Below, one piece after another: positions 1-64,000 of a stretch of 64,000 nucleotides of DNA. The DNA is from Ilumatobacteraceae bacterium. Its GTDB lineage: Bacteria > Actinomycetota > Acidimicrobiia > Acidimicrobiales > Ilumatobacteraceae. The DNA lies in assembly GCA_022843125.1 (NCBI GenBank), contig JALHOG010000001.1, positions 70,088-134,087 on the forward strand, written 5' to 3'. The notes beneath the pieces were generated by a model that was not told the DNA's origin, ran no database searches, and saw nothing but the letters and a program-made list of their open reading frames with translations. The stretch's first letter is position 1. Each line of letters starts with the position of its first letter. The position numbers and the translations under genes were made by a program.

Positions 1-153
1 CTGGGCGCCGGTGACACGTTCCGCGGCCCCGCGATCGTCGAGGAGCGCGAGACCACCGTGGTCATCCGGCCCGGCTGGGACGTCGAGGTCGCGACCGACG
101 GCAGCCTCGTCGCCTCGCGCCAGGCAGCAATGTCGACAGGAGCCACGTCATGA
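1..153 (+). CDS. hyuA: Hydantoinase/oxoprolinase subunit A, C-terminal end (partial)
   Basis: Only the last 50 codons are present; the gene starts before the window. The visible reading frame runs from base 1 to a TGA at 151-153 and contains GPAIVEE followed by a VVIRPGW segment. This is the characteristic C-terminal beta-rich end of the HyuA/OplaH family, the ATP-binding half of ATP-dependent hydantoinases, 5-oxoprolinase and related carboxylases. Its stop overlaps the start of the HyuB gene by four bases (ATGA), as expected for two subunits of one enzyme made in equal amounts. The substrate cannot be read from this fragment. Confidence 0.8.
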   Translation: MGAGDTFRGPAIVEERETTVVIRPGWDVEVATDGSLVASRQAAMSTGATS

Positions 154-1733
154 GCATCGCCGAACAGCCCACCCGTACGTTCGATCCCGTCGAGCTGGAG
201 ATTCTCTGGCAGTCGTTGATCTCGACCGTCAACGAGCAGGCCCGTGCGCTCCAGCGCGCCGCGTTCAGCCCGATCGTCCGGGAGGCGGGCGACCTCGCCA
301 ATGCCGTGTTCGACCGGCGCGGCCGCATGGTCGCGCAGGCCGTCACCGGCACGCCAGGCCACATCAACAGCCTGGCGATCGGCGCGTCGAGCATGCTCGA
401 CGAGTACCCGATCGAGGACCTCGAGCCGGGCGACGTGCTGATCACGAACGACCCGTACAAGACGGCGGGCCAGCTGCTCGACGTCACGGTGCTCGTCCCG
501 GCGTGGCGCGACGGCAAGGTCATCGCGCTGTTCGGCTCGACGATCCACCACACCGACGTCGGTGGTTACGGCATCGGCGCCGGTGGTCGCGACTGCTTCG
601 AGGAGGGCCTGTGGATCCCGATCTGCAAACTGATGAAGCGCGGCGAGCGCAACGAGGACGTCTGGAAGTTCATCCTCTCCAACGTGCGCCAGCCCGACCA
701 CATGGCCGGCGACCTGCACGCACAGATGGCGTCGGGCGAGGTCGGCGCGCAGCGCCTCACCGCGCTGTGCAACCAGCACGGTCTCGACGACATCGAGGCC
801 CTCGCCGACGAGATCATCAGCCGCAGTGAGGCCGCCACACGGGCCAGCATCAAGGCGCTCCCGGCCGGCCGGTACGACGCGTCGGCGGTGCTCGACCTCG
901 CCGACGGCAGCATCATCGACATCGTCTGCTCGATCCAGGTCGACCCCGAGGTCGGTGAGATCACCGTCGACTACGCCGGCACCTCGCCGGCGAGCCCGTG
1001 GGGCATCAACGTGGTGAAGAACTACACCCACGCGTACACCACGTTCGCGGTGCGCAGCGTCCTCAACCCCGACATCCCGAACAACCACGGCAGCCTGGCG
1101 CCGATCAGGGTCGAGGCACCCGTGGGGTCGATCGTCAACGCCGTGCGGCCGCAGCCGGGCACCGCCCGTCACGTCGTCGGCATGTTCCTGCCGAACGCGC
1201 TGCTCAAGGCGCTCGCCCAGATCGCCCCCGATCAGGCGATGGCCGAGGGCTCGGGTGCCGTGTGGACCATGCAGGTCAACGGCGCCCACGACGACGGCAG
1301 CCCGTTCATCACGGCGATGTTCACCTACGCAGGAGGCGTGGGGGCCAGGGCCGGCAAGCCGGGGCTCGACGCCTGCTCGTACCCCACCGGCGTCGCGGCC
1401 GTGCCGATCGAGGTGGTCGAGGCATCGGCACCGATCCGGTTCCGCCGCAAGGAGCTCCGCCCCGGATCCGGTGGACGAGGCCGCCAGACCGGTGGCCTCG
1501 GCCAGACGATCGAGTTCTCGGTCGACACCACGCGTCCGTGGCAGCTCAACGCCGTCACCAGCCGGCTCTCGCACGCCCCCAAGGGCATCTTCGGTGGCGA
1601 GTCCGGTGAGGCCGGCACCTTCAGCATCAACGGCGAACGCGTCACCACCCAGGCTCGCGTCACCCTGCAGCCCGACGATGTCGTGCGGCTCGACCTGCCG
1701 GGCGGCGGCGGGTACGGCGCCGTCGACGCGTGA
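150..1733 (+). CDS. hyuB: Hydantoinase B/oxoprolinase family protein
   Basis: A 527-residue protein of the Hydantoinase_B family, which pairs with HyuA to open hydantoin, N-methylhydantoin or 5-oxoproline rings, or in some relatives to carboxylate ketones. Typical family landmarks are DPVELEILW near the N terminus, the conserved AFSPIVREAGDLANAVFD block at residues 38-55, TPGHIN at 68-73 and the glycine-rich GGGGYG close to the C terminus. Length is normal and the protein looks complete. The ATG overlaps the HyuA stop. A Rieske oxygenase follows 52 nt downstream, so ring oxidation and ring opening may belong to one pathway. Which cyclic amide is used is not shown by sequence. Confidence 0.9.
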   Translation: MSIAEQPTRTFDPVELEILWQSLISTVNEQARALQRAAFSPIVREAGDLANAVFDRRGRMVAQAVTGTPGHINSLAIGASSMLDEYPIEDLEPGDVLITNDPYKTAGQLLDVTVLVPAWRDGKVIALFGSTIHHTDVGGYGIGAGGRDCFEEGLWIPICKLMKRGERNEDVWKFILSNVRQPDHMAGDLHAQMASGEVGAQRLTALCNQHGLDDIEALADEIISRSEAATRASIKALPAGRYDASAVLDLADGSIIDIVCSIQVDPEVGEITVDYAGTSPASPWGINVVKNYTHAYTTFAVRSVLNPDIPNNHGSLAPIRVEAPVGSIVNAVRPQPGTARHVVGMFLPNALLKALAQIAPDQAMAEGSGAVWTMQVNGAHDDGSPFITAMFTYAGGVGARAGKPGLDACSYPTGVAAVPIEVVEASAPIRFRRKELRPGSGGRGRQTGGLGQTIEFSVDTTRPWQLNAVTSRLSHAPKGIFGGESGEAGTFSINGERVTTQARVTLQPDDVVRLDLPGGGGYGAVDA

Positions 1734-1785
1734 GCGGTCGCAGCCCGCATCCCCACACCGCAGCCCCGACGAGACCGGAGTCCCC

Positions 1786-2976
1786 ATGACGATCCTGACC
1801 GACGAACTCCTCGCATCGCTCGCCGCGTCGACCGACGACGTCGCCCGCGCCGCCACGCTGCCGTCCGAGCTGTACACCAGCAACGAGTTCCTCCGTTTCG
1901 AGCACGAGGCACTGTTCGCGCGCGAGTGGCTGTGCGTCGGGCGCGCCTCGCGCATCCCGAACCCGGGCGACTGGTTCACCGTCACCATCGCCGACGAGCC
2001 GCTGATCGTCGTGCGCGACAAGCCTGGCCCCGACGGCACGGCTGGCGTCAACTGCCTGTCCGCCGTGTGCCAGCACCGGGCGATGACCGTCTGCTCCGGG
2101 CAGGGCAACGACACCACCTTCAAGTGCCCGTACCACCACTGGATCTACGGCCTCGACGGGCGCCTCCTCGGCGCGCCGGCGATGGAGCGCACCGAGGGCT
2201 TCGAGAAGAAGGACTTCCCGCTGCCGTCGATGCGGGTCGAGCAGTGGCAGGGCTTCATCTTCGTGAACATGGACCCTGACGCGAAGCCGCTCGCCCCCAC
2301 GCTCACCGACTACGAGCCGTACCTCGACAACTACGACCTCGCCAACGCGGTCTGCCCCGGCACGTTCACGCTCACCGACATGCCGTGGAACTGGAAGGTG
2401 ATGTTCGAGAACTTCAACGACGGCTACCACGCCAACCGGCTGCACCAGTTCGTCCAGGACTTCTGCCCGAGCAACATGAGCGAGTTCCCCGTGGCGTGGC
2501 GCGACGACAGCAACGTGATCTTCCGGCGCGCCGGCTACACCCACATGGACGGCGGTTTCAACGCAACCCATCGCGTGATCATGCCGGTGTTCCCCGACCT
2601 CACCGACGAGCAGCGCACCTACTCGACGTTCGCGCTCGTGCCGCCCACGCTGTGCTTCGGCACCGCGCCCGACCAGTGCTTCTTCTTCCTGGTCCGCCCG
2701 AAGACGGCGAACACGATCGACGTCGAGATCGGCTACCTGTTCCATCCCTCCGCGCTCGACGACCCGCTGTTCGAGCAGAAGTTGATCCTGTCCGACGCCG
2801 GTGTCCAGGTGTTCGTCCAGCAGGATCAGGACGCCACCACGAAGGTGCAGGTGGGGTTGCGTTCGCGCTTCGCGCCGCGCGGCCGGTACTCGTGGCAGGA
2901 GGAGAGCCACGTCAATTTCAACCGCTGGCTGGTCCAGCGGTACCGCTCGCACTGGGGTGCCGCGCTCAGCGCCTGA
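1786..2976 (+). CDS. Rieske non-heme iron oxygenase, alpha subunit
   Basis: A 396-residue aromatic-ring-hydroxylating-type oxygenase large subunit. The Rieske 2Fe-2S ligands are C95-x-H97 and C114-x2-H117 (CPYHHW). The mononuclear iron site is the FNDGYHANRLH block, with bridging D212 and iron ligands H215 and H220. The electron-donating reductase and any beta subunit are not nearby. The ATG at 1786 follows CCGGAG, and translation from it gives the usual N-terminal helix before the Rieske domain. A perfect 13-bp hairpin follows the stop, so it is probably the last gene of the hyuA-hyuB-oxygenase unit. The family hydroxylates or demethylates aromatic rings and methylated amines; the substrate here is unknown, but N-heterocycle oxidation is plausible beside a hydantoinase. 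Confidence 0.88.
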   Translation: MTILTDELLASLAASTDDVARAATLPSELYTSNEFLRFEHEALFAREWLCVGRASRIPNPGDWFTVTIADEPLIVVRDKPGPDGTAGVNCLSAVCQHRAMTVCSGQGNDTTFKCPYHHWIYGLDGRLLGAPAMERTEGFEKKDFPLPSMRVEQWQGFIFVNMDPDAKPLAPTLTDYEPYLDNYDLANAVCPGTFTLTDMPWNWKVMFENFNDGYHANRLHQFVQDFCPSNMSEFPVAWRDDSNVIFRRAGYTHMDGGFNATHRVIMPVFPDLTDEQRTYSTFALVPPTLCFGTAPDQCFFFLVRPKTANTIDVEIGYLFHPSALDDPLFEQKLILSDAGVQVFVQQDQDATTKVQVGLRSRFAPRGRYSWQEESHVNFNRWLVQRYRSHWGAALSA

Positions 2977-2995
2977 CCCAGTTGCACACGTCGTG

Positions 2996-3036
2996 CCCAC
3001 GGCGTGCCGCGTTCCCGCGCGCGGGCACGCCGTGGG
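2996..3036 (+). terminator. Hairpin after the hydantoinase/Rieske unit
   Basis: The arms CCCACGGCGTGCC (2996-3008) and GGCACGCCGTGGG (3024-3036) are perfectly complementary, giving a 13-bp GC-rich stem with a 15-nt loop 19 nt after the stop codon. There is no T-run, which is common for actinobacterial terminators. It separates the first operon from the importer operon. Confidence 0.65.
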
Positions 3037-3107
3037 CCGAATCACGGTGTGATGAACGGATTGTGAGCAGTCCGTTTCGGACGCCGATCGAGCCAGATCG
3101 ACCAGCT

Positions 3108-3120
3108 ATGGTCAGACCAT
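3108..3120. promoter_or_regulatory. GntR/FadR-type operator palindrome before the importer
   Basis: ATGGTCAGACCAT is a perfect palindrome around its central base, matching the TGGTNNGACCA style of sites bound by FadR-subfamily GntR repressors (known for PdhR, LldR and relatives). It lies 40 nt before the importer start codon and overlaps a possible -10 element TATGGT (3107-3112), where bound repressor would block transcription. The same palindrome with one central change occurs at 16419-16437. Shorter inverted repeats GTCCG/CGGAC flank it at 3070-3082 and 3123-3137. Confidence 0.65.
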
Positions 3121-3160
3121 CAGTCCGAACACCGGACGACCGACAAGGGGGATACCAGGA

Positions 3161-4387
3161 ATGAACACTCGACCCACCACGACGCCGGTCCGCCGGCGCA
3201 TGTTGGCCGGTGTCGCGGCGCTGACCCTCGTGCTCGCCGCCTGCGGCAGCGACACCGAGGAGTCCGACGGCACCGAGCCCGCCGCCACCGACGCGACCGA
3301 CGCTCCCGCGGCAACCGATGCGCCGGCAGCGACCGACGCACCCGCCGCCACCGATGCACCCGAGCCCACCGAGGCACCCGAGCCCACCGAGCCCCCCGCG
3401 ACCGTTCCGGTCAGCGCGCTCGACACGAACGGTGACGGCGAGGTCGTGATCGGCATCGCGGCCGCCGGCCCTGCCGACGACGGCGCCTACTACCAGGCGG
3501 TCGTCGATGCGGCGATCGAGATCTCGACCGACAACGGGTTCGCCGAGCCGATCGTGTTCGACAACATCCAGGCCGCCGACGCCGCCACCGCCATCGGCGA
3601 CCTCGCCCAGCAGAACGTCGACGTGATCATCGTCGGTGCCTCCGAGATCGCCGAGCCGCTGCCGCAGCTGATCGCCGAGTACCCGGACATCTTCTGGTAC
3701 TGCAACTGCGGCGCCGGCTTCCCCGAGGATCCGGGTCTCGCCCAGAGCCTCGACGACGGCGGCGAGATCGGCTTCACCGCCGGCTACGCCACGGGCCTCG
3801 AGCTGCAGGAGGCAGGTGGCGATTCGGCCGTGTTCATCGGTTGCTGCGACCTCGGCTTCGAGAAGCAGGCGTACCTCGCGTTCGAGCTCGGTCTGCAGAC
3901 CGTCGACCCTGCGTTCACCGTGACCTACGTGCCGACCGGCGATTTCCCGTTCGACTTCGACAACACGGCCAACGCGGCGGCAGCACTCCAGACGGCCGTC
4001 GACGGTGGTGTCGACGCAGTGTTCCCGTACCTCGGCGGCGCCCACCGCCCGACGGTGCAGGCCGCCAACGAAGCGGGCGTCATCACGATGAGCGCCGGTG
4101 CGTCGAACGTCTGCGCCGCAGAAGAGGAACTCAGCTACAACATCGCCGTGCGCTTCGACGGCGGTGACTATGTGAGGGCCGTCATGGAGGAGATCGTCGA
4201 GGGCACGTTCACCGAGGGCACCGTCAAGGTGTTCAAGGTCGGGGTCGATCCGGAGCCGGGCGCCGTCATCTGCGAGGCCACCGCCGAGCAGCAGGCTGCG
4301 ATGGACGACATCTACACCCGCATCGCCGGCGGTGAGTTCGCCGCCCAGTTCGGCGAGATCGCCGGCATCGCATTCTCCGGCGGCTGA
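3161..4387 (+). CDS. BMP-family ABC transporter substrate-binding lipoprotein
   Basis: A 408-residue lipoprotein. The N terminus carries a signal peptide ending in the lipobox LAAC (C28), followed by a disordered linker of ATDAP-type repeats (residues 43-81) and then the Bmp/PnrA domain starting at GEVVIGIA. BMP proteins bind nucleosides (purine nucleosides in PnrA) for ABC import. It is the first gene of an importer set: binding protein, double ATPase and two permeases, all on the plus strand. An AAGGGGG stretch and AGGA precede the ATG. A second, differently built importer lies at 48614-54045. The nearby nucleoside hydrolase and deaminase-like enzymes fit a nucleoside or related heterocycle as cargo, but specificity is inferred. 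Confidence 0.88.
   Translation: MNTRPTTTPVRRRMLAGVAALTLVLAACGSDTEESDGTEPAATDATDAPAATDAPAATDAPAATDAPEPTEAPEPTEPPATVPVSALDTNGDGEVVIGIAAAGPADDGAYYQAVVDAAIEISTDNGFAEPIVFDNIQAADAATAIGDLAQQNVDVIIVGASEIAEPLPQLIAEYPDIFWYCNCGAGFPEDPGLAQSLDDGGEIGFTAGYATGLELQEAGGDSAVFIGCCDLGFEKQAYLAFELGLQTVDPAFTVTYVPTGDFPFDFDNTANAAAALQTAVDGGVDAVFPYLGGAHRPTVQAANEAGVITMSAGASNVCAAEEELSYNIAVRFDGGDYVRAVMEEIVEGTFTEGTVKVFKVGVDPEPGAVICEATAEQQAAMDDIYTRIAGGEFAAQFGEIAGIAFSGG
3287..3403 (+). repeat. ATDAP/EPTEAP repeat-encoding linker
   Basis: Imperfect in-frame repeats encode TDAPAA-type units followed by EPTEAP units, joining the lipidated cysteine to the binding domain. The unit number differs from the equivalent linker in the second BMP protein (53830-53955), suggesting repeat expansion and contraction. 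Confidence 0.75.
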
Positions 4388-4408
4388 CCCGCTACCGCCC
4401 GAGTCGCC

Positions 4409-5992
4409 TTGACCCAGCACGACACCATCGCCGGCGGGGACGCCACGTCCCCGCCGGCGATCGAACTGATCGGGATCACCAAGCGCTACGGCGCTGTCGT
4501 CGCGTGCGACGACGTACACCTCGCGATCCGCCCAGGTCGCATCCACGGCATCCTCGGGGAGAACGGCGCCGGCAAGTCGACGCTCATGAAGGTGTTGATC
4601 GGCCTTGTCATCCCCGACGCCGGTGAGGTACGCCGGCACGGCACCGCGATCCGCATCAACGACCCGGTCGCCGCTGCCGAACACGGCATCGGCATGGTCC
4701 ACCAGCACTTCTCGCTCGTCGAGCCGCTCACGGTGTGGGAGAACGTCGCCCTCGGCGATGTCGGCCGGCTCGACCCCCGACGCGTCCGGGCGCGGGTGGG
4801 TGAGATCAGCGAGCAGTACGGCCTCGAGATCGACCCCGACGATCGAATCAGCGACCTGCCCGCCGGGATGCGGCAGCGGGTCGAGATCATCAAGTGCCTC
4901 CGCCGTGACCCGGAAGTGCTGGTGTTCGACGAGCCGACATCGGTGCTGTCACCGGCCGAGTCCGAGTTCTTGTTCAACGCGCTGCGCACCGTCGTGGAGC
5001 GTGACGGCAAGGCGGTCGCCCTCGTCAGCCATCGCCTCGGCGAGGTGATGGCCGCCACCGACGAGATCACGATCATGCGCGACGGCCGAGTTGTCGAGTC
5101 GTTGTCCACCGCCGAGGCCGATGCCCGATCGCTGGCCCGTGCGATGGTCGGTCGTGAGGTGAGCCTTCGTGGTGACGTAATCCAGACCGGGTCGGCAAGC
5201 GATCACGTCCATCGCGACCGCACCGCCGAGGTGCCGGTCCTCCGCATCACCGACGCATCGGCCCGTGGTCGCGACGGGCGCGTGCTCCTCGACCGGCTCA
5301 GCGTCGACGTTCACGCCGGCGAGATCGTCGGCCTCGCCGGCGTCGAAGGCAACGGCCAGCGCGCCCTCGGTGACGTGCTGTCGAGTCTCCTCGCCCTCGA
5401 CTCGGGCCGCGTCGAGGTCGAGTCACGGGAGATCCCGACGGGTCGCGCCGGAGCGATGGCGCGAGCCGGTGTCGCGATCGTCCCGGAGGACCGTCACCAC
5501 TCGGGCTGTGTGCTCGACTTCAGCGTCGCCGAGAACATGTTCATCGCCGATCCCGAACGGGTCGCCCGGCGCGGACTCATGGACCGCGGCGAGATGGCGC
5601 GCCGAGCCGAGGCGCTCATCGACCGGTTCGACATCAGCTGTGCCGGACCAGACGCCCCGATGTGGTCGCTGTCGGGCGGCAATCAGCAGCGGGTGGTCAT
5701 GGCGCGAGAGCTGTCGCACGATCCGCGCGTGCTCGTCGCCGCTCAGCCCACCCGCGGGCTCGACGTCGGCGCGATCGAGTACCTGTCCGAACAGCTCCGC
5801 GCAGCGGCGCGCGGCGGCGTCGGGATCCTCCTCATCTCGACCGAACTCGAGGAGATCCTCGACCTGTCCGACCGCATCGTCGTCATCGCCAACGGGCACA
5901 TCGTCGGTGAGATGATCAACGCCGACGTCGACCTCGAACGGATCGGGATGCTCATGACTGGCGCTGCCGCCGAGAGCGGGGTGCCCTCGTGA
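4409..5992 (+). CDS. Double-NBD ABC transporter ATPase, nucleoside importer type
   Basis: A 527-residue protein with two nucleotide-binding domains in tandem. The first has Walker A GENGAGKST (residues 50-58), Q-loop MVHQHF, the family-typical signature LPAGMRQRVE and Walker B VFDEPT. The second has the usual degenerate P-loop GVEGNGQ and a canonical signature LSGGNQQRV. This architecture belongs to the sugar/nucleoside importer class (RbsA-, YufO-, RnsB-like). The start is TTG at 4409; no ATG or GTG lies between the previous stop and the conserved AIELIGITKRYG, so TTG is the best choice. It overlaps the first permease gene by four bases. Confidence 0.88.
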   Translation: MTQHDTIAGGDATSPPAIELIGITKRYGAVVACDDVHLAIRPGRIHGILGENGAGKSTLMKVLIGLVIPDAGEVRRHGTAIRINDPVAAAEHGIGMVHQHFSLVEPLTVWENVALGDVGRLDPRRVRARVGEISEQYGLEIDPDDRISDLPAGMRQRVEIIKCLRRDPEVLVFDEPTSVLSPAESEFLFNALRTVVERDGKAVALVSHRLGEVMAATDEITIMRDGRVVESLSTAEADARSLARAMVGREVSLRGDVIQTGSASDHVHRDRTAEVPVLRITDASARGRDGRVLLDRLSVDVHAGEIVGLAGVEGNGQRALGDVLSSLLALDSGRVEVESREIPTGRAGAMARAGVAIVPEDRHHSGCVLDFSVAENMFIADPERVARRGLMDRGEMARRAEALIDRFDISCAGPDAPMWSLSGGNQQRVVMARELSHDPRVLVAAQPTRGLDVGAIEYLSEQLRAAARGGVGILLISTELEEILDLSDRIVVIANGHIVGEMINADVDLERIGMLMTGAAAESGVPS

Positions 5993-7146
5993 GCGACCTC
6001 GGGACCACCTCGACCACCATCGACGAGGAGCGCGCCGAGGTCGTCGCGCAGGCCCGCGAGCGGTCACGCCGCGGCGTCACCGTCGAGGTGATCGGGCTGT
6101 ACGTCATCTGCATCTCGATCGCGCTCGCGCTCGCCGCGATCCTGGTCGCAGTCACGGGCGGGTCCTGGACCGCCGTGTACACAGCGATGCTCGATGGCAG
6201 CATCATCAACTCGGGACGTATCGGCCTCACCATCGGCGTCGCCACGCCGATCCTGCTCGTCTCGCTCGGCACGATCGTCAACGGGCGCGCCGGCCTGGTC
6301 AACATCGGTCAGGAGGGCCAGTTGGTGATGGGCGCGTGCTTCGCCGCCTTCGCTGCGGCTCGGCTCGACGGGCCCGGCCCGTTCGTCCTCGTCGTCGCGA
6401 TGCTGATCGGCGTGGTCGGCGGTGCCCTGTGGGCCGGCATCGCAGGCGTGCTGCGGTACTGGCGCAACGTGCCCGAGGTGCTCAGCACGCTGCTGCTCAC
6501 CACGGTGGCGGCCAACCTGATGGGCTGGGGGTTGCGCAAGGAATGGCTGCTGCTCGCCCCGGCGTCGGGGCGCGCCAACCGCAACCAGGTGAGCGAACCG
6601 TTGCCCGACGACACCCGCATCCCCCGTGTCACCTGGTTCGGCAACGAGTTCCCGATCTCGGCGATCGTCGCCGTGCTGCTCGCGATCGTGCTCGCCGTGG
6701 TGCTCGGTCGTTCGATCATCGGGTTCCGCCTGCGCATGCTCGGCACCAACCCTGGCACCGCGATGCGAGCGGGCGTCGCGGAGCGGCGATACGGCGTCGC
6801 GGCGATGCTCGTGTCGGGCGGCTTCGCCGGGCTCGCCGGCGGGTTCATGCTCGCCGGCGGTGACTTCGGCAACTATCAGCTGGTCGCCAACTTCGGCGCC
6901 GGCATCGGATTCGCCGGGTTGCTCGCCGCGCTCGTTGCTCGCCAGCGCGTCCTGATCGTGATCTTCGTCGCGTTCGTGTTCGGCGGTTTGCGCACGGGCT
7001 CCGGCTTCTTGCGCGCGACGGGCGTGTCGGGCCGCATCGCCGATGTGGTGCAGGGCCTCCTGGTGCTCGCGCTGCTGTTGCCACCGGCGATCTTGTACGT
7101 CCGTGAGCGCCGCCGTGCGCTCGCCGCAACGAGCGCACGGGTCTGA
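5989..7146 (+). CDS. Nucleoside-type ABC transporter permease 1
   Basis: A 385-residue inner-membrane permease of the BPD_transp_2 family (YufP/RnsC-like). About nine to ten hydrophobic segments are visible; the VNIGQEGQLVMGACFAAF block is the hallmark of this permease class. Its GTG start overlaps the ATPase stop (GTGA). It should pair with the permease encoded eight bases downstream to form the heterodimeric channel of the importer. The counterpart in the second importer is the gene at 50008-51117. Confidence 0.86.
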   Translation: MSDLGTTSTTIDEERAEVVAQARERSRRGVTVEVIGLYVICISIALALAAILVAVTGGSWTAVYTAMLDGSIINSGRIGLTIGVATPILLVSLGTIVNGRAGLVNIGQEGQLVMGACFAAFAAARLDGPGPFVLVVAMLIGVVGGALWAGIAGVLRYWRNVPEVLSTLLLTTVAANLMGWGLRKEWLLLAPASGRANRNQVSEPLPDDTRIPRVTWFGNEFPISAIVAVLLAIVLAVVLGRSIIGFRLRMLGTNPGTAMRAGVAERRYGVAAMLVSGGFAGLAGGFMLAGGDFGNYQLVANFGAGIGFAGLLAALVARQRVLIVIFVAFVFGGLRTGSGFLRATGVSGRIADVVQGLLVLALLLPPAILYVRERRRALAATSARV

Positions 7147-7154
7147 GGATCGTC

Positions 7155-8093
7155 ATGGGAGATTTCTTCAACGCACTCGGCGACATCGCCACCAACGAGA
7201 GCGCGTATCGCAACGCGATCATCGCTGCGGTGGTGCTGATGCTCGCAGCCTCGGGCGAGCTCGTCGCCGAGAAGGCCGGCACGATCAACATCTCGCTCGA
7301 GGGCATGATCCTGGGAGGCGCGTTCGCCGCCGCTATCGGCCAGCACGCGTTCGGCTCGGTGTGGGTCGGGCTGCTGTTCGCGATGCTCGCCGGCATCGTG
7401 GTGGCCTGGGTCCAGGCGAACATGAGCCACCGCTTGCCCGCCGACCAGTTCGTGGTCGGGCTCGTGCTGAACGTTCTGGTGCTCGGTGTGGTCGGCTTCC
7501 TCGCGAGCGAGATCGAGCCCGAGACCAACATCGTCGGCCGGGTGCGGATCCCGCTCCTGGCCGACATCCCGCTGTTCGGCCCGGCTCTGTTCGACCAGCC
7601 GTGGGTGCTGTACCTCGTCTACCCGGTGGTGCCGTTCGTGTGGTGGTTGGTCTACCGCACGCGATGGGGCCTCGAGGTGCGAGCGGTCGGTGAAGACCCG
7701 AACGCGGCCGACGTCTCCGGTCTGCACGTCAACAAGCTGCGCCGGCAGACGATCTACCTCGCCGGTCTCACCGCCGGTCTGGCGGGCGGCTACTTCCTGT
7801 TCGCCCGTGCCGGCCAGTTCGAGGACTCGCTCGTGGGCGGGCGTGGCTACATCGCGATCGCTGCCGTCATCTTCGGCGGCTGGACGATGAAGGGCACGGT
7901 CGGCGGCTGCATCCTGTTCGGGCTGGTCGGCTCGTTCGTGCTCACCATCCCGTCGCTCGGCTACGAGTCGGTCGATCCGGCGTTCCTCGCGATGGCACCG
8001 AACGTCGTCACGATCCTCGCGATGGCGTTCTTCGCCACCCGCGTCCGCCAACCGTCGGCGCTGGCCCGCCCGTTCCTGCGCGGCCTCAAGTAG
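7155..8093 (+). CDS. Nucleoside-type ABC transporter permease 2
   Basis: A 312-residue inner-membrane permease (YufQ/RnsD-like), with the signature GTINISLEGMILGG near residue 40 and the late FEDSLVGGRGYIAIAAVIFGGW region typical of the second permease. It is the partner of the preceding permease. It is about 150 residues shorter than its counterpart at 48614-50011, which has an extra C-terminal membrane extension. Its TAG stop lies inside the first unit of a 13-bp tandem repeat that runs to the ribosome-binding site of the next gene. Confidence 0.86.
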   Translation: MGDFFNALGDIATNESAYRNAIIAAVVLMLAASGELVAEKAGTINISLEGMILGGAFAAAIGQHAFGSVWVGLLFAMLAGIVVAWVQANMSHRLPADQFVVGLVLNVLVLGVVGFLASEIEPETNIVGRVRIPLLADIPLFGPALFDQPWVLYLVYPVVPFVWWLVYRTRWGLEVRAVGEDPNAADVSGLHVNKLRRQTIYLAGLTAGLAGGYFLFARAGQFEDSLVGGRGYIAIAAVIFGGWTMKGTVGGCILFGLVGSFVLTIPSLGYESVDPAFLAMAPNVVTILAMAFFATRVRQPSALARPFLRGLK

Positions 8094-8128
8094 TCGAGCG
8101 ACGTAGTCGAGCGAAGTAGACGAGCGAA
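8090..8128 (+). repeat. Three tandem 13-bp units spanning a stop codon
   Basis: GTAGTCGAGCGAC, GTAGTCGAGCGAA and GTAGACGAGCGAA follow each other without gaps. The first contains the TAG stop of the permease; the third runs into the GAAGGAG ribosome-binding site of the next gene. Only three units without spacers, so it is a tandem duplication and not a CRISPR array. Confidence 0.85.
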
Positions 8129-8137
8129 GGAGTCTCG

Positions 8138-9175
8138 ATGAAGGCAGTCCTGTACCGACAGACCGGCGGGCCCGAGGTGCTCGAGTACGTCGACGTCCCC
8201 GATCCCGAACCGGGTGCCGGCGACGTGATCGTGCGGGTCGAGGCGTGTGCGCTCAATCGGCTCGACGCGGTGCAGCGCAACGGCTGGTTCCAGATGCCCG
8301 GGTTCGAGTTCCCGCACATCGCCGGGATGGATGTGGCCGGCACCGTGGTCGCCGTCGGTGACGCCGTGACGTCGGTGGCGGTCGGCCAGCGCGTCGTGGT
8401 CGACCCGTCGCTCGCCGGGGTCGCGGACGATTCCCGCCTCGCAGGCATGGGCGACCTCTACGGCGAGCTCGGGATCATCGGCGCCACCGTCGCCGGTGGC
8501 TACGCCGAGTTGTGCCTGGCACCGGCCTCGCACGTGTACCCGGTGCCCGACGACATGCCGATCGAGCACGCCGCCACCTTCCCCACGTGCTACCTCACCG
8601 CCGCGCACGCCCTGTTCGACGTCGGCGGGCTGCAGGCCGGCGAGACGATCCTGATCCACGCTGCGGGCGCCGGCGTGTCGGTCGCGGCGATCCATCTCGC
8701 GAAGCATGCGGGGGCCACCGTGCTCGCCACGGCCGGGAGTGACGAGAAGTGCGAGCGGGCGCTCGCGCTCGGTGCCGACTACGTGTTGAACAACCGCACG
8801 GGCGATGTCGCCGGCTGGGCGCGCGGCGTCACCCAGGGCGCGGGTGTGCGGATGGTGTTCGACCATGTAGGCACGGCTCTGTTCGGGCCGTCGCTGTTCG
8901 CGATCGGCGTGAAGGGCCGGCTCGTCAACTGCGGCAACTCGTCGGGCGACTCGGCCGAGATCCCGTCGCTCGGGTACCTGTTCCACTCCGGGATCTCGAT
9001 CATCGGCTCCGACCCGTACCGGCCCGAGGAGTTCGGCCCGGTGTGGCAGACCTTCTGTGACGAACGGTTCCCCGTCGCGATCGACTCCGAGTTCGCGCTC
9101 GCCGATGCGGGAGCCGCTCAGGGCAAGATGCTCGCCAACGACGTCTTCGGCAAGATCATCCTGAAGCCGTCCTGA
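8138..9175 (+). CDS. MDR-superfamily NAD(P)-dependent oxidoreductase (quinone reductase-like)
   Basis: A 345-residue medium-chain dehydrogenase/reductase. The N-terminal GroES-like domain is present (HIAGMDVAGTVVAVGD) but lacks the cysteine cluster that holds structural zinc in alcohol dehydrogenases, so it is closer to quinone oxidoreductases. The Rossmann fold starts at ILIHAAGAGVS. Translation starts at ATG after GAAGGAG. It is 44 nt downstream of the importer permeases and probably shares their transcript. It likely reduces an enone or quinone-like intermediate; the actual substrate is not visible from sequence. Confidence 0.8.
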   Translation: MKAVLYRQTGGPEVLEYVDVPDPEPGAGDVIVRVEACALNRLDAVQRNGWFQMPGFEFPHIAGMDVAGTVVAVGDAVTSVAVGQRVVVDPSLAGVADDSRLAGMGDLYGELGIIGATVAGGYAELCLAPASHVYPVPDDMPIEHAATFPTCYLTAAHALFDVGGLQAGETILIHAAGAGVSVAAIHLAKHAGATVLATAGSDEKCERALALGADYVLNNRTGDVAGWARGVTQGAGVRMVFDHVGTALFGPSLFAIGVKGRLVNCGNSSGDSAEIPSLGYLFHSGISIIGSDPYRPEEFGPVWQTFCDERFPVAIDSEFALADAGAAQGKMLANDVFGKIILKPS

Positions 9176-9181
9176 TCGTCG

Positions 9182-10264
9182 ATGTTCGAGCCGCGGGACG
9201 CTCCGTATCCGGAGCTCAAGAAGACCCACACGATGTCGCGGACGGGGCGCCCGTACAGCGACTTCAAGCCGCCGGCCGCGGCACCGGTGTGGGCCGCGAT
9301 CGAGGGGCTCGGGCGCTATCACGTGCTGCTCGCGGCGATCGAGCTCGACGTGTTCGACGCGCTGCGCGATGCCGGGCCCTCGACCGCCGCCGCGCTCGCC
9401 GAGCGGCTCGATGTATCGGTTCCGCATCTCGCGTCACTGCTCGACGGTGTGATCGCGCTCGGTCTGCTCGACAAGGTCCGAGACGTGTACGAGCTCAATG
9501 ACACGGCCAAGCGCTACCTGGTGAGCAACGGTCCGGCATGTATGGCAGACCTCATCGCCGTCGCCCCCGGTCCGCACGACAACTGGACCCGGCTGGCCGA
9601 CACGGTCCGCCACGGCCGCCCGTCAACCCCGATCGAGGACGACCCGGAGGCCTTCTACGTCCCCCTCGTCGAGGGCACGTTCACGACGATGTGGCGCACG
9701 GCGACGCGCGCCGACCTGAAGATGCGGTACTCCACCACGCCGGCGGCGCGCATCCTCGACCTGGGGGCCGGGGGCGCCCCCTGGGCGATCGCGATGCTCA
9801 CCGCGTGTCCGGAGGGGAGCGCAGTGGTCAACGACTTCGATGCCGTGCTCGACGTCGCCCGCCGCAAGACGGCCGAGTTCGGCGTCGCCGGCCGCTGCGA
9901 GTTCCGGCCTGGGAGCTACTTCGAGATCGACATCGAACCCGACGCCTACGACATCGTCGTGCTCGGCCACATCTGCCGGGCCGAGGGTGCCGAGGGTGCG
10001 CGACGCCTGATCCGGATCGCCTTCGATGCGCTGCGTCCGGGTGGTCGCGTGGTGCTCGCCGACTACTTCCAGGATCCCGAGAAGAAGATGAACCCGCACG
10101 CCGTGATGATGGGCGTGACCATGATGGCGAGCACGGCTCGCGGCTTCACCTACACCCCCGGCGAGTTCGGCGACTGGTTGCGCACGGCCGGGTTCAGCGA
10201 CCTCCGCCTGATCGAACCGATCGGGTTCCAGCAGAGCATCATCGCCACCCGACCGCCCCGGTGA
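9182..10264 (+). CDS. SAM-dependent methyltransferase with N-terminal dimerisation domain
   Basis: A 360-residue protein built like plant-type O-methyltransferases and their bacterial relatives. A winged-helix dimerisation domain at about residues 38-105 (ELDVFDAL, followed by AERLDVSVPHLASLLDG) precedes a Rossmann methyltransferase domain with the SAM-binding ILDLGAGGAPWA motif near residue 190. An acidic residue in NDFDAV probably holds the SAM ribose. It starts six bases after the oxidoreductase gene and ends the importer transcript. An alternative internal ATG (MSRTGRPY) would drop 17 residues. The methylated compound is unknown. Confidence 0.8.
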   Translation: MFEPRDAPYPELKKTHTMSRTGRPYSDFKPPAAAPVWAAIEGLGRYHVLLAAIELDVFDALRDAGPSTAAALAERLDVSVPHLASLLDGVIALGLLDKVRDVYELNDTAKRYLVSNGPACMADLIAVAPGPHDNWTRLADTVRHGRPSTPIEDDPEAFYVPLVEGTFTTMWRTATRADLKMRYSTTPAARILDLGAGGAPWAIAMLTACPEGSAVVNDFDAVLDVARRKTAEFGVAGRCEFRPGSYFEIDIEPDAYDIVVLGHICRAEGAEGARRLIRIAFDALRPGGRVVLADYFQDPEKKMNPHAVMMGVTMMASTARGFTYTPGEFGDWLRTAGFSDLRLIEPIGFQQSIIATRPPR

Positions 10265-10305
10265 GTACGGGCTCGCGCTCCGGTCGCGTCGAGGCCTCCG
10301 TGGGG

Positions 10306-11268
10306 TCAGGCGAGCATCGTGCGGAGCTCGAGGTCGACCACGGCGGCGCCCTCGACCCCGATGCACACGTTGACGAGCGGGCGACCGTGCCAATGTTCGA
10401 GTCGGTGGTCATCGGTGTCGCCGAGAGCCGGCCACGTCTTGCCGCGGCTGATGCCGTCGGTGCAGTCGACACGGATCGGCCACTGCTCCGTCGTGAACAG
10501 CTCGGGTGCGACGAGGTACGCGATCGCGGAGGAGTCGTGGATGTAGATGCCCTCGATCCCGACACGGTCGCGGTAGAAGTCGCGGTAGAAGGGGACGATC
10601 GCAGCGATGTGCTGCGCCATCGGGTGGTCGATAGTGCCGTACCGGCCGAGGTGTTCGTTGTCCATGTGCACGTGGTGGGTCACGTCGAGGCCGACCATCG
10701 TCACCCGCCATTCGGCGCCGAACACGAGGTCGGCGGCTTCCGGATCGTTGCGGATGTTGGCCTCCGCCGCCGGCGTCGCGTTGCCGAGCCCGATGGCATT
10801 GCCGCCCATCAACACGACCTCGTCGACCAGTTCGGCGATCCGCGGTTCGAGCCGCAGCGCGAGCGCGAGATTGGTCAACGGGCCGATCGGCACGAGGGTG
10901 ATCTCGCCCGGGCGGGCCAGCACCTGCTCGATGATGAACTCGGCGGCGGTCCGATCGACCGGTTGCCGTTCGGACGGCGCGAGGTCGACGTTGCCCTGAC
11001 CGTCGTCGCCGTGGACGAACGCCACAGGGCCGGAGTAGGGCACGCACAGCGGGTCGGCTGCGCCCCTGGCAACGGGGATGTCGGGTCGCTCGGCGATGTC
11101 GAGCAGCCGGAGCGCGTTGACGGTGGCCAGCTCGGTGGTGACGTTGCCGAAGATCGTCGTGAGACCGATCACGTCGAGCGCCGGATGGCGGAGCGCGAAG
11201 AAGATCGCCATCGCATCGTCGACGCCAGGGTCGGTGTCGATGATGATCGGTCGCGGTGCAGCGGTCAT
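10306..11268 (-). CDS. Inosine-uridine preferring nucleoside hydrolase family
   Basis: A 320-residue nucleoside N-ribohydrolase. The calcium- and ribose-binding signature DTDPGVDDAMA lies at residues 11-21, with D11, D13 and the D17-D18 pair all conserved. Downstream segments such as VPIGPLTNLALAL and VLMGGNA also fit the family. It cleaves nucleosides to base and ribose. The ATG at 11268 places the motif at the usual distance from the N terminus; the longer open frame upstream is not needed. It converges on the methyltransferase and runs divergently from the first amidohydrolase, so imported nucleosides could be hydrolysed and the base deaminated by neighbours. Confidence 0.9.
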   Translation of the reverse strand: MTAAPRPIIIDTDPGVDDAMAIFFALRHPALDVIGLTTIFGNVTTELATVNALRLLDIAERPDIPVARGAADPLCVPYSGPVAFVHGDDGQGNVDLAPSERQPVDRTAAEFIIEQVLARPGEITLVPIGPLTNLALALRLEPRIAELVDEVVLMGGNAIGLGNATPAAEANIRNDPEAADLVFGAEWRVTMVGLDVTHHVHMDNEHLGRYGTIDHPMAQHIAAIVPFYRDFYRDRVGIEGIYIHDSSAIAYLVAPELFTTEQWPIRVDCTDGISRGKTWPALGDTDDHRLEHWHGRPLVNVCIGVEGAAVVDLELRTMLA

Positions 11269-11366
11269 GGCGCTAGCCCAGCACGTGCCGGTCGTCAGCC
11301 CACAATCCGGAGGCAGTCGGCGCACCCGGTACGGTCCGGCAACGTCCGCGAGAGTGAGGAGCAGCG

Positions 11367-12740
11367 GTGAAGCAGATCCTGGTACGTGGTGACGTCGTCA
11401 CGATGAACCCGACACGCGACGTGCTCGTCGGGGGTGCCGTCGTGTTCGACGAGGACGGCATCGTCGCCGTCGGCTCGACCTCGGCCCTGCTCGCCGAGCA
11501 CACCGACGCGCAGGTGCACGACGTGAGCGGGTGCGTGGTCACGCCAGGGATGGTCAACGCGCACCAGCACCACACGGGCGACCCGCTCGTGCGCAGCTGC
11601 ATCCCCGACCTGCTGCCACCGGGTGCCGCGATCTTCGAGTGGGCCGTACCGATCCACGCCGCACACACACCAGCCGACGACGAGGTCGCGGCCACGATCA
11701 CCGCGCTCGAGTCGCTCCGCAACGGGGTGACGACGGTGATCGAGGCGGGCACGGTCGCGCATCCGGAGTGGGTCGCGGCCGGGATGTCGGCCGCCGGTGT
11801 GCGAGGCACGATCGGCGTGTGGGGCTGGGACATCGAGGTCGGTCCGTTCGCAGCCCCGTGCGACGAGGTGCTCGACCGCCAACGCGCCGTGGTGTCGCAG
11901 TTCCCGGCGGGCGGCCTGATCGAGGGGTGGGTGACGCTCGTCGGCCACGACCTCGCGTCCGACGCGCTGCTCGCCGGAGCGTCGGATCTGGCGCGCGAGC
12001 TCGGCACGTCGATGACGATGCACCTGTCGCCCACCTCGAGCGATCCGGAGCGATATCTGGAACGCACCGGCCGCCGGCCGGTAGTCCACCTCGACGCGCT
12101 CGGCGCGCTCGGCCCGCACCTGCTCCTCGCTCACGGCGTCTGGCTCGACGACGACGAGGTGGATCTCGTGCTGTCGTCGGGCACGGCGATCGCGTACTGC
12201 CCGTGGGCCTACCTCCGGCTCGGTCAGGGGGTCACCGTCGCCGGGCGGCACGCCGAGATCGTGGAGCGCGGGGGTCGGGTGGCGCTGGGGTGCGACGCGT
12301 CGAACGCCGGCGACACGGGGGACATCCTGCGTGCCGCTGCTGCTGCGGCGGGCATCGCTCGCGACCGGAGGCTGCTCCCCGAGCAGTTCGGTGCGCACCA
12401 GGCGTTCGAGCTGGCGACGATCGCCGGAGCGGAGGCGGTGGGGATGGCCGATCGGGTCGGCTCGCTCGAACCCGGCAAGCAGGCCGACATCGTCGTCCAC
12501 CGGGCGAGCGGATGGGGATGGTCGCCGCGTGGTGACGTCGGCCTGCAGCTCGTGTGGGGGACCGACGGCCGCAGCGTCAGCGACGTCTGGGTCGGCGGTC
12601 GGCAGGTGATCGCCGACGGTCGCAGCACCCAGGTCGACGAGGACGCGCTGTACGCGGCGGCCGCCGACGCCCAGCGCAGCCTCCTCGACCGCACCGGCAT
12701 CCAGGTCCCCCACGTCTGGCCCCACATCCCCTCGGCGTGA
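11367..12740 (+). CDS. Amidohydrolase superfamily, cytosine/guanine-deaminase-like 1
   Basis: A 457-residue member of the amidohydrolase (TrzA/AtzA, cytosine deaminase, SAH deaminase) group. The metal motif H66-x-H68 (VNAHQHHTGD) is present, with later LLAHGVWLDD and GCDASNAGD segments giving the remaining histidine and aspartate ligands. The segment that is usually HCP is YCP here (AIAYCPW). Start is GTG preceded by GTGAGGAGC. It is clearly a paralogue of the protein at 13907-15286: both open with RG-x-x-VVTMN-x-TRDV. Such enzymes deaminate nucleobases, adenosine derivatives or triazines. Its TGA is the first triplet of a 31-nt hairpin repeat. Confidence 0.85.
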   Translation: MKQILVRGDVVTMNPTRDVLVGGAVVFDEDGIVAVGSTSALLAEHTDAQVHDVSGCVVTPGMVNAHQHHTGDPLVRSCIPDLLPPGAAIFEWAVPIHAAHTPADDEVAATITALESLRNGVTTVIEAGTVAHPEWVAAGMSAAGVRGTIGVWGWDIEVGPFAAPCDEVLDRQRAVVSQFPAGGLIEGWVTLVGHDLASDALLAGASDLARELGTSMTMHLSPTSSDPERYLERTGRRPVVHLDALGALGPHLLLAHGVWLDDDEVDLVLSSGTAIAYCPWAYLRLGQGVTVAGRHAEIVERGGRVALGCDASNAGDTGDILRAAAAAAGIARDRRLLPEQFGAHQAFELATIAGAEAVGMADRVGSLEPGKQADIVVHRASGWGWSPRGDVGLQLVWGTDGRSVSDVWVGGRQVIADGRSTQVDEDALYAAAADAQRSLLDRTGIQVPHVWPHIPSA

Positions 12741-12768
12741 CGGATTGGGTCAGACCAACTCCGTCACA
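12738..12768 (+). terminator. TGACGGA/TCCGTCA hairpin repeat, copy 1
   Basis: TGACGGATTGG and CCAACTCCGTCA can pair around GTCAGA, leaving a 29-bp near palindrome whose first three bases are the amidohydrolase stop. It sits between two convergent genes, so it probably ends both transcripts. Two further copies of the same element follow at 15289-15360. Its centre GGTCAGACC matches the core of the operators at 3108 and 16419. Confidence 0.65.
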
Positions 12769-12773
12769 GATCG

Positions 12774-13793
12774 TCACGCGCGGAGGCGGGTGGGGGAGAG
12801 GTGGGGGTTGTGGTAGCCGGCGTCGCGGGGGTTGATGGTGGTGCCCGGCGGGACGATGGTGTCGATCGCCGCGAGGGTGTCGGCGTCGAGGCGGATGTCG
12901 GCGAGTGCGAGCAGGTCGGCGAGCTGGTCGGGGGTGCGCGGGCCGATCAGTACCGAGCTCACCGCTGGGTGTGCGAGCGCGAATGCGAGCGCGAGCCCGG
13001 TCAGCGGCATACCGGCTGCCTCGGCGACGGCGGTCAGCCGGTCGACCGCGTCGAACTTGACCTCGCGCCAATCGCTGCCGAGGTCGAAGTGGTCGGGCTC
13101 GCGCTCGGCGCGTGACGCTGCGGGCGGCGGTTGATCGCGGCGGTACTTGCCGGTGAGCCAGCCACCGTTGAGGGGAGCCCACACCAGGGCGCCGATGTCG
13201 TACTTCCGGCACGTCGGCAACACCGCCTGCTCGACCCCGCGACACAGGATCGAGTACGGCGGCTGCTCGCTGGTGGGGCGGGCGCGTCCGTCCCGGTCGG
13301 CGATCCACTGTGACTCGACGATCTGCTCGGCGGGGAACGTCGACGTGCCGACGGCGCCGACGAGGCCTTCCTCGACGAGCTCGGTGAGCGCACCGAGCGT
13401 CTCGTCGAACGGCACGTCAGGATCGGGCCGGTGCATCTGGTACAGATCGATGTGGTCGGTGCGGAGCCGGCGCAGGCTGTCGGTGACGGCTTCTCGTACC
13501 CATCGGCGCGAGCCGCCACGGTGGGCCGGATCGTCGTCCATCGCGTTGCCGAACTTCGTCGCGAGGACCACACGGTCGCGCTGGCCGGCGAGGGCCTGCC
13601 CGACGATGTCCTCCGACACGCCGAAGTCATAGATGTCGGCAGTGTCGAACAGTGTGATGCCGGCGTCGAGTGCCATGTCGACCATCCGGTTGCACTCGCT
13701 GCGGTCGGGGTTGCCCCACGCACCGAACATCATGGTCCCCAGGCCGAACGAGCTCACCTCGATGCCGGACGATCCCAACCTGCGCTGCTCCAT
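12774..13793 (-). CDS. Aldo/keto reductase
   Basis: A 339-residue NADPH-dependent oxidoreductase of the AKR superfamily (TIM barrel). The catalytic tetrad is visible: the aspartate and tyrosine in DTADIYDFG, the lysine in LATKFG and the histidine in YQMHRPD. The NADPH-binding C-terminal part SSVLIGPRTPDQL is also present. The ATG at 13793 (MEQRRLGSSGIEVS) is the natural family start; upstream in-frame residues would be an unusual extension overlapping the divergent amidohydrolase promoter. It lies between the two amidohydrolase paralogues. Substrate unknown. Confidence 0.88.
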   Translation of the reverse strand: MEQRRLGSSGIEVSSFGLGTMMFGAWGNPDRSECNRMVDMALDAGITLFDTADIYDFGVSEDIVGQALAGQRDRVVLATKFGNAMDDDPAHRGGSRRWVREAVTDSLRRLRTDHIDLYQMHRPDPDVPFDETLGALTELVEEGLVGAVGTSTFPAEQIVESQWIADRDGRARPTSEQPPYSILCRGVEQAVLPTCRKYDIGALVWAPLNGGWLTGKYRRDQPPPAASRAEREPDHFDLGSDWREVKFDAVDRLTAVAEAAGMPLTGLALAFALAHPAVSSVLIGPRTPDQLADLLALADIRLDADTLAAIDTIVPPGTTINPRDAGYHNPHLSPTRLRA

Positions 13794-13894
13794 CCCGCGA
13801 GTGTGCCGTGCCGCGCGGTGCCGTGCCGAGGCGGTCGCGAGAACGTTCACCGTGCGGTAACGCGTCGGGTTCTCGCTCGGAATCGGTGGCTGCG

Positions 13895-13900
13895 TAGGGT
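13895..13900 (+). promoter_or_regulatory. -10 element of a probable leaderless promoter
   Basis: TAGGGT ends six bases before the GTG start at 13907, so the transcript should begin at or next to the start codon. No ribosome-binding site is present. The -35 region is not well defined. Confidence 0.5.
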
Positions 13901-13906
13901 CTCCGT

Positions 13907-15286
13907 GTGAGCAAGACACTGATCCGTGGTTCGCACGTCGTGACGATGAACGCGACCCGAGATGTCATTCGCCACGGGGCCGTCGTGATCGACGGCGACC
14001 GCATCGTTGCCGTCGGCAAGGCAGCCGATCTGGCCGCCCAGCACCCTGACGCAGAGGTGGTCGGGAGCGACCACTTCGTCGTCACGCCGGGCATGGTAAA
14101 CACCCACATCCACATCACCGGCGAGCCGCTGACGCGTGGGTACGTCCCCGACGACACACCCTTCGAGGAGAACGTCTTCATGTGGCTCGTGCCGCTGTAC
14201 TCGGTGTACACCGCCGAGGAGGAGCGGCTGTCGGGCCAGCTCGCCGCGGTCGAGATGCTGAAGTCGGGCACGACGACGTTCCTCGAGGCCGGCACGATCC
14301 GCTTTCTCGACGAGGTGGTCGACGGGCTCGTCGAGGTCGGCATCCGCGGGCGGGTGGGCCGCTGGGTGTGGGACCTGCCGCCCGAGCCCGACGTGTACCA
14401 CCAGCGCACCGACGAGGCGATCGCCCATCTCCAACGCCAGCTCACCGATCTCAAGTCGGTCGCAGGTGGCCGGCTCGGCGCCTGGTCGACGCTCGTCGGC
14501 CACACCACGTGCTCCGACCCGCTGTGGAAGGCCGCCCGCGAGCTGGCGACCGAGCATGGGGTCGGGATGAGCTTCCACATGTCACCGGCGATGCTCGACC
14601 CCGACGGGTTCACCGCCGAGTTCGGTCACCGCCCGATGATCCACCTCGCCGAGCTCGGCGTGCTCGCCGACGACGTCGCGATCACGCACTGCGTCCAGGT
14701 CGACGACCAGGAGCTCGCAGTGATGGCCGAGCACAAGGTGTCGGTCGCGCACTGTCCGACCACCGCGTTGAAGGTCAGCTACGGCGTCACGAAGGTCGGC
14801 AAGATGCCCGAGATGATGCAGGCCGGGATCAACGTGTCGATCGGTACCGACGGCAACAACGCATCGAACTACTCCGACCTGCACCGCGCCACCTACCTCG
14901 TCGCCGGGCTGTTCAAGGACGGTCGCCAGGACCCGCAGATGTTCCCCGCCGAGATGGCCTACGAGATGGCAACGATCGGCGGCGCACGCACGATGCTCAT
15001 GCAGGACGAGATCGGTTCGCTCCAGGTCGGCAAGAAGGCCGACATCGTCCTGCATGACATCGACCGGCCCGAGTGGCGGCCGTTGCTGAACGTGATGAAC
15101 CAGCTCGTCTGGTCGGCCGACGGTCGCGGCGTGCACAGCGTGTGGGTCGACGGAAGCAAGGTCGTCGAAGCGGGCCGTATGACCACGATCGACGAAGCCG
15201 AGCTCTACGCGAAGGCGCAGGCGATGGGTGAGGCGATCACCCTCCGCAGCGGCCTCCCCGACAAAGCCAAGTTCCCGGTGTGGTGA
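13907..15286 (+). CDS. Amidohydrolase superfamily, cytosine/SAH-deaminase-like 2
   Basis: A 459-residue metal-dependent deaminase or hydrolase. H67-x-H69 (VNTHIHITGE) and the later ITHCVQVDD and IGTDGNNAS segments supply the metal ligands; VAHCPTTALK corresponds to the family HCP motif that the paralogue at 11367-12740 has changed to YCP. The chemistry is most likely hydrolytic deamination or dechlorination-type hydrolysis of a heterocycle, as in guanine deaminase, SAH deaminase and TrzN relatives. The two copies flank an aldo/keto reductase. The GTG start is leaderless. A long inverted repeat follows three bases after the stop. Confidence 0.85.
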   Translation: MSKTLIRGSHVVTMNATRDVIRHGAVVIDGDRIVAVGKAADLAAQHPDAEVVGSDHFVVTPGMVNTHIHITGEPLTRGYVPDDTPFEENVFMWLVPLYSVYTAEEERLSGQLAAVEMLKSGTTTFLEAGTIRFLDEVVDGLVEVGIRGRVGRWVWDLPPEPDVYHQRTDEAIAHLQRQLTDLKSVAGGRLGAWSTLVGHTTCSDPLWKAARELATEHGVGMSFHMSPAMLDPDGFTAEFGHRPMIHLAELGVLADDVAITHCVQVDDQELAVMAEHKVSVAHCPTTALKVSYGVTKVGKMPEMMQAGINVSIGTDGNNASNYSDLHRATYLVAGLFKDGRQDPQMFPAEMAYEMATIGGARTMLMQDEIGSLQVGKKADIVLHDIDRPEWRPLLNVMNQLVWSADGRGVHSVWVDGSKVVEAGRMTTIDEAELYAKAQAMGEAITLRSGLPDKAKFPVW

Positions 15287-15288
15287 TG

Positions 15289-15360
15289 TGACGGAATGGG
15301 TCAGACCGACTCCGTCACAGCTCCAGCCGTGACGGAGTTGGTCTGACCCATTCCGTCACA
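15289..15360. terminator. Paired inverted copies of the TGACGGA hairpin repeat
   Basis: Copy 2 (15289-15319, plus) and copy 3 (15330-15360, inverted) face each other across a short spacer, forming a 72-nt inverted repeat between the convergent amidohydrolase and glyoxalase-fold genes. Each copy is itself a near palindrome with centre GGTCNGACC, so either two small hairpins or one long stem can form. It should terminate transcription from both sides. Confidence 0.75.
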
Positions 15361-15363
15361 CGA

Positions 15364-15888
15364 CTACTCGATGGTCCAGCCGTCGGGGAGCTTGGCGTCG
15401 CCGACGAGTTCGTGGGTGTCGGGGTCCTGCTCGATGCCCTCGAGGTGGGCCCAGAGCATGATCTGGTTGCCCCACGGGTCGAGGAACGAGGCGTTGGCGC
15501 CGCCGAACTCGGTCCAGAAGTGGTTGGTCCACAGCACGGTGCCACCGTTGGCGGCGGCGGCGTCGAGGATCCGCTCGAACGAGTCGTCGTCGCTGACCAG
15601 GATCCAGGCGCGGGTGTGGCGGCCGCCGTCGTGCATGCTGGTCGGCGCCGGCGGGGCGGGGTCGGGGTGCGGGCGTGCGTTCTTGGACAAGAAGATGCCC
15701 ATGTGCAGGTTGCCGGTGGGACCGGGCTCGCCGTCGACGAGGAACGTCTGGCCGGGCACGATGCGGTGGAACACGCCCGGGATCCGCTCCTCGACCTCCC
15801 AGCCGAACACGGTCGTGTAGAAGCGGTTCGCCTCGTCGACGTCGTCGACCGGGAAGTCGACGAACACGAGGATGTTGGGGTAGGTCAC
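15364..15888 (-). CDS. VOC (glyoxalase/bleomycin-resistance fold) family protein 1
   Basis: A 174-residue vicinal-oxygen-chelate protein. VFVDFPVDDVDEANRFYTTV is the usual first beta-alpha unit, and FLDPWGNQIML is the conserved second-module strand. Members are metal-dependent lyases, extradiol dioxygenases, isomerases or binding proteins. It lies 28 nt downstream of a second VOC gene on the same strand and probably shares its promoter. The pair stands opposite a Rieske oxygenase, so a role in handling the oxygenase product is plausible. The precise reaction cannot be assigned. Confidence 0.8.
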   Translation of the reverse strand: MTYPNILVFVDFPVDDVDEANRFYTTVFGWEVEERIPGVFHRIVPGQTFLVDGEPGPTGNLHMGIFLSKNARPHPDPAPPAPTSMHDGGRHTRAWILVSDDDSFERILDAAAANGGTVLWTNHFWTEFGGANASFLDPWGNQIMLWAHLEGIEQDPDTHELVGDAKLPDGWTIE

Positions 15889-15916
15889 AGCAGGTCCTTT
15901 CTGACTGTCCGAACGG

Positions 15917-16393
15917 TCACGCGCCCCAGACCTCCTTGGCCTTGGCGTACACGCCCTGGTCGAAGGAGTACTCGATCGTGTTGCCGTCGGGGTCCTTCAG
16001 CATGCAGATGTAGCCGATCGGCGGGGGCATGTCGGTGGGCGGCATGCCGAGGCAGCCGGCGGCCTGACCCTTGGCGGCCATTGCCTCGATCTCCTCGCGG
16101 CTCGTGAGCTCGATGCCGAGGTGGGCGAACGGCGCGAGGATCTCCTGCGGGGCGTTCTTGAACGGGTCGGTCTCGGGAAGGAACTGGGCGAGCACGAGGA
16201 TGAACGGTGTGTCGGGGGAGTCGGACATGCCCAGCCAGGCGCCGAACCCCATGTCGTCCTGGCGCTTCTCGAGCAGCTCCATCGGGGTGAACTCGGTGTA
16301 CCACGCGATCGATGCGTCGATGTCCTTGACGCGCAGCGCGATGTGCGTCCAGCGCGGCGTCGGCGGGTGCTCGGCGTAGAGACGGTCGGCCAT
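15917..16393 (-). CDS. VOC (glyoxalase/bleomycin-resistance fold) family protein 2
   Basis: A 158-residue VOC protein with WTHIALRVKDIDASIAWYTE at the N terminus and LKDPDGNTIEYS near the C terminus, where the glutamate is the usual metal ligand. The ATG at 16393 lies eight bases from a -10 TACTGT on the minus strand and has no ribosome-binding site, indicating a nearly leaderless transcript. The gene diverges from the Rieske oxygenase at 16461, with one palindromic operator between them. Function within the family is unassigned. Confidence 0.82.
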   Translation of the reverse strand: MADRLYAEHPPTPRWTHIALRVKDIDASIAWYTEFTPMELLEKRQDDMGFGAWLGMSDSPDTPFILVLAQFLPETDPFKNAPQEILAPFAHLGIELTSREEIEAMAAKGQAAGCLGMPPTDMPPPIGYICMLKDPDGNTIEYSFDQGVYAKAKEVWGA

Positions 16394-16401
16394 GGTCCGG
16401 G

Positions 16402-16454
16402 ACAGTAGCACCGTTGGTCCGATGGTCTGACCATCGGAGTTGTTCGTCTACTGT
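16402..16454. promoter_or_regulatory. Divergent promoters sharing one GntR/FadR-type operator
   Basis: The palindrome CCGATGGTCTGACCATCGG (16419-16437) is perfect around its central base. A TACTGT -10 lies on each side: 16449-16454 for the plus strand (six bases before ATG 16461) and 16402-16407 read on the minus strand (eight bases before ATG 16393). With normal spacing, both -35 regions fall inside the palindrome, so one bound repressor would shut both genes. The core matches the site at 3108-3120. Confidence 0.7.
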
Positions 16455-16460
16455 AGGGGG

Positions 16461-17453
16461 ATGGCCGTGTTCTCCGACAACCCCGTCCTGCGTGGCTACT
16501 GGCACGCCGTCGCCCGAGTGAGCGAGCTTCCGGCTGCACCGCTCAAGCGCACACTGCTCGGCGTGGACATCGTGATCTGGCGCGGTCCGGACGGTTCGGT
16601 GGTCGCGGCGCCCGACCGGTGCCCGCACCGCGAAGCGCCGCTGTCGGCCGGGTGCGTGAACGATGGGGTGCTCCAGTGCCCGTACCACGGCTGGGAGTTC
16701 GGCTCCGGCGGCGAACTCGTACGCGTGCCGTCGGCGCTGCCTGGCGTCCCCGTGCCGCCGACCGGGCACCTCGCTGCAGTCCACGCGCAGGAGCGCTACG
16801 GCCTGGTGTGGGTGTGCCTCGACGAGCCCGTCGCCGGCGTGCCGGTCATCGCCCACGACGTCGACCCGGCGTTCCGGCGCATCAACAACCCGGTCGAGGC
16901 CTGGACCACATCGGCGACGCGCCTCACCGACAACTTCATGGACTACACCCACTTCCCGTTCGTGCACACGGGCACCTTCGGCCGCGCCCAGGACACGGTG
17001 GTCCCGCGCTTCGAGGTGGAGGCGCTGTCCGAGGGCTGGTACGGCTTCCAGTACGAGGTCGACGTCAACAACCCGGACACCGCGAAGACGATCTCGGGTC
17101 AGGACGACGAGGTGCTCCACCGCCACATGAGCACCGGGTTCACGCTGCCGTTCGCAGTGCGCTCGACGATCAAGTACGAGACGGGTCTGGAGCACATCCT
17201 GCTGCTGCTCACCACGCCGATCGACGACGTCAACTGCTACTTCACGTTCGTCGTGTGGCGCAACGACGACTTCTCGGTGTCGGCCGAGGAGGTCATCGCG
17301 TTCGACCGCATGATCGGCGCCGAAGACAAGCTGATGCTCGAGCGGATCCCCGGCGTGCTCCCGCTCGCCCAGACCGGTGTGGTGAGCGTCCAGGCCGACA
17401 AGGGCAGCGTCGAGTGGCGTCGTCAGTTCGCCGCGCTGCTCGGCCTCCGCTAG
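16461..17453 (+). CDS. Rieske oxygenase, vanillate-demethylase-like
   Basis: A 330-residue Rieske non-heme iron oxygenase of the short VanA-like group, which mostly performs O- or N-demethylation or small-ring hydroxylation. Rieske ligands: CPHREAPLSAGC followed by CPYHGW (C-x-H and C-x2-H). Iron site: DNFMDYTHFPFVH with bridging aspartate and two histidines. An upstream in-frame TTG at 16440 would lie inside the operator, so ATG 16461 is preferred; it is leaderless with AGGGGG directly before it. No reductase partner is adjacent. It is co-controlled with two VOC genes by the shared palindrome. Confidence 0.88.
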   Translation: MAVFSDNPVLRGYWHAVARVSELPAAPLKRTLLGVDIVIWRGPDGSVVAAPDRCPHREAPLSAGCVNDGVLQCPYHGWEFGSGGELVRVPSALPGVPVPPTGHLAAVHAQERYGLVWVCLDEPVAGVPVIAHDVDPAFRRINNPVEAWTTSATRLTDNFMDYTHFPFVHTGTFGRAQDTVVPRFEVEALSEGWYGFQYEVDVNNPDTAKTISGQDDEVLHRHMSTGFTLPFAVRSTIKYETGLEHILLLLTTPIDDVNCYFTFVVWRNDDFSVSAEEVIAFDRMIGAEDKLMLERIPGVLPLAQTGVVSVQADKGSVEWRRQFAALLGLR

Positions 17454-17469
17454 ATCGGTCTCCGCTAGC
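17440..17469 (+). repeat. 15-bp tandem duplication over a stop codon
   Basis: TCGGCCTCCGCTAGA is followed directly by TCGGTCTCCGCTAGC (13 of 15 identical). The first unit contains the TAG stop of the Rieske gene. It resembles the stop-spanning tandem repeats at 8090 and 35752. Confidence 0.75.
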
Positions 17470-17478
17470 GCGAGCAGA

Positions 17479-18435
17479 TCACGTGTCGGCGAGTGCGGCG
17501 ACGACGGGGGCGAACGCGTCGACGTCGTTCTGTCCGACGATCACGTAGCTGAAACCCCACCGGTCGCGGCGCTCCTGCAAGTCGTCGATCAACTTCGCAG
17601 GCGGGCCGACGAGCGCGAACGGTGACGCGGCGATCATCTCCGCCGACGCACCGGTGAACTGGACGAGGGTGTCGATCGCTGTGGCCGGGTCGTCGGTGAC
17701 GAAGACCATGAACGCTCGGACGTTCATCTCGATCGCATCGAGGCGTGACGCTGCGCTCGCGGCATCGACGACGATCCGCACCTTCTCGTCGACCGCCTCG
17801 GCGGTCATCGACGCGAACGTCGACTCGTCGACGGCGCCCGACGTGAGCGTGGCGTTGATGCCGATGATGTCGGCCTCCTGCGCAGCGAACGTCAGGACCC
17901 TCGGGCCGCCGCCGCCGATCAGCACCGGCGGCGGCGTCTGCACCGGCTTCGGTCTGCCGTCGTAGTCGGTGATCGTGTAGTGCTCGCCGTGAAAGGTGAA
18001 CGGCCCGGGCGCGAAGGCCGACTTGATGATCCGCATGCCCTCGATGAATCTCGACACGCGCACCCCGGGCGCGTCGTACGGGATTCCGGACTGCTCGTAG
18101 TCGCTGACCATCCACCCCGCTCCGAGGCCCACCTCGACGCGTCCGTCGGAGAGCACGTCCATCGTCGCGAGCTCCTTGGCCAACACGACCGGGTGCTTGT
18201 AGTCGTTGTCGTACACGAGGGCACCCAGCCGCAGGGTGCTGGTGGCATCGGCCGCGCACTGCAGTGCCGGCACCGGTGCGAGCTGTTCGCCGAAGTGGTC
18301 GGGCATCGTGAGCGTCGAGTAGCCAGTGGCCTCGGCGCGCCGGGCCAGCTCGGTCCACGACGCACGATCACCGGTCCCGTCTGCCTGCACCCCGAAGCGA
18401 AACGGACGGCGGGGGAGCGGTGCGGCGGCGGGCAT
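17479..18435 (-). CDS. LLM-class F420-dependent oxidoreductase 1
   Basis: A 318-residue luciferase-like TIM-barrel flavoprotein of the actinobacterial F420 type (TIGR03621-like). TMPDHFGEQ, VYDNDYKHPVVLAKE, EVGLGAGWM and PPVLIGGGGPRVL are typical. It would use reduced or oxidised F420 for hydride transfer to a secondary alcohol, imine or unsaturated ring. The ATG at 18435 lies eight bases from a TAGTGT -10 on the minus strand, so the message is probably leaderless; a GTG twelve bases upstream is the alternative. It converges on the Rieske oxygenase. Substrate unknown. Confidence 0.82.
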   Translation of the reverse strand: MPAAAPLPRRPFRFGVQADGTGDRASWTELARRAEATGYSTLTMPDHFGEQLAPVPALQCAADATSTLRLGALVYDNDYKHPVVLAKELATMDVLSDGRVEVGLGAGWMVSDYEQSGIPYDAPGVRVSRFIEGMRIIKSAFAPGPFTFHGEHYTITDYDGRPKPVQTPPPVLIGGGGPRVLTFAAQEADIIGINATLTSGAVDESTFASMTAEAVDEKVRIVVDAASAASRLDAIEMNVRAFMVFVTDDPATAIDTLVQFTGASAEMIAASPFALVGPPAKLIDDLQERRDRWGFSYVIVGQNDVDAFAPVVAALADT

Positions 18436-18499
18436 GGCCGAGGACACTACGCCCTGCCGTTCATCAGGTCTGACACCGGATCAACGGGGGGTCGACCTA

Positions 18500-20845
18500 G
18501 TGTCGGTGCCGGTGCTTCGCTTGGGATGGGTCTTCCGGTTCGCGCTGGTGGTCGGCGCCGGCGCCCTGCTCGCGACGAGCGTCACCATCGCGGTCGCGCC
18601 GCGACTGTGGCGCATTGCCAACGCCCACGAGGAGGCGCCGGTCGACCTGCCCGACTTCGCCCAGCTCGCAGCCCGCTCCTACGTGTACGACGCTCGCGGC
18701 AACGAGATCGCGGTGTACGAGGTGGAGAACAGCCAGCCGATCACGCTGGACCAGGTGCCGCAGCACGTGATCGACGCGTTCCTCGCCGTCGAGGATCGCG
18801 AGTTCTACACCCATCACGGCGTCAATGTCCGCAGCCTCATGCGGGCGACGCTGTCGAACTTCGCGTCCGAGGGGCCGGTCCAGGGCGCCTCGACGATCAC
18901 GATGCAGGTGGTCAAGAACGACTTCATGGCGGGCTTCGAGCGCGACGGTCGCTACAAGCTGCTGCAGATCACGTACGCCGTGCGGTTGGAGAAGGAGAAG
19001 TCCAAGGGCGAGATCCTCGAGCGCTATCTGAACACCGTCTTCTTCGGTCAGAACTCCTACGGCATCGAGGCTGCGGCCGAGACCTACTTCGGCACGTCTG
19101 CGGCCGAGCTGACGTTCGTCCAGGCGGCGTTCCTCGCCGGCCTCGTCCAGGCACCGTCGAGTTACGACCCGATCATCAATCCGGAGCGCAGCCGCGTCCG
19201 CTTCACCCAGGTCCTCGAACGGCTCGTCGAGGCCGAGTTGCTCACCGAGGTCGACGCCGAGGCCGTGCTCGCAAGCTTCGTCCTCCCTGAGCGGGTGCTG
19301 CGTCGTGAGGAGCGCGCCAACGTGCGCACCTACTACTCGGAGGCCGTGCGCGACTACCTGCTCAACCGCAGCACGATCCTCGGCGACACGTACCAGGAGC
19401 GGTACACCCGGCTGTACCGGGGCGGTCTGAGCATCCACACGACGCTCGACCCGATCATCCAGGCCCGCGCCGAGGAGGCTCGCAACCAGCTGCCGGAGAA
19501 CGGCATCGGCATCGACGCTGCGCTCACGTCCGTCGAGACCGCGACCGGCGCGATCCGGGCGATGGTGGGCGGCAGGGGGTTCATCCCGAACGAGCGCGAG
19601 GTGAACCTGGCGCTCGCTCCCAGCCAGACCGGTTCGAGCATCAAGCTGTTCGTGCTCGCTGCGGCCCTGCAGGCCGGGGCGACCCCCGACGACCTCGTCG
19701 ACGGCACGCACCCGTGCGAGCTGCCCAACCCGAGCGACCCGGGCAACCCGACGTTCGTGATCACCGGCGGTGTGAGCGGCGGGGTCGACACGGTGCGTCG
19801 GCACACCGCCCGTTCGATCAACTGCGCCTACTCGCGCATGGCGCAGATGGTCGGCCTGAACCGCATGGTCGACACCGTGTACCGCATGTCGGCGAACCCG
19901 TACCTCTACCGCGAGCAGCCGGTCGAGGAGCGCTTCCCGATCTGGCCTTTCGGCGCGTTCTCGATCGGCGCGAACGAGATGAGCACACTCGACATGGCGG
20001 CCGGCGTCCAGACCATTGCGAACGAGGGCGTGCACATCGCGCCGTACTACGTCGAGTACATCGACGATGCGTTCGGCGAGCGCATCTACACCCACGTCGA
20101 TCAGGGCACGCGCGTGCTCGACCGCGACGTCGCGCTCACCACCATCGACGTCCTCAAGGACGTCCTCACCGACGGAACCGGTTCACGCGAGCTCAGCGAG
20201 TTCGCCGGACGCGTCCCAGCCTTCGGCAAGACGGGCACGCAGGAGCGCAACTGGACCGCGTACTACGTCGGTGCCACCCGCTATCTGTCGACCGCGGTGC
20301 TCGTGCGCGACCCCGACCGCTACACGACCATGGCGAACATCCCGGAGTTCCAGGCGGCCGGTGTCGAGCGAGTACAGGGCGGCACGTTCCCGGCGCGCAT
20401 CTGGCGCACGTTCATGGAGCAGGTCGGCCTCGAGCAGCTCGGCACCGACCTCGACTGGGACGCCCCGCCGCCACCCGAGCGCAGCGCCGCCCGGTTGGTG
20501 CTGCCCGGCAACGAGTGCGTGTTCCAGATCGTCGGGTACGAGCCGCCGCCCAGCACCCCGCCGGCCGGGTCGGGGTCCGGCGACACGGACGACACGGGCG
20601 CCACGGGCGACACCGGCGAGTCGGCGACCGAGACTCGCACCGTGCCCCAGGCGCCGCAGGCACTGCTCGCCGCTGCGCCGCCGACCGAGCCGCCGTCCGC
20701 TCCTGACGATGTCACGACGACCACGGCTCCGCCCCGGCCGATCTACGCACCTGCGCCGAGTGGCACTACCATCCCCCCCAATGTGCTCGATCCGAACGCA
20801 CCGCTCCCGTCGGTGCCGCGCGACCGACTCGTGCGGCCCTGTTGA
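18500..20845 (+). CDS. Class A penicillin-binding protein (transglycosylase/transpeptidase)
   Basis: A 781-residue bifunctional peptidoglycan synthase. A single membrane anchor (about residues 11-32) is followed by the GT51 domain with the catalytic EDREFYTHHGVN (98-109) and QGASTITMQ. The transpeptidase domain has S379-x-x-K (SSIK), SIN at 439-441 and KTGT. A proline/threonine/glycine/aspartate-rich tail extends outside the cell. The GTG at 18500, preceded by GGGGGG, gives a short cytoplasmic tail; the in-frame extension upstream overlaps the divergent gene and is unlikely. It builds and cross-links the cell wall at the membrane surface. No division or elongation genes are adjacent. Confidence 0.9.
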   Translation: MSVPVLRLGWVFRFALVVGAGALLATSVTIAVAPRLWRIANAHEEAPVDLPDFAQLAARSYVYDARGNEIAVYEVENSQPITLDQVPQHVIDAFLAVEDREFYTHHGVNVRSLMRATLSNFASEGPVQGASTITMQVVKNDFMAGFERDGRYKLLQITYAVRLEKEKSKGEILERYLNTVFFGQNSYGIEAAAETYFGTSAAELTFVQAAFLAGLVQAPSSYDPIINPERSRVRFTQVLERLVEAELLTEVDAEAVLASFVLPERVLRREERANVRTYYSEAVRDYLLNRSTILGDTYQERYTRLYRGGLSIHTTLDPIIQARAEEARNQLPENGIGIDAALTSVETATGAIRAMVGGRGFIPNEREVNLALAPSQTGSSIKLFVLAAALQAGATPDDLVDGTHPCELPNPSDPGNPTFVITGGVSGGVDTVRRHTARSINCAYSRMAQMVGLNRMVDTVYRMSANPYLYREQPVEERFPIWPFGAFSIGANEMSTLDMAAGVQTIANEGVHIAPYYVEYIDDAFGERIYTHVDQGTRVLDRDVALTTIDVLKDVLTDGTGSRELSEFAGRVPAFGKTGTQERNWTAYYVGATRYLSTAVLVRDPDRYTTMANIPEFQAAGVERVQGGTFPARIWRTFMEQVGLEQLGTDLDWDAPPPPERSAARLVLPGNECVFQIVGYEPPPSTPPAGSGSGDTDDTGATGDTGESATETRTVPQAPQALLAAAPPTEPPSAPDDVTTTTAPPRPIYAPAPSGTTIPPNVLDPNAPLPSVPRDRLVRPC

Positions 20846-20872
20846 GCGCACCGTCGGTCGGACGGGGCACCG

Positions 20873-21580
20873 GTGACCCATCCGCTGATCGATCTCCAGG
20901 CGGCCGACACGCTCGCCGACCAGTTGCGCCACCGTCGTGATCATCTGCCCGAACGAGACGTGGTCGCAGCCGCACGCGGCGCCCTCACCGACTGGGAGCG
21001 CCGGCGTGATGCGCTGCGTCTGCGGCTCGCCGAGCTCGACGCCGCGATCGAACGTGCCGAGGCCGATGCCCATCAGATCGACGTCCACAAGGCGCGGTTG
21101 GAGAAGCAGATGAAGACCGTGATCGCGCCGCGCGAGGCCGAGGCGCTCCAGCACGAGATGGCCACCCTCGACGAGCGGCGGGGCGCTCTCGACGACGCAG
21201 AGCTCGAGGCGCTCGAGGAGCAGTCGGAGGTCGACGATCAGATCCAGGCGATGACCGTCGAGGAGCAGCCGCTGCGCGATGCGCTCGATGCCGCCGAGGT
21301 CGCCGCCGTCGCCGCCGAGCATCAGATCGCCGACGAGCTGACCGGCATCGCCTCCCGTCTCGACGGGCTGCGTGCCGCAGTCGATGCGTCACTGCTCGAT
21401 CGGTACGACCGGATCCGCAAACAGCAGATGGTGGCGGCCGCCGAGCTGCAGGGCCACCGCTGCAGCGGTTGCCACCTCGACCTGGCGCCGGGTGAGACCG
21501 ACGAGGTCAAGGCATCCGCGGCCGCGGACGGCGGGGTCGCGGACTGTCCGCAGTGCAACCGGCTGCTGGTCGTCCGCTGA
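20873..21580 (+). CDS. Coiled-coil protein with C4 zinc ribbon
   Basis: A 235-residue protein made of a long antiparallel coiled coil (about residues 10-180, rich in E, R, A and L) followed by a zinc ribbon with CSGC and CPQC pairs. This architecture defines the CT398/Rv2229c-like family, conserved in actinobacteria; a role in nucleic acid metabolism or as an adaptor has been proposed but not settled. The GTG start lies 27 nt after the penicillin-binding protein stop. In mycobacteria the family member lies near an RNase H-like/phosphatase gene, and here a phosphoglycerate-mutase-fold phosphatase follows two genes later. Confidence 0.82.
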   Translation: MTHPLIDLQAADTLADQLRHRRDHLPERDVVAAARGALTDWERRRDALRLRLAELDAAIERAEADAHQIDVHKARLEKQMKTVIAPREAEALQHEMATLDERRGALDDAELEALEEQSEVDDQIQAMTVEEQPLRDALDAAEVAAVAAEHQIADELTGIASRLDGLRAAVDASLLDRYDRIRKQQMVAAAELQGHRCSGCHLDLAPGETDEVKASAAADGGVADCPQCNRLLVVR

Positions 21581-21654
21581 CCGTTCCCTGACCGTCGGGT
21601 GCGGCCTCGGCGCACTGCGATGCGTTCGGCGGCGCAGCGCCCTACCGTGTCGCC

Positions 21655-22137
21655 GTGCTCTTCTGGTTCATCGGCACCGCTGTGGTCACGATCTGGTTCG
21701 TCTTCGGCGATCCGGCGTTCGACTATCGGCTCCTCGTGGTCGGTTCGGTGTTGCCGGCCGCAGTCGATGCCGTGTTCGGCGGGGCCCGTGTCCTGCACAG
21801 CGTGACGTTCAGCGTGGCGCTGCTCGCCGTGCTGATGCTCGCCACGTCGGGGCGTAAACCGGTTCGCCGCATGCTGCTGGGGTTGCCGCTCGGCACGCTG
21901 CTGCATCTCGTGTTCACGGGCGCGTGGACCGACTCGCAGGTCTTCTGGTGGCCGTTCCTCGGCGCCGGCTTCGACGGCGCGACTCACCCCATTGCAGCTC
22001 GCGGTTGGTGGAACGTGCCGCTCGAGGTGGTCGGCATCGCGTTGTGCTGGTGGGTGGTCCGCAGCGCCGAGCTGCGCTCACGTGAGGGCCGCGACCGATT
22101 TCGTCGCACCGGTCAGCTCGCGCTCCCTCGCCGATGA
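21655..22137 (+). CDS. Small integral membrane protein, unknown function
   Basis: A 160-residue protein with about four hydrophobic segments (N-terminal FWFIGTAVVTIWFV, VGSVLPAAVDAVFG, SVALLAVLMLA and VVGIALCWWVV) and a basic C terminus. The GSVLPAAVD...RVLHS layout and THPI remind of YdjM-like membrane hydrolases, but the family metal-binding histidines are not clearly present, so no function is given. The GTG start follows a TACCGT -10 (21643-21648) by exactly six bases, indicating a leaderless transcript of its own. Confidence 0.65.
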   Translation: MLFWFIGTAVVTIWFVFGDPAFDYRLLVVGSVLPAAVDAVFGGARVLHSVTFSVALLAVLMLATSGRKPVRRMLLGLPLGTLLHLVFTGAWTDSQVFWWPFLGAGFDGATHPIAARGWWNVPLEVVGIALCWWVVRSAELRSREGRDRFRRTGQLALPRR

Positions 22138-22164
22138 ACGTCGGAACTGTGCTTCACTGAGTCC

Positions 22165-22731
22165 GTGCTGTACCTCGTGCGTCATGGCCGGACTGCGGCC
22201 AATGCCAGCGGTCTGCTCCAGGGGCGCCTCGATCCGCCGCTCGACGAGGTGGGCCACGCGCAGGCACGGGCGATCGCAGCCCTCGTCGGTCGGGTCGACA
22301 CCGTCATCAGCAGCTCCCTCACCCGCGCCCAGCAGACAGCGGAGTACTTCAACCGGCCGATCGTCACCGACGATCGCTGGATCGAGCTGAGCTACGGCGA
22401 GTACGAGGGTGTCCCGGCGGGGGAGGTCCCGCCAGAGGTGTGGCAGGCGTGGCGGACGAACACGATGTTCGCGACCAAGGGCGGTGAGAGCTTCGGTGCG
22501 CTCGACGCTCGGGTGCGTGAGGCGTGCGAGGGGTTGGCATCGCGGATCTACGCCGAGGACATCGTGGTCGTGAGCCACGTCTCGCCGATCAAGGCGGCGG
22601 TCGCATGGGCGTTGAACGCCACGATGGACATCATGTTCCACTGCCATCTGTCGCAAGCGAGCGTGTGCCGGGTGAGCATGGGCCGGTTCGGCCCGCTCCT
22701 CCACAGCTTCAACGAGCAAGCCACGCCCTGA
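22165..22731 (+). CDS. Histidine phosphatase family protein (phosphoglycerate mutase fold)
   Basis: A 188-residue enzyme. The phosphohistidine motif VRHGRTAAN lies at residues 4-12, the ISSSLTRAQQTAEYF segment supplies the second arginine, the acid residue is in IELSYGEYEG and the second catalytic histidine is in VVVSHVSPIK. Family members remove phosphate from small molecules such as sugar phosphates or alpha-ribazole phosphate; which one cannot be read from sequence. GTG start, 27 nt after the membrane protein gene. Confidence 0.85.
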   Translation: MLYLVRHGRTAANASGLLQGRLDPPLDEVGHAQARAIAALVGRVDTVISSSLTRAQQTAEYFNRPIVTDDRWIELSYGEYEGVPAGEVPPEVWQAWRTNTMFATKGGESFGALDARVREACEGLASRIYAEDIVVVSHVSPIKAAVAWALNATMDIMFHCHLSQASVCRVSMGRFGPLLHSFNEQATP

Positions 22732-22763
22732 CGAGCGGCCCGTCCGGCAGGCGGGCGAGTACG

Positions 22764-23018
22764 TCACCGATTCAGCATCGGTCCGAGGTCGGCCACCACG
22801 CTCTCGTTCTCGTCGAGCAGCATCATCGCCTCGTGCACGGCACGGTGCGCGGAGCAGATGCGGGCGCTGCGGGCGGTCTCGAGGTCGGGCAGCGTCGCGG
22901 TCCACACCGAGAGGAGGACTTGCTCCACCTCGGCGAGCCGCACACGGGCGTGATGCACGGTCGGGATCGGTGCCGACGAACGGGCAGGAGGGATGGAGCC
23001 TGTCATCAGAGCACTCAT
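22764..23018 (-). CDS. Small hypothetical protein
   Basis: An 84-residue open frame with helix-forming composition (LAEVEQVLLSVW and HRAVHEAMMLLDENES). No family is recognised. There is no clear ribosome-binding site, and an internal ATG four codons in is an alternative start. It occupies an otherwise gene-free stretch of 430 bases between a phosphatase gene and a terminator. It may be real, but the support is only an intact frame and plausible composition. Confidence 0.4.
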   Translation of the reverse strand: MSALMTGSIPPARSSAPIPTVHHARVRLAEVEQVLLSVWTATLPDLETARSARICSAHRAVHEAMMLLDENESVVADLGPMLNR

Positions 23019-23105
23019 GTGCAGTGAGTGCCCTCTTGGTCGTGAGTCCGAAACTCGTTTCCGCGGTACGTCGATGCTCCGCACCCATGTGGTGTGCCCG
23101 AAGCA

Positions 23106-23136
23106 ACGCTGCGGCCGGCATGGCCGGCCGCAGCGT
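23106..23136 (-). terminator. Strong hairpin after the SRPBCC gene
   Basis: ACGCTGCGGCCGGC (23106-23119) and GCCGGCCGCAGCGT (23123-23136) form a perfect 14-bp stem with a three-base loop, 26 nt beyond the stop of the minus-strand SRPBCC gene. Confidence 0.75.
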
Positions 23137-23161
23137 CACGGGTACCGGGTCCGATCCCGGG

Positions 23162-23629
23162 TCAGTCGCGCTCGACGCCACCGTCTACCGAGCCGCGCCA
23201 CCCGCCCGTCTCGGTCGTGCGCTTCTCGATGAACTCCTTGAAGCGTTCGAGATCGCTACCGGCGCGCCCGGCGACGATGCCGAGCTTGTCACCGGCCTGC
23301 TCGACGATGCCGTCCGGCTCGAACTCGAGGTGGAGCGACACCTCCGTGCGACTGGGGTCGAGCGGTCGGAACGACACGATCCCGCGGTTGGTTGCGCCGG
23401 AGGTGTTCTCCCAGCTGATGATGCGATCGGGCTCCTGCTGCACGATCTGGGCGTCCCATTCGCGGTGCACACCGCCGATCGACACCTTCCAGTGCAGGCG
23501 GACGTCGTCGATCTGCTCGACCGACTGAACGCCGTCCATGAATCGGGGGAACTCCTCGAACTGAGTCCACTGGTTGTACACGGTGCTGATCGGGCGGTCG
23601 ACCTCGATCTGTTCGTCCACGGTCGTCAT
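23162..23629 (-). CDS. SRPBCC/polyketide-cyclase-like lipid-transfer-fold protein
   Basis: A 155-residue START-like domain protein. TVYNQWTQFEEFPRFMDGV, WDAQIVQQEPDRIISW and TEVSLHLEFEPDG match the COQ10/cyclase-dehydrase subgroup found in many actinobacteria as stand-alone proteins. The fold provides a hydrophobic cavity for a lipid or small ligand; no catalytic residues can be assigned. The ATG at 23629 follows GGAGGACC, a good ribosome-binding site; the upstream in-frame codons are not needed. Single-gene unit closed by a strong hairpin. Confidence 0.82.
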   Translation of the reverse strand: MTTVDEQIEVDRPISTVYNQWTQFEEFPRFMDGVQSVEQIDDVRLHWKVSIGGVHREWDAQIVQQEPDRIISWENTSGATNRGIVSFRPLDPSRTEVSLHLEFEPDGIVEQAGDKLGIVAGRAGSDLERFKEFIEKRTTETGGWRGSVDGGVERD

Positions 23630-23838
23630 GCTGGTCCTCCAATGTTGTTCGGGTGGGGTGAGCCGCCGCACTGCGATGCGGTCGGACCCCGGGGGAGTGC
23701 CCGATCGGTGTCGGACCTACACGGCACCGGATCGCACCGCAGGAGCAGAACGTCGATTCAAGACCCACCCACCTCGCGCCGATGAGAACGCCACACACCC
23801 AGTGGTGGCGCGAGTCGCTTCATCGCCACCGTTCTTGC

Positions 23839-23869
23839 ACCGCCCGCCCTGGTCATCGGGGCGGGTGGT
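23839..23869 (-). terminator. Hairpin after the 152-residue membrane protein gene
   Basis: ACCGCCCGCCC (23839-23849) pairs with GGGCGGGTGGT (23859-23869) with one G-T wobble, 37 nt after the stop of the minus-strand gene at 23907. The remaining bases of 23630-23906 show nothing else recognisable. Confidence 0.55.
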
Positions 23870-23906
23870 GTCGCGTCCGGGCGGCCGGGCGTCCGGTGGG
23901 CGCACC

Positions 23907-24365
23907 TCAGAGCGTCTCGTCGAGCACCGTTCGCGAGCGTCGATCCCGCCACAGCAGCACTGCGCTGCCGACCGCTCCGCCCCCAGACCAGGTCACGGCT
24001 GCAGCGATCGGGAGGATCCAGTCGACGTCGCGGGTGAGCAGGGCCTCGACGGTCATCGCGCCGACGATCAATGAGCTGACCCACCACCAACGTGCGATGC
24101 CGGGCGCGCTGTCGAAGCTGCCCGGTCCCCATCGACGGACGATGCCGAGCGCGAGAGCGATGTTGACGCGCTCGACGACGAGGCCGGCCGCTGCGGCGAG
24201 GATGGCGATCGCCACCCAGCCGACCGGTCCGACGGTGCCCGCCTCCGACCGCACAGCGTTGAACCCTCCGACCGCCATCGTGCCGATGCCGAACACGAGC
24301 GCCGGTCGGAACCGCGTGCTGACCGCGTCGCAACTGTGTGGCGTTGCCCCGCCGCTCGGCTGCAT
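23907..24365 (-). CDS. Hypothetical integral membrane protein
   Basis: A 152-residue protein with four hydrophobic segments (around FRPALVFGIGTMAVGGF, GWVAIAILAAAAGLVV, WWVSSLIVGAMTVEALL and LPIAAAVTWSGGGAVG) separated by short charged loops. The ATG is preceded by a good GGAGGG site. No family is recognised. It has its own terminator and stands between an SRPBCC gene and a DUF222 gene; neighbours give no clue to function. Confidence 0.6.
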   Translation of the reverse strand: MQPSGGATPHSCDAVSTRFRPALVFGIGTMAVGGFNAVRSEAGTVGPVGWVAIAILAAAAGLVVERVNIALALGIVRRWGPGSFDSAPGIARWWWVSSLIVGAMTVEALLTRDVDWILPIAAAVTWSGGGAVGSAVLLWRDRRSRTVLDETL

Positions 24366-24559
24366 CTCGGTCCCTCCGCCTCCACCCGGTCACGCACGCG
24401 TCGCACGAACGTCAGAAGACTACTTCCGATGAGGGTGCCGTCCAGCGGGCATCGGGGCGGATCGCGACCTCGACGCCAAGGGTCGGATCGACCCGCCGGC
24501 CGGCGGCGCCGACGCGGCTCCCGAGGGGTCGTTCCGGTCAAGAAATCCCTGCGTGCGGG

Positions 24560-24588
24560 TTGCGAGTCGTACGCATGTTCGATAGGGT
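24560..24588 (+). promoter_or_regulatory. Leaderless promoter of the DUF222-HNH gene
   Basis: TTGCGA (24560-24565), a 17-base spacer and TAGGGT (24583-24588) form a well-spaced promoter. The -10 ends six bases before the ATG at 24595, so transcription should start at the start codon. Confidence 0.6.
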
Positions 24589-24594
24589 TCGTGT

Positions 24595-25914
24595 ATGGGG
24601 AGCGGCGGGCTCGACGAACTCATCGACACGAACGGGTCGCTCACGCCTGCCGAACGGATCGCCCGCCTCGGCGACGTCGAACGCGAGCTGCGCCGCCTCG
24701 AAGCCGAAGCGGCGGTGCTGGTACGGGCGGTCGAACGCGACGGCGCGTTCCGCACCGACGGGCATGTGAGTGTCGGCGGGTTCCTGCGCGGCGAGCTGCG
24801 CTGGTCAGCCCAGCAGGTCACCGCGCGGCGGCGCCTCGGCGTGTTGGCCACCGAGGTGCCATCGGTGATCGAGCACCTCCACACCGGCGCGATCGGTGTC
24901 GCCCAAGCCCACGCGTTCGGGCGGGCAGCGGCCAACCCACGATGCGGCGGCCAACTCAGCGACCACCTCGACATCCTCCTCAACGACGCCCGCGTGTTGT
25001 CCTACGAGCAGTTCAAACTGTGCATCGACCGATGGGAACGCCTCGCCGACGCCGACGGCGCCAACCGCGACGCACACGCCCACCACGACCACCGGCGCTT
25101 CGACCTCACCCACTTCGACGGAGTCGGCATCGTGAGCGGCCAGTGCGGCGGGCTCGACTACATCGAACTCCACGAGATCCTGCGCCAGTACCGGCACGCC
25201 GAATGGCTGGCCGACTGGGAGTGGGCCAGCGCCCACTACGGCGCCGACATCGCCGGAGCCATGCTGCCCCGCACCGAGGCGCAACGATCCTGGGACGCGT
25301 TGATGCGTATGGCCCGCGACGCCGTGTCCACCCCCGCCGGAGCACAACCCCCCGAACCCGTCGTCAACCTCGCGATGTCGATCACCCACGCCGAACAACA
25401 ACTCGCACGCATGGGCCTCATCCCCGACCCCGCCACATCCACACAACCACCACTCGCCGACCAGCCGTTCAACGAGTGGCGCTGCGAGAGCACCAACGGC
25501 ATCGCGCTGTCCCCGTTCGAGATCGCCCAGGCGATGCTCCACGGCCGGGTACGCCGGGTCGTGTTCGACTCCGCCGGCGTCGTCATCGACTTCGGACGCC
25601 TCCAACGCCTCTTCGACGGCCCAGCCCGCCAAGCGGTCCTGCTACAGAACCCCACCTGCGTCCACCCCGGCTGCAACCGACCCGCCAACACCTGCCAGGC
25701 CGACCACCTCACTGACTGGCAACACGGCGGCCCCACCAACCAAACCAACGGCGCACCACTCTGCCCCCGCCACAACCGCCCCAAGAACCACGGCTACACC
25801 GTCTGGCGCGACCCCAACGGCATCTTCCACACCTACCGCCCCGACGGCACCGAAATCGCGCCCGCACCACCACCACCCGGCACCGCCCCACCCCCGCTGA
25901 TCGAAGCCGCCTGA
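24595..25914 (+). CDS. DUF222 and HNH endonuclease domain protein
   Basis: A 439-residue protein of the large actinobacterial DUF222-HNH family (13E12-repeat proteins of mycobacteria). The N-terminal two thirds is DUF222 (helical; RRLGVLATEVPSVIEHLHTG). The C-terminal HNH module has CVHPGCNRP, then CQADHLTDWQHGG and LCPRHNRPKN, giving two zinc-binding cysteine pairs and the catalytic DH...N...H pattern. The tail is proline-rich. Family members occur in many copies per genome and are thought to cut DNA, but no cellular role is established. A leaderless promoter precedes it, and RNase P RNA lies convergently just after it. Confidence 0.85.
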   Translation: MGSGGLDELIDTNGSLTPAERIARLGDVERELRRLEAEAAVLVRAVERDGAFRTDGHVSVGGFLRGELRWSAQQVTARRRLGVLATEVPSVIEHLHTGAIGVAQAHAFGRAAANPRCGGQLSDHLDILLNDARVLSYEQFKLCIDRWERLADADGANRDAHAHHDHRRFDLTHFDGVGIVSGQCGGLDYIELHEILRQYRHAEWLADWEWASAHYGADIAGAMLPRTEAQRSWDALMRMARDAVSTPAGAQPPEPVVNLAMSITHAEQQLARMGLIPDPATSTQPPLADQPFNEWRCESTNGIALSPFEIAQAMLHGRVRRVVFDSAGVVIDFGRLQRLFDGPARQAVLLQNPTCVHPGCNRPANTCQADHLTDWQHGGPTNQTNGAPLCPRHNRPKNHGYTVWRDPNGIFHTYRPDGTEIAPAPPPPGTAPPPLIEAA

Positions 25915-25925
25915 TCGACCTGTGC

Positions 25926-26300
<375 letters not shown>

Positions 26301-26383
26301 TCGACCAGTGTAGGTGCCGGTGCGGCCGGCGCCCCAGGCCCGCTATCCGCCGTCACCACCCGCTCCCGTGACAAGCTGGGGCG

Positions 26384-26953
26384 ATGACGTCGGTCGTCGC
26401 CGCCGCCAGCGTGCTCGTCGCGCCCGTCACCGTCCCGACGACGGTGCCTCCCACCGCGCCCCCGACCACCACACCGCCGCCCGCCACCACGGTGCCGGCC
26501 TCGGGTGGCGGTGGCGGCAACGGCGAGTTCACGTCCAGCGTGAGCGACGTCGTCCGTGACGTCATCGACAACCTCGGCAACAACGCCTACCAGACCGGGG
26601 TGGCGCTGGTGGTCGCCACGGTCGCGATCGTCGCCATGATGAACATCAAGGTCCACCGACTGGTGCTCATCCCCGTCGGCGTCGGAGCGTTCTGGTTCGG
26701 ATGGCTCGGATGGAACACCGTGACCGGCGACGGCAACCCGCTCTTCCCCGGCGATGTCAGCGCCACGAAGATCTGGGACGTCGCATTCACCGACGGCACC
26801 GGATTCCTGGTCGCCGTCGGCGTCGGGTGCATCGCCGCGATCTTCCTGTGGCGCAAAGGCATCGGCTTGGCGAGCCGGCTCCTGCTGCTCGCCGGCGCCG
26901 TGCTCGGCTCGTCGTTCGTCTACAACCTGTACGAAGCCGTTCGCGCCTCCTGA
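26384..26953 (+). CDS. Hypothetical membrane protein with Pro/Thr-rich N-terminal segment
   Basis: A 189-residue protein. A short hydrophobic N terminus is followed by a Pro/Thr/Val linker and a glycine run (residues about 12-46), then four hydrophobic segments (TGVALVVATVAIVAMM, LVLIPVGVGAFWFGWLGW, GFLVAVGVGCIAAIFLW and LLLLAGAVLGSSFVY). The linker suggests an exported N terminus. No family is recognised. Its context GCTGGGGCGATGAC is the same as at the start of the phosphomannomutase gene. It converges on the ferritin-like operon. Confidence 0.6.
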   Translation: MTSVVAAASVLVAPVTVPTTVPPTAPPTTTPPPATTVPASGGGGGNGEFTSSVSDVVRDVIDNLGNNAYQTGVALVVATVAIVAMMNIKVHRLVLIPVGVGAFWFGWLGWNTVTGDGNPLFPGDVSATKIWDVAFTDGTGFLVAVGVGCIAAIFLWRKGIGLASRLLLLAGAVLGSSFVYNLYEAVRAS

Positions 26954-26963
26954 CGCGAACCGC

Positions 26964-27794
26964 TCAGCAGCTCATGTAGTCGTAGACGAAGGTGTTCTCG
27001 GCAGGTGTCTGGAGCTGCACCGAGAACCGCGTGCCCTCGTCATCACGCTCGCCGACGGCGAGATCGATTCCGGCGACTCGACCGAAGACCGACGGGATCC
27101 CGTACGGCACCGGAAAGCCATCGGCATCGGGCTCGACGGGGTCGCCGAAGAAGGTGGGGCTGAAGGTCTGGTCGGGGTTGATCGCACGCGCCAGGACAGT
27201 GGCGTGGCGAAGCTCCTCACCGCCGATCTGCATCGCGGCCTTGCGCAGGGCCGGGTCGCCGAACGCAACCACGAGCGCCTGGTACGACGCACCGGCCCAC
27301 GATTCGAACGCGTGGGCGATGTTGAGCAGGTCGCGATGGAGGTCGGTGGTGCCGTCGAGAGCGGCGAGCGTCGGGCCCACCACGCGCTGCATGAGGAACG
27401 GGTTGGGGCACGTGAACTCGGTGCCGCCCTCCTGGGCGAGGATCACCTCGCCGAGCGCAGCAGCGTGACGGGTGTGATCCTCGACGAAGCGGGAAGCGAG
27501 CGCCATTTCACCCTCGCTGAGGGCGCCGGTGCTCGCGGCCGCGTCATACACGGCGAGCGCCGTGTACTCGAGCGACTGCGCCGTGCGCAGCAGGGTGAGG
27601 TCGTTCACGACGCCGGCCGGCAGCGTCGCCGGCGGCGGTGCGACACCGAGACGGCCCGGTGACGTGGGTCCGGTGCGCTCGGAACCGCACGCAGCGGCGA
27701 CGGCGCCGATCGACAGTGCGAGCCCACCGGTGCGCAGCAGATCGCGACGGTTCATGCCAGAACGGTTCGAGGGGCTGAGGGGGGAGCGGTTCAC
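26964..27794 (-). CDS. Exported ferritin-like domain protein, Tat/lipoprotein signal
   Basis: A 276-residue protein. NRRDLLRTGG is a twin-arginine motif (residues 15-24) and AAAC ahead of GSERTG is a lipobox, so it is likely exported folded and lipid-anchored. The body is a four-helix Ferritin_2-type domain with LEYTALAVYD, ASRFVEDHTRHAAAL and GGEELRHATVL carrying the Glu and His residues expected for a di-iron site. The GTG at 27794 overlaps the stop of the upstream gene (GTGA); an internal ATG (MNRRDLLRT) is an alternative. It forms a two-gene operon with another ferritin-like protein. Enzymatic or iron-binding function is not established. Confidence 0.78.
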   Translation of the reverse strand: MNRSPLSPSNRSGMNRRDLLRTGGLALSIGAVAAACGSERTGPTSPGRLGVAPPPATLPAGVVNDLTLLRTAQSLEYTALAVYDAAASTGALSEGEMALASRFVEDHTRHAAALGEVILAQEGGTEFTCPNPFLMQRVVGPTLAALDGTTDLHRDLLNIAHAFESWAGASYQALVVAFGDPALRKAAMQIGGEELRHATVLARAINPDQTFSPTFFGDPVEPDADGFPVPYGIPSVFGRVAGIDLAVGERDDEGTRFSVQLQTPAENTFVYDYMSC

Positions 27795-28417
27795 GAGGAT
27801 GCCTCCGGGGCCAGCGGTGCGGCCGGATTACTGAACAGGGCGTCGAAATTGTCGCCGCGACCCGACCGTTCGGCCAGGTAGGCGGCGTGGCGGGACTCCA
27901 TAGCGGCAATGGCGGCCACGATTTCGGCGATCGCCGGGTCTTCCAGGGCGCCGAGCAACTCGATGTGGGTCGCTGCGGCAGTGTTCTCGAGATCGAACGC
28001 AGCGCCCGCAGGGCGGTCGCCGGTGAACGAGGCCTCGAGCAGCGCGAACACACCGGCGTCAGCCGTGTTGGCCGAGACCCCGATCACGCCGCCGAGACGC
28101 TCGGCGTACAGGCGGTGCTGCTCGCGCAGGATCCCCCAGGGCGTGGCCGTGTTGCCGGCGTCGATGGCGGCGCCGTACAGGTCGCGGGCGGCGAGTTCGA
28201 GGCCGATCGCGAAGGTCACGAGGGTTCGGTCGGAATCCGAGACGTTGCCCGGGGCGGAAGCACCGACCTGGCGAGGCAGGCCGAGCGCCAGGGCGGCGCC
28301 GATGACGCCGGCACCCAGGACGCCGGTACCGAGCAGTGAGCGGCGCGACGACGCGAGGTCATCGGTTTCCGCGACGGCGGAATCGGTCACGAGGTGGATC
28401 CTTTCGGTGGCGTTCAT
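27791..28417 (-). CDS. Exported ferritin-like domain protein
   Basis: A 208-residue protein, first gene of the pair. The N terminus has SSRRSLLGTGVLGAGVIGAALALGL, a twin-arginine-type signal, then a four-helix ferritin-like domain with GLELAARDLYGAAI, REQHRLYAERLGG, ENTAAATHIELLGAL and IAAMESRHAAYLAE. Glu/His residues recur at the spacing expected for a metal site. The ATG at 28417 is chosen over upstream codons because it starts just before the acidic pre-signal region. A long-range inverted repeat ACTGGCGG/CCGCCAGT lies in the 67-nt gap before it. Role unknown; stress or envelope iron handling is a guess from the fold. Confidence 0.75.
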   Translation of the reverse strand: MNATERIHLVTDSAVAETDDLASSRRSLLGTGVLGAGVIGAALALGLPRQVGASAPGNVSDSDRTLVTFAIGLELAARDLYGAAIDAGNTATPWGILREQHRLYAERLGGVIGVSANTADAGVFALLEASFTGDRPAGAAFDLENTAAATHIELLGALEDPAIAEIVAAIAAMESRHAAYLAERSGRGDNFDALFSNPAAPLAPEASS

Positions 28418-28484
28418 GCTGCGTTCGACACTGGCGGGGGCCCATCTTGGTGCGCAGGCGCGCCCGAATGCCATTTCCGCCAGT

Positions 28485-29936
28485 CTAGAAGTCCAAGGCC
28501 GAGAGCTCGGGTATCCACGATGTGGTTCTCGACACGGCGTCGCCCCAGGCGGCGCGGTCGAGACGCCGAACCGGTTCGGCCACGGCGGAGGGCCGCCACG
28601 CCGCCGATGTCGCAGCGAGATCGGGCCACACGCCGGTGGCGATGCCGGCCAGATAGCCAGCGCCGAGCGTGGTCGCTTCCACGATCGGCGCGACCTCGAC
28701 CCGCTTGCCGGTGGCGTCGGCGAGCGCCTGCACGAACGTCGGGTTGCGGCTCATCCCGCCGTCGACCCGCAGCGCGGGGATCGAGAGCCCGGTCTCGGCC
28801 TCCGCTGCCTCGACCAGGTCGGCGCCTCGCTGGGCCACGCCCTCGAGTACGGCGCGCACCACGTGGGAGCGCTCGGTGCCACGGGTGAGGCCGAGCAACA
28901 TGCCGCGAGCGCCGTAGTCCCACTGGGGTGTGCCGAGCCCGAGCAGCGCCGGTACGTAGGTGACACCGTCGGTGGTCTCGACCGACGCGGCGACGTCGTG
29001 GCTCTCCTCCGCGGTCGCGATCAGGCCGAGGTCTTCGCGGAGCCACTCGACGTTGCTCCCCGCCGACAGCATGATCGCCTCGGCCCCCCACGTACGCCGC
29101 CCGGCGATGCTCCAGGCCACGATCGGGAAGGTGCCGTGCGGGCTGCGTTTGCCGTCGGGCGGTTGCGTCTCGCCGCGGCACACGTCGAGCATGCCGCCGG
29201 TGCCGAAGGTGACCTTGGCCATGCCCGGTTCGATGCACCCCTGCCCGGCTAGCGACGCCTGCTGGTCGCCGACCAGCGCTGCGATCGGCGGTGCGCCCGG
29301 AATTGCGGTGGCGAGGCCGACCACCCCCGCAGTGTCGACGATCGCCGGTAGCAGGGCGGTCGGGACGCCGAGTGCGTCGCACACCCCTGCGTGCCAGGTC
29401 CCGGCCTCGACGGCGTAGAGACCGGTGACGCCCGCGTTGGAGTGATCGGTGACGTGGACCTCGCCCTCGGACAGTGTCCACGCGATCCAGGTGTCGACGG
29501 TCCCGAAGCACAGCTCGGCTGGGTCGCGACCGGCGGCGGCGTTGGCGAGCAGCCAACCGATCTTCGTGGCCGACTGGTTTGGTGCGACGTGGATGCCGTG
29601 CTCGACCTTCGCCGTGATGCACTCGCCGACGGTGCGCAGGTCCTGCCAGCCGAGCCCTGGTGCGATGGGGCGCCCGGTGGCGCGCTCCCACACGATGGTG
29701 CTGGCTCGCTGGTTCGTGATGCCGACCCCGGTAACCGTCGGGTCGCCTGCCGCGCGCAGTGCCGACCGCGCTGCGTCGAGCACGAGTTCGGCCATACGTT
29801 CGGCGTCGAACTCGACCAGCCCTGGGAACGGGGTGTCGGGCGCGAACGGGCGGTACTCGACAGCGCCCACGGTGGCGTCCGGATGCACGAGCGCAGCCCG
29901 CAGCCCCGTGGTGCCGACGTCGATCACGAGGATCAC
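28485..29936 (-). CDS. glpK: FGGY-family glycerol kinase
   Basis: A 483-residue kinase that phosphorylates glycerol to glycerol-3-phosphate. N-terminal phosphate loop VIDVGTTGLRAALV, GDQQASLAGQ and VTFGTGG in the middle, and the C-terminal GLGTPQWDYGARG and LRVDGGMSRNPTFVQ are all close to GlpK. It is slightly shorter than the usual 500 residues. GTG start overlaps the stop of the small membrane protein gene (GTGA). It is the last gene of the glpD operon, so product and consumer of glycerol-3-phosphate are made together. Another FGGY substrate cannot be excluded. Confidence 0.85.
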   Translation of the reverse strand: MILVIDVGTTGLRAALVHPDATVGAVEYRPFAPDTPFPGLVEFDAERMAELVLDAARSALRAAGDPTVTGVGITNQRASTIVWERATGRPIAPGLGWQDLRTVGECITAKVEHGIHVAPNQSATKIGWLLANAAAGRDPAELCFGTVDTWIAWTLSEGEVHVTDHSNAGVTGLYAVEAGTWHAGVCDALGVPTALLPAIVDTAGVVGLATAIPGAPPIAALVGDQQASLAGQGCIEPGMAKVTFGTGGMLDVCRGETQPPDGKRSPHGTFPIVAWSIAGRRTWGAEAIMLSAGSNVEWLREDLGLIATAEESHDVAASVETTDGVTYVPALLGLGTPQWDYGARGMLLGLTRGTERSHVVRAVLEGVAQRGADLVEAAEAETGLSIPALRVDGGMSRNPTFVQALADATGKRVEVAPIVEATTLGAGYLAGIATGVWPDLAATSAAWRPSAVAEPVRRLDRAAWGDAVSRTTSWIPELSALDF

Positions 29937-30364
29937 GATGTGCGCTCCGTCGACGGGATGAAGCCCTTCGCACGCAGCCGCTTGCCGAGCAGTCCGCCGA
30001 CGAGGCCGGCGCCCGACACGATCGACAGGTTGAACAGCGCGGCGAACCAGTTGACGTCGTCGCCCCGGACGAGCCGCAGCACGATGAACACGGCCTGGGC
30101 CGCCGAGTACGTGGCGATCGCCGTGACGAGACCGTGCGACAGCGGCAGGCCCACCCGCTGCACCCATGCAGCGCATCCGGCGCCGAGCACGAACCCGATG
30201 ACCGCGCCCAACGTGAAGGTGACCGCGAGGCCGCTGTCGTCGCGACTGTCCGCAGCCCACCGGGCGGCGATCGAGAAGGGGACGGCGAACACGAGCGCCA
30301 CCATCCCCCCGGCCTTCAGTGCGGGGACATCCCAGCGGCGGGCGTACAGGTTCTGATCGTTCAC
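29933..30364 (-). CDS. Small conserved membrane protein in the glp operon
   Basis: A 143-residue protein with four transmembrane segments (GGMVALVFAVPFSIAARW, FTLGAVIGFVLGAGCAAWV, VTAIATYSAAQAVFIVLRL and LFNLSIVSGAGLVGGLLG). No family can be named with confidence; length and topology recall the TIGR04086 group of four-helix membrane proteins. Both ends overlap the neighbouring genes by four bases, so it is tightly coupled to the AGPS-like oxidase and glycerol kinase. A role in glycerol entry or membrane association of the pathway is inferred only from this position. Confidence 0.65.
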   Translation of the reverse strand: MNDQNLYARRWDVPALKAGGMVALVFAVPFSIAARWAADSRDDSGLAVTFTLGAVIGFVLGAGCAAWVQRVGLPLSHGLVTAIATYSAAQAVFIVLRLVRGDDVNWFAALFNLSIVSGAGLVGGLLGKRLRAKGFIPSTERTS

Positions 30365-31845
30365 GGCCAGGATCGTGGTCCGAAATCGGTCGGGATGCCC
30401 AACTTGCCGGGGTTGAGGACGCCGTTCGGATCGAGCGCCCGCTTCATCGCAACGAGCACCTCGAACGCCGGACCGAGCGCCTCGGCGACAAATCGGGCCC
30501 GGTTGAGCCCCACGCCGTGGTGGTGAGACAGGTTGCCGCCACTCGCGAGGACGGCCCGCTGACCGGCGTCCCAACATGCGATGTATGTCGACTCGATCTC
30601 GCCGGGTGGCGGGGTGGAGGCGAACGTGAAGTACAAGCACGCGCCGTCGAGGTAGCTGTGGGAGAGGTGACAGCTCGCGACCCTGGTGTGCGGAACTGCG
30701 AGCAGCGCGCTCGTGGCGGCTTCGTAGACCGCGTCGAGTCGGCTCCACGGCGCGGCGATCTCCATCGTGTCGACCACGAAGCCCTTGCGGGTGAGCGCCT
30801 GCAGCGCCGAGGTGTCGTTACGGTGCTCGAGCCATTCGGCGACGAGACGGTCGTCGGCCCGATCGCCGAGCGAGCCACACACGTCGTGCACGACGCTCAT
30901 CGCCGCGTCGACGATCGCTGCATCACCCTCGTCGAGCACGAGCAGGGTGCAGCGGGTGCCGTCGCCACCGCGACCGCGCGCCGACTCGACGGCGTCGTAG
31001 AGCCGCAGCACGGCCGGCGTCGCACCGGTTCGAACGATGCGGCGACACGCCTCGAAACCGTCGGCCAGGTTGCCGAACGTGTACGCCGCACGGCGCTGTT
31101 CGGGAGCGACCGGGTGGGCCCGTAGCCACACCCTGGTGATCACGCCGAGCGTGCCCTCCGCCCCGATGAACACCTGGTTCAGGTCGGGCCCGACCGCGGC
31201 TGCCGGGGCGCCGCCCGTGCGGATCACCCGGCCGTCGGCGAGCACCACCTCGAGCCCGACGACCATGTCCTCGATCTTGCCGTAGCGGGTCGAGTACTGG
31301 CCCGCGCCCCGGCACGCCACCCAGCCGCCGACCGTCGCCAGCTCGAAGCTCTGCGGGAAGTGGCCGACCGTCAACCCGTGATGGGTGTTGATCACGCGCT
31401 CGAGATCGGGGCCGTACACCCCGGCGCCGACCTCGACGACACCGGACGTGGCGTCGACGGCGCCGATCCGATCGAGCCCGGTGAGATCGAGCACGACGCC
31501 GCCGCACACCGGCACCGAGCCGCCGCACACGCCGCTGCGCCCGGCTGCTGGCGTGACGGGCACCCGGGCAGCGTCGCAAGCCCTGAGCACGCCCGCCACC
31601 TGCTCGGTGGTCTCGGGCCGAGCGACGAGAGCGGCTCGCTGCGGCACCTCACCGGCCAGCGACCAGTGGAGCGCGAGCGGCCACCAGTCGCGGCTGGCCT
31701 CGGCGACCGCGACCGGGTCGTGCTCGACGTCGACCGTCGGGCAGATCGCGGCGATCTCGCGTGCCAGCCCGTCGGGGAGCGGCTCCGGCTCTCCGAACCG
31801 GCTCGCCGTCCCCGTCAGCTCGATCGGCGGAACAGGCCGCGTCAT
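30361..31845 (-). CDS. FAD-linked oxidase, alkyldihydroxyacetonephosphate-synthase-like
   Basis: A 494-residue VAO/PCMH-type flavoprotein. The FAD domain has VTPAAGRSGVCGG, FELATVGGWVACRGAGQYSTRYG and VFIGAEGTLGVIT. The C-terminal substrate domain has SHSYLDGACLYF and the HHHGVGLNR block; the triple histidine is the catalytic signature of alkyl-DHAP synthase (AGPS), which makes the ether bond in ether lipids, while glycolate and D-lactate dehydrogenases lack it. Homologues are often next to glpD in actinobacteria, as here: four-base overlaps on both sides. It may make ether lipid precursors or oxidise a hydroxy acid; AGPS-like chemistry is favoured by the motif. Confidence 0.78.
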   Translation of the reverse strand: MTRPVPPIELTGTASRFGEPEPLPDGLAREIAAICPTVDVEHDPVAVAEASRDWWPLALHWSLAGEVPQRAALVARPETTEQVAGVLRACDAARVPVTPAAGRSGVCGGSVPVCGGVVLDLTGLDRIGAVDATSGVVEVGAGVYGPDLERVINTHHGLTVGHFPQSFELATVGGWVACRGAGQYSTRYGKIEDMVVGLEVVLADGRVIRTGGAPAAAVGPDLNQVFIGAEGTLGVITRVWLRAHPVAPEQRRAAYTFGNLADGFEACRRIVRTGATPAVLRLYDAVESARGRGGDGTRCTLLVLDEGDAAIVDAAMSVVHDVCGSLGDRADDRLVAEWLEHRNDTSALQALTRKGFVVDTMEIAAPWSRLDAVYEAATSALLAVPHTRVASCHLSHSYLDGACLYFTFASTPPPGEIESTYIACWDAGQRAVLASGGNLSHHHGVGLNRARFVAEALGPAFEVLVAMKRALDPNGVLNPGKLGIPTDFGPRSWP

Positions 31846-33470
31846 GCGGTGGCCCCGCTCGCAGCTCGTTCTTCCGACTCGCACAGCGAGCGATAGGCCG
31901 CGCCCTGTTCGTCGATCTGGGCGTTGTCCCAGCCGAGCTCTCGGGCGAGCAGGCGGGCGACCTCGTCGGCTGCGGCGAGCGTCGCCGCGCGGTCGCGCAG
32001 GTGGGCGCGGGTGCGGCGCGTCAGCACGTCGACGAGCGTGGTCGCCATCTCGTGGCGCACGGCGAACACCGCCTCGGCGCGGAGGTAGGCAAGCCCTGGC
32101 ACCAGTGGTTCGCCGAGCGCCGAATCGATCGCGATCAACGCCCGCACCTCGGCTGCCTCGCTCCCGTAGCGATGGGCGAGGTGGTGAGCGCTGTCGGCCG
32201 GGTCGGTGCGGGCGTGGCCGTCGGCGCCGACCAGGCGCAGTCGCCGGGTTCGGCACCGTGCGGACCGCCCCAACCGGCGCAGCGCTGCATCGACGGTGTC
32301 CTCCGCCATCTCGCGATACGTCGTGAGCTTGCCGCCCGTCACCGTGATCAGGCCGCTGGCGTCGGTGTCGATCCGGTGGCGGCGCGACAGGTCGGCCGTG
32401 CGGCCCGACTCGGCGGCGCGCACGAGCGGCCGCAGGCCTGCCCACACCGCGGTGACGTCGTCGCGGGTGATGGTGCTCGTGAGCGAGCGGTTCAGGGCCC
32501 GCAGCACGTAGTCGATGTCGGCGTCGTCGGTGTGTGGATCGTCGAGCGGGCCGTCGTGATCGGTGTCGGTGGTGCCCACGTAGCAGTGCTCGAACGTCCC
32601 GTCGGGCTTTGCTCCCCAGGGGACGAGGAACAGGCTGCGCTTGTCGTTCGGGACCGAGATGATCACGGCGATCCGGTTCTGGACGAGGCGCCACGGGACG
32701 GTGACGTGCACGCCCTTGGCCGGCCGCAACGTGGTGGTGTGCTCGGCGTCGGCGAGGCGGTGCACGTCGTCGGCCCACACCCCGGTCGCCGACACCACCA
32801 CCCGGGCGCGGACGTCGACGCGCCGGTCGCCGGTGTCGACGACGGCACCGACGACGGCTCCCGACGCGTCACGCGTCAGCTCGACGACGCGGCAACGGTT
32901 GGCGACAACGGCGCCGTGCAGGGCTGCGGTGCGAGCGATCGCAAGCGTGAGGCGGGCGTCGTCGGCGCCCGCGTCGTAATACACGAATCCTGCCGACAGC
33001 CGGTCGGCCGGCAGCGTCGGGCAGGCGGCGTGTGCAGCATCGGCGTCGAGTCGACGGTGCCGCTTGCCGATCCGGATGCCACCGGTGACGTCGTACATCC
33101 ATAGCGCCGATCGCAGCGCCTTTGCGATCTTCTTCGAGACCGGGCCGTCCTTCGTCAGTACCGGGATGAGAAACGGCAGCACCTCGACGAGGTGTGGAGC
33201 ATTGCGGAGCAACCGCTGCCGCTCGCGCAGCGCCTCGTACACGAGCCGGACATCGCCCTGCTGCAGGTAACGCAGACCGCCATGCACGAGCTTCGAGCTC
33301 TTCGACGAGGTGCCGGACGCAAAGTCGTCGCGCTCGACGAGCGCCGTGCGCAGCCCCCGCGTCGCCGCGTCGAGCGCGACCCCGCAGCCGGTGATGCCGC
33401 CACCGATGACGAGCACGTCGAACTGTTCACTCGCGAGCTGCTCGACCATCTCGGAGCGATCGAACCGCAT
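31842..33470 (-). CDS. glpD: FAD-dependent glycerol-3-phosphate dehydrogenase
   Basis: A 542-residue membrane-associated dehydrogenase that oxidises glycerol-3-phosphate to dihydroxyacetone phosphate and passes electrons to quinone. The FAD-binding VIGGGITGCGVALDAATRG begins at residue 21, followed by the GlpD-specific GTSSKSSKLVHGGLRYL. The later VTGGKLTTYREMAED is also diagnostic, and the C-terminal DAO_C helical domain is present. ATG 33470 has GAGGG directly upstream. First gene of a four-gene operon continuing to glpK. The substrate link glpD-glpK is established for the family; operon regulation is not visible. Confidence 0.92.
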   Translation of the reverse strand: MRFDRSEMVEQLASEQFDVLVIGGGITGCGVALDAATRGLRTALVERDDFASGTSSKSSKLVHGGLRYLQQGDVRLVYEALRERQRLLRNAPHLVEVLPFLIPVLTKDGPVSKKIAKALRSALWMYDVTGGIRIGKRHRRLDADAAHAACPTLPADRLSAGFVYYDAGADDARLTLAIARTAALHGAVVANRCRVVELTRDASGAVVGAVVDTGDRRVDVRARVVVSATGVWADDVHRLADAEHTTTLRPAKGVHVTVPWRLVQNRIAVIISVPNDKRSLFLVPWGAKPDGTFEHCYVGTTDTDHDGPLDDPHTDDADIDYVLRALNRSLTSTITRDDVTAVWAGLRPLVRAAESGRTADLSRRHRIDTDASGLITVTGGKLTTYREMAEDTVDAALRRLGRSARCRTRRLRLVGADGHARTDPADSAHHLAHRYGSEAAEVRALIAIDSALGEPLVPGLAYLRAEAVFAVRHEMATTLVDVLTRRTRAHLRDRAATLAAADEVARLLARELGWDNAQIDEQGAAYRSLCESEERAASGATA

Positions 33471-33581
33471 GCCCTCAACCGTAACGAATGACGCCGACCG
33501 AGCCGGTGCTGTGCCGGGACGGGAGCGCAACCGCTCATGCGGGGACGGGGTTGCTCCGACTCACTCGTTACGCTGGTCGCC

Positions 33582-34589
33582 GTGACCGCTCCGCTGATGG
33601 TGTTCGCCGCCGCCGAGCTGGACGACCACGCCACACCGGCCTGGCACCCGGAGCACCGAGGTCGGCTCGACGCCGCGTTGGCCGGCATCGACGAGGCAGG
33701 GCTCCACGACGCAGCCACCTGGCGGATCCCTGAGCTGGCGACCCCGGAGCAGCTCTCGCTCGCGCACGACGACGGCTACGTCGCCGCGGTCGAGGCGTTC
33801 TGCGCGGCGGGAGGCGGCCAGCTCGACCCCGACACGTCGGCCACCCCCGGTTCGTGGGACACCGCGCGTCGCAGCGCCGGCGCCGTCCTCGGCGCGATCG
33901 ACGCGTTACGGGCCGACGAGTGCGACGTCGCCTTCGCAGCAGGGCGCCCACCCGGGCACCACGCCGTGCGCGATCGGGCGATGGGGTTCTGCCTGTTCAA
34001 CAACGCGGCGGTCGGGGCCGCCAAGCTCGCCGCGGCCGGCGAGAAGGTGGCGGTCGTCGACTGGGACGTCCACCACGGCAACGGCACGCAGGACATCTTC
34101 TACACCGACCCCCGCGTGCTCTACGTGTCGACGCACGAGTCCCCGCTCTACCCGGGTACCGGGCTCCTTCGCGAACGCGGCGCCGGCGCCGGCGAGGGGA
34201 CCAACCTCAACCTGCCGTTCCCGGCGGGGACGGCAGGCGACACCTACCGCGCTGCGTTCGACGACGTGGTCGTGCCGGTGATCGAGCGGTTCGCCCCCGA
34301 CTGGCTGATCATCTCTGCTGGCTTCGACGGCCACCGCAACGATCCGCTCGCCGGGTTGGCCCTGTCGAGCGCCGACTACGCCGACCTCGCCCGCCGCCTC
34401 CAGCGGCTCGTGCCGGCGCGCCGGGTGCTCGTCGTGCTCGAGGGTGGCTACGACCTCGGGGCCCTTGCGAACAGCACCGGTGCGACGCTCAGCGCGCTGC
34501 TCGGCGAGTCGTACCGCCCGGAGGCGGCCACGACGGGCGAGATCGGGCTTCCCACCGTCACCGCCGCCAAGCAGCTCTGGGAGCTCTGA
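33582..34589 (+). CDS. Histone deacetylase/AcuC-family metal-dependent deacetylase
   Basis: A 335-residue zinc hydrolase of the arginase-deacetylase fold. RPPGHHA contains the catalytic histidine pair, DWDVHHGNGTQ the zinc-binding Asp and His, and SAGFDGHRNDPL the second zinc aspartate; LEGGYDL supplies the final glycine-tyrosine loop. Bacterial members deacetylate acetylpolyamines or proteins such as acetyl-CoA synthetase. GTG 33582 follows a TACGCT -10 (33569-33574) by seven bases, so the message is probably leaderless. It diverges from glpD and precedes a NUDIX gene by four bases. The exact substrate is unknown. Confidence 0.88.
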   Translation: MTAPLMVFAAAELDDHATPAWHPEHRGRLDAALAGIDEAGLHDAATWRIPELATPEQLSLAHDDGYVAAVEAFCAAGGGQLDPDTSATPGSWDTARRSAGAVLGAIDALRADECDVAFAAGRPPGHHAVRDRAMGFCLFNNAAVGAAKLAAAGEKVAVVDWDVHHGNGTQDIFYTDPRVLYVSTHESPLYPGTGLLRERGAGAGEGTNLNLPFPAGTAGDTYRAAFDDVVVPVIERFAPDWLIISAGFDGHRNDPLAGLALSSADYADLARRLQRLVPARRVLVVLEGGYDLGALANSTGATLSALLGESYRPEAATTGEIGLPTVTAAKQLWEL

Positions 34590-34593
34590 GCCG

Positions 34594-35082
34594 GTGCGCC
34601 GAAGTGGTGACGGGTTCGTCCGGTGCTCCGATGGCCACGTCCGATGGGGCGTGTATGGGGCGGCCGGGGTCGTGTTCGTGGTCCGGTTCCCCGATGGCCC
34701 GCGGGTGATGCTGCAGAAGCGGTCGGCGTTCGCGCACGAGGGCGGCACCTGGTCGTGCGCCGGCGGAGCGCTCGACGAGGGCGAAGAGCCGCTGGACGGT
34801 GCCTTGCGCGAGGCGTCCGAAGAGATCGGCGTCATTCCTGACGGATCGCGTGTGCTGGGGTCGACCGTGTTCGCCCCGGCGACCGATTGGTCGTACACGA
34901 CCTTCGTCGTCGAGGTTCCAGGTGAGTTCGGTGCCTCGATCAATTTCGAGACCGACGCGGTGGCCTGGGACGCTCCCGACGAGGTCGAGCAGCGTCCGCT
35001 GCACGCCGGCTTCGCAGCGGCGTGGCCCGCGCTGCGGGCCATCATCGAATCGGATGCGGTCGGCTCGACGGGTGGCCTGTGA
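34594..35082 (+). CDS. NUDIX hydrolase
   Basis: A 162-residue pyrophosphohydrolase. The NUDIX box is intact: G-x5-E-x7-REASEEIGV, beginning in GGALDEGEEPL. VVFVVRFPDGPRVMLQKRS before it and the WDAPDEVEQRPLHAGF segment after it complete the fold. The GTG at 34594, four bases after the deacetylase stop, is the only start that avoids overlap with that gene. It overlaps the next gene by four bases. Such enzymes hydrolyse nucleoside diphosphate derivatives; the substrate is not predictable. Confidence 0.85.
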   Translation: MRRSGDGFVRCSDGHVRWGVYGAAGVVFVVRFPDGPRVMLQKRSAFAHEGGTWSCAGGALDEGEEPLDGALREASEEIGVIPDGSRVLGSTVFAPATDWSYTTFVVEVPGEFGASINFETDAVAWDAPDEVEQRPLHAGFAAAWPALRAIIESDAVGSTGGL

Positions 35083-35759
35083 GCGACGTCGATGTCGGGC
35101 GGTTGTACCGCTACAACCGCGAGCGGGTGACGGCGCTGGTGCGGCCCGTTCCGCAGGAGCAGTTGCTGGCGGCCTGCCCTGCCTGCCCCGGCTGGAGTGT
35201 GCACGATGTCGTCGCCCATCTCACCGGCGTGGCCAGCGATGCGATCTCCGGGAAGCTCGGTGGCGTCCCGTCGCCGGAGCAGACCGCCGCCCAGGTCGAC
35301 GAGCGTCGCGGCACCCCGACCACCGTCGTGCTGCGCGAGTGGGAGCGCTCGGCGTCCCAGTTCGAGCTCGTGCTCAGCAAGGCCGGCCCGTCGCTGCTGC
35401 CGGCAGCGATCGACGTCGCGGTCCACGAGCACGACATCCGAGGTGCTCTCGACCTGCCGGGTGCGCATGAGAGCGACACGATCAGCATCGCGGTCGCTCG
35501 CATGCTCGACCGGTGGCTCCCGACGCTGCGAAGCCGCGGTCTCGCGCCCGTGACGATCGTGACGCCGGCAGGCGCGAACATCGTCGGCGACCCGACGTCG
35601 GCGGTGCGCTGGACAGCGACCGAGTTCGACATCTTCCGGACGGCGTTCGGTCGCCGCAGTGCCGGACAGTTCGCGCGGGCGTTCACCGGGGCCGACCCCG
35701 AGCCCTACCTCGACGCACTGCTGGTGTTCGGGATCACGCCGATCGATCTGGTCGATTGA
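35079..35759 (+). CDS. Maleylpyruvate isomerase family mycothiol-dependent enzyme
   Basis: A 226-residue DinB-like helical protein of the actinobacterial MDMPI/TIGR03083 family. CPGWSVHDVVAHLTG near residue 47 provides the first metal histidine; AVHEHDIRGAL near residue 128 provides the others. Family members use mycothiol, the actinobacterial thiol, in isomerase or detoxification reactions, but most are uncharacterised. The GTG start overlaps the NUDIX stop (GTGA); an upstream in-frame extension would lie inside the NUDIX gene. The stop TGA falls inside a 14-bp tandem duplication. Confidence 0.8.
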   Translation: MSDVDVGRLYRYNRERVTALVRPVPQEQLLAACPACPGWSVHDVVAHLTGVASDAISGKLGGVPSPEQTAAQVDERRGTPTTVVLREWERSASQFELVLSKAGPSLLPAAIDVAVHEHDIRGALDLPGAHESDTISIAVARMLDRWLPTLRSRGLAPVTIVTPAGANIVGDPTSAVRWTATEFDIFRTAFGRRSAGQFARAFTGADPEPYLDALLVFGITPIDLVD

Positions 35760-35778
35760 ACCGGATCGACTGAACCCG
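35752..35778 (+). repeat. 14-bp tandem duplication over a stop codon
   Basis: TCGATTGAACCGGA is followed directly by TCGACTGAACCCG. The TGA stop of the mycothiol-dependent enzyme lies in the first unit and a second in-register TGA in the next. The third stop-spanning tandem duplication in the window. Confidence 0.7.
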
Positions 35779-35784
35779 TCGGTG

Positions 35785-38337
35785 TCAGCCGCCGAAGGCC
35801 CGCCGGAGTGCGCCTTCGTTGCGGGTTCGCACGTCGGCGTTCACACGCTGGCGTTCGAGGATCTGCTCCAGGGTCTTCTGTGCCTGGGGGATCGGGCGCT
35901 CTGCGAAGAAGGCGTGGATGTCGGCCACCTGGTCTGGTCGATCGAGGGAGCGGACGGTTTCGACCATGCGCACGATCGTGTTGCGTGGGAGCCGCTCGTC
36001 GAGATCGCCCCAGTGCCGTCGCACGAAGTCCCACGCGGCTGCCCCGTGCCGACGGTTGCCGATCGCCGCCCGGAGGAGGAACGGGGCGTTCTGCGTGCGC
36101 ACCTGATCGGTCAGCGCGAGCTCGCACGTGCGCAACACGAGTGCTTCATCGTCGAACTCGGCGAGCGAGTAGAGGTGGCGGAGCTGATCCTGCGGGGTGC
36201 CGCCCGACATCGCTCGTGCCAGCATCTGTTCGTAGTCGGCTGCATCGCCGGTTGCGGCGACGACCGATGTGGCGGCTGCAGCGAGTTCGGCGTCGACACC
36301 GGTCGGATCGGAGGTCCAGGCGGCGTAGACCTCGCGGGCCGTGGTGCGCGCAGCGGGGTCGCGGGCGAGCACGGCGAGCAGGCCGAGGAGGAGCCCGCGC
36401 AGGCGCGCGGTCAGCTCGGGTTCGCCGGCGGTGGGCGCTCCGAGCGCGTCGAGGGCGGGGCGTGCGAGGTCGGCGACCCGCTGCTCGAACCCGGGGCGTG
36501 CCTGCGAGTCGTCGCCGACGAGGCGACCGACGGCACGGAGCCCGATCGCGATGCTCTGCCAGACGCCGTGCTCGCGCTCGTCGCCGAAACGCTCGACCAG
36601 TTCGACGTACTCGATCGAGTCGAGCTGGCCGGCAACCACGGCGTTCCACGCGTCGTCGACCAGGTTGTAGCGCTCGAGGGTGGTCATGGCGGCGACGACG
36701 TCGGCGGTGAGCAGTGCTCGCAACTCGTCGCTGTACGCCACCCGGAAGAAGCCGTCGCCACCGGCGTTCACGATGACCGGCCCGCCGACGGCGGGAACGC
36801 GGATCTCGTCACCTTCGAGCAGGACCGAAGTGGTGATCGCATCGACGCCCGAGCCCTGACGCAACCGGATCGGGACCGACCACAGTGCGGTCGACACGTT
36901 GTCGGGGTCGAACGAGAACCGGCGCTGACCGAGGACGACGTCGTCGCCGTCGAGCCTGACGCTCACGAGCGGGAAGCCGGGCTGCCAGATCCATGAGTCC
37001 ATGGTGCGGCGCACCGGCTCACCCGACGTGTGCTCGATCGCGTCCCACAGGTCGCTCGTGTCGGTGTTGGCGTAGGCGTGCTCACGCAGGTAATGGCCGA
37101 CCCCGGCCCGGAATCGCTCTGCGCCGAGGTACTGCTCGAGCATGCGCAGGAGCGCACCGCCCTTCTGGTAGGTCAGCACGTCGAACATGCCCTCGCAGTC
37201 GGCGGGGGAGTGCACCGGGTACTCGACCGGCCGCGTCGCCGACAGCGAGTCGGTCTCGAACGCGATGCTGCGCTCGAGCCCGAACGACGTCCACCGATCC
37301 CACTCGGGCCGGTAGGCGTCGACCGCGAGCAGCTCCATGAAGGTGGCGAACGCCTCGTTGAGCCAGATCCCGTTCCACCAGCCCATGGTGACGAGATCAC
37401 CGAACCACATGTGGGCGAGTTCGTGGGAGACGACGTCGGCGACGAGCTGGCGCTCGTTCTGCGTGGCGGTGGCCGGGTCGACGAGCAACAGGTTCTCGCG
37501 GAACGTGATGCAGCCGAGGTTCTCCATCGCCCCGGCCGCGAAGTCGGGCAGGGCGACCAGGTCGACCTTGTCGCCCGGGTACGGGATGCCGTAGTAGTCC
37601 TGGAACCAGCGCAGGCAGAACGCCGTGCAGTCGAGGCCGAACGCAGTGAGCCCGCCCTTGCCCGGGACGTGCACGAGACGCACCGGGATGCCGTCGACGT
37701 CGATCCAGTCGGTGGCCTCGAGCCGACCGACCACGAACGCAACGAGGTACGAGCTCATCACCATCGTGTCGGCGAAGCGGATGGCCACCTTGCCCTCGCG
37801 CCCGATCCGCTCGACCTCGCGGCAATTCGAGACTGCGACGAGATCGGGCTCGACCACGAGCGTGATCGCGAACACCGCCTTGAAGTCGGGCTCGTCCCAG
37901 CAGGGGAACGCCCGGCGGCAGTCGGTCGCCTGCATCTGCGTGGCGGCGATCACGTGCTCCGCTCCGTCGGCGTCGCGGTAGACGCTCCGATACCAGCCGC
38001 GCAGCTTGTCGTTGAGGGTGCCGCGGAACTCGACGACCAGCTGGTGGTCTCCGTCGGTGATCGGGGTGCCAGGGGTGACGAAGAGCCGCTCGGTGTCGGC
38101 GTCGAGACCGAACCCGGACTCCACTCCGTCGAACAGCACGCGGTCGATGTCGAGCTCGATTGCGTTGAGGACGATGGTGTCGCCTTCGCCGGTGCACGTG
38201 ACCGTGATGTCGACCGAGCCCCGGAACGTGGCGCCGCCGAGGTCGGGCTCGAGTTCGAGCGCGTAGCGGACGGGCACGGTGTGGCGGGGGAGGCGGTGCG
38301 GATCGAGCGCATCCGCCATCTGATCGGGCTGAGTCAC
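35785..38337 (-). CDS. pepN: Aminopeptidase N (M1 family)
   Basis: An 850-residue zinc aminopeptidase of the actinobacterial PepN type (TIGR02412). The substrate-anchoring GAMEN is at 269-273, zinc ligands H305 and H309 with catalytic E306 in HELAHMWFGD, and the third ligand E328 follows at the canonical 18-residue spacing (LNEAF). The N-terminal beta domain and C-terminal ERAP1-like helical domain are both full length. It removes N-terminal residues from peptides in the cytoplasm. The GTG start is seven bases from a TACCAT -10 (minus strand), suggesting a leaderless transcript; ATG six codons in is an alternative. Confidence 0.94.
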   Translation of the reverse strand: MTQPDQMADALDPHRLPRHTVPVRYALELEPDLGGATFRGSVDITVTCTGEGDTIVLNAIELDIDRVLFDGVESGFGLDADTERLFVTPGTPITDGDHQLVVEFRGTLNDKLRGWYRSVYRDADGAEHVIAATQMQATDCRRAFPCWDEPDFKAVFAITLVVEPDLVAVSNCREVERIGREGKVAIRFADTMVMSSYLVAFVVGRLEATDWIDVDGIPVRLVHVPGKGGLTAFGLDCTAFCLRWFQDYYGIPYPGDKVDLVALPDFAAGAMENLGCITFRENLLLVDPATATQNERQLVADVVSHELAHMWFGDLVTMGWWNGIWLNEAFATFMELLAVDAYRPEWDRWTSFGLERSIAFETDSLSATRPVEYPVHSPADCEGMFDVLTYQKGGALLRMLEQYLGAERFRAGVGHYLREHAYANTDTSDLWDAIEHTSGEPVRRTMDSWIWQPGFPLVSVRLDGDDVVLGQRRFSFDPDNVSTALWSVPIRLRQGSGVDAITTSVLLEGDEIRVPAVGGPVIVNAGGDGFFRVAYSDELRALLTADVVAAMTTLERYNLVDDAWNAVVAGQLDSIEYVELVERFGDEREHGVWQSIAIGLRAVGRLVGDDSQARPGFEQRVADLARPALDALGAPTAGEPELTARLRGLLLGLLAVLARDPAARTTAREVYAAWTSDPTGVDAELAAAATSVVAATGDAADYEQMLARAMSGGTPQDQLRHLYSLAEFDDEALVLRTCELALTDQVRTQNAPFLLRAAIGNRRHGAAAWDFVRRHWGDLDERLPRNTIVRMVETVRSLDRPDQVADIHAFFAERPIPQAQKTLEQILERQRVNADVRTRNEGALRRAFGG

Positions 38338-38344
38338 CTACCCG

Positions 38345-38417
38345 ATGGTAACCGGACCAACTCGAGCGCTCGTCGGTGACCGGGGTGCCCGCAGCATCGT
38401 GATGAGCGCGGTAGCGT
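38345..38417. promoter_or_regulatory. Divergent -10 elements for pepN and the PfkB kinase
   Basis: ATGGTA at 38345-38350 reads TACCAT on the minus strand, seven bases before the pepN GTG. TAGCGT at 38412-38417 lies eight bases before the GTG at 38426. Both predict leaderless or nearly leaderless messages; -35 elements are not distinct. Confidence 0.45.
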
Positions 38418-38425
38418 GCCCCGCC

Positions 38426-39430
38426 GTGGTGATGGGACGTGACGAGGCACTCCGCGGTGATGCGCGGTTCGACGTGGTGGGGATCGGCAATGCGCTCGTC
38501 GATGTGATCGCTCAGGCTCCCGATTCGTTCATCGAGGAGCACGGCCTCGTGAAGGGGTGGATGGACCTCATCGACACCGAGCGCGCCGTGCAGCTCTACC
38601 AAGCGCTCGGCTCGGCCGTCGAGATGAGTGGCGGATCTGCCGCGAACACGATGTGCGGCATCGCCAGCTTCGGCGGAGCCGCGGCGTACCTCGGCAAGGT
38701 GAGCAACGACGAGCTCGGCCGGGTCTTCGGGCACGACCTCCTCGCCGTCGGTGTCCAGTTCCGCCCGGGCGTGCACGTCGACGAGGTGCCGACGGGTCGC
38801 TGCATCATCGTGGTCACCCCGGATGCCGAGCGCACGATGAACACCTACCTCGGCGCGTCGAGCCTCTATTGCGCCACCGACGTCGACGACGCCGCAGTCG
38901 CAGCGGGGCGCGTGCTGTACATGGAGGGCTACCTGTTCGACCGCCCGGAAGCCAAGGCGGCGTTCCGGCACGCAGCCGCCGTCGCCCACGATGCGGGCCG
39001 GATGGTGTCGCTCACGCTCTCCGACTCGTTCTGCGTCGACCGCCATCGCGACGACTTCTTGTCGCTCGTGGCAGATGACGTCGACCTCCTGTTCGGGAAC
39101 GAGGCCGAGCTGCTCGCCCTCTACCAGACCGACTCGTTCGACGCCGCCGTCGCCGAGCTCCGTCGGCACTGCCCGCTCGCGGCGATCACGATCGGCGCCA
39201 AGGGGTCGATCATCATCGACGGCGACGCCGTCATCCAGGTGCCGCCGGTCCCGGTCCGCAAGGTGATCGACACCACCGGCGCCGGCGACCTGTACGCCGC
39301 CGGGTTCCTCTACGGCCTCACGTCGGCGCGGCCGCTCGAGGAGTGCGGCCAGCTCGGCTCGATCGCTGCCGCCGAAGTGATCTCCCACGTCGGCCCTCGG
39401 CCGCTCGTCGAGCTCAAGTCCCTCGTCTGA
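38426..39430 (+). CDS. PfkB-family sugar/nucleoside kinase, adenosine-kinase-like
   Basis: A 334-residue ribokinase-fold enzyme. FDVVGIGNALVDVIAQ opens the fold; EMSGGSAANTM near residue 71 binds substrate, LLFGNEAELLAL carries the conserved NEAE, and DTTGAGDLYAAGFLYG holds the catalytic aspartate and anion hole. Closest in layout to the bacterial adenosine kinase/sugar kinase group (cd01168-like), so phosphorylation of adenosine or another nucleoside is the best guess; it stands among phosphomannomutase, upp and add genes. GTG 38426, GTG 38429 and ATG 38432 are all possible starts; the first fits the -10 spacing. Confidence 0.82.
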   Translation: MVMGRDEALRGDARFDVVGIGNALVDVIAQAPDSFIEEHGLVKGWMDLIDTERAVQLYQALGSAVEMSGGSAANTMCGIASFGGAAAYLGKVSNDELGRVFGHDLLAVGVQFRPGVHVDEVPTGRCIIVVTPDAERTMNTYLGASSLYCATDVDDAAVAAGRVLYMEGYLFDRPEAKAAFRHAAAVAHDAGRMVSLTLSDSFCVDRHRDDFLSLVADDVDLLFGNEAELLALYQTDSFDAAVAELRRHCPLAAITIGAKGSIIIDGDAVIQVPPVPVRKVIDTTGAGDLYAAGFLYGLTSARPLEECGQLGSIAAAEVISHVGPRPLVELKSLV

Positions 39431-39439
39431 CGAACACCC

Positions 39440-39452
39440 GGTGCCTGGCACC
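39440..39452. promoter_or_regulatory. GGTGCCTGGCACC palindrome at the phosphomannomutase promoter
   Basis: A perfect palindrome around its central T, overlapping the expected -35 region of the TACGCT -10 at 39471-39476. A close copy (GGTGCCTGGCATCC, minus strand) lies at 60593-60606, also at a -35 position. It may be an operator or a dispersed palindrome. Confidence 0.4.
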
Positions 39453-39482
39453 CGAGGTTCGCCGTCTGCCTACGCTGGGGCG

Positions 39483-41078
39483 ATGACCGACGCCTCTGTG
39501 CGCGAGACGGCTGATCGCTGGCTCGCCGCCGAACCCGACGACGACATCCGCATCGAGCTGCAGGCGCTCCTCGACGGGCCGTCCGACGACCTCATCGGCC
39601 GCTTCGACGGCCGACTCCAGTTCGGCACGGCCGGGCTGCGCGCTGCCGTCGGTGCCGGACCGCTGCGGATGAACCGGCTCGTCGTCCAGCAGGCGGCCGC
39701 CGGGCTCGCCCGGTACCTGTTGGCCACTGACCCGCAGGCACGCCAGCGCGGCGTGGTGATCGGCTACGACGCTCGGCGCAAGAGCGACGTGTTCGCGTCC
39801 GACACGGCGCGGGTGATGGCGGCCCACGGGATCCGGGCGATGCTGTTCGACCAGCACGTGCCGACCCCGGTGCTCGCCTGGTCGATCACCCACCTCGACG
39901 CGGCTGCCGGCGTGGTGGTGACGGCCTCCCACAACCCGCCGGCCGACAACGGCTACAAGGTGTACCTCGGTGACGGCGCCCAGATCGTGCCACCCCACGA
40001 CATCGGCATCTCCGCCCAGATCGATCTCGTCGACCCGACGGCCGTCACCCTCGCCGGAGCTGACGACGCCCTGATCGAGTCGGTCGGTGATGGGCTGATC
40101 GAGGCGTACCTCGCTGCGATTCCGGCGGTGAGGCGCCGGCCTGATGTGCCAGGTGTGCCGGTCGCCTATACGGCGATGCACGGCGTCGGCGGAGCGATCC
40201 TGGTGCGGGCGTTCGAGGCGGCCGGGTTGCCGGCCCCACACGTGGTCGCCGAGCAGTTCGAGCCCGACGGCACCTTCCCGACGGTCTCGTTCCCGAACCC
40301 GGAAGAGCCCGGAGCGATGGACCTGCTGATGGCGCTCGGCGCCGCAGTGGGTGCACACGTAGCGATCGCGAACGATCCCGACGCCGACCGGCTCGGCGCG
40401 GCGATCCCGCAGCCCGACGGTTCGTGGCGGCGGCTGGGTGGCGACGAGATCGGCTGGCTGTTCGCCGACTACCTGCTGTCCCAGACCAGCGGTGACGACC
40501 GGCTCGTGATCACCACGCTCGTGTCGTCGGCCCTGCTCGGCAAGATGGCCAAGGCGCACGGTGTTCACTCGGCCGAGACGTTCACCGGCTTCAAGTGGAT
40601 CGGCCGGACGATGCTCGACCATCCCGACCTGCAGTTCGTGCTCGGCTACGAACAGGCGCTCGGCTACCTCGTGGCCGAGCGCCCGCTCGACAAGGACGGC
40701 ATCTCGGCCGCGGTGCTGTTCGCCGAGATCGCCGGCGTCGCCGCAGCCGAGGGCCGCACCCTGCAGGACCGGCTCGACGACATCGCCACCCGTTTCGGCC
40801 GGCACGTGCTGTCGGACGCCTCGGTGCGCATGACCCCGGCCGAAGCAGCCGCGAAGGTGCGGGCGCTCCAGGCCGACCCGCCGGACATGATCGGCGGGCG
40901 CGCCGTGCTCAGCGTCGAGGAGTATCCCGAGGCCGACCTGCTGCGCTTCGAGCTCGAGGGCGGCGTGCGCGTCCAGATCCGCCCGAGCGGCACCGAACCC
41001 AAGGTGAAGCTCTACGGCGAAGCCGTCGACGAAGACCCCGCCCCCTTCGTCGCCGCCCTCCAAGCCCTCCTCGACTGA
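39483..41078 (+). CDS. pmmB: Phosphomannomutase/phosphoglucomutase (alpha-D-phosphohexomutase)
   Basis: A 531-residue enzyme of the four-domain phosphohexomutase family. The phosphorylated serine is in TASHNPP, the magnesium loop is DPDADR, the sugar-binding loop is LGYEQALGY and the phosphate-binding loop is RPSGTEPK. N-terminal FGTAGLRA is typical of the long PmmB/PgcA type that includes phosphopentomutase-like activities, which would fit nucleoside metabolism. TACGCT (39471-39476) lies six bases before ATG 39483, indicating a leaderless message. Converges on the membrane glycosyltransferase-like gene with only ten bases between stops. Confidence 0.9.
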   Translation: MTDASVRETADRWLAAEPDDDIRIELQALLDGPSDDLIGRFDGRLQFGTAGLRAAVGAGPLRMNRLVVQQAAAGLARYLLATDPQARQRGVVIGYDARRKSDVFASDTARVMAAHGIRAMLFDQHVPTPVLAWSITHLDAAAGVVVTASHNPPADNGYKVYLGDGAQIVPPHDIGISAQIDLVDPTAVTLAGADDALIESVGDGLIEAYLAAIPAVRRRPDVPGVPVAYTAMHGVGGAILVRAFEAAGLPAPHVVAEQFEPDGTFPTVSFPNPEEPGAMDLLMALGAAVGAHVAIANDPDADRLGAAIPQPDGSWRRLGGDEIGWLFADYLLSQTSGDDRLVITTLVSSALLGKMAKAHGVHSAETFTGFKWIGRTMLDHPDLQFVLGYEQALGYLVAERPLDKDGISAAVLFAEIAGVAAAEGRTLQDRLDDIATRFGRHVLSDASVRMTPAEAAAKVRALQADPPDMIGGRAVLSVEEYPEADLLRFELEGGVRVQIRPSGTEPKVKLYGEAVDEDPAPFVAALQALLD

Positions 41079-41088
41079 CCCGTCGCCG

Positions 41089-42735
41089 TCACGTCGGGAC
41101 GTAGAGGCGGAAGCGGGGGTTGTTCCAGACCTCGCGGTACCGATCGGGTTGGGTGGCGATGGTCTCGGCGAGGCGGCGGTCCTGGTTGTGCTCGACCACG
41201 ATCAGCGCCAGGTCGACGGTGTCCGGGATCGGGCGGAAGTCGTCGACCTGCACCGCCATGCGACCTGTCTCGAGCACCAACGCACGGGCTTTCGGACCGG
41301 CCACGATGTCGTCGGGTTCGGTGAGCTCTTCGACTGCTGCGAACATCTCGATCGCGTCGGGATGTGTGGGGCCCCACTCGATCGCGCCGGCGTCCTCGGT
41401 GCGCTGCGCGCCCTCGATCCGGAGCTTGGCGTTGGCCACGTTGCCGGCGACGATCGCGAGGAGCGCCACGGTCACCACCGCCGTCGCGGCGCGGCGGTTG
41501 CCGACCCGGTGCGCGATCAGGAACAGGGTCGCCAGTGCGAGCAGCATCAGCACGGGGGCGACCGTGGCCATGTAGCGGTTGATCGGTGACCGGAAGCTGC
41601 CGCCGATGAGGTACGCGCCGACGGCGTAGGCGGCGAGATGCAGGTCGCGGGTGCGATAGCGCACGATCGCGAGGACGATCCCCATGAGCGCCAGCACGAT
41701 GAACGTGAGCAATGCGATCCAGCCGAGCGTCGACGAGCCGAGCACCATCGGATCGCGGTCCCACTGGCGCTGGAATCCGGAGATCTGTCCGATGTTGCGC
41801 ACGAGCCGGTCGCGGAACTCCCACGCGTTCGTCACGCTCGTGCCGCTGTAGCGCGGGACGACCGTGCTCGGCAGCGTGACCTGGAGCACTGCGACCGCGG
41901 TGAACGCCGTGATGTGGGGCACCGCCAACCTGAGGAGCAGGCGACGCACGTCAGCTGCCGTCGTACGCCACGCCGGAGCGCCGAGGCCCCACAGCGCTGC
42001 GAGCTGAGCGGCGCCGATCGCACCGACCATCGCGAGCCCCTCGCGACGAACGGTGAATGCGGCTGCCGCAGCCAGCCCGAGGAGGATCAGCGGGGCCAAT
42101 CGCCGTGACCGGTCGACCAGCGCGCCTGACTCGGCTACCCGGTCGAGCACGACGAGTGCGAGCGCGACGACTGCGAGGAACGGCCACTCCGACTGGATCA
42201 GCTCGGTCCAGCTCAACAGGAGCGGCGTGATCGTCACGGCAGCCACACCGACGAGCGCCGGCACGTATCCGACCCGTCGACGGGCGAGCGTGAACCAGCA
42301 GCACGCGAACACGCACGCGCTCAACACGGGGACGATCGCCAGCGCATCGACGTCGGGGCCGACGATCGCGACGAACGGTGCGAGCAACAGCGGGAGCCCC
42401 CACGGGTAGAGCGGCGGGCTGAACTCGGGGCCGCGTGACATCGTGACGGTGAACTCGTTCTCGACGAGCACCCGGTTCGGGTGCCCGTCGAGCAACCCTT
42501 GCGCCTGGCGGATGTAGAGCGCCCAGTCGTCACCCCACCAATGGCCGGTGCGGTGGGTCGCGTACATCACCGCTGCGAGCACGCCGACGAGCAACGCCAG
42601 CGCAGCCGTGCGCGCCGGTTCGCCCCAGCCGAAGCGTCGAGACGGTGCCATCGGCTCGCCGACACCGTGGGCCGGCGTGCCGTCGCGCGCGTCGAGACCC
42701 GTCGGGTCAGCCGCCGCTACCGAACTGTCGATCAC
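41089..42735 (-). CDS. Multi-pass membrane protein, GT-C glycosyltransferase-like
   Basis: A 548-residue integral membrane protein with about ten to twelve hydrophobic helices and a soluble C-terminal region. The GDDWALYIRQAQGLL segment after the first helix carries the acidic pair in the first outer loop that GT-C enzymes (GT39/PMT, ArnT, mannosyltransferases) use for catalysis, and PPLYPWGLPLLLAPF is also typical. It would transfer a sugar from a lipid-linked donor. The GTG start overlaps the end of upp by 29 bases; ATG 42651 is an alternative that avoids the overlap. It interrupts the pmmB-upp arrangement known from mycobacteria. Acceptor unknown. Confidence 0.68.
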   Translation of the reverse strand: MIDSSVAAADPTGLDARDGTPAHGVGEPMAPSRRFGWGEPARTAALALLVGVLAAVMYATHRTGHWWGDDWALYIRQAQGLLDGHPNRVLVENEFTVTMSRGPEFSPPLYPWGLPLLLAPFVAIVGPDVDALAIVPVLSACVFACCWFTLARRRVGYVPALVGVAAVTITPLLLSWTELIQSEWPFLAVVALALVVLDRVAESGALVDRSRRLAPLILLGLAAAAAFTVRREGLAMVGAIGAAQLAALWGLGAPAWRTTAADVRRLLLRLAVPHITAFTAVAVLQVTLPSTVVPRYSGTSVTNAWEFRDRLVRNIGQISGFQRQWDRDPMVLGSSTLGWIALLTFIVLALMGIVLAIVRYRTRDLHLAAYAVGAYLIGGSFRSPINRYMATVAPVLMLLALATLFLIAHRVGNRRAATAVVTVALLAIVAGNVANAKLRIEGAQRTEDAGAIEWGPTHPDAIEMFAAVEELTEPDDIVAGPKARALVLETGRMAVQVDDFRPIPDTVDLALIVVEHNQDRRLAETIATQPDRYREVWNNPRFRLYVPT

Positions 42736-43342
42736 CGGCGTCTCCCAGGCCGGGCACGATGAATGCGTGCTCGTTCAGGTGGTCGTCGATCGCGGCGGTC
42801 ACGACGTGCAGATCGAGATGCTCGTCCTTCAGTCGCTGGATGCCCTCCGGCGCTGCCAGCGCGCAGACCACGGTGATCGGCGCCGGCGCGCCCCGGTCGC
42901 GAAGCAGCTTCACCGTGTGCACCAGCGACCCGCCCGTAGCGAGCATCGGATCGATGACGATCACCGTGCGACCCTCGAGTGACTCGGGCAGCTTGTTCAC
43001 GTACGGCTTCGGTTCGAACGTCTCCTCGTCGCGGGAGATTCCGATGAACCCGATGTCGGCGGATGGCATCAGCTCTTGGGCGGCGTGCACGAACCCGAGC
43101 CCGGCCCGAAGGATCGGCACGATCACGGGCTGAGAAGCGAGCCGGCGCACCGGGGCAGTGGTGAGCGGCGTCTCGACGGTCCCGTCGACGGTGCGCAACG
43201 ACCGGGTGGCCTCGGCGAGCAGCAGGGTGCCGATCCGCTCGAGGTTGTTGCGGAACAGGGCATTCGGGGTGTCGCGGTCGCGGATGCGGGCGAGTGAGTC
43301 GGCGACCAGGGGGTGGTCGACCAACGTGACCGTCACGGGCAT
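42707..43342 (-). CDS. upp: Uracil phosphoribosyltransferase
   Basis: A 211-residue enzyme that makes UMP from uracil and PRPP in pyrimidine salvage. The PRPP-binding signature VIVIDPMLATGGS is present, as are the N-terminal DHPLVADSLARIRD, VPILRAGLG and the C-terminal uracil-recognising FIVPGLGDAGDRQFG. Length and ends match the family. It lies 13 bases downstream of adenosine deaminase on the same strand, so salvage of purine and pyrimidine parts is co-transcribed. Confidence 0.95.
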   Translation of the reverse strand: MPVTVTLVDHPLVADSLARIRDRDTPNALFRNNLERIGTLLLAEATRSLRTVDGTVETPLTTAPVRRLASQPVIVPILRAGLGFVHAAQELMPSADIGFIGISRDEETFEPKPYVNKLPESLEGRTVIVIDPMLATGGSLVHTVKLLRDRGAPAPITVVCALAAPEGIQRLKDEHLDLHVVTAAIDDHLNEHAFIVPGLGDAGDRQFGSGG

Positions 43343-43355
43343 GGATGGTTCCTCG

Positions 43356-44432
43356 TCAGATCGAACCGAGGGATTCCTCGGCGTGGAGCAGGGCGTAGCG
43401 CGGCTTGATGAGGCCGTTGATGATCCGCAACCGCTCGGGGAACGGGGCGAACGCCGACTTCATTGCGTTGATCGTGAGCCACTCGAGGTCGGTGAGCCCC
43501 CAGCCGAACGCTTCGTGCAGCTTGGTCATCTCCTTGGTCATCGACGTGTTGCTCATCAACCGGTTGTCGGTGTTGACGGTGACTCGGAACCGCAGCCGCC
43601 GCAGCATGCCGATCGGGTGATCGCCGATCGAGGCGCACACACCGGTGTTGACGTTCGAGGTCGGGCACAGCTCGAGGCACACACGGCGGTCACGCACGAA
43701 CGAGGCGAGCCGCCCGAGCTGCTCCTCACCCGGCGGCCCGGTGATGTCGTCGACGATCCGCACGCCGTGACCGAGACGGGCGGCGCCGCACACTTGGAGC
43801 GCCTCCCAGATCGACGGGAGCCCGAACGCCTCGCCGGCGTGGATCGTGGAGTGGAAGTTCTCGCGCGCGACGTACTGGAACGCGTCGAGATGTCGCGACG
43901 GCGGGTATCCGGCTTCGGCCCCGGCGATGTCGAACCCGACGACGCCCTGATCGCGCCAGCGCACGGCGAGCTCGGCGATCTCGAGGCTGCGGGCGGCGGT
44001 GCGCATCGCCGAGCAGATCAGGTAGATCGTGAGGTCGGTGCCGGCCGAGCCCCGCTCGAATCCGGCAAGCATCGCCTCGACCACCTCGTCGAGGGTGAGG
44101 CCCGCTTCGATGCACAGCTCGGGTGCCATCCGCACCTCGGCGTACACGACGCCGTCGGCTGCGAGGTCGTGGGCGCATTCGTACGCGACGCGTTCGATCG
44201 CATCCTTGTGCTGCATCACGCCGACCGTGTGGGCGAACGTCTCGAGGTAGAGCACGAGGTCGTTGCGCTTGGCTCCGCGGTTGAACCAGGTGGCCAGTTC
44301 GTCGACATCGGTGGTGGGGAGCTTGTCGTAGCCAAACTCCTGGGCGAGCTCGACGACGGTGGACGGGCGCAGACCACCGTCGAGGTGGTCGTGCAGCAGG
44401 ACCTTCGGGGCGCGGGCGATCAGATCGATCAT
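43356..44432 (-). CDS. add: Adenosine deaminase
   Basis: A 358-residue zinc enzyme that converts adenosine to inosine. Zinc ligands H14 and H16 lie in LLHDHLDGG, the third in TIHAGEAFG with its catalytic glutamate, the catalytic histidine in RLGHGVRI and the last aspartate in VNTDNRLMS. The usual CPTSN substrate loop is intact ([12 protein letters not shown]). The family DD pair is DN, as in several actinobacterial members. ATG 44432 overlaps the stop of the upstream dioxygenase gene by four bases. Coupled to upp downstream. Confidence 0.92.
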
Positions 44433-45304
44433 GGTGCCGACACGGTATCGAGACGGCGCAGCGGCACGGCACCGCGGCGCTGCAACCAGTTCCACGCGGG
44501 GTAGTCGGTCGCGGCTGAGATGCAGTGGACGGAGTAGGCATGGCGGCTGACCGGCGACCGGTTGGCGCCGCTCCAGTGGGGGAGCAGACCATGCAGCACG
44601 ATCAGCGAACCAGCCGGCACCGGCAGCGGCACGAGATCGTCAGGCGGCCTCGGGAGCGGCGTTGTGTCGAGCACCTCGAACAGTGTCCCGTCGTCGTCGG
44701 TCATCGCCCCGGCGCGCTTGAACACCTGGCGGAGGCCGGCCGTGCGGTGCCCGCCGGGCGCGGCCCACAGGCAGCCGTTGTCGAGCGTTGCGTCCTCGAT
44801 CGCGAACCAGAACCCGGTGACCGACATGGGGTCGGTGTAGAGGAACGTGGCGTCCTGGTGGCACCCGACCTCGCCGCCGATGCCTGGCTGCTTGAAGATG
44901 TACATGCTCTGCAGTGCGAGCGGATCGACGAGCCCGAGGTCGTGGGCGATCGCTGCGAGCTCGGGCGTGTAGGTGAAACGTTCGAACGTGGGGTCGAGGT
45001 CGTGGGTGGCGTGCCCGATCTTGTTGATGCTCAGCTCCTTCGGCTGGCGCAGAGCGCCGTCGGGGCCGAACGCCTCCTCCTCGAAGAAACACCAGGTGGT
45101 GTCGCCGCTCGACAGGAACTCGCGAGTACTCGCTCGCTCCTGCTCGTCGGTGGTGAACACCGTCCGCTCACCCGATGGTTCCCATTCGTGCACGATCTCG
45201 ACCGCCCGCCGCCGCAGGTCGGCGCAGGCCTCGGCGGTCGCGAAACCCTCGATGACGAGGAAGCCATCCCGGTGGTATGCCTCGACCTGCTTCGAGCTCA
45301 ACAC
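44429..45304 (-). CDS. Phytanoyl-CoA dioxygenase (PhyH) family protein
   Basis: A 291-residue Fe(II)/2-oxoglutarate oxygenase with the PHYHD1-like layout. DGFLVIEGF opens the fold, the iron ligands are in VGCHQDATF (H-x-D) and [13 protein letters not shown] (second H and the 2-oxoglutarate-binding R). It hydroxylates a lipid, amino acid or nucleoside-like small molecule; PHYHD1 relatives remain poorly defined. GTG 45304 lies seven bases from TAGCCT on the minus strand, so it is probably the leaderless first gene of an operon continuing through add, upp and the GT-C gene. Its presence beside a deaminase is unusual. Confidence 0.82.
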
Positions 45305-45384
45305 GGAGCCCAGGCTACTTCGGCGGCTGCCGACCGGCTGCCGGGCGGCTGTTCTGCCGGTTGCCGGAGCGAGGTGGGTTCGCG

Positions 45385-45412
45385 TTGCCGGGGCCTGCCA
45401 TGTCCCTAGAAT
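45385..45412 (+). promoter_or_regulatory. Promoter upstream of the glycosyltransferase gene
   Basis: TTGCCG and TAGAAT with a 16-base spacer. The start of transcription should fall near 45418-45419, which leaves a leader of about 225 nt before the glycosyltransferase start at 45644, or only a few bases before the mini-ORF at 45422. Confidence 0.55.
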
Positions 45413-45421
45413 TCGGAGGGC

Positions 45422-45478
45422 ATGAGTTCAACGCTTCCTCCATCTGACCGTTGTGCGCTCGGGGCTCTCATCCACTGA
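45422..45478 (+). CDS. Possible 18-residue leader peptide
   Basis: ATG preceded by GGAGGG at ideal spacing, followed by 18 codons (MSSTLPPSDRCALGALIH) and TGA. It lies directly at the predicted transcript start and 165 nt before the glycosyltransferase gene. It is too short for a family assignment and could be chance; the ribosome-binding site is its main support. Confidence 0.25.
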   Translation: MSSTLPPSDRCALGALIH

Positions 45479-45643
45479 CCGTGCGTCCGATCACGCGGTA
45501 CCTCCAGCGAGCGGCGCATGGACTCGAGCGGTTCTGCAGTACCGCGATGACCCGAGCACGCCGTGCTGTGTGCTTCGTGGTTCCGGCCGGCACGGTGCCC
45601 GCCGCCGTGTGCCTCTCCTGAACGCGTCGGGCGAGTTCTGCTG

Positions 45644-46585
45644 ATGCTCCGACCAGCCCCGAACCAGGCCACCGAACGGTTGCCGGAACTCGTGAGCGCG
45701 GTCGTGTGCACACGCAATCGGGGTGATCGCATCGCATCGACGATCGAGTCGATCCTGGTGGCGGATCATCCGAACTTCGAGTTGATCGTGGTCGACCAGA
45801 GCGACGCTGATGACACCGAGGCAGCCGTTCGTCGGTTCGCTGATCCCAGGTTGACGTACATCAGGAGCCTCGAACGTGGTCTCGGGAGGGCCCGCAACGA
45901 GGGCGTGAAGCACGCGAGCGGGCACATCGTGGTCTTCACGGATGATGACGTGATGGTTCCGCGTCCGTGGCTGACGGTGATGTCGCAGGTGTTCCTCGAT
46001 CACGCTCGTGTCGCCGTGGCGTTCTGCAACGTGACCGCGGCGCCGTACGACACCTCGGCGGGATTCGTTCCCGCTTACGAGCGACAGGGCTCGGCCGAAG
46101 TCACCACGCTGTGGGGAAAGTGTGGGGCCCGCGGGATCGGGGCGGGATTGGCGGTACGTCGGTCAGCCGTGCTCGATCTCGGCGGGTTCGATCGGCTGCT
46201 CGGTGCCGGCGGCGAGTTCACGAGCTGTGAGGATGGTGACATAGCCGTTCGCGCACTGCTCGCTGGCTGGCACCTGTACGAGACGGATCGTGTTGCGGTC
46301 GTCCACGATGGTTTCCGAACCTGGGCCGAGGGCCGCGAACTCACACGGCGCGACTGGTACGGCATCGGTGCGGCGTACTCCAAGCCGATCAAGGCACTCC
46401 GTCTGGGGGCGGTCATCGTCGTGCTCTACGAGGGGGTGTGGCGCGCGCTCGTCCTCCCGATCGTCGACTCGGTGCGACGCCTGCGCCCGGCCGGGCTCAA
46501 GCGCTTCTGGTACTTCTGGCGCGGCTTCTTCGCCGGGCTCCGGACGCCGGTCGATCGCACGACGATCACGTTCATCGAACCCTGA
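45644..46585 (+). CDS. Family 2 glycosyltransferase
   Basis: A 313-residue GT-A enzyme. VSAVVCTRNRGDRI is the nucleotide-sugar-binding start, VVDQSDADD and FTDDDVMVPRPW contain the metal-binding DxD-type acidic run, and a CEDGDIAVRALLAGW segment corresponds to the acceptor ED motif. The last 70 residues are basic and hydrophobic (GAVIVVLYEGVWRALVLPI) and may associate with the membrane. ATG 45644 is chosen because no earlier ATG or GTG in frame is supported. Codon use looks less GC-biased than in the neighbours, and there are no other polysaccharide genes around, which hints at separate acquisition. Acceptor unknown. Confidence 0.82.
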   Translation: MLRPAPNQATERLPELVSAVVCTRNRGDRIASTIESILVADHPNFELIVVDQSDADDTEAAVRRFADPRLTYIRSLERGLGRARNEGVKHASGHIVVFTDDDVMVPRPWLTVMSQVFLDHARVAVAFCNVTAAPYDTSAGFVPAYERQGSAEVTTLWGKCGARGIGAGLAVRRSAVLDLGGFDRLLGAGGEFTSCEDGDIAVRALLAGWHLYETDRVAVVHDGFRTWAEGRELTRRDWYGIGAAYSKPIKALRLGAVIVVLYEGVWRALVLPIVDSVRRLRPAGLKRFWYFWRGFFAGLRTPVDRTTITFIEP

Positions 46586-46625
46586 TCGATCGCTGCCACG
46601 TCAGGACGACGGCATCCGCAGTCGG

Positions 46626-47519
46626 TCAGGTCTGGAGGGGGAGGACGGTGTCGGCGAGCCAGGCGAGTTCGTCGTCGACCGATGCGCCGTCGGGCGTGGT
46701 GCTCGGGCGAAGGACGAACTTCGACAGTCCGAGCCCGACCATCGTCTCGACGAGGCGGCGCACGCCGTCGGTGCCGACGGGCATGAGGTCGGTGGGGTCG
46801 ATGTCGGGCCGGCGCGCACGCAGCGCTGCGAGTACGGCCGGGTCGGGCTCCTCGCGGGCGTAGGCGAAGCTCAACCCGAAGTGCTCGGGGTCGAAGCCGC
46901 GGCCGGCGGCGGCGGCCGCATCCCGAATCGTCACCACTGCTCGACCGACCTCGTCGGCGGTCATCGATGCACCGAGCCAGCCGTCGGCGAGCCGTCCGGT
47001 CCGTTCGAGCGCCCGCGGGCCCTGGCCGCCGAGCCACAGTTCGAGCGGCTGCTGCATCGGCAGGGCCGGCAGCCTGAAGCTCTCGAGGCGGTACCCGCGC
47101 CCGACTGCATCGACCGGTTCGCCCGACCACAGCGCTCGCAGCAGCACGAGCGTCTCGTCCATCAGCACGCCCCGATCGACGCCGTCGAGCCCGAGCGCAG
47201 CCCGTTCGACGGGCTGGCCGAGGCCGGGCACCATCATCAGCAGCAGGCGCCCTGACGACACCTGGTCGAGTTGGGCCAGTGCCTTCGCGAGCACCACCGG
47301 GTTGTGGCCGAACGGCACCACGTTGGCACCGAGCTTCAGTCGCTCGGTGCGCCCGGCCGCCAGACCGAGCGCGACGTACAGGTCGAGCGTGGTGCCCACG
47401 GGGATGTCGGACACCCACAACCCGTCGAACCCCATTCGCTCCAGCCCGTCGACCAGCGCGACGAACCGCTCCGGGTCGGCATCGCGTGCGGCCGGGGCGA
47501 TCGCGAATCGGATCTTCAT
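46626..47519 (-). CDS. LLM-class F420-dependent oxidoreductase 2
   Basis: A 297-residue luciferase-like flavoprotein. LERMGFDGLWVSDIPVG, LGANVVPFGHNPVVLAKALA and LELWLGGQGPRALERTGRLADGW are typical of actinobacterial F420-dependent LLM proteins. The ATG at 47519 has GAGGGG immediately upstream. It is the last gene on the leftward strand of the second importer block, four bases after the adenosine deaminase 2 gene, so it is probably co-transcribed with importer and deaminase. It may reduce or oxidise a purine-derived ring; that is inference from position. Confidence 0.8.
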   Translation of the reverse strand: MKIRFAIAPAARDADPERFVALVDGLERMGFDGLWVSDIPVGTTLDLYVALGLAAGRTERLKLGANVVPFGHNPVVLAKALAQLDQVSSGRLLLMMVPGLGQPVERAALGLDGVDRGVLMDETLVLLRALWSGEPVDAVGRGYRLESFRLPALPMQQPLELWLGGQGPRALERTGRLADGWLGASMTADEVGRAVVTIRDAAAAAGRGFDPEHFGLSFAYAREEPDPAVLAALRARRPDIDPTDLMPVGTDGVRRLVETMVGLGLSKFVLRPSTTPDGASVDDELAWLADTVLPLQT

Positions 47520-47523
47520 CCCC

Positions 47524-48603
47524 TCAGGCTCCCACGGCGAACCGGGCGCGCACCTGATCGACGACGCGCCGGCGCAGCTCGTACGGGGCGAAGCCCGACT
47601 CGATCGCGTTCGTGACGAGTCGCTCGACATCGGCCCACGACAGCCCGAAGGTTCGGCTCACGGCGAGCAGCTCGCTCGACGGCATCACGTCGCTCATCAG
47701 CCGGTTGTCGGTGTTGACGCCGACGCTGAACCCGAGCCGCAGCATTCGGGCGATCGGGTGCTCCTCGAACGATGGCACTGCGCCCACCTGCACGTGGCAC
47801 GTGGGTGCCATCTCGAGGTGCACCTGCCGGTCGAGCACGTACCGGGCGAGCGGGCCGAGCTCGGCCGTGCCGTCGGGACGCCATGAGATATCGCGCTGCA
47901 GCCGGACCCCGTGCCCGATCCGATGCGCGCCGTGCACCAGCGCGTCGTCGATCAGCTCGAGGTCGGGTGGCTCGGACGCGTGGATCGTGACGTTGAGGTG
48001 CCGCTGCCGGGCGAACGCCAACGCCTCGGCGTGCAGCGACGGCGGCCAACCGGTCTCGGCGCCGGCGAGATCGAACGCGACCACCTTGTCGTCGACGGAG
48101 CGCAGCCGGTCGACGAGCTGCGCGATCTCCATCGACCGCTGCTCGGTCCGCATCGCACAGATGATCGCGAACACGTGGATCGAACCGCCCGCTGCGGCCA
48201 CGTCACGCTCACCGCGCCGGAACCCGTCGGTGACGGCGCGTGCCACGGCATCGAGGGTGAGCCCGTGCTGCTGGTGCAGCTCCGGAGCGAAGCGGACCTC
48301 GGCGTACACCACGCCGTCGGCAGCGAGGTCGACCGCGCACTCGTACGCGACGCGCTCGATGTGCGCCTCGGTCTGCATCACGGCCAGCGTGTGCTCGAAC
48401 GTCGCCAGATACTGCAGCAGGTCCTTCGTCGCGGCACCCGCGGTGAACCACACCTGCAGCTCCTGAGGGTCGGTGCGTGGCAGGGCCCAGCCGATCTCGC
48501 CGGCGAGCTCCATGATCGTCGCGACCCGCAGGCCGCCGTCGAGGTGGTCGTGCAGCAGCGCCTTCGGGACGGCCCGGGCCGCGTCGAGGTCGGCGATCGT
48601 CAT
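47524..48603 (-). CDS. Adenosine-deaminase-family protein 2 (divergent)
   Basis: A 359-residue zinc hydrolase paralogous to the enzyme at 43356-44432. H18-x-H20 (LLHDHLDGG), the catalytic histidine in HRIGHGVRL and the aspartate in VNTDNRLMS are kept. Two loops differ: HAGE is HASE, and the substrate loop CPTSN is APTCH (LEMAPTCHVQVG). All metal ligands remain, so it should be active, but perhaps on another aminopurine nucleoside or base. It follows the importer permease gene by ten bases, directly linking uptake to deamination. Confidence 0.85.
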   Translation of the reverse strand: MTIADLDAARAVPKALLHDHLDGGLRVATIMELAGEIGWALPRTDPQELQVWFTAGAATKDLLQYLATFEHTLAVMQTEAHIERVAYECAVDLAADGVVYAEVRFAPELHQQHGLTLDAVARAVTDGFRRGERDVAAAGGSIHVFAIICAMRTEQRSMEIAQLVDRLRSVDDKVVAFDLAGAETGWPPSLHAEALAFARQRHLNVTIHASEPPDLELIDDALVHGAHRIGHGVRLQRDISWRPDGTAELGPLARYVLDRQVHLEMAPTCHVQVGAVPSFEEHPIARMLRLGFSVGVNTDNRLMSDVMPSSELLAVSRTFGLSWADVERLVTNAIESGFAPYELRRRVVDQVRARFAVGA

Positions 48604-48613
48604 GCAGGCGTCG

Positions 48614-50011
48614 TCAGTGGTCGCCGCGCCGGAACGGTTTGCCGGCCGCCTTGGGCGGTCGGAGCCGTTGCGCCGCGAAGATCAGCACGAGCAGCACGAG
48701 CACGTACGGCATCGTGTTCGGCAACCACGCGGCGGCCCGCTCGGTCGCCAGGTACCACACGAGGGCGCCCACGCCCAGCCCGAAGGCGAGCAGCGTCAGC
48801 GACTTGCCCTGGCCGCCGAGCATGGTGAGCATCCGCATGTAGGAGCCGGTCGGCGTGTCGAGCTCGGCGGCGTCGAGCTGGGGCGGTTCGTGCCGCCGGT
48901 CGCCGCGCCACAGGTACACAGCGGTGGCGAACAACGCGATCGCGATCACCAGCAGCAGGCCGCGGGTGGCGACGCCGCTCCCGGTGGCATCGAAGTCGAT
49001 CAGGGCGAGTCCGAACGGGTAGCTGAACAGCAACGATCCGGCGAGGATGCCGAGCGCGCGCCAGTTGCCGAAGATCAAAGCTGCGAGACCGATGAAGCCG
49101 CGACCGACGGTCTGTCCGCCGCGGTAGAGGCCGGCGAGCTCGAGCACGATGTATGCGCCGGCGAGCCCGGCGAACGCACCGCTGATGATCACGGCGATGT
49201 ACTTGTGACGGAACACCTGCACACCGAGCGACTCGCCGGCGGTCGGGTTCTCGCCGCAGATCCGGACCCGCAGACCGAACTTGGTACGCATGAGCACGAA
49301 CGCCGACAGCGGGACCAGCAGCAGTGCGATCAGCGTGAACAGCGAGATGCCCGTGACGAAGCCACGGAGCAGTCCGGCGACGTCGGAGACGAAGAACACG
49401 TTCCAGTCGCGGATCGAGCCGAGCAGGTCGGAGACGCCGGGGATGTCGAACTTGCCGACGCTGGTGACGCGGGGCGACTGCGACACCGACCCGCCCTCCA
49501 TCTCGCCGAACACGCGCTCGGACAGATAGCGGGTCAGGCCGGGCGCCAGGATGTTGATCGCCACCCCCGACACGATCTGGTCGACGCCGAACGACACGGT
49601 CGCGATCGCGTGGAGCAGCCCACCGAGCGCACCGCCGACGAGCCCGGCTGCGAGACCCCACCACGGTGAACCGAACTGCAGCGCACCCCAGGCGCCGAAC
49701 CACGTACCGAGGATCATCATGCCCTCGAGCCCGATGTTGACGACGCCGGCCCGTTCCGCGAAGAGCCCGCCGAGGCCGGCGAGGAAGATCGGGACGGCCC
49801 AGCGCACCATGGCGCTCGACGTGCCTTCGGACGTGAGCAGCGACGTGCCGCTGATCTCCTGCACCACGGCGAGCACGAACACGCCGATCGCGGCGATACC
49901 CGACCAGCGGGCCCACGCCGGCAGGGCGCGAAGCGTGTCGCCGAAGCCGCCGGGCCCGCCGCCGAACGTGCCACCGCCTTCCGGGGTGACGATCGTCTGG
50001 GTGTTGCTCAT
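48614..50011 (-). CDS. Nucleoside-type ABC transporter permease (long form)
   Basis: A 465-residue BPD_transp_2 permease (RnsD/YufQ class). GVVNIGLEGMMILG is the family hallmark near residue 92, and GRGFIGLAALIFGNWRALG the late one. Compared with the 312-residue counterpart at 7155-8093, it has a longer N terminus with an additional helix and a C-terminal extension (acidic loop, then two hydrophobic segments and a basic tail). ATG overlaps the stop of the partner permease (ATGA). Last transporter gene of the second importer. Confidence 0.86.
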   Translation of the reverse strand: MSNTQTIVTPEGGGTFGGGPGGFGDTLRALPAWARWSGIAAIGVFVLAVVQEISGTSLLTSEGTSSAMVRWAVPIFLAGLGGLFAERAGVVNIGLEGMMILGTWFGAWGALQFGSPWWGLAAGLVGGALGGLLHAIATVSFGVDQIVSGVAINILAPGLTRYLSERVFGEMEGGSVSQSPRVTSVGKFDIPGVSDLLGSIRDWNVFFVSDVAGLLRGFVTGISLFTLIALLLVPLSAFVLMRTKFGLRVRICGENPTAGESLGVQVFRHKYIAVIISGAFAGLAGAYIVLELAGLYRGGQTVGRGFIGLAALIFGNWRALGILAGSLLFSYPFGLALIDFDATGSGVATRGLLLVIAIALFATAVYLWRGDRRHEPPQLDAAELDTPTGSYMRMLTMLGGQGKSLTLLAFGLGVGALVWYLATERAAAWLPNTMPYVLVLLVLIFAAQRLRPPKAAGKPFRRGDH

Positions 50012-51117
50012 GCCGTTGCCTCCACCATGTGCGCGGCCCGTTTGACCTCGTCGCGCTGTCGGATCCGGTTGACGACCTCGTAGGCGATCACCGCCACCAG
50101 CAGGATCGTGGCCTGCATGATCACGACGATCTCGCTCGAGGCGAGGTTGCTGACCTGCAGCACGGCCGACGAGGAGTCGAGGAAGCCGAACAGCAGCGCT
50201 GCGATCGCCATCCCCGGTGCGGTGTTGCGCCCGAGCAGTGCGACCGCGATGCCGGCGAAACCGAGGCCCTGCACGAAGCCCTGGTCGTAGGCGTGGGTGT
50301 CGGAGAGGACCTCGGGCATCCCGACGAGGCCCGCGACCAACCCGCCGCCGATCATGGCGATCAGGATCATGCGCTTGGGCGGGACGCCGCCGACGCGAGC
50401 GGCGTCCGGGTTCATGCCCGACGCCCGGATGTCATAGCCGAACCGGCTGCGGTTGAGCACGACGTGGTAGATGATGCCGACGACGATCGCCACGAGGAGC
50501 ACACCGGTGAGGCGGCGGCCCTTCGTGATCTCACGGGTGAAGACCTCGACCCAGCTGTTGAGATCGGGCAGGCGGCCCGAGTCGGCAATCTGCGGCGTGC
50601 CCTGGTTGGCGGCGGTCGGATCGTCGATGAAGCGGGGGAGCAGACCGGCGACGAGGCCGCCGACGGCGATGAAGTTGAGCATGATCGTGGAGATCACCTC
50701 GTTGACGCCGCGAGTGACCTTGAGCAGGCCGGCGAGGCCCGACCACGCCGCGCCGACGATCATCGCCGTCAGCATGATGACGGCGATGTGGAGTGGCGCC
50801 CATAGTTCGAACTGTGCGCCGACGACGGCGGCGAGGAACGCGGCGAGGATGTACTGCCCTTCGACGCCGATGTTGAACAGGTTCATGCGGAAGCCGATCG
50901 CGGCGGCGACGGCCGAGAGGTAGAGCGGCGTCGCCCGGTTGAGCATGTCGATCAGGGTCTCGAGCTTCGTGCCGTTCTCGAGCATCGTCTTGAACGTCTC
51001 GTACGGGTTCGAGCCCGACACCTGCAGCACGATCGACGACACGAGGATCGCGACGACGGCGGCGACCAAGGGTGCTGCGACGGCGAGCCCGACCCGGCGG
51101 ACGAGTCCGGCGTTCAT
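50008..51117 (-). CDS. Nucleoside-type ABC transporter permease
   Basis: A 369-residue BPD_transp_2 permease (RnsC/YufP class) with about nine helices. NLFNIGVEGQYILAAFLAA near residue 80 and QGLGFAGIAVALLGRN in the C-terminal third are the conserved segments. It overlaps both neighbours by four bases (ATGA), so it is translationally coupled to the ATPase and the long permease. Counterpart of the gene at 5989-7146 in the first importer. Confidence 0.87.
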   Translation of the reverse strand: MNAGLVRRVGLAVAAPLVAAVVAILVSSIVLQVSGSNPYETFKTMLENGTKLETLIDMLNRATPLYLSAVAAAIGFRMNLFNIGVEGQYILAAFLAAVVGAQFELWAPLHIAVIMLTAMIVGAAWSGLAGLLKVTRGVNEVISTIMLNFIAVGGLVAGLLPRFIDDPTAANQGTPQIADSGRLPDLNSWVEVFTREITKGRRLTGVLLVAIVVGIIYHVVLNRSRFGYDIRASGMNPDAARVGGVPPKRMILIAMIGGGLVAGLVGMPEVLSDTHAYDQGFVQGLGFAGIAVALLGRNTAPGMAIAALLFGFLDSSSAVLQVSNLASSEIVVIMQATILLVAVIAYEVVNRIRQRDEVKRAAHMVEATA

Positions 51118-52676
51118 GCTGCGCCTCCTTCCGCGTGGTCGCCGGGTTGGTCGGCGCCGGCGGGCTGGAGCGCAGCACCGGTCATGTAGCTGCCGAGTGT
51201 GCGCGGCGTCACTTCGCTCGGATCGAGCGTGGCGACGAGGCGACCGTGGAACATCACCACGATCGTGTCGGACAGACCGATCAGTTCGTCGAGGTCGGCC
51301 GACACGAGCAGCGTGGCCAGCCCTCTGGCGCGTGCCTCACGGATGTCGTTCCACACCTCGGCCTGGGCGCCGACGTCGATCCCGCGGGTGGGGTGGGCGG
51401 CGACGAACACGACCGGGTCGGTGGTGAGCTCGCGCCCGATGATCAGCTTCTGCTGGTTGCCACCCGAGAGCGCACGGGCGCTCACGTCGACACCGGGCGA
51501 CCGCACGTCGAACTCCGAGCGGATCTCCTCGGTGCGCGCTCGGGCGCCGGCGCGATCGATCCACCATCCCTTCGAGAACGGCCGCTTCGTCTGGTGACCG
51601 AGGGCGGCGTTCTCCCACAGCGTCGCGTCGAGCAGCAGCCCGTCGGTCTGGCGATCCTGCGGGACGAACGCGATGCCGGCTTCGCGGCGGTGGCGCACCG
51701 ACGCGGTGGTGATGTCGTCGCCCATCAACCTGATGTGCCCGGCGGTCAGCTCCTGCGTGCCGATGATCGCGTCGATCAGCTCGGACTGCCCGTTGCCCTC
51801 GATGCCGGCGATGCCGAGCACCTCGCCCTGGTGGACGGTCAACGAGACGTTGTCGACGATCGGTCGGCGGTCGTCGCCGACCACCGTGAGCCCTGTGACC
51901 TCGAGCGCCACGACGTCGGTCACGGTCGACTCGGTGGTCTCGGGCGACGGCAGCTCGGACCCGACCATCAGTTCGGCGAGGTCGGCCGCCGTGACCGATG
52001 ACGAGTCGACGGTGGTGACGGTCTTGCCGCGTCGGATCACGGTGATCCGGTCGGAGATCTCCAGGACCTCCTGGAGCTTGTGGTCGATGAAGATGATCGT
52101 GGCGCCACTGGCCTGGAGCTCGCGCAGGTTGCGGAAGAGCTCCTCGACTTCTTGTGGCACGAGCACCGCCGTGGGCTCGTCGAGGATGAGGATGCGGGCA
52201 CCGCGGAACAGCACCTTGATGATCTCGACGCGCTGCTTCTCACCCACCTCGAGCGTCTCGACGAGATCGCCCGGGTCGACGGTGAGGCCGTATGCCTCGC
52301 CGACTTCGCGCAGGTGACGTTCGGCCTCGTCGAAGTCGATCAGTCCGCCGGTCTTCGTCGGCTCGGATCCGAGGATCACGTTCTCGAGCACGGTCATCTG
52401 ATCAGCCAGCATGAAGTGCTGGTGCACCATGCCGATCCCGGCGGCGATCGCGTCCGTGGGCGAGGTGAACGTGACTTCCTTGCCGTCGATCATCATCGTT
52501 CCCTCGTCGGCAGGCTGCATGCCATAGAGGATCTTCATCAGTGTGGACTTGCCGGCGCCGTTCTCGCCACAGATCGCGTGGATCTCGCCGCGCTCGACGC
52601 GCAGGTTCACGTCGTCGTTCGCAACGACACCTGGGAAGCGCTTGGTGATACCGATCAGTTCGATCGCCGCTGGCAT
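51114..52676 (-). CDS. Double-NBD ABC transporter ATPase, nucleoside importer type
   Basis: A 520-residue ATPase with two nucleotide-binding domains. First domain: GENGAGKST at 37-45, MVHQHFMLADQMTVLENV, LEVGEKQRVEI and LILDEPTAVL. Second domain: the family-typical GIEGNGQSELIDAI and SGGNQQKLIIGREL. The signature of domain 1 (LEVGEKQR) is the version found in BMP-linked importers. ATG follows AGGAGG. It starts 172 nt downstream of the binding-protein gene, with a hairpin between. Confidence 0.9.
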   Translation of the reverse strand: MPAAIELIGITKRFPGVVANDDVNLRVERGEIHAICGENGAGKSTLMKILYGMQPADEGTMMIDGKEVTFTSPTDAIAAGIGMVHQHFMLADQMTVLENVILGSEPTKTGGLIDFDEAERHLREVGEAYGLTVDPGDLVETLEVGEKQRVEIIKVLFRGARILILDEPTAVLVPQEVEELFRNLRELQASGATIIFIDHKLQEVLEISDRITVIRRGKTVTTVDSSSVTAADLAELMVGSELPSPETTESTVTDVVALEVTGLTVVGDDRRPIVDNVSLTVHQGEVLGIAGIEGNGQSELIDAIIGTQELTAGHIRLMGDDITTASVRHRREAGIAFVPQDRQTDGLLLDATLWENAALGHQTKRPFSKGWWIDRAGARARTEEIRSEFDVRSPGVDVSARALSGGNQQKLIIGRELTTDPVVFVAAHPTRGIDVGAQAEVWNDIREARARGLATLLVSADLDELIGLSDTIVVMFHGRLVATLDPSEVTPRTLGSYMTGAALQPAGADQPGDHAEGGAA

Positions 52677-52758
52677 GCGGCACCTCCTACCCGGGGCGAA
52701 CCGGACGACTCGTTGGGCACGACTTCGCCGTGAGCCGGTTGCCGACCGGTGAACAAAC

Positions 52759-52798
52759 GACGAAGCGGAGGCCGAACATAGTCGACCTCCGCTTCGTC
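52759..52798 (-). terminator. Attenuator hairpin between binding protein and ATPase genes
   Basis: GACGAAGCGGAGG (52759-52771) and CCTCCGCTTCGTC (52786-52798) form a perfect 13-bp stem. On the minus strand it is followed by GTTTGTTC, a T-rich tail, so it is an intrinsic-type terminator. Partial read-through would give more binding protein than transporter, as is usual for ABC importers. Confidence 0.75.
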
Positions 52799-52848
52799 AG
52801 ATGCTGTCGACCGGCGTCAACCGGTCGTTGTGGCCCGAGGGCCGGTGA

Positions 52849-54045
52849 TCAGGCTTCGGGCACCGTCGGAACGACGATGTCGCCGGCGATGATCTGCGCC
52901 TTGAAGTCCTCGATGGTGGCGATCTGCTCGGCGGTCATGAAGTCACCCGACGTCGAGTAGCCGACGCCGTCGACCGAGAGGTCGTACACGGTGTTGCCGG
53001 CAGCGAACGCACCCTCGGACTGCGCCTTGGTGATCTCGAAGACGGCGACGTCGACGCGCTTGAGCATCGAGGTGAGGATGTACTCGCGGACTTCCTCGCT
53101 CGACGTGAAGTACTGGTCGGAGTCGACACCGATCGCCCACACCTTGGAGCCGGAGGCCTCGCTCTGCTCCTTGGCGGCCTCGAAGAGGCCGGCGCCGGAA
53201 CCGCCGGCTGCGTGGTAGATCACATCGGCACCCTGGTCGTACATCGCCAGAGCGATCTCCTTGGCGCGGTCGGCGGCGAAGAAGCCGTCGAAGTCCGGAG
53301 CCTCGGTGATGTACTGCGGGATGATCACGATGTCGGGGTTGACGGCCTTGGCGCCCGCCTCGAAACCGGCCTGGAACTTCTCGATGAGGCCGAAACCGCC
53401 GACGCCGCCGATGAAGCCGACCGTGCCGGTGGTGCTGTTGAGCGCGGCAGCCGCGCCGACCAGGAACGAGCCCTGCTCCTCGGCGAAAGTGAGGCCGGCG
53501 CAGTTGTCGCACAGCGGCACGGCGTCGTTGTCGAAGTCGAGCATCGCATCGTCGATGACGGCGAAGTTCGTGTCGGGGTTCTCCCCGGCGGCGGCGACGA
53601 CGTCACTCGCGAACAGGAAGCCGACGCCGATGACGAGGGCGCTCCCGTCGGCCTGCAGCTGGAGCAGCTCGGCACGGTTGGAGCCGTCGGCGTTGGGCTC
53701 GGCCTCGGTGAACGTGATGCCGAGTTCCTCGGCGGCACGGTCGATGCCGGCGGCGGCGGAGTCGTTGAAGGACTGGTCGCCACGACCGCCGATGTCGAAC
53801 GTCAGGCCGACGTTGAACGACTCGCCGGACGGTGCCGGGGCGTCGGTTGCGGCCGGGGCGTCGGTTGCCGCCGGGGCGTCTGTGTCGGCCGGGGCGTCGG
53901 TCGCCGCCGGGGCGTCGGTTGCCTCTTCGGTCGCCTCGGGTGCGTCGGTTGCGGCCGGCGTCTCCTCGTCGTCACCACATGCTGCGGCCGTGAGGCTCAG
54001 CGCTGCGACGAGACTCGCGGCAAGCACTCGCTTGCTCTTGATCAT
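52849..54045 (-). CDS. BMP-family ABC transporter substrate-binding lipoprotein 2
   Basis: A 398-residue lipoprotein: signal peptide with lipobox AAAC (C23), ATDAP-repeat linker (residues 31-72) and a Bmp/PnrA domain starting at FNVGLTFDIGGRGDQSFND, the signature in which the aspartates and serine contact the ligand ribose in PnrA. VIYHAAGGSGAGLFEA and WAIGVDSDQY are further family landmarks, and the match to the nucleoside-binding type is closer than for the first BMP protein. ATG follows GGGGGAG. First gene of the second importer; a 17-bp palindrome lies 31 bases upstream. Confidence 0.92.
   Translation of the reverse strand: MIKSKRVLAASLVAALSLTAAACGDDEETPAATDAPEATEEATDAPAATDAPADTDAPAATDAPAATDAPAPSGESFNVGLTFDIGGRGDQSFNDSAAAGIDRAAEELGITFTEAEPNADGSNRAELLQLQADGSALVIGVGFLFASDVVAAAGENPDTNFAVIDDAMLDFDNDAVPLCDNCAGLTFAEEQGSFLVGAAAALNSTTGTVGFIGGVGGFGLIEKFQAGFEAGAKAVNPDIVIIPQYITEAPDFDGFFAADRAKEIALAMYDQGADVIYHAAGGSGAGLFEAAKEQSEASGSKVWAIGVDSDQYFTSSEEVREYILTSMLKRVDVAVFEITKAQSEGAFAAGNTVYDLSVDGVGYSTSGDFMTAEQIATIEDFKAQIIAGDIVVPTVPEA
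53830..53955 (-). repeat. ATDAP repeat-encoding linker 2
   Basis: In-frame repeats of AATDAP, with EATEEATDAP and ADTDAP variants, join the lipid anchor to the binding domain. The same motif as in the first BMP protein, with a different number and order of units. Confidence 0.75.
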
Positions 54046-54075
54046 GTCTCCCCCTTAGTCGGGACATTTGGGATT

Positions 54076-54092
54076 GTGTTCACGGTGAACAC
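54076..54092. promoter_or_regulatory. GTGTTCAC/GTGAACAC palindromic operator
   Basis: A perfect 17-bp palindrome (8-bp arms around a central G) 31 bases upstream of the second BMP gene, in the gap to the divergent crotonase gene. It is positioned to control the importer promoter. It is unlike the TGGTCNGACCA sites of the first importer, so the two importers probably answer to different regulators. A CCGGGCC/GGCCCGG stem follows at 54105-54121. Confidence 0.6.
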
Positions 54093-54182
54093 GGCCCAGG
54101 CTAGCCGGGCCGTCGGCCCGGATTCACCAGGCCGACCGTTGCGAACACGTGGCTACACGGTGCGTCGCGGCAGACTGGACGC

Positions 54183-54935
54183 ATGTCACACGTGCTCACC
54201 GAGATTCGCGAAGGTGTCGGCTGGTTGACGCTGAACCAGCCCGACGAACGCAACACGCTCACCGCACCCATGGTTGCGGAGATCATCGCGACGATGGACG
54301 CGTTCGAGGCCGATGAGTCGGTGGGTGCAGTCGTCGTCACCGGCGCCGGTTCGGCGTTCTGTGCGGGGGCCGACCTCGGCAACCTGCGTGCAGCGACGCG
54401 CGACAGCCTCGCCAACGTGTACGAGGGTTTCCTGCGCATCGCACGAAGCCCGCTCCCGACGCTTGCCGCGGTCAACGGCCCGGCGGTCGGCGCCGGGATG
54501 AACCTGGCACTCGGGTGCGATGTCCGTCTGGCCGCGCGGCGCGCACGCTTCGACACACGTTTCCTCCAGATCGGTCTGCACCCCGGTGGCGGTCACACGT
54601 GGATGCAGCGCCGCATCGTCGGCCCGCAGGCCGCGATGGCGGCGGTCGTGTTCGGTCAGGTTCTCGACGGGCCCGAGGCCGAACGCGTCGGGCTCGTCTA
54701 CCGGTGCGTCCCCGACGAGGAGTTGATCGAGGCGGCGCAGGCGTTCGCCCGTGGTGCCGCGTCGGCGCCTCGCGAGCTCGCGATCGTCGTGAAGCAGACG
54801 ATCCGCGACATGGCCGACATCGGCGAGCACGCGGATGCCGTGAGCCGCGAGCTCGAGCCGCAGCTCTGGACCGTCCAGCAGCCGTGGTTCGAAGAGCGCA
54901 TCGCTGCGCTCCAGGCGAAGATCTCGAAGCGCTGA
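54183..54935 (+). CDS. Crotonase-superfamily (enoyl-CoA hydratase/isomerase) protein
   Basis: A 250-residue CoA-binding protein. VVVTGAGSAFCAGADLGNL forms the oxyanion hole and CoA site, and NGPAVGAGMNLALGCDVRLAA is the second conserved block. By eye, the two catalytic glutamates of true enoyl-CoA hydratases are missing: the positions fall in TRFLQIGLHPGGG and AAMAAVVFG. It may therefore be an isomerase, a thioesterase or another crotonase activity. Start ATG; a CAGACT -10-like element lies six bases upstream. Single gene, divergent from the importer. Confidence 0.82.
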   Translation: MSHVLTEIREGVGWLTLNQPDERNTLTAPMVAEIIATMDAFEADESVGAVVVTGAGSAFCAGADLGNLRAATRDSLANVYEGFLRIARSPLPTLAAVNGPAVGAGMNLALGCDVRLAARRARFDTRFLQIGLHPGGGHTWMQRRIVGPQAAMAAVVFGQVLDGPEAERVGLVYRCVPDEELIEAAQAFARGAASAPRELAIVVKQTIRDMADIGEHADAVSRELEPQLWTVQQPWFEERIAALQAKISKR

Positions 54936-55163
54936 GCGCGGCGGCGTGCCGAATCGTTGACGATGTGCGGCGATCGTGGGCGCTTGCGGTGAGCGCTGAC
55001 GACGTGATGTCACCCTCGGCGAACACTGGGCGAAATCGCACAGAACTGTTACCAAACGCTCTCCCACATCTGGGTGACCGTTGGGCTACGTTGGCGGGCA
55101 AGGGGAGATGCGAGTTACCAGACAGCCTCACTCCAGGGTGAGGTTCCGACAAGGAGGTAGCCC

Positions 55164-55484
55164 ATGAGCCAGCGCCACCGCACCGCCGAGGTGCCGTTGC
55201 CGCCGAGACAGGAACTGCGTGCCCACGCCCATGGCGAACGGCACCGGATCCATGTGGAGCTCAACCAGGTGGCCAACCAGGTCAGTTCCGGACTGGAGCC
55301 AGAAGATCTCCATGAACCGGGTGCGGCTTGGAAGCCCATTCACCACCACGATTCCGAGGTCGCCAAGATCAAGCTCGCGAAGCAGTCGCGTGGCCGGCGT
55401 CACTGGAAGACCAAGATGTGGAAGCGGCGCACGAAGATGCGCCAGGCTCGTGCCGAGGCGTTTCGCCTCGCCGGGGAAGGGTGA
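55164..55484 (+). CDS. Small basic protein of unknown function
   Basis: A 106-residue protein, strongly preceded by AAGGAGG eight bases from the ATG. The first half is rich in His, Glu and Val (RHRTAEVPLPPRQ and HVELNQVANQV). The second half is very basic (KSRGRRHWKTKMWKRRTK-like; KIKLAKQSRG then HWKTKMWKRRTKMRQAR), suggesting nucleic acid or ribosome binding. No family is recognised. The 5' region has a CCTCAC/GTGAGG hairpin just before the ribosome-binding site. It is closed by a 40-bp palindrome. Confidence 0.65.
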   Translation: MSQRHRTAEVPLPPRQELRAHAHGERHRIHVELNQVANQVSSGLEPEDLHEPGAAWKPIHHHDSEVAKIKLAKQSRGRRHWKTKMWKRRTKMRQARAEAFRLAGEG

Positions 55485-55534
55485 CCGACCGGTCATCCCG
55501 CCGGGGTCGACGCCCCGACCGAACGACTGATGCG

Positions 55535-55574
55535 ACGGCGTGGATCAGCGGCTCGAGCCGCTGATCCACGCCGT
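55535..55574. terminator. 40-bp perfect palindrome between convergent genes
   Basis: A perfect 20-bp inverted repeat without a loop, centred on CTCGAG; the left arm starts ACGGCGTGGATCAGCGGCTC. It lies 50 nt after the small basic protein gene and contains the stop and last nine codons of the convergent acetyltransferase gene, so it can terminate both transcripts. Confidence 0.8.
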
Positions 55575-56189
55575 TGTCAGTTCCGGGCCCCGTTCGTCCC
55601 ACTCCTCCGCGGTGATCGCGTAGCGGAGGTGGTCTTCCCAGGTGCCTGCGATCTCGAGGAATCGTTCGGCGACCCCCTCGCACCGCAACCCGATCTTCTC
55701 GACGACGCGGCGGCTGTTCGCGTTGCGCGGCACGATGCAGATCTCGATGCGATGCAGCTGCAACTGCTCGAAGGCGAAGCGCAGCAGCACGACGACCGCT
55801 TCGGCCGTGTACGAGTGGCCGGCGCGATCGCGATCGATCCAGTACCCGATCGTCGCGCCCTGGAGGGCGCCCCGGGTGACGTTGTTCAGGTTCACCTCAC
55901 CGGCGAACTGCTGGTCGACGAACAGTGCGAACGGGTAGGCATGGTCGGCGGCGCGCTCACGCTCGCGTGCCGAGCACCGCGCCTCGAACGCGTCGCGTTC
56001 ACGGGTGGGGTCGGCGACACCGATCGGGCGTTGAGGCTCCCAGGGGAGCAGCCAGTCCTCGTTGCGCAGGCGCACCTCGCGCCACGCGCCGAAGTCGTGC
56101 GGACCGAGCGGTCTGAGCATGACGCGTTTGCCATACAGCCGCGGTGCCGGCAGCCGGCGGATCAGCGACGACGGATGCCGCACGCTCAC
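55545..56189 (-). CDS. GNAT family N-acetyltransferase, RimJ/RimL-like
   Basis: A 214-residue acetyltransferase. MLRPLGPHDFGAWREVR is the usual RimJ-type N terminus, IGYWIDRDRAGHSYTAEAV contains the acetyl-CoA pyrophosphate-binding region, and LHRIEICIVPRNANSRRVVEKIG the conserved C-terminal part. It may acetylate a ribosomal protein N terminus or a small amine. The GTG start overlaps the stop of the DUF501 fusion gene by four bases. The last residues (AWISGSSR) are encoded inside the terminator palindrome. Confidence 0.84.
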   Translation of the reverse strand: MSVRHPSSLIRRLPAPRLYGKRVMLRPLGPHDFGAWREVRLRNEDWLLPWEPQRPIGVADPTRERDAFEARCSARERERAADHAYPFALFVDQQFAGEVNLNNVTRGALQGATIGYWIDRDRAGHSYTAEAVVVLLRFAFEQLQLHRIEICIVPRNANSRRVVEKIGLRCEGVAERFLEIAGTWEDHLRYAITAEEWDERGPELTTAWISGSSR

Positions 56190-57136
56190 CCCCCGTCGTC
56201 GGAACGGAGCGTGACGTGATCGAGGCGGAAACGGCGCATGGTCGCCAGCACGATGCAGCAGGAGGCGACGATGCGGTCCACGTCGTCCGAGGGTAGTCCC
56301 GGGTTGAGGGCGCGGTCGGACGCGGCCTCCGTCGCGACGAGTCGGAAGACCTCCTCGGCGGTGGCTCGGTCGATGATGTGCTCGGCCGGTGGCGTGTCGA
56401 GCCCGACTTCGAGTCGCACCAGTGAGGCGATCGTGGCGCCCGCGAACGACGTGGGAGCACCGTCGAGCGACCCGACGAGATCGTGCTCACGCTCGAGGTC
56501 GTCGAGATGATCATCGATCGTGCCGAGCGCGTTGGTGAGCGCGGCCGGGTGCGGCGGATCGTCGTCGGCGAGCCAGCGGGCGGTCAAGTTCGCCGGACCC
56601 CACGGCACGGCGTGCACGATGCCGCCCGGCAGGATCGCGACCATCGACTCGTCGCTGAGTTCGAAGTGGAGCGACCTGAGGCGCCGCTCGATCCAGCGGC
56701 CGACGGGATCGTCGCCGCCGGCGAGGTGCCATGCCCAGTGCGCATGCAGGCACTTGACGCCCGTGCGGGTGCCGCCCACGCCACCGCTCGGACGCGGGCC
56801 GGTGTGATCGGCTGGAATCTCCGCGTCTCGCTCGGCGGCGTAGCGCGTGTGCGCGAAGGCGAGTTCGCCCTGGTCGATCGCTGCCTCGGCCGCGTCGACA
56901 CCGCCGTCGGACTCGAGCCGTCCGATTCGCCGGATCTCGACAGGTCCGATCAGCCAGTAGCGCGTGGGCATGGGCGTGCCGTCGTCGAGAAAGGGCGCGT
57001 TGCGGAGCACGACGGGGTCGCCCGCGGCGTCTCTCACGACGACCTCGTATCGGCTTTGGGGCTCGCGCCCGAGGAGCGCGCGCACGCGCTCGCGATCGTC
57101 GGGGGAGGGATCGGGGCCGGGACCCGGTTCGGTCAC
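56186..57136 (-). CDS. DUF501 domain fused to a degenerate Ppx/GppA-like half
   Basis: A 316-residue protein. Residues about 15-165 match DUF501: LGREPQSRYEVVVRD, PTRYWLIGP and GVKCLHAHWAWHLAGGDDPVG. The rest resembles the second half of exopolyphosphatase Ppx/GppA: VPWGPANLTARWLADDDPP, then SFAGATIASLVRLEVGL and NPGLPSDDVDRIVASCCIVL. The Ppx N-terminal ATPase-like motifs and the DIGGGS glycine loop are missing, so it cannot be an ordinary exopolyphosphatase. In many actinobacteria a DUF501 gene lies directly before ppx; here the two appear joined. GTG start overlaps the CoxG stop. Confidence 0.7.
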   Translation of the reverse strand: MTEPGPGPDPSPDDRERVRALLGREPQSRYEVVVRDAAGDPVVLRNAPFLDDGTPMPTRYWLIGPVEIRRIGRLESDGGVDAAEAAIDQGELAFAHTRYAAERDAEIPADHTGPRPSGGVGGTRTGVKCLHAHWAWHLAGGDDPVGRWIERRLRSLHFELSDESMVAILPGGIVHAVPWGPANLTARWLADDDPPHPAALTNALGTIDDHLDDLEREHDLVGSLDGAPTSFAGATIASLVRLEVGLDTPPAEHIIDRATAEEVFRLVATEAASDRALNPGLPSDDVDRIVASCCIVLATMRRFRLDHVTLRSDDGG

Positions 57137-57852
57137 TTCCGGCGGCGCAGCAACAACAGGATCAGGAGCAGGGCTGCGATCGCCGGCCCGGCGCGCTTGA
57201 TGAGGGCCGGACCGGCCATGCCGGCGAGATCGACCGGCTCTGCGGCCGGGCCGTTGATCTTGCGAACGGTCGGGCCGGTGGCAGCGGTGCTGCTGGCGGT
57301 GGCTGCTGCCGGCGCCTCGGTGGGGGCGCTCACCTCGGCTGCTGCTGCAGCCGGTGCATCTGCCGCAGGTGTAGTTTCGGCCGGCGTCTCGCCGGCGCCC
57401 TGCTCGTCGAGCATCGTGTTGAGGTTCGAGGCGAACTGATCGATGAGCTTCTTGCTCACGTCACCGAGGATGCCGCGGCCGAACTGGGCGACCTTGCCCG
57501 TGATGTGGAGGTCGGCGACCACGGTGCATTTCGTGCTCGTCGGCGAGAGCGCCACGGCCTCGGCGTAGATGTCGGCCTCGGCGTTGCCGCGGCCGCCGGT
57601 GTCGCGGCCCTTGCCCTTGAGCTTCGCCTTGTAGTTGACGTCGTCGCGCTCGACGAACTGCGCCTCACCCTTGAACTGAGCGGTCACTGCGCCGAGCTTG
57701 ACCTTGACTCGACCGCGGTAGACCTCGCCTTCGATCTCCTCGAGCTGGGCGCCCGGCAGGCACGGTGCGATGCGCTCGACGTCGCAGATGATCGGCCATG
57801 CCTCGTCGATCGGGCGGTTCACGGTGAATTCGTTGACGATCTGTTCTGCCAT
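57133..57852 (-). CDS. coxG: CoxG-type SRPBCC protein with C-terminal membrane anchor
   Basis: A 239-residue protein. Residues 1-150 are the CoxG/SRPBCC fold (VNRPIDEAWPIICDVERIAPCLPGA and YRGRVKVKLGAVTAQFKGEA). A long Ala/Pro/Thr linker follows, and then a single transmembrane helix (AGPAIAALLLILLLLRRRK) at the very end. CoxG proteins tether molybdenum CO dehydrogenase to the membrane and connect it to the quinone pool. ATG 57852 fits the family start; it overlaps the nucleotidyltransferase gene by 34 bases and DUF501 by four. It belongs to the molybdenum-enzyme maturation set at 57-64 kb. Confidence 0.85.
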   Translation of the reverse strand: MAEQIVNEFTVNRPIDEAWPIICDVERIAPCLPGAQLEEIEGEVYRGRVKVKLGAVTAQFKGEAQFVERDDVNYKAKLKGKGRDTGGRGNAEADIYAEAVALSPTSTKCTVVADLHITGKVAQFGRGILGDVSKKLIDQFASNLNTMLDEQGAGETPAETTPAADAPAAAAAEVSAPTEAPAAATASSTAATGPTVRKINGPAAEPVDLAGMAGPALIKRAGPAIAALLLILLLLRRRK

Positions 57853-58442
57853 GGCCGGTGTACCTCTGCGTTCTGCAAGTCGGAGACGGTGTCGATGTCG
57901 GCGGGCGACCCGGGGCAGGGTACTTCCTCGACGAGGTCGGGCCTCAAACGAGCGAGGGTTCGGGCGCCCTCGTCGCCCTCGGTCGGAAGCATCGGCCACA
58001 CCGACCGGTGGAGCCGAACGGGGTTCCGTCGACGGCCGCGATAGGTGGCGATTCCGATGGCAGCTGCCGACCGCGCGACCGCCTGCCACGCCTCGGGTGG
58101 GATGAACGGCTGATCGCCGAGCCCGACCACGACGGCATCGGCGCCGCGGCGCCCCGCCTCGGCGATGGCGATGCCGAGGGTCGTCGCCTGCCCGGCGGCC
58201 CAGCCGTCGTGGTGGTGCACCTCGACGCCGTCGGTCGCAGCGATCGTGGCGGGCAGCTCGACGGCGCCGCTGACCACGATCACCGGCCCGATCGCCGAGG
58301 CGACGGCCGCAGCCACCGCGTGCTCGACGACGCACACGCCGTCGAGCGGGGTCAGCAGCTTGTGCGTCGGCCCGGAGAAGCGGCTGCCGGCTCCGGCGGC
58401 GAGCACCACGGCGATCGTGAGCGGAGCGGGGTCGGTCGGCAC
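57819..58442 (-). CDS. MocA-like nucleotidyltransferase (molybdenum cofactor)
   Basis: A 207-residue MobA/MocA-type nucleotidyltransferase. VVLAAGAGSRFSGPTHKLL is the NTP-binding loop with the GxGxRFG variant and lysine, VVVGLGDQPFIPPEAW carries the metal-binding GDxP motif, and GDEGARTL is the late conserved block. Family members load CMP or GMP on molybdopterin for xanthine- and CO-dehydrogenase-type enzymes. The context with coxG and, further on, XdhC, CoxE and CoxD supports that role. GTG start; TACTGT lies four bases from it on the minus strand. Confidence 0.82.
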   Translation of the reverse strand: MPTDPAPLTIAVVLAAGAGSRFSGPTHKLLTPLDGVCVVEHAVAAAVASAIGPVIVVSGAVELPATIAATDGVEVHHHDGWAAGQATTLGIAIAEAGRRGADAVVVGLGDQPFIPPEAWQAVARSAAAIGIATYRGRRRNPVRLHRSVWPMLPTEGDEGARTLARLRPDLVEEVPCPGSPADIDTVSDLQNAEVHRPWQNRSSTNSP

Positions 58443-58603
58443 GCGAACAGTATGCGACGACCCGGCGCACGCGTCCGAACTGGTGTCATCGGAGTGTCAT
58501 CTTGTTGCGAAGCCGGCCCGCCGAAAGTCGACGCGGCGTGACCGACGTCCCACACAAAGTCGTCAACACATTGCGGATTGGTGACGAAAAGGCAACGAAG
58601 ACG

Positions 58604-58631
58604 TTGACTGTTGCGAAAGCATGACGATAAC
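58604..58631 (+). promoter_or_regulatory. Promoter of the NlpC/P60 gene
   Basis: TTGACT (58604-58609) and GATAAC (58626-58631) with a 16-base spacer; TAACGT two bases later with an 18-base spacer is an alternative -10. The surrounding 58500-58640 stretch is noticeably AT-richer than its neighbours. Start of transcription near 58638 leaves a leader of about 47 nt. Confidence 0.6.
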
Positions 58632-58685
58632 GTCGCCATCCAACGAGTCGGTGCCTGGTGTGCCGGCGTTGCAGGAGAGAGCCAC

Positions 58686-59408
58686 ATGACTCGAACCAAT
58701 CGGGCGAACGGACGTGGGCGACGCATCGTCGCGACGGGCCTCGCCGCCGCCAGCGCAAGCCTTGCGCTGCTCGTCCCCTCCACCGCTGAGGCGAGCGCCC
58801 GAGTGGCATCGCCCGACGTGGCGAAGGTCGCCGACGACGCGCTCGCCGCACTCGAGCGCTGGCAGGCGACCGGTCGTATGACCGACTACGCCCGCTACAC
58901 CGACCTGCGCAGCCGGGCGGCATCGCTCATCGCTACCAATCTCGGCCTGCCGAGTGACGGGTTGAGCACGGCGTGGGGCACGGTCCGCATCGAGAAGCAG
59001 CACGCCGTCCTCGCCGCCGTGTCGCAGGTCGGCGTCCCCTACAGGTCGATGAAGTCCGAGGAGGACACGGGCTTCGACTGTTCGGGCCTCCTCCTCTACG
59101 CATGGAACGAAGCGGGCATCGAGATCCCCCGATCGAGCGGTGATCAGATCGGCGAGACCGAGCGCATCGAGGGGTTCGACGCCGAGCCCGGCGACCTCGT
59201 CTACTACCCGGGCCACATCAGCATGTACGTCGGCATGGGCCTCATGGTCCACTCGCCGTACTCGGGCAGCGAGGTCGAGGTCCGCCCCCTGTTCGAGCGG
59301 TCACTCCGATTCGGCGATCTGTTCGATGACGACGTCGAGTTCCTCGCTCCGCGACCCGTCGCCGCCGGCACCTCGGCGCCTGACATCACGGCCGCCCGGA
59401 AGTTCTGA
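58686..59408 (+). CDS. Secreted NlpC/P60 family cell-wall hydrolase
   Basis: A 240-residue exported peptidase. A basic start and hydrophobic core (GLAAASASLALLVPS) form a signal peptide ending around AEASA. After a helical segment, the NlpC/P60 domain has the catalytic cysteine in FDCSGLLLYAW, the histidine in GHISMYVG and the third polar residue in MVHSPYSG. Such enzymes cut D-glutamyl-diaminopimelate or similar bonds in peptidoglycan. ATG 58686 follows AGGAGAG; the in-frame upstream region lies in the leader. Preceded by its own promoter and closed by a hairpin. Confidence 0.87.
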   Translation: MTRTNRANGRGRRIVATGLAAASASLALLVPSTAEASARVASPDVAKVADDALAALERWQATGRMTDYARYTDLRSRAASLIATNLGLPSDGLSTAWGTVRIEKQHAVLAAVSQVGVPYRSMKSEEDTGFDCSGLLLYAWNEAGIEIPRSSGDQIGETERIEGFDAEPGDLVYYPGHISMYVGMGLMVHSPYSGSEVEVRPLFERSLRFGDLFDDDVEFLAPRPVAAGTSAPDITAARKF

Positions 59409-59414
59409 ACCCGG

Positions 59415-59432
59415 TCCGAGCTCGCGCTCGGA
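59415..59432. terminator. Hairpin between NlpC/P60 and XdhC genes
   Basis: TCCGAGC (59415-59421) and GCTCGGA (59426-59432) form a 7-bp stem with a four-base loop in the 24-nt gap between two convergent genes, so it probably serves both. Confidence 0.6.
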
Positions 59433-60236
59433 TCACTGATGGATCGGCCCGGCACCGTCTCGGAGCGACGGTGCCACCCTCCCGGTGCGGCGAGCGATGA
59501 TCTCGGCGCAGATCGAGATCGCGGTCTCTTCCGGGGTACGAGCCCCGATGTCGAGACCGATCGGCGACATCAACCGATCGAGATCGCGCTGGTCGGCGAC
59601 CCCCACCTCGGCGAGTCGTTGCATGCGCTTGGCATGTGTGGTGCGGCTCCCCATGACCCCGATGTAGCCCACCTTCGTGGCGAGCGCGCCCCGTACCGCC
59701 GGCACGTCGAACTTCGGGTCGTGGGTGAGGATGCAGACCGCGTCGCGTGCGGTGAGCTGCGCGCCCCGTTCGTCGAACATCGGGCCCGGCCATGTGACCC
59801 GCACCTCGTCGGCCATCGGGAACCGGCGGCGGGTCGCGAAGATCTCGCGGGCGTCGCACACGGTGACCCGATACCCGAGCACCTTGGCGACTTTCGCGAG
59901 CGCCGCCGTGAAGTCGACCGCGCCGAAGATCCACATCTGCGGCGGCGGCGCCCAGCTCTCGACGAAGATCCGTACGACAGGGGTGTCGACCAGGTCTTCG
60001 GGGGTGGTCTCGCCCTCGGGGCCGTAGTGGCGGACGCCGGAGCGTCCTGCCTCGAGCTCGGCGAGTGCATCGCGGGCGACCACCCGGTCGAGTTCGGGGT
60101 GCCCGAGCGAACCGGTGTGGCTGCCGTCGGCGTGGACCAGCAGCTTGCCGGTGACGTTCGGCCCTTCGATCACGGTGGCGAGCGCCACCGGGTCGTGGGC
60201 GCGGATCGCAGCGGCGAGATCGTCGTACAACGTCAT
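59433..60236 (-). CDS. XdhC family protein, Rossmann (C-terminal-type) gene
   Basis: A 267-residue molybdenum-enzyme maturation factor. The C-terminal Rossmann domain is clear: MWIFGAVDFTAALAKVAKVLG, VTVCDAREIF, VCILTHDPKFDVPAV and GVMGSRTTHAKR, ending with SPIGLDIGARTPEETAISI. XdhC binds molybdenum cofactor and inserts its sulfurated form into xanthine dehydrogenase-type enzymes. Here the family's N-terminal XdhC_CoxI motif is in a separate gene 13 bases upstream. ATG 60236 is chosen as the start of the conserved part. Confidence 0.86.
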   Translation of the reverse strand: MTLYDDLAAAIRAHDPVALATVIEGPNVTGKLLVHADGSHTGSLGHPELDRVVARDALAELEAGRSGVRHYGPEGETTPEDLVDTPVVRIFVESWAPPPQMWIFGAVDFTAALAKVAKVLGYRVTVCDAREIFATRRRFPMADEVRVTWPGPMFDERGAQLTARDAVCILTHDPKFDVPAVRGALATKVGYIGVMGSRTTHAKRMQRLAEVGVADQRDLDRLMSPIGLDIGARTPEETAISICAEIIARRTGRVAPSLRDGAGPIHQ

Positions 60237-60249
60237 GTCGGCGCTCCGC

Positions 60250-60567
60250 TCACCAGTCGAGCGCTTCGATGAAGAGTCGGATCGTGCCACCGCAGGTGAG
60301 GCCGACAGCGAAGGCCTCGTCGTCGCTGTAGCCGAAGGTGACGATGCCGGGCTGCCGGTCGCCGGCGAGCACCGCGAGCGCTTCGGTCACGACCGCGCCC
60401 TCGACGCACCCGCCGCTGACGCTCCCCACGACCTCGCCGTCGATCGAGACGGCCATCGCTGCGCCCGGGTCGCGCGGGCCCGAGCCCTCGATGTCGACGA
60501 CGCGGGCGACAGCGACCCGCTTGCCCGCCGAGCGCCATCGGTCCAGATCGTCCAACAGTTCCTTCAC
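60250..60567 (-). CDS. XdhC/CoxI N-terminal-domain protein
   Basis: A 105-residue protein that is only the XdhC_CoxI domain: GKRVAVARVVDIEGSGPRDPGAAMAV, then VGSVSGGCVEGAVV and GLTCGGTIRLFIE. The cysteines in GGCVE and TCGG are those thought to handle sulfur during cofactor sulfuration. The domain is normally the first third of XdhC; here it is free, followed at 13 bases by the Rossmann part. GTG 60567 is preferred since a CAGACT element lies six bases upstream; an ATG eight codons earlier is an alternative. Confidence 0.85.
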   Translation of the reverse strand: MKELLDDLDRWRSAGKRVAVARVVDIEGSGPRDPGAAMAVSIDGEVVGSVSGGCVEGAVVTEALAVLAGDRQPGIVTFGYSDDEAFAVGLTCGGTIRLFIEALDW

Positions 60568-60573
60568 ACCCCC

Positions 60574-60606
60574 AGTCTGCCTGACGATCATCGGATGCCA
60601 GGCACC
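60574..60606 (-). promoter_or_regulatory. Possible leaderless promoter with GGTGCCTGGCA site
   Basis: On the minus strand CAGACT (60574-60579) ends six bases before the GTG at 60567, and GGTGCCTGGCATCC (60593-60606) covers the -35 position. The same palindrome covers the -35 region at 39440. The -10 is weak. Confidence 0.35.
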
Positions 60607-60613
60607 AGATGTG

Positions 60614-62218
60614 TCAGGAGACGGAGCGGTCGCGGCCTTCCCAGTAGGGGGCGCGCACGTCGCGCTTGAGGATCTTGCCGGCGCCGCTCTTCGGGAGGGC
60701 CTCGGCGCGCAGCGTGATCGAACGGGGGACCTTGAACCCGCCGATGCTCTGGCGGCAGTGGGCGATCAGCTCGTCCTCGCCGGCCGTTGCCCCCGGCTTC
60801 AGCACGACCTCTGCGTGGACCGCCTCGCCCCACTGCTCGTGGGGGATGCCGAACACCGCGAGCTCGAGCACGGCCGGATGGCTGGCGAGCGCGTTCTCGA
60901 CCTCGGTCGTGTAGACGTTCTCGCCACCGGAGACGATCATGTCCTTGGCGCGATCGACGATGAAGAGGTAGCCGCCGGCATCGAGCGAGGCGAGGTCGCC
61001 GGTGCGGTACCAGCCGTCGGTCGTGAGCGCCGCCGCCGTCTCGTCGGGCCGATTCCAATAGCCGGCCATCATGTTCGGGCCGCGGACCGTGATCTCGCCG
61101 ACCTCTCCGACGTCGCAGCGCGTCCCGTCGTCGCGGCGGACCTCGACGTCGACGCCGACGCATGCAGTGCCGGCGCTGGCGAGTCGCCGGATCGCGTCGG
61201 GGTCGCCGTTCACCGCGAGCACGTGATCCTCACTGGTGAGCTGCGACACGTGCGGGCACATCTCGGTCATGCCGTACCCCTGCGAGAAACCACACGGCAG
61301 CTCGGCCATCGCCCGTTGCAGGAGCGGCACCGGCATCGGCGATGCGGCGTAGAGGCACAGGCGCCAGGTCGACAGGTCGCGCTCGGCGGTGCCTGGATGG
61401 TTGAGGAACATGTTGATCATGGTGGGGACGAGGACCCCGACGGTGATGCGGTGCTCCTCGATCATCCGCCCGACGAGGTCGGCGTCGAAGCCGGGGCACG
61501 TGACGTGGGTGCCTGCGACGAGGGTGAGCGCGTACATGTTCGCGACGCCGGCGGAGTGGAACATGGGCGACAGGTGGAGGAACCGGTCGGGCTCGAACAG
61601 CGGGTTGCCCCACAGCATGTGCTTGGCGTTGGCCATCAGCGCGCCGTGGGTCTGCATCACACCCTTCGGCGTTCCCGTGGTGCCGCCGGTGTACGTGATG
61701 CTCGCGACGCAATCGGCGTCGAGGGTCACGGGGACGGGTTCGGGGTCGTGGCGGGCGAGGTCGTCCCACGTGGCCGCGCCGTCCGGCGACGGTCCGGCAT
61801 CCATCCAGATCAGCTGCTTGATCGACGGGCACCGTGTCCGCAAGGCTTCGGCCGTCTCCCAGTACCGGGCGTCGGCACACAGCACCGACGCTCCGGAGTC
61901 GTTGACGATGAACTCGAGTTCGGGCAGGGCCAGGCGGAAGTTGAGGTCGTTGAACGTGAGGTTGGCCGTGGGGATCGCGAACCACGCCTCGAGATGCCGG
62001 AACGAGTTGAGCGCCAAACCGGCGATCCGATCGCCGTCGTCGAGCCCGAGTGAGCGCAAACCGCCGCGAAGCCGAGCGACACGTTCGTCCATCTCGCGAT
62101 AGGTCGCGCGGTGGTCGCCGTCGATCAGCGCGACCTTGTCGGGTTGGACCATGACGGCACGCCGCAGCGGGCTGTCGAGCGTGCCGTGCCGGAACGGGAT
62201 CGCGACCATGCCGCGCAT
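60614..62218 (-). CDS. Acyl-CoA synthetase (AMP-dependent synthetase/ligase)
   Basis: A 534-residue ANL-superfamily enzyme that activates a carboxylic acid via an acyl-adenylate. The P-loop YTGGTTGTPKGVMQTHGAL, the GYGMTEMCP motif, DGWYRTGDLA and the C-terminal catalytic lysine in PKSGAGKILKRD are all intact. Closest to fatty-acid or aromatic acyl-CoA ligases. ATG 62218 follows GGGTGA; ATG 62209 is an alternative and the longer frame is unlikely. It separates the XdhC pair from coxE within the maturation cluster, so it may act on the pathway's product. Confidence 0.87.
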   Translation of the reverse strand: MRGMVAIPFRHGTLDSPLRRAVMVQPDKVALIDGDHRATYREMDERVARLRGGLRSLGLDDGDRIAGLALNSFRHLEAWFAIPTANLTFNDLNFRLALPELEFIVNDSGASVLCADARYWETAEALRTRCPSIKQLIWMDAGPSPDGAATWDDLARHDPEPVPVTLDADCVASITYTGGTTGTPKGVMQTHGALMANAKHMLWGNPLFEPDRFLHLSPMFHSAGVANMYALTLVAGTHVTCPGFDADLVGRMIEEHRITVGVLVPTMINMFLNHPGTAERDLSTWRLCLYAASPMPVPLLQRAMAELPCGFSQGYGMTEMCPHVSQLTSEDHVLAVNGDPDAIRRLASAGTACVGVDVEVRRDDGTRCDVGEVGEITVRGPNMMAGYWNRPDETAAALTTDGWYRTGDLASLDAGGYLFIVDRAKDMIVSGGENVYTTEVENALASHPAVLELAVFGIPHEQWGEAVHAEVVLKPGATAGEDELIAHCRQSIGGFKVPRSITLRAEALPKSGAGKILKRDVRAPYWEGRDRSVS

Positions 62219-62276
62219 CGTAGGTGTCACCCGGCGCGCCGTTCGATGCCGGCTCCGGATTCTCGCCATACGGGCA

Positions 62277-62289
62277 GACAAATTGTCAA
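62277..62289 (-). promoter_or_regulatory. Possible promoter with GACAA-A-TTGTC palindrome
   Basis: On the minus strand TTGACA (62284-62289) is followed by GAGAAT after 19 bases. The -35 overlaps the perfect 11-bp palindrome GACAAATTGTC (62277-62287), a likely operator for the acyl-CoA synthetase gene. Confidence 0.4.
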
Positions 62290-62324
62290 CGTGGTTGAGA
62301 TGGGGGTTGCGATCAGGGTGACGG

Positions 62325-63458
62325 TCAGGGTGCGTTGATCACGCGTGCGAGCTGCTCCATGGCCTCGATCGAATGCCCTTCGACGAACGAGTCGATGTGG
62401 GGCATCGCGGCGGCCATACCCCGCGCCAGCGGCGCATACCCAGGCGTGACCTTGAGCGGGTTGACCCAGACGACCTTGTACGCCACCCGCTGGAGGCGTT
62501 GCATCTGTTCGGCGAGCTGGTCCGGATCACCGCGGTCCCACCCGTCGGACAGGATCACGACGATCGCACCGCGCGCCATGCCGCGCTGCCCCCACTCGTC
62601 GTTGAAGGCGCGGAGCCCGTCCCCGAGTCGGGTGCCGCCGCCGTAGTCGAGCACTCGCCCCGCCGCCCGGCGCAACGCCTCGTCGGGGTCACGCGAGGTG
62701 AGTTCCCGAGTGATCCGGGTGAGGCGGGTGCCGAGCGCGAACGCCTCGACCTTCTGTCGACCTGCGACAGCGGCGTGCACGAATCGGATCAGCGCGCGGG
62801 CATAGGGCTCCATCGACCCGCTCACGTCGAGCAACAGCACCAGGCGCCGATTCCGCGTGGTGGGCGTGCGAAAGTGACGCCGGACGGGTTCGCCGCCGGC
62901 GCGCATGGCGGCACGCACCGTCCGCCGCAGATCGGGCACGGCGGTCCGCCGGTCGGCCGGGCCGAGTCGGAGCGAGCGCCGTGGCGCGCCGGCGAGCCGC
63001 AGCCGTGTCATCAACTGCTGGGCGTGCACGAGCTCGTCGGGGGAGTAGTCGGCGAAGTCCTTCTGGCGAAGCACCTCGGTGGTGCTGAAGCGCAGCTCGA
63101 TGACGGGGTCGTCGGACGGTTCGGCGGTGTCGGGGTCGTCGCCAGAGTCGTCGCCGGCGTCGATCGCGAGCGTGACGTGCAGCAACTCGGGCTCGGGCTC
63201 GCCGGCGCCGCTCGGGACGCGGTGTTCGAAGAAGACCGAGAACGCGCTGTCGAACACGGCGTGGTCCTCGGGGCGGTGGACGAGCGTGGCCCGCCCCGCC
63301 CAGAAGACGGCGTCGCGGTTGTCGAGGCCCGTCAGGCCGAGCGCTTCCCCGAACGCGATGGTCGAACTGGTGGGGACGCGCAATCCTGCGCCCCGCAGCA
63401 CTCGACTGAATGCAACGGCGATCTCTCCAGCGTCGCGGATGCTGGTGCTCGAAGGCAT
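62325..63458 (-). CDS. coxE: CoxE-type VWA domain protein
   Basis: A 377-residue protein of the VWA_containing_CoxE family. The MIDAS motif DVSGSMEPYARALIRF starts the VWA domain, with VILSDGWDRGDP giving the later metal-site residues. The N-terminal half is the helical CoxE extension (LRVPTSSTIAFGEALGL). With the MoxR ATPase CoxD it forms a chaperone pair that assembles the active site (Cu-S-Mo) of CO dehydrogenase in Oligotropha; for other enzymes it is assumed to play the same role. ATG 63458 lies 20 bases after the CoxD stop. An acidic run (DDSGDDPD) interrupts the middle. Confidence 0.87.
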   Translation of the reverse strand: MPSSTSIRDAGEIAVAFSRVLRGAGLRVPTSSTIAFGEALGLTGLDNRDAVFWAGRATLVHRPEDHAVFDSAFSVFFEHRVPSGAGEPEPELLHVTLAIDAGDDSGDDPDTAEPSDDPVIELRFSTTEVLRQKDFADYSPDELVHAQQLMTRLRLAGAPRRSLRLGPADRRTAVPDLRRTVRAAMRAGGEPVRRHFRTPTTRNRRLVLLLDVSGSMEPYARALIRFVHAAVAGRQKVEAFALGTRLTRITRELTSRDPDEALRRAAGRVLDYGGGTRLGDGLRAFNDEWGQRGMARGAIVVILSDGWDRGDPDQLAEQMQRLQRVAYKVVWVNPLKVTPGYAPLARGMAAAMPHIDSFVEGHSIEAMEQLARVINAP

Positions 63459-63478
63459 CGGCGACCCCGGCCGTGGCG

Positions 63479-64000
63479 TCAGCTCGAGCGCACGCCGCGC
63501 TCGAACGCCTGCTTGACGATGTCGGCGAGACCGTGCTGCTCGACGCGCTGATGGTCTTCGCGGTACTTCAGCACCGTGCCCAGGGTGGTTGCGACACTCT
63601 GCTCGTCGAGCTGGGTGACGCCGAGACGGCCGAGCGCTGTGGCCCAATCGATCGTCTCGGCGACACCGGGTGGTTTGTACAGGTTGAGGTCGCGCATGGT
63701 CTCGACAGCGGCTGCCACCTGGCGTGCCAGGTGTTCGGAACACGCCGGGACTCGCAGGCGCACGATCGCCACCTCGCGCTCGAAGCTCGGGTGTTCCACC
63801 CAGTGATAGAGGCATCGCCGCTTCAGCGCGTCGTGGACGTCGCGTGTGCGGTTCGACGTCAGGATCACGATCGGTGGTGTCTCGGCGCGATACACGCCGA
63901 GCTCCGGCACCGTGATCTGGAAGTCGCTCAGCACCTCGAGCAGGTACGCCTCGAACTCGTCGTCGGCACGGTCGATCTCGTCGATCAGCAGCACGGGCGG
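63479..64000 (-). CDS. coxD: MoxR-family AAA ATPase (CoxD-like), 5' part outside the window
   Basis: The last 173 codons of a MoxR/CoxD ATPase. Walker B LLIDEIDRADDEFEAYLLEVL, sensor 1 ILTSNRTRDVHDAL and the arginine finger region KRRCLYHWVEHPSFERE are visible, with the C-terminal helical lid after them. Walker A lies beyond base 64000. It works with CoxE as an ATP-driven maturation complex. The frame is open to the window edge. Confidence 0.88.
   Translation of the reverse strand, partial: PPVLLIDEIDRADDEFEAYLLEVLSDFQITVPELGVYRAETPPIVILTSNRTRDVHDALKRRCLYHWVEHPSFEREVAIVRLRVPACSEHLARQVAAAVETMRDLNLYKPPGVAETIDWATALGRLGVTQLDEQSVATTLGTVLKYREDHQRVEQHGLADIVKQAFERGVRSS

Follow-up and report, generated by a model that had tools for sequence, protein, structure and literature searches.

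A palindrome with a third half-site is the probable operator of a FadR-subfamily regulator encoded beside importer, Rieske oxygenase and HyuA/HyuB genes in an Ilumatobacteraceae bacterium

The window analysed here, a 64,000-nucleotide stretch of the Ilumatobacteraceae bacterium assembly GCA_022843125.1 (contig JALHOG010000001.1, here C1; window base 1 is C1:70088), holds most of a gene cluster that begins beyond its left edge. Left of the window, on the forward strand, lie the genes for VOC1 (C1:66499-66999), a GntR-type regulator of 241 residues (C1:66996-67721), a Cupin_2 protein (C1:67749-68132) and HyuA, a hydantoinase/oxoprolinase subunit A (C1:68129-70240; L005:8129-10240) whose end occupies bases 1-153 of the window. 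These are followed, on the same strand, by genes for a HyuB-type hydantoinase/oxoprolinase subunit B (150-1733) and for Rieske oxygenase 1 (1729-2976, start codon not fixed), whose nearest solved proteins are phthalate 3,4-dioxygenase and carnitine monooxygenase subunits. An importer comes next, consisting of a Bmp/PnrA-like substrate-binding lipoprotein (3161-4387, +), an ABC transporter ATPase (4409-5992, +) and two ABC permeases (5989-7146 and 7155-8093, +), with a zinc-type dehydrogenase/quinone reductase-like gene (8138-9175, +) co-oriented with it and a methyltransferase gene (dimerisation and Methyltransf_2 domains; 9182-10264, +) behind. Further right, two TRZ/ATZ-type amidohydrolase genes, AmH1 (11367-12740, +) and AmH2 (13907-15286, +), frame an aldo-keto reductase gene on the reverse strand (AKR, 12774-13919), and the glyoxalase-superfamily genes VOC2 (15364-15888, -) and VOC3 (15917-16411, -) diverge from Rieske oxygenase 2 (16461-17453, +), a VanA_C-type protein that is nearest, among solved proteins, to SxtDIOX/SxtT and the methylxanthine demethylases NdmA/NdmB.

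Two palindromes that the first-pass annotation had singled out in this region are both present exactly, ATGGTCAGACCAT at 3108-3120 and CCGATGGTCTGACCATCGG at 16419-16437. Their cores had been described as differing in the central base; ATGGTCAGACCAT is in fact the reverse complement of ATGGTCTGACCAT, and the two cores are therefore identical, i.e., one palindrome on opposite strands. The whole-genome scan that had been suggested as a check covered a 5.49-Mb assembly (93% complete) and yielded three exact copies of the 13-mer core, compared with 0 for the reversed control. All three lie within the 20 kb of C1:66450-86521 and none elsewhere in the assembly, and the chance that three random points share such a span is ~4e-5. 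The third copy, operator A (ATGGTCTGACCAT then CAGTCC; C1:66450-66462), is located 3.6 kb left of the window, upstream of VOC1, the first gene behind it. Operator B (T-ATGGTCAGACCAT-CAGTCCG; 3107-3127, +; core 3108-3120) precedes the binding-protein gene, and operator C (TGGTCCG-ATGGTCTGACCAT-CGGA; 16415-16438; core 16422-16434) stands between Rieske oxygenase 2 and the leftward genes VOC3 and VOC2.

In the window alone, three core matches with at most two mismatches, against a mean of 2.1 in shuffles, are an ordinary count; the exact copies are significant because they were scored across the whole assembly. With the same tolerance, the core occurs at 115 places genome-wide (34 for the reversed control), nine of which have one mismatch, and a tblastn search for cluster genes, the sole check made at these nine, gave one weak ABC match. 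The extended motif described below, allowed up to three mismatches genome-wide, recovered the cluster sites, none of the three having more than one mismatch, besides one place with two and the rest with three. Additional regulon members elsewhere in the genome were dropped for lack of evidence, since the extended motif occurs with fewer than two mismatches only in the cluster, and a second Bmp-type importer in the window (48.6-54.0 kb) was rejected as a member because it has no core within two mismatches, the nearest lying at 45644-45656. The promoters of AmH1, AmH2 and AKR, all of them cluster neighbours, have no exact site in this genome.

The first-pass annotation found no regulator gene in the window and proposed a distant repressor. 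The window indeed holds no GntR gene, one being present on the same contig outside it, but the regulator is local rather than distant: a GntR gene of the FCD type is situated 2.4-3.1 kb beyond the window's left edge and begins 534 bases past the end of operator A. Its product matches PF00392 (GntR; 8.1e-20, from residue 14) and PF07729 (FCD; 2.5e-18), both above cut-off. The GTG start of the gene overlaps the VOC1 stop (GTGA), and VOC1, the regulator, Cupin_2, HyuA/HyuB and Rieske oxygenase 1 apparently form one operon behind operator A. Because the third site copy precedes an operon with the regulator as its second gene, the regulator is probably autoregulated, and the FadR-type gene with a site in its own promoter that had been sought is thus at hand. 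A site close upstream of the GntR gene, or a site-led VOC1 ahead of it, is also found in many relatives.

In an alignment of 50 regulator rows, compiled without partial, stop-containing or identical GntR orthologues, the DNA-binding domain shows no variation at E39, R50, R54, E55 and R68, and R40 is kept in 98%. Many FCD domains carry conserved metal-site residues, an Asp and three His; the putative counterparts in these rows are D149 (96%) and H153, H206 and H228 (100%). Among NCBIfam families, the regulator scores below the cut-off in all 25 matches shown (e.g., LldR, 83.1 of 311 bits). NanR, the best by score among the matches shown, was rejected as a name for it (96.9 bits, cut-off 260; half-sites TGGTC/GACCA, not direct GGTATA repeats), as was the fatty-acid FadR (39.4 of 189 and 34.2 of 249.2 bits).

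The site recurs upstream of orthologues in related genomes, which had been named as evidence in favour. In the best 80 of 127 relatives' loci we counted 43 sites, compared with 0.06 on average (8 at most) for 179 permuted palindromes. Among 100 related genomes (own included), an exact site was found in 20 of the 24 with HyuB and in 14 of the 76 without it; seven of these 14 were examined at length, six of which had no cluster genes near the site beyond ABC and aldo-keto reductase matches of <40% identity. Closer inspection of 20 loci, chosen among the 34 genomes with a site and in most cases because their sites were clustered or A/T-centred, placed the site beside orthologues in 17 (exceptions L067, L070 and L073), a fraction that is biased because the loci were hand-picked, whereas the 100-genome and 80-locus counts were not so picked, even though the 80-locus set overlaps the hand-picked one (e.g., L131 = G002, L169 = G003). 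Sites precede orthologous genes even where the gene order has changed, and in relatives they also stand before amidohydrolase genes (both AmH1 and AmH2 in L074) and before a formamidase-family gene, in one case beside urease alpha. This recurrence before orthologues supports the proposal of a GntR/FadR-type regulon that comprises the importer together with the second Rieske gene and other catabolic genes.

Presence of the site also went together with presence of the regulator. All 38 regulator-holding loci have a site with at most two mismatches upstream of a cluster gene. For the 42 loci without a local regulator, 41 genomes were searched (L142 and L145 share one; L145 was omitted from mismatch scoring and counted with L142 in the independent-contrast test). 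In genomes without a regulator match (E <= 1e-30), 27 of the 30 loci were scorable, all with four or more mismatches, the other three not being scorable; at the 11 loci whose genome encodes the regulator in another place, the best match had 0, 1 or 2 mismatches in six, 4 or 5 in three, and two were not scorable. The VOC1 promoter was covered in 34 of the 38 regulator-holding loci and in 24 of the 30 from regulator-less genomes. Phylogenetically, the pairing comes down to no more than two independent contrasts, a number with which a sign test cannot reach significance. Degenerate site forms exist as well: in five orthologues (L168, L171, L172, L174 and L178) the core is weakened to TGGTCTGACAA but the outer half-site is retained, and L128, L139 and L170 have other forms. 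Site loss in relatives that keep the genes, which had been named as evidence against the regulon, does occur, but those genomes also have no regulator match, and for this reason the loss fits the pairing instead of contradicting it. The two lineages that lack the regulator as well as the operators retain the enzyme genes and are, at least partly, sponge-associated.

The operator proved longer than first described, TATGGTCWGACCATCAGWCCA, with a third half-site that is usually gene-side: GWCCA repeats 8 bp from GACCA, which puts GWCC at +9 to +12 from the site centre. At operator B it occupies 3121-3126 on the gene side, and at operator C it lies on the VOC3 side. After removal of identical 51-mers and of sites near locus ends, 78 sites were sorted into 48 one-direction, 13 divergent and 17 unplaced ones (no cluster gene start within 250 nt), with gene starts extrapolated from tblastn in these site-placement analyses. 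As all 78 were picked as exact cores, the conservation of their core is built in, and information comes solely from the flanks and the centre. The gene side of the one-direction sites carried CAGWCC in full (6 of 6) in 41 of 48, while the upstream side matched at two or fewer of the six positions in 44 of 48, and the CAGWCC positions except W are 92-100% conserved, nearly matching the core. The third half-site is gene-side in VOC1, cupin and Bmp promoters and upstream-side in two one-direction Rieske 2 promoters. It is present (5 or 6 of 6) at eight of the 17 unplaced sites and absent from nine, and these nine copies, with neither cluster genes nor third half-site, can be separated from the remainder.

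Both window sites had also been placed on promoters. A strict sigma-70 scan found no promoter at operator B or operator C. Operator B is overlapped by a -10-like TATGGT (3107-3112; 4/6 to TATAAT), a putative -10 box, and operator C lies midway between two mirror copies of one heptamer, CTACTGT (16448-16454, +), a candidate -10 of Rieske 2, and ACAGTAG (16402-16408, -), a candidate -10 of VOC3. If these copies are -10 boxes, operator C would lie in the -35 region of each of the two divergent genes. The core likewise overlaps a -10-like TATGGT in VOC1 promoters, where its centre lies a median of 38.5 nt (range 24-76) upstream of the estimated start codon, and 31 of 32 VOC1 sites retain the T that precedes the core.

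Judging from sequence, we put at about 0.85 the probability that the FadR-subfamily GntR regulator whose gene adjoins operator A uses the palindrome as its operator. In the best reading, this regulon joins the importer, the two Rieske oxygenases, HyuA/HyuB and the VOC genes, and would be a new regulon of a familiar type. A dimer would read TGGTC/GACCA, and a further subunit or dimer would use the third half-site. The regulator presumably represses, because at operators A and B the complex would lie over a -10-like box and the start of transcription, and at operator C over the -35 region common to the two divergent genes; binding of a pathway intermediate to the FCD domain would release it. Operator A would govern the autoregulator with VOC1, cupin, HyuA/HyuB and Rieske 1, operator B the importer and probably also the dehydrogenase and methyltransferase, and operator C VOC2/VOC3 and Rieske 2. 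That the regulator activates instead is unlikely, but it is the alternative that keeps the most ground: in E. coli, FadR acts as a positive regulator of fabA and fabB (PMC4537474), and operator C, near -35, has a position permitting activation. The core on TATGGT in the VOC1 promoter is, however, a placement that would block polymerase, and the retention of the genes in regulator-less lineages is easier to reconcile with a lost repressor than with the loss of an activator that the genes require.

We regard it as distinctly improbable that another GntR-family regulator of the genome binds the palindrome, the adjacent FCD regulator having a different operator. The genome offers 28 GntR-domain matches, and TKGT/ACMA boxes are common to the FadR-subfamily sites analysed in PMC4494728. 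Yet all three exact sites flank the adjacent regulator's cluster, and across relatives the site tracks this regulator, the sole GntR traced, with the 27 scorable loci of regulator-less genomes having no near match before the retained genes. The adjacent regulator and the site resemble the FadR subfamily (E. coli FadR, LldR, PdhR and GlcC) in the GntR and FCD domains, the local gene beside catabolic and transport genes, and the core TGGT-NNN-ACCA, whose 3 nt between GT and AC fit the consensus TKGT/ACMA with 2-3 nt, and 3 nt in most, given in PMC4494728; by sequence, ATGGTCWGACCAT, which recurs before orthologues, qualifies as such an operator. The regulator differs in being no orthologue of a named member and in serving a different gene set. 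The operator of E. coli NanR, (GGTATA)3, also consists of repeated half-sites, comparable to the 8-bp step from GACCA to GWCCA here, and NanR cooperativity is ascribed to a 32-residue N-terminal extension (PMC8012715); unlike in NanR, the core here is an inverted pair, and the Pfam GntR match runs from residue 14. Some GntR operators possess an additional weaker half-site 7-12 nt from the centre, on one or both sides (PMC4494728), which resembles the GWCC box at its position here, whereas the conservation of the present box comes close to that of the core.

It is very doubtful that the palindrome is an RNA element such as a terminator or attenuator hairpin: the operator C region contains a 9-pair stem flagged as terminator-like, but operator B is unflagged, the sites stand at promoter distance before first genes, and the conserved third half-site is unpaired and direction-dependent, while base changes within the stem are not assessable because the counted sites were selected as exact cores. 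Least credible of all is chance recurrence of a short palindrome, for although relaxed matches in the window do not exceed expectation and 14 of 76 HyuB-less genomes hold an exact copy (single chance copies do occur, as the six of seven without cluster genes at the site attest), it is opposed by the excess of sites over permuted controls, the confinement of exact copies in this genome to the cluster, the positions before orthologous genes despite changed gene order, and the separability of the nine aberrant copies.

The cluster under the proposed operator, shared by a group of actinobacteria that have been little studied, probably imports a nitrogen-rich compound and breaks it down oxidatively, and from the enzyme families our guess is a methylated, nitrogen-rich heterocycle. 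Creatinine/N-methylhydantoin, methylxanthine, carnitine-like and guanidinium compounds were considered as substrates. Rieske 2 is a distant relative of NdmA (4.7e-39), which recalls the NdmA/NdmB methylxanthine N-demethylase pathway; unlike in that pathway, it is accompanied by HyuA/HyuB, a cupin, two amidohydrolases and Rieske 1, the last being nearer to carnitine/betaine and phthalate oxygenases. The binding protein of the importer matches only TmpC. HyuA and HyuB find their best matches in caprolactamase subunits (467.4 and 177.5 bits), and since both scores fall below the 1000-bit cut-off, they belong to another subfamily.

Among the matches listed from open-licence PMC articles, judged by title or abstract start, there was no description of the cluster or regulon, which is not proof of absence. 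A metagenome study that noted an enrichment of hyuA/hyuB among sponge symbionts linked these genes to colonisation; the part of PMC5649159 that reports this names no such pathway or regulator. Tentatively, and at somewhat less than even odds, the operator defines an undescribed, widely shared Acidimicrobiia catabolic regulon whose substrate is a methylated nitrogen-rich heterocycle resembling purine alkaloids or guanidinium compounds. A PnrA-type importer would feed the pathway, two Rieske oxygenases, amidohydrolases and the ring-opening HyuAB enzyme would open it, and the three-half-site operator would switch it; the two lineages without regulator and operators may run it constitutively. Through the operator, a pathway otherwise known just as a set of enzyme families becomes traceable by sequence; the site tells which genes act together, here and in dozens of relatives, most of which are uncultured. 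In the search for the substrate, the regulator could be employed as a sensor, and its joint absence with the operators in enzyme-keeping lineages is a natural experiment on regulation.

The first-pass annotation had placed palindromes at positions 3108-3120 and 16419-16437 of the window, and we found both there. Its view that their cores differ in the central base did not hold: ATGGTCAGACCAT is the reverse complement of ATGGTCTGACCAT, and the two places therefore carry an identical 13-mer, with half-sites TGGTC and GACCA. Across the assembly (5,489,905 bases in 183 contigs, 93% complete), this exact 13-mer occurred three times and its reversed control not at all. All three copies lay within C1:66450-86521, a span so short that three random points would fall in it with a probability of ~4e-5; the third, operator A (C1:66450-66462), lies 3.6 kb to the left of the window start (C1:70088). 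Relaxed forms were frequent (9 places at one mismatch; 115 at up to two, versus 34 for the reversed control), and specificity thus resides only in the exact or an extended form. The extended motif described below was exact at operators A and B and had one mismatch at operator C, while no other place in this genome had fewer than two.

Operator A leads into the gene order VOC1 (a glyoxalase-superfamily gene), GntR, cupin, HyuA, HyuB (hydantoinase/oxoprolinase subunits) and Rieske 1 (an oxygenase). The GntR-domain gene (C1:66996-67721, on the same strand as operator A and downstream of it) is the only one on contig C1 among 28 GntR-domain matches in the genome, and its start codon overlaps the VOC1 stop. 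Its 241-aa product carries GntR and FCD domains, both above Pfam cut-offs, and is a FadR-subfamily regulator. The search for a FadR-type gene with the site upstream thus succeeded behind operator A and VOC1, and the regulator probably controls itself. Because this gene adjoins operator A, the earlier idea of a distant regulator has to be given up, while the proposed regulon stood, since the site recurs before orthologues. In NCBIfam, the regulator stayed below cut-off in all 25 matches listed, the best scores among these being NanR (96.9 of 260 bits) and LldR (83.1 of 311 bits). When our protein was aligned with 49 distinct full-length orthologues (50 rows in all; identity to our protein 40-57%), two sets of residues were invariant: E39, R50, R54, E55 and R68 of the DNA-binding domain, and histidines H153, H206 and H228 of the FCD domain. 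One relative (G020) has, close to its first such gene, a further FCD-type GntR gene (L089:4222-5022, 40% identical) that may be a regulator duplicate using a different operator.

Operator B (window 3108-3120) ends 41 bases ahead of where the gene for a PnrA-like substrate-binding protein (Bmp) starts; genes for an ATPase, two permeases, a dehydrogenase and a methyltransferase follow in the same direction. Between the leftward VOC3/VOC2 and the rightward Rieske 2 is operator C (16422-16434), flanked by two mirror copies of CTACTGT, 39 nt apart, an arrangement that fits two divergent promoters whose -35 regions would share the operator. Strict promoter scans at operators B and C found none, and these promoters are therefore putative. 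Within the cluster, in the opposite direction, lies a nucleoside hydrolase (IU_nuc_hydro, Pfam; 10306-11325, minus strand), which is probably not core because it is absent among the tblastn matches listed for the relatives' loci. The stretch 43356-54045 (minus strand) holds a second Bmp/ABC/permease importer set, lacking the operator, together with its neighbours, a PhyH-type oxygenase and two genes of adenosine-deaminase type; it is perhaps a separate nucleoside-type uptake locus. Pfam confirmed PhyH and the first of the deaminases, and the remaining genes were assigned from frame order and N-terminal sequence.

Recurrence in relatives, which the first-pass annotation had proposed checking, was evident. 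Among 100 related genomes, our own included, 34 carried the exact site (reversed control, 3) and 24 carried HyuB; the site occurred in 20 of the 24 genomes with HyuB versus 14 of the 76 without. Of the four exceptions, three (G011, G037, G043) have fetched contigs that end around the cluster, and G093 has a two-mismatch form before Rieske 2. A HyuB scan of named genomes yielded 127 relatives; we retained the 80 best loci, the majority titled Acidimicrobiia or other Actinomycetota metagenome assemblies. These held 43 exact sites in 32 loci, whereas 179 permuted-half-site palindromes averaged 0.06, with a highest count of 8. In the fetched loci, sites precede orthologues of VOC1, cupin, GntR, Bmp, Rieske 2, VOC2 and two TRZ/ATZ-type amidohydrolases (AmH1, AmH2) in differing gene orders. 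Three records titled Bifidobacterium breve (L168, L174, L184) carry cluster genes and fall, on the HyuB tree, in a single clade together with bins titled actinobacterium or Actinomycetota (L171, L172, L178); the Bifidobacterium titles look mislabelled.

Site and regulator were largely present and absent together. The regulator was found in 38 of the 80 loci, 30 of which held an exact site; only 2 of the 42 loci without it did, and both genomes carry the regulator on another contig. A search of 41 genomes of regulator-less loci (E <= 1e-30) matched it elsewhere in 11 and in none of the other 30. We scored the best match up to 180 nt upstream of cluster genes. Among the 38 regulator-bearing loci, 29 had 0 mismatches, 4 had 1 and 5 had 2. 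Where the regulator lies elsewhere (11 loci), 2 had 0, 1 had 1, 3 had 2, and 3 had 4 or 5 (2 unscorable); of the 30 loci from genomes without a match, 27 had at least 4 (3 unscorable). When only the VOC1 promoter was considered, two mismatches or fewer were seen in 33 of the 34 available promoters from loci with the regulator, and none of the 24 without it had fewer than 4. The Fisher probability for at most one mismatch, 1.8e-14, treats loci as independent and overstates the association. On the HyuB tree (81 rows), regulator-less loci whose VOC1 promoter was scored fell into two clades of 10 and 16 rows. Only two independent pairs were available, of which the site agreed in 1.8 on average, opposed in none and showed no difference in 0.2. 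Five rows had the regulator and no VOC1-promoter site: in L122, L127, L128 and L148, Rieske 2 lies ahead of VOC1 and bears TTGGTCTGACCAA, and the L142 contig starts within Rieske 2. Many regulator-less loci have isolate names that we take to denote sponge metagenomes. One, L135, belongs to a sponge bin listed in PMC5649159.

Further regulator-bearing loci without an exact site carried variants: GTGGTCAGACCATCAGACCA in L139, TTGGTCTGACCATCAGACCA in L170, TGGTCAGTTGGTCTGACCAA in L128, and TGGTCTGACAATCAGACC, with the outer half-site kept and the second damaged, in L168, L171, L172, L174 and L178. In 48 one-direction sites (distinct 51-mers selected for an exact core), the flanks lengthened the element to TATGGTC-W-GACCAT-CAG-WCCA, in which GACCA and GWCCA form an 8-bp repeat. 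On the gene side, 41 of these sites matched CAGWCC at all 6 positions, and on the upstream side 44 matched it at no more than 2; the motif lay upstream in both one-direction Rieske 2 sites, as at operator C relative to Rieske 2. Suvorova and co-workers (PMC4494728) described extra, weaker half-sites lying 7-12 nt from the centre for 13 groups of the FadR subfamily, so that this type of feature is not new; unusual here are the strictness and direction of the third half-site. A possible model is E. coli NanR, described in PMC8012715 as binding three direct repeats as three dimers, although, unlike in NanR, the DNA-binding domain here starts at residue 14.

The solved proteins nearest to Rieske 2 were SxtDIOX/SxtT and the methylxanthine demethylases NdmA/NdmB, and those nearest to Rieske 1 were phthalate 3,4-dioxygenase and carnitine monooxygenase. 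The importer binding protein matched only TmpC; best scores, all below cut-off, were 5'-deoxyadenosine and related deaminases for the amidohydrolases and caprolactamase for HyuA/HyuB. In relatives, sites lie beside a formamidase-family gene (L076, L073) and a mandelate-racemase-type gene (L079). Far from the HyuB cluster in G021 (L073:7683-13601), a TauE-type permease lies between two exact sites, of which the second precedes the formamidase-family gene, which adjoins urease alpha, with isochorismatase- and arginine-deiminase/DDAH-type genes beside them; this is possibly a second arm of the regulon. In G002 (L065:14654-16171), an AMP-binding ligase gene missing from our genome lies between HyuB and Rieske 1 (best NCBIfam score crotonobetaine/carnitine-CoA ligase, below cut-off), and ~1.5 kb gaps there in other relatives (e.g., L064, L066, L068, L069) may hold the same gene.

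Overall, the conserved palindrome is real and in all likelihood functional, and the genes that it precedes are, judged from sequence, a new FadR-subfamily regulon. No single named substrate is supported, and we infer that the pathway would import a methylated, nitrogen-rich ring compound and break it down oxidatively.
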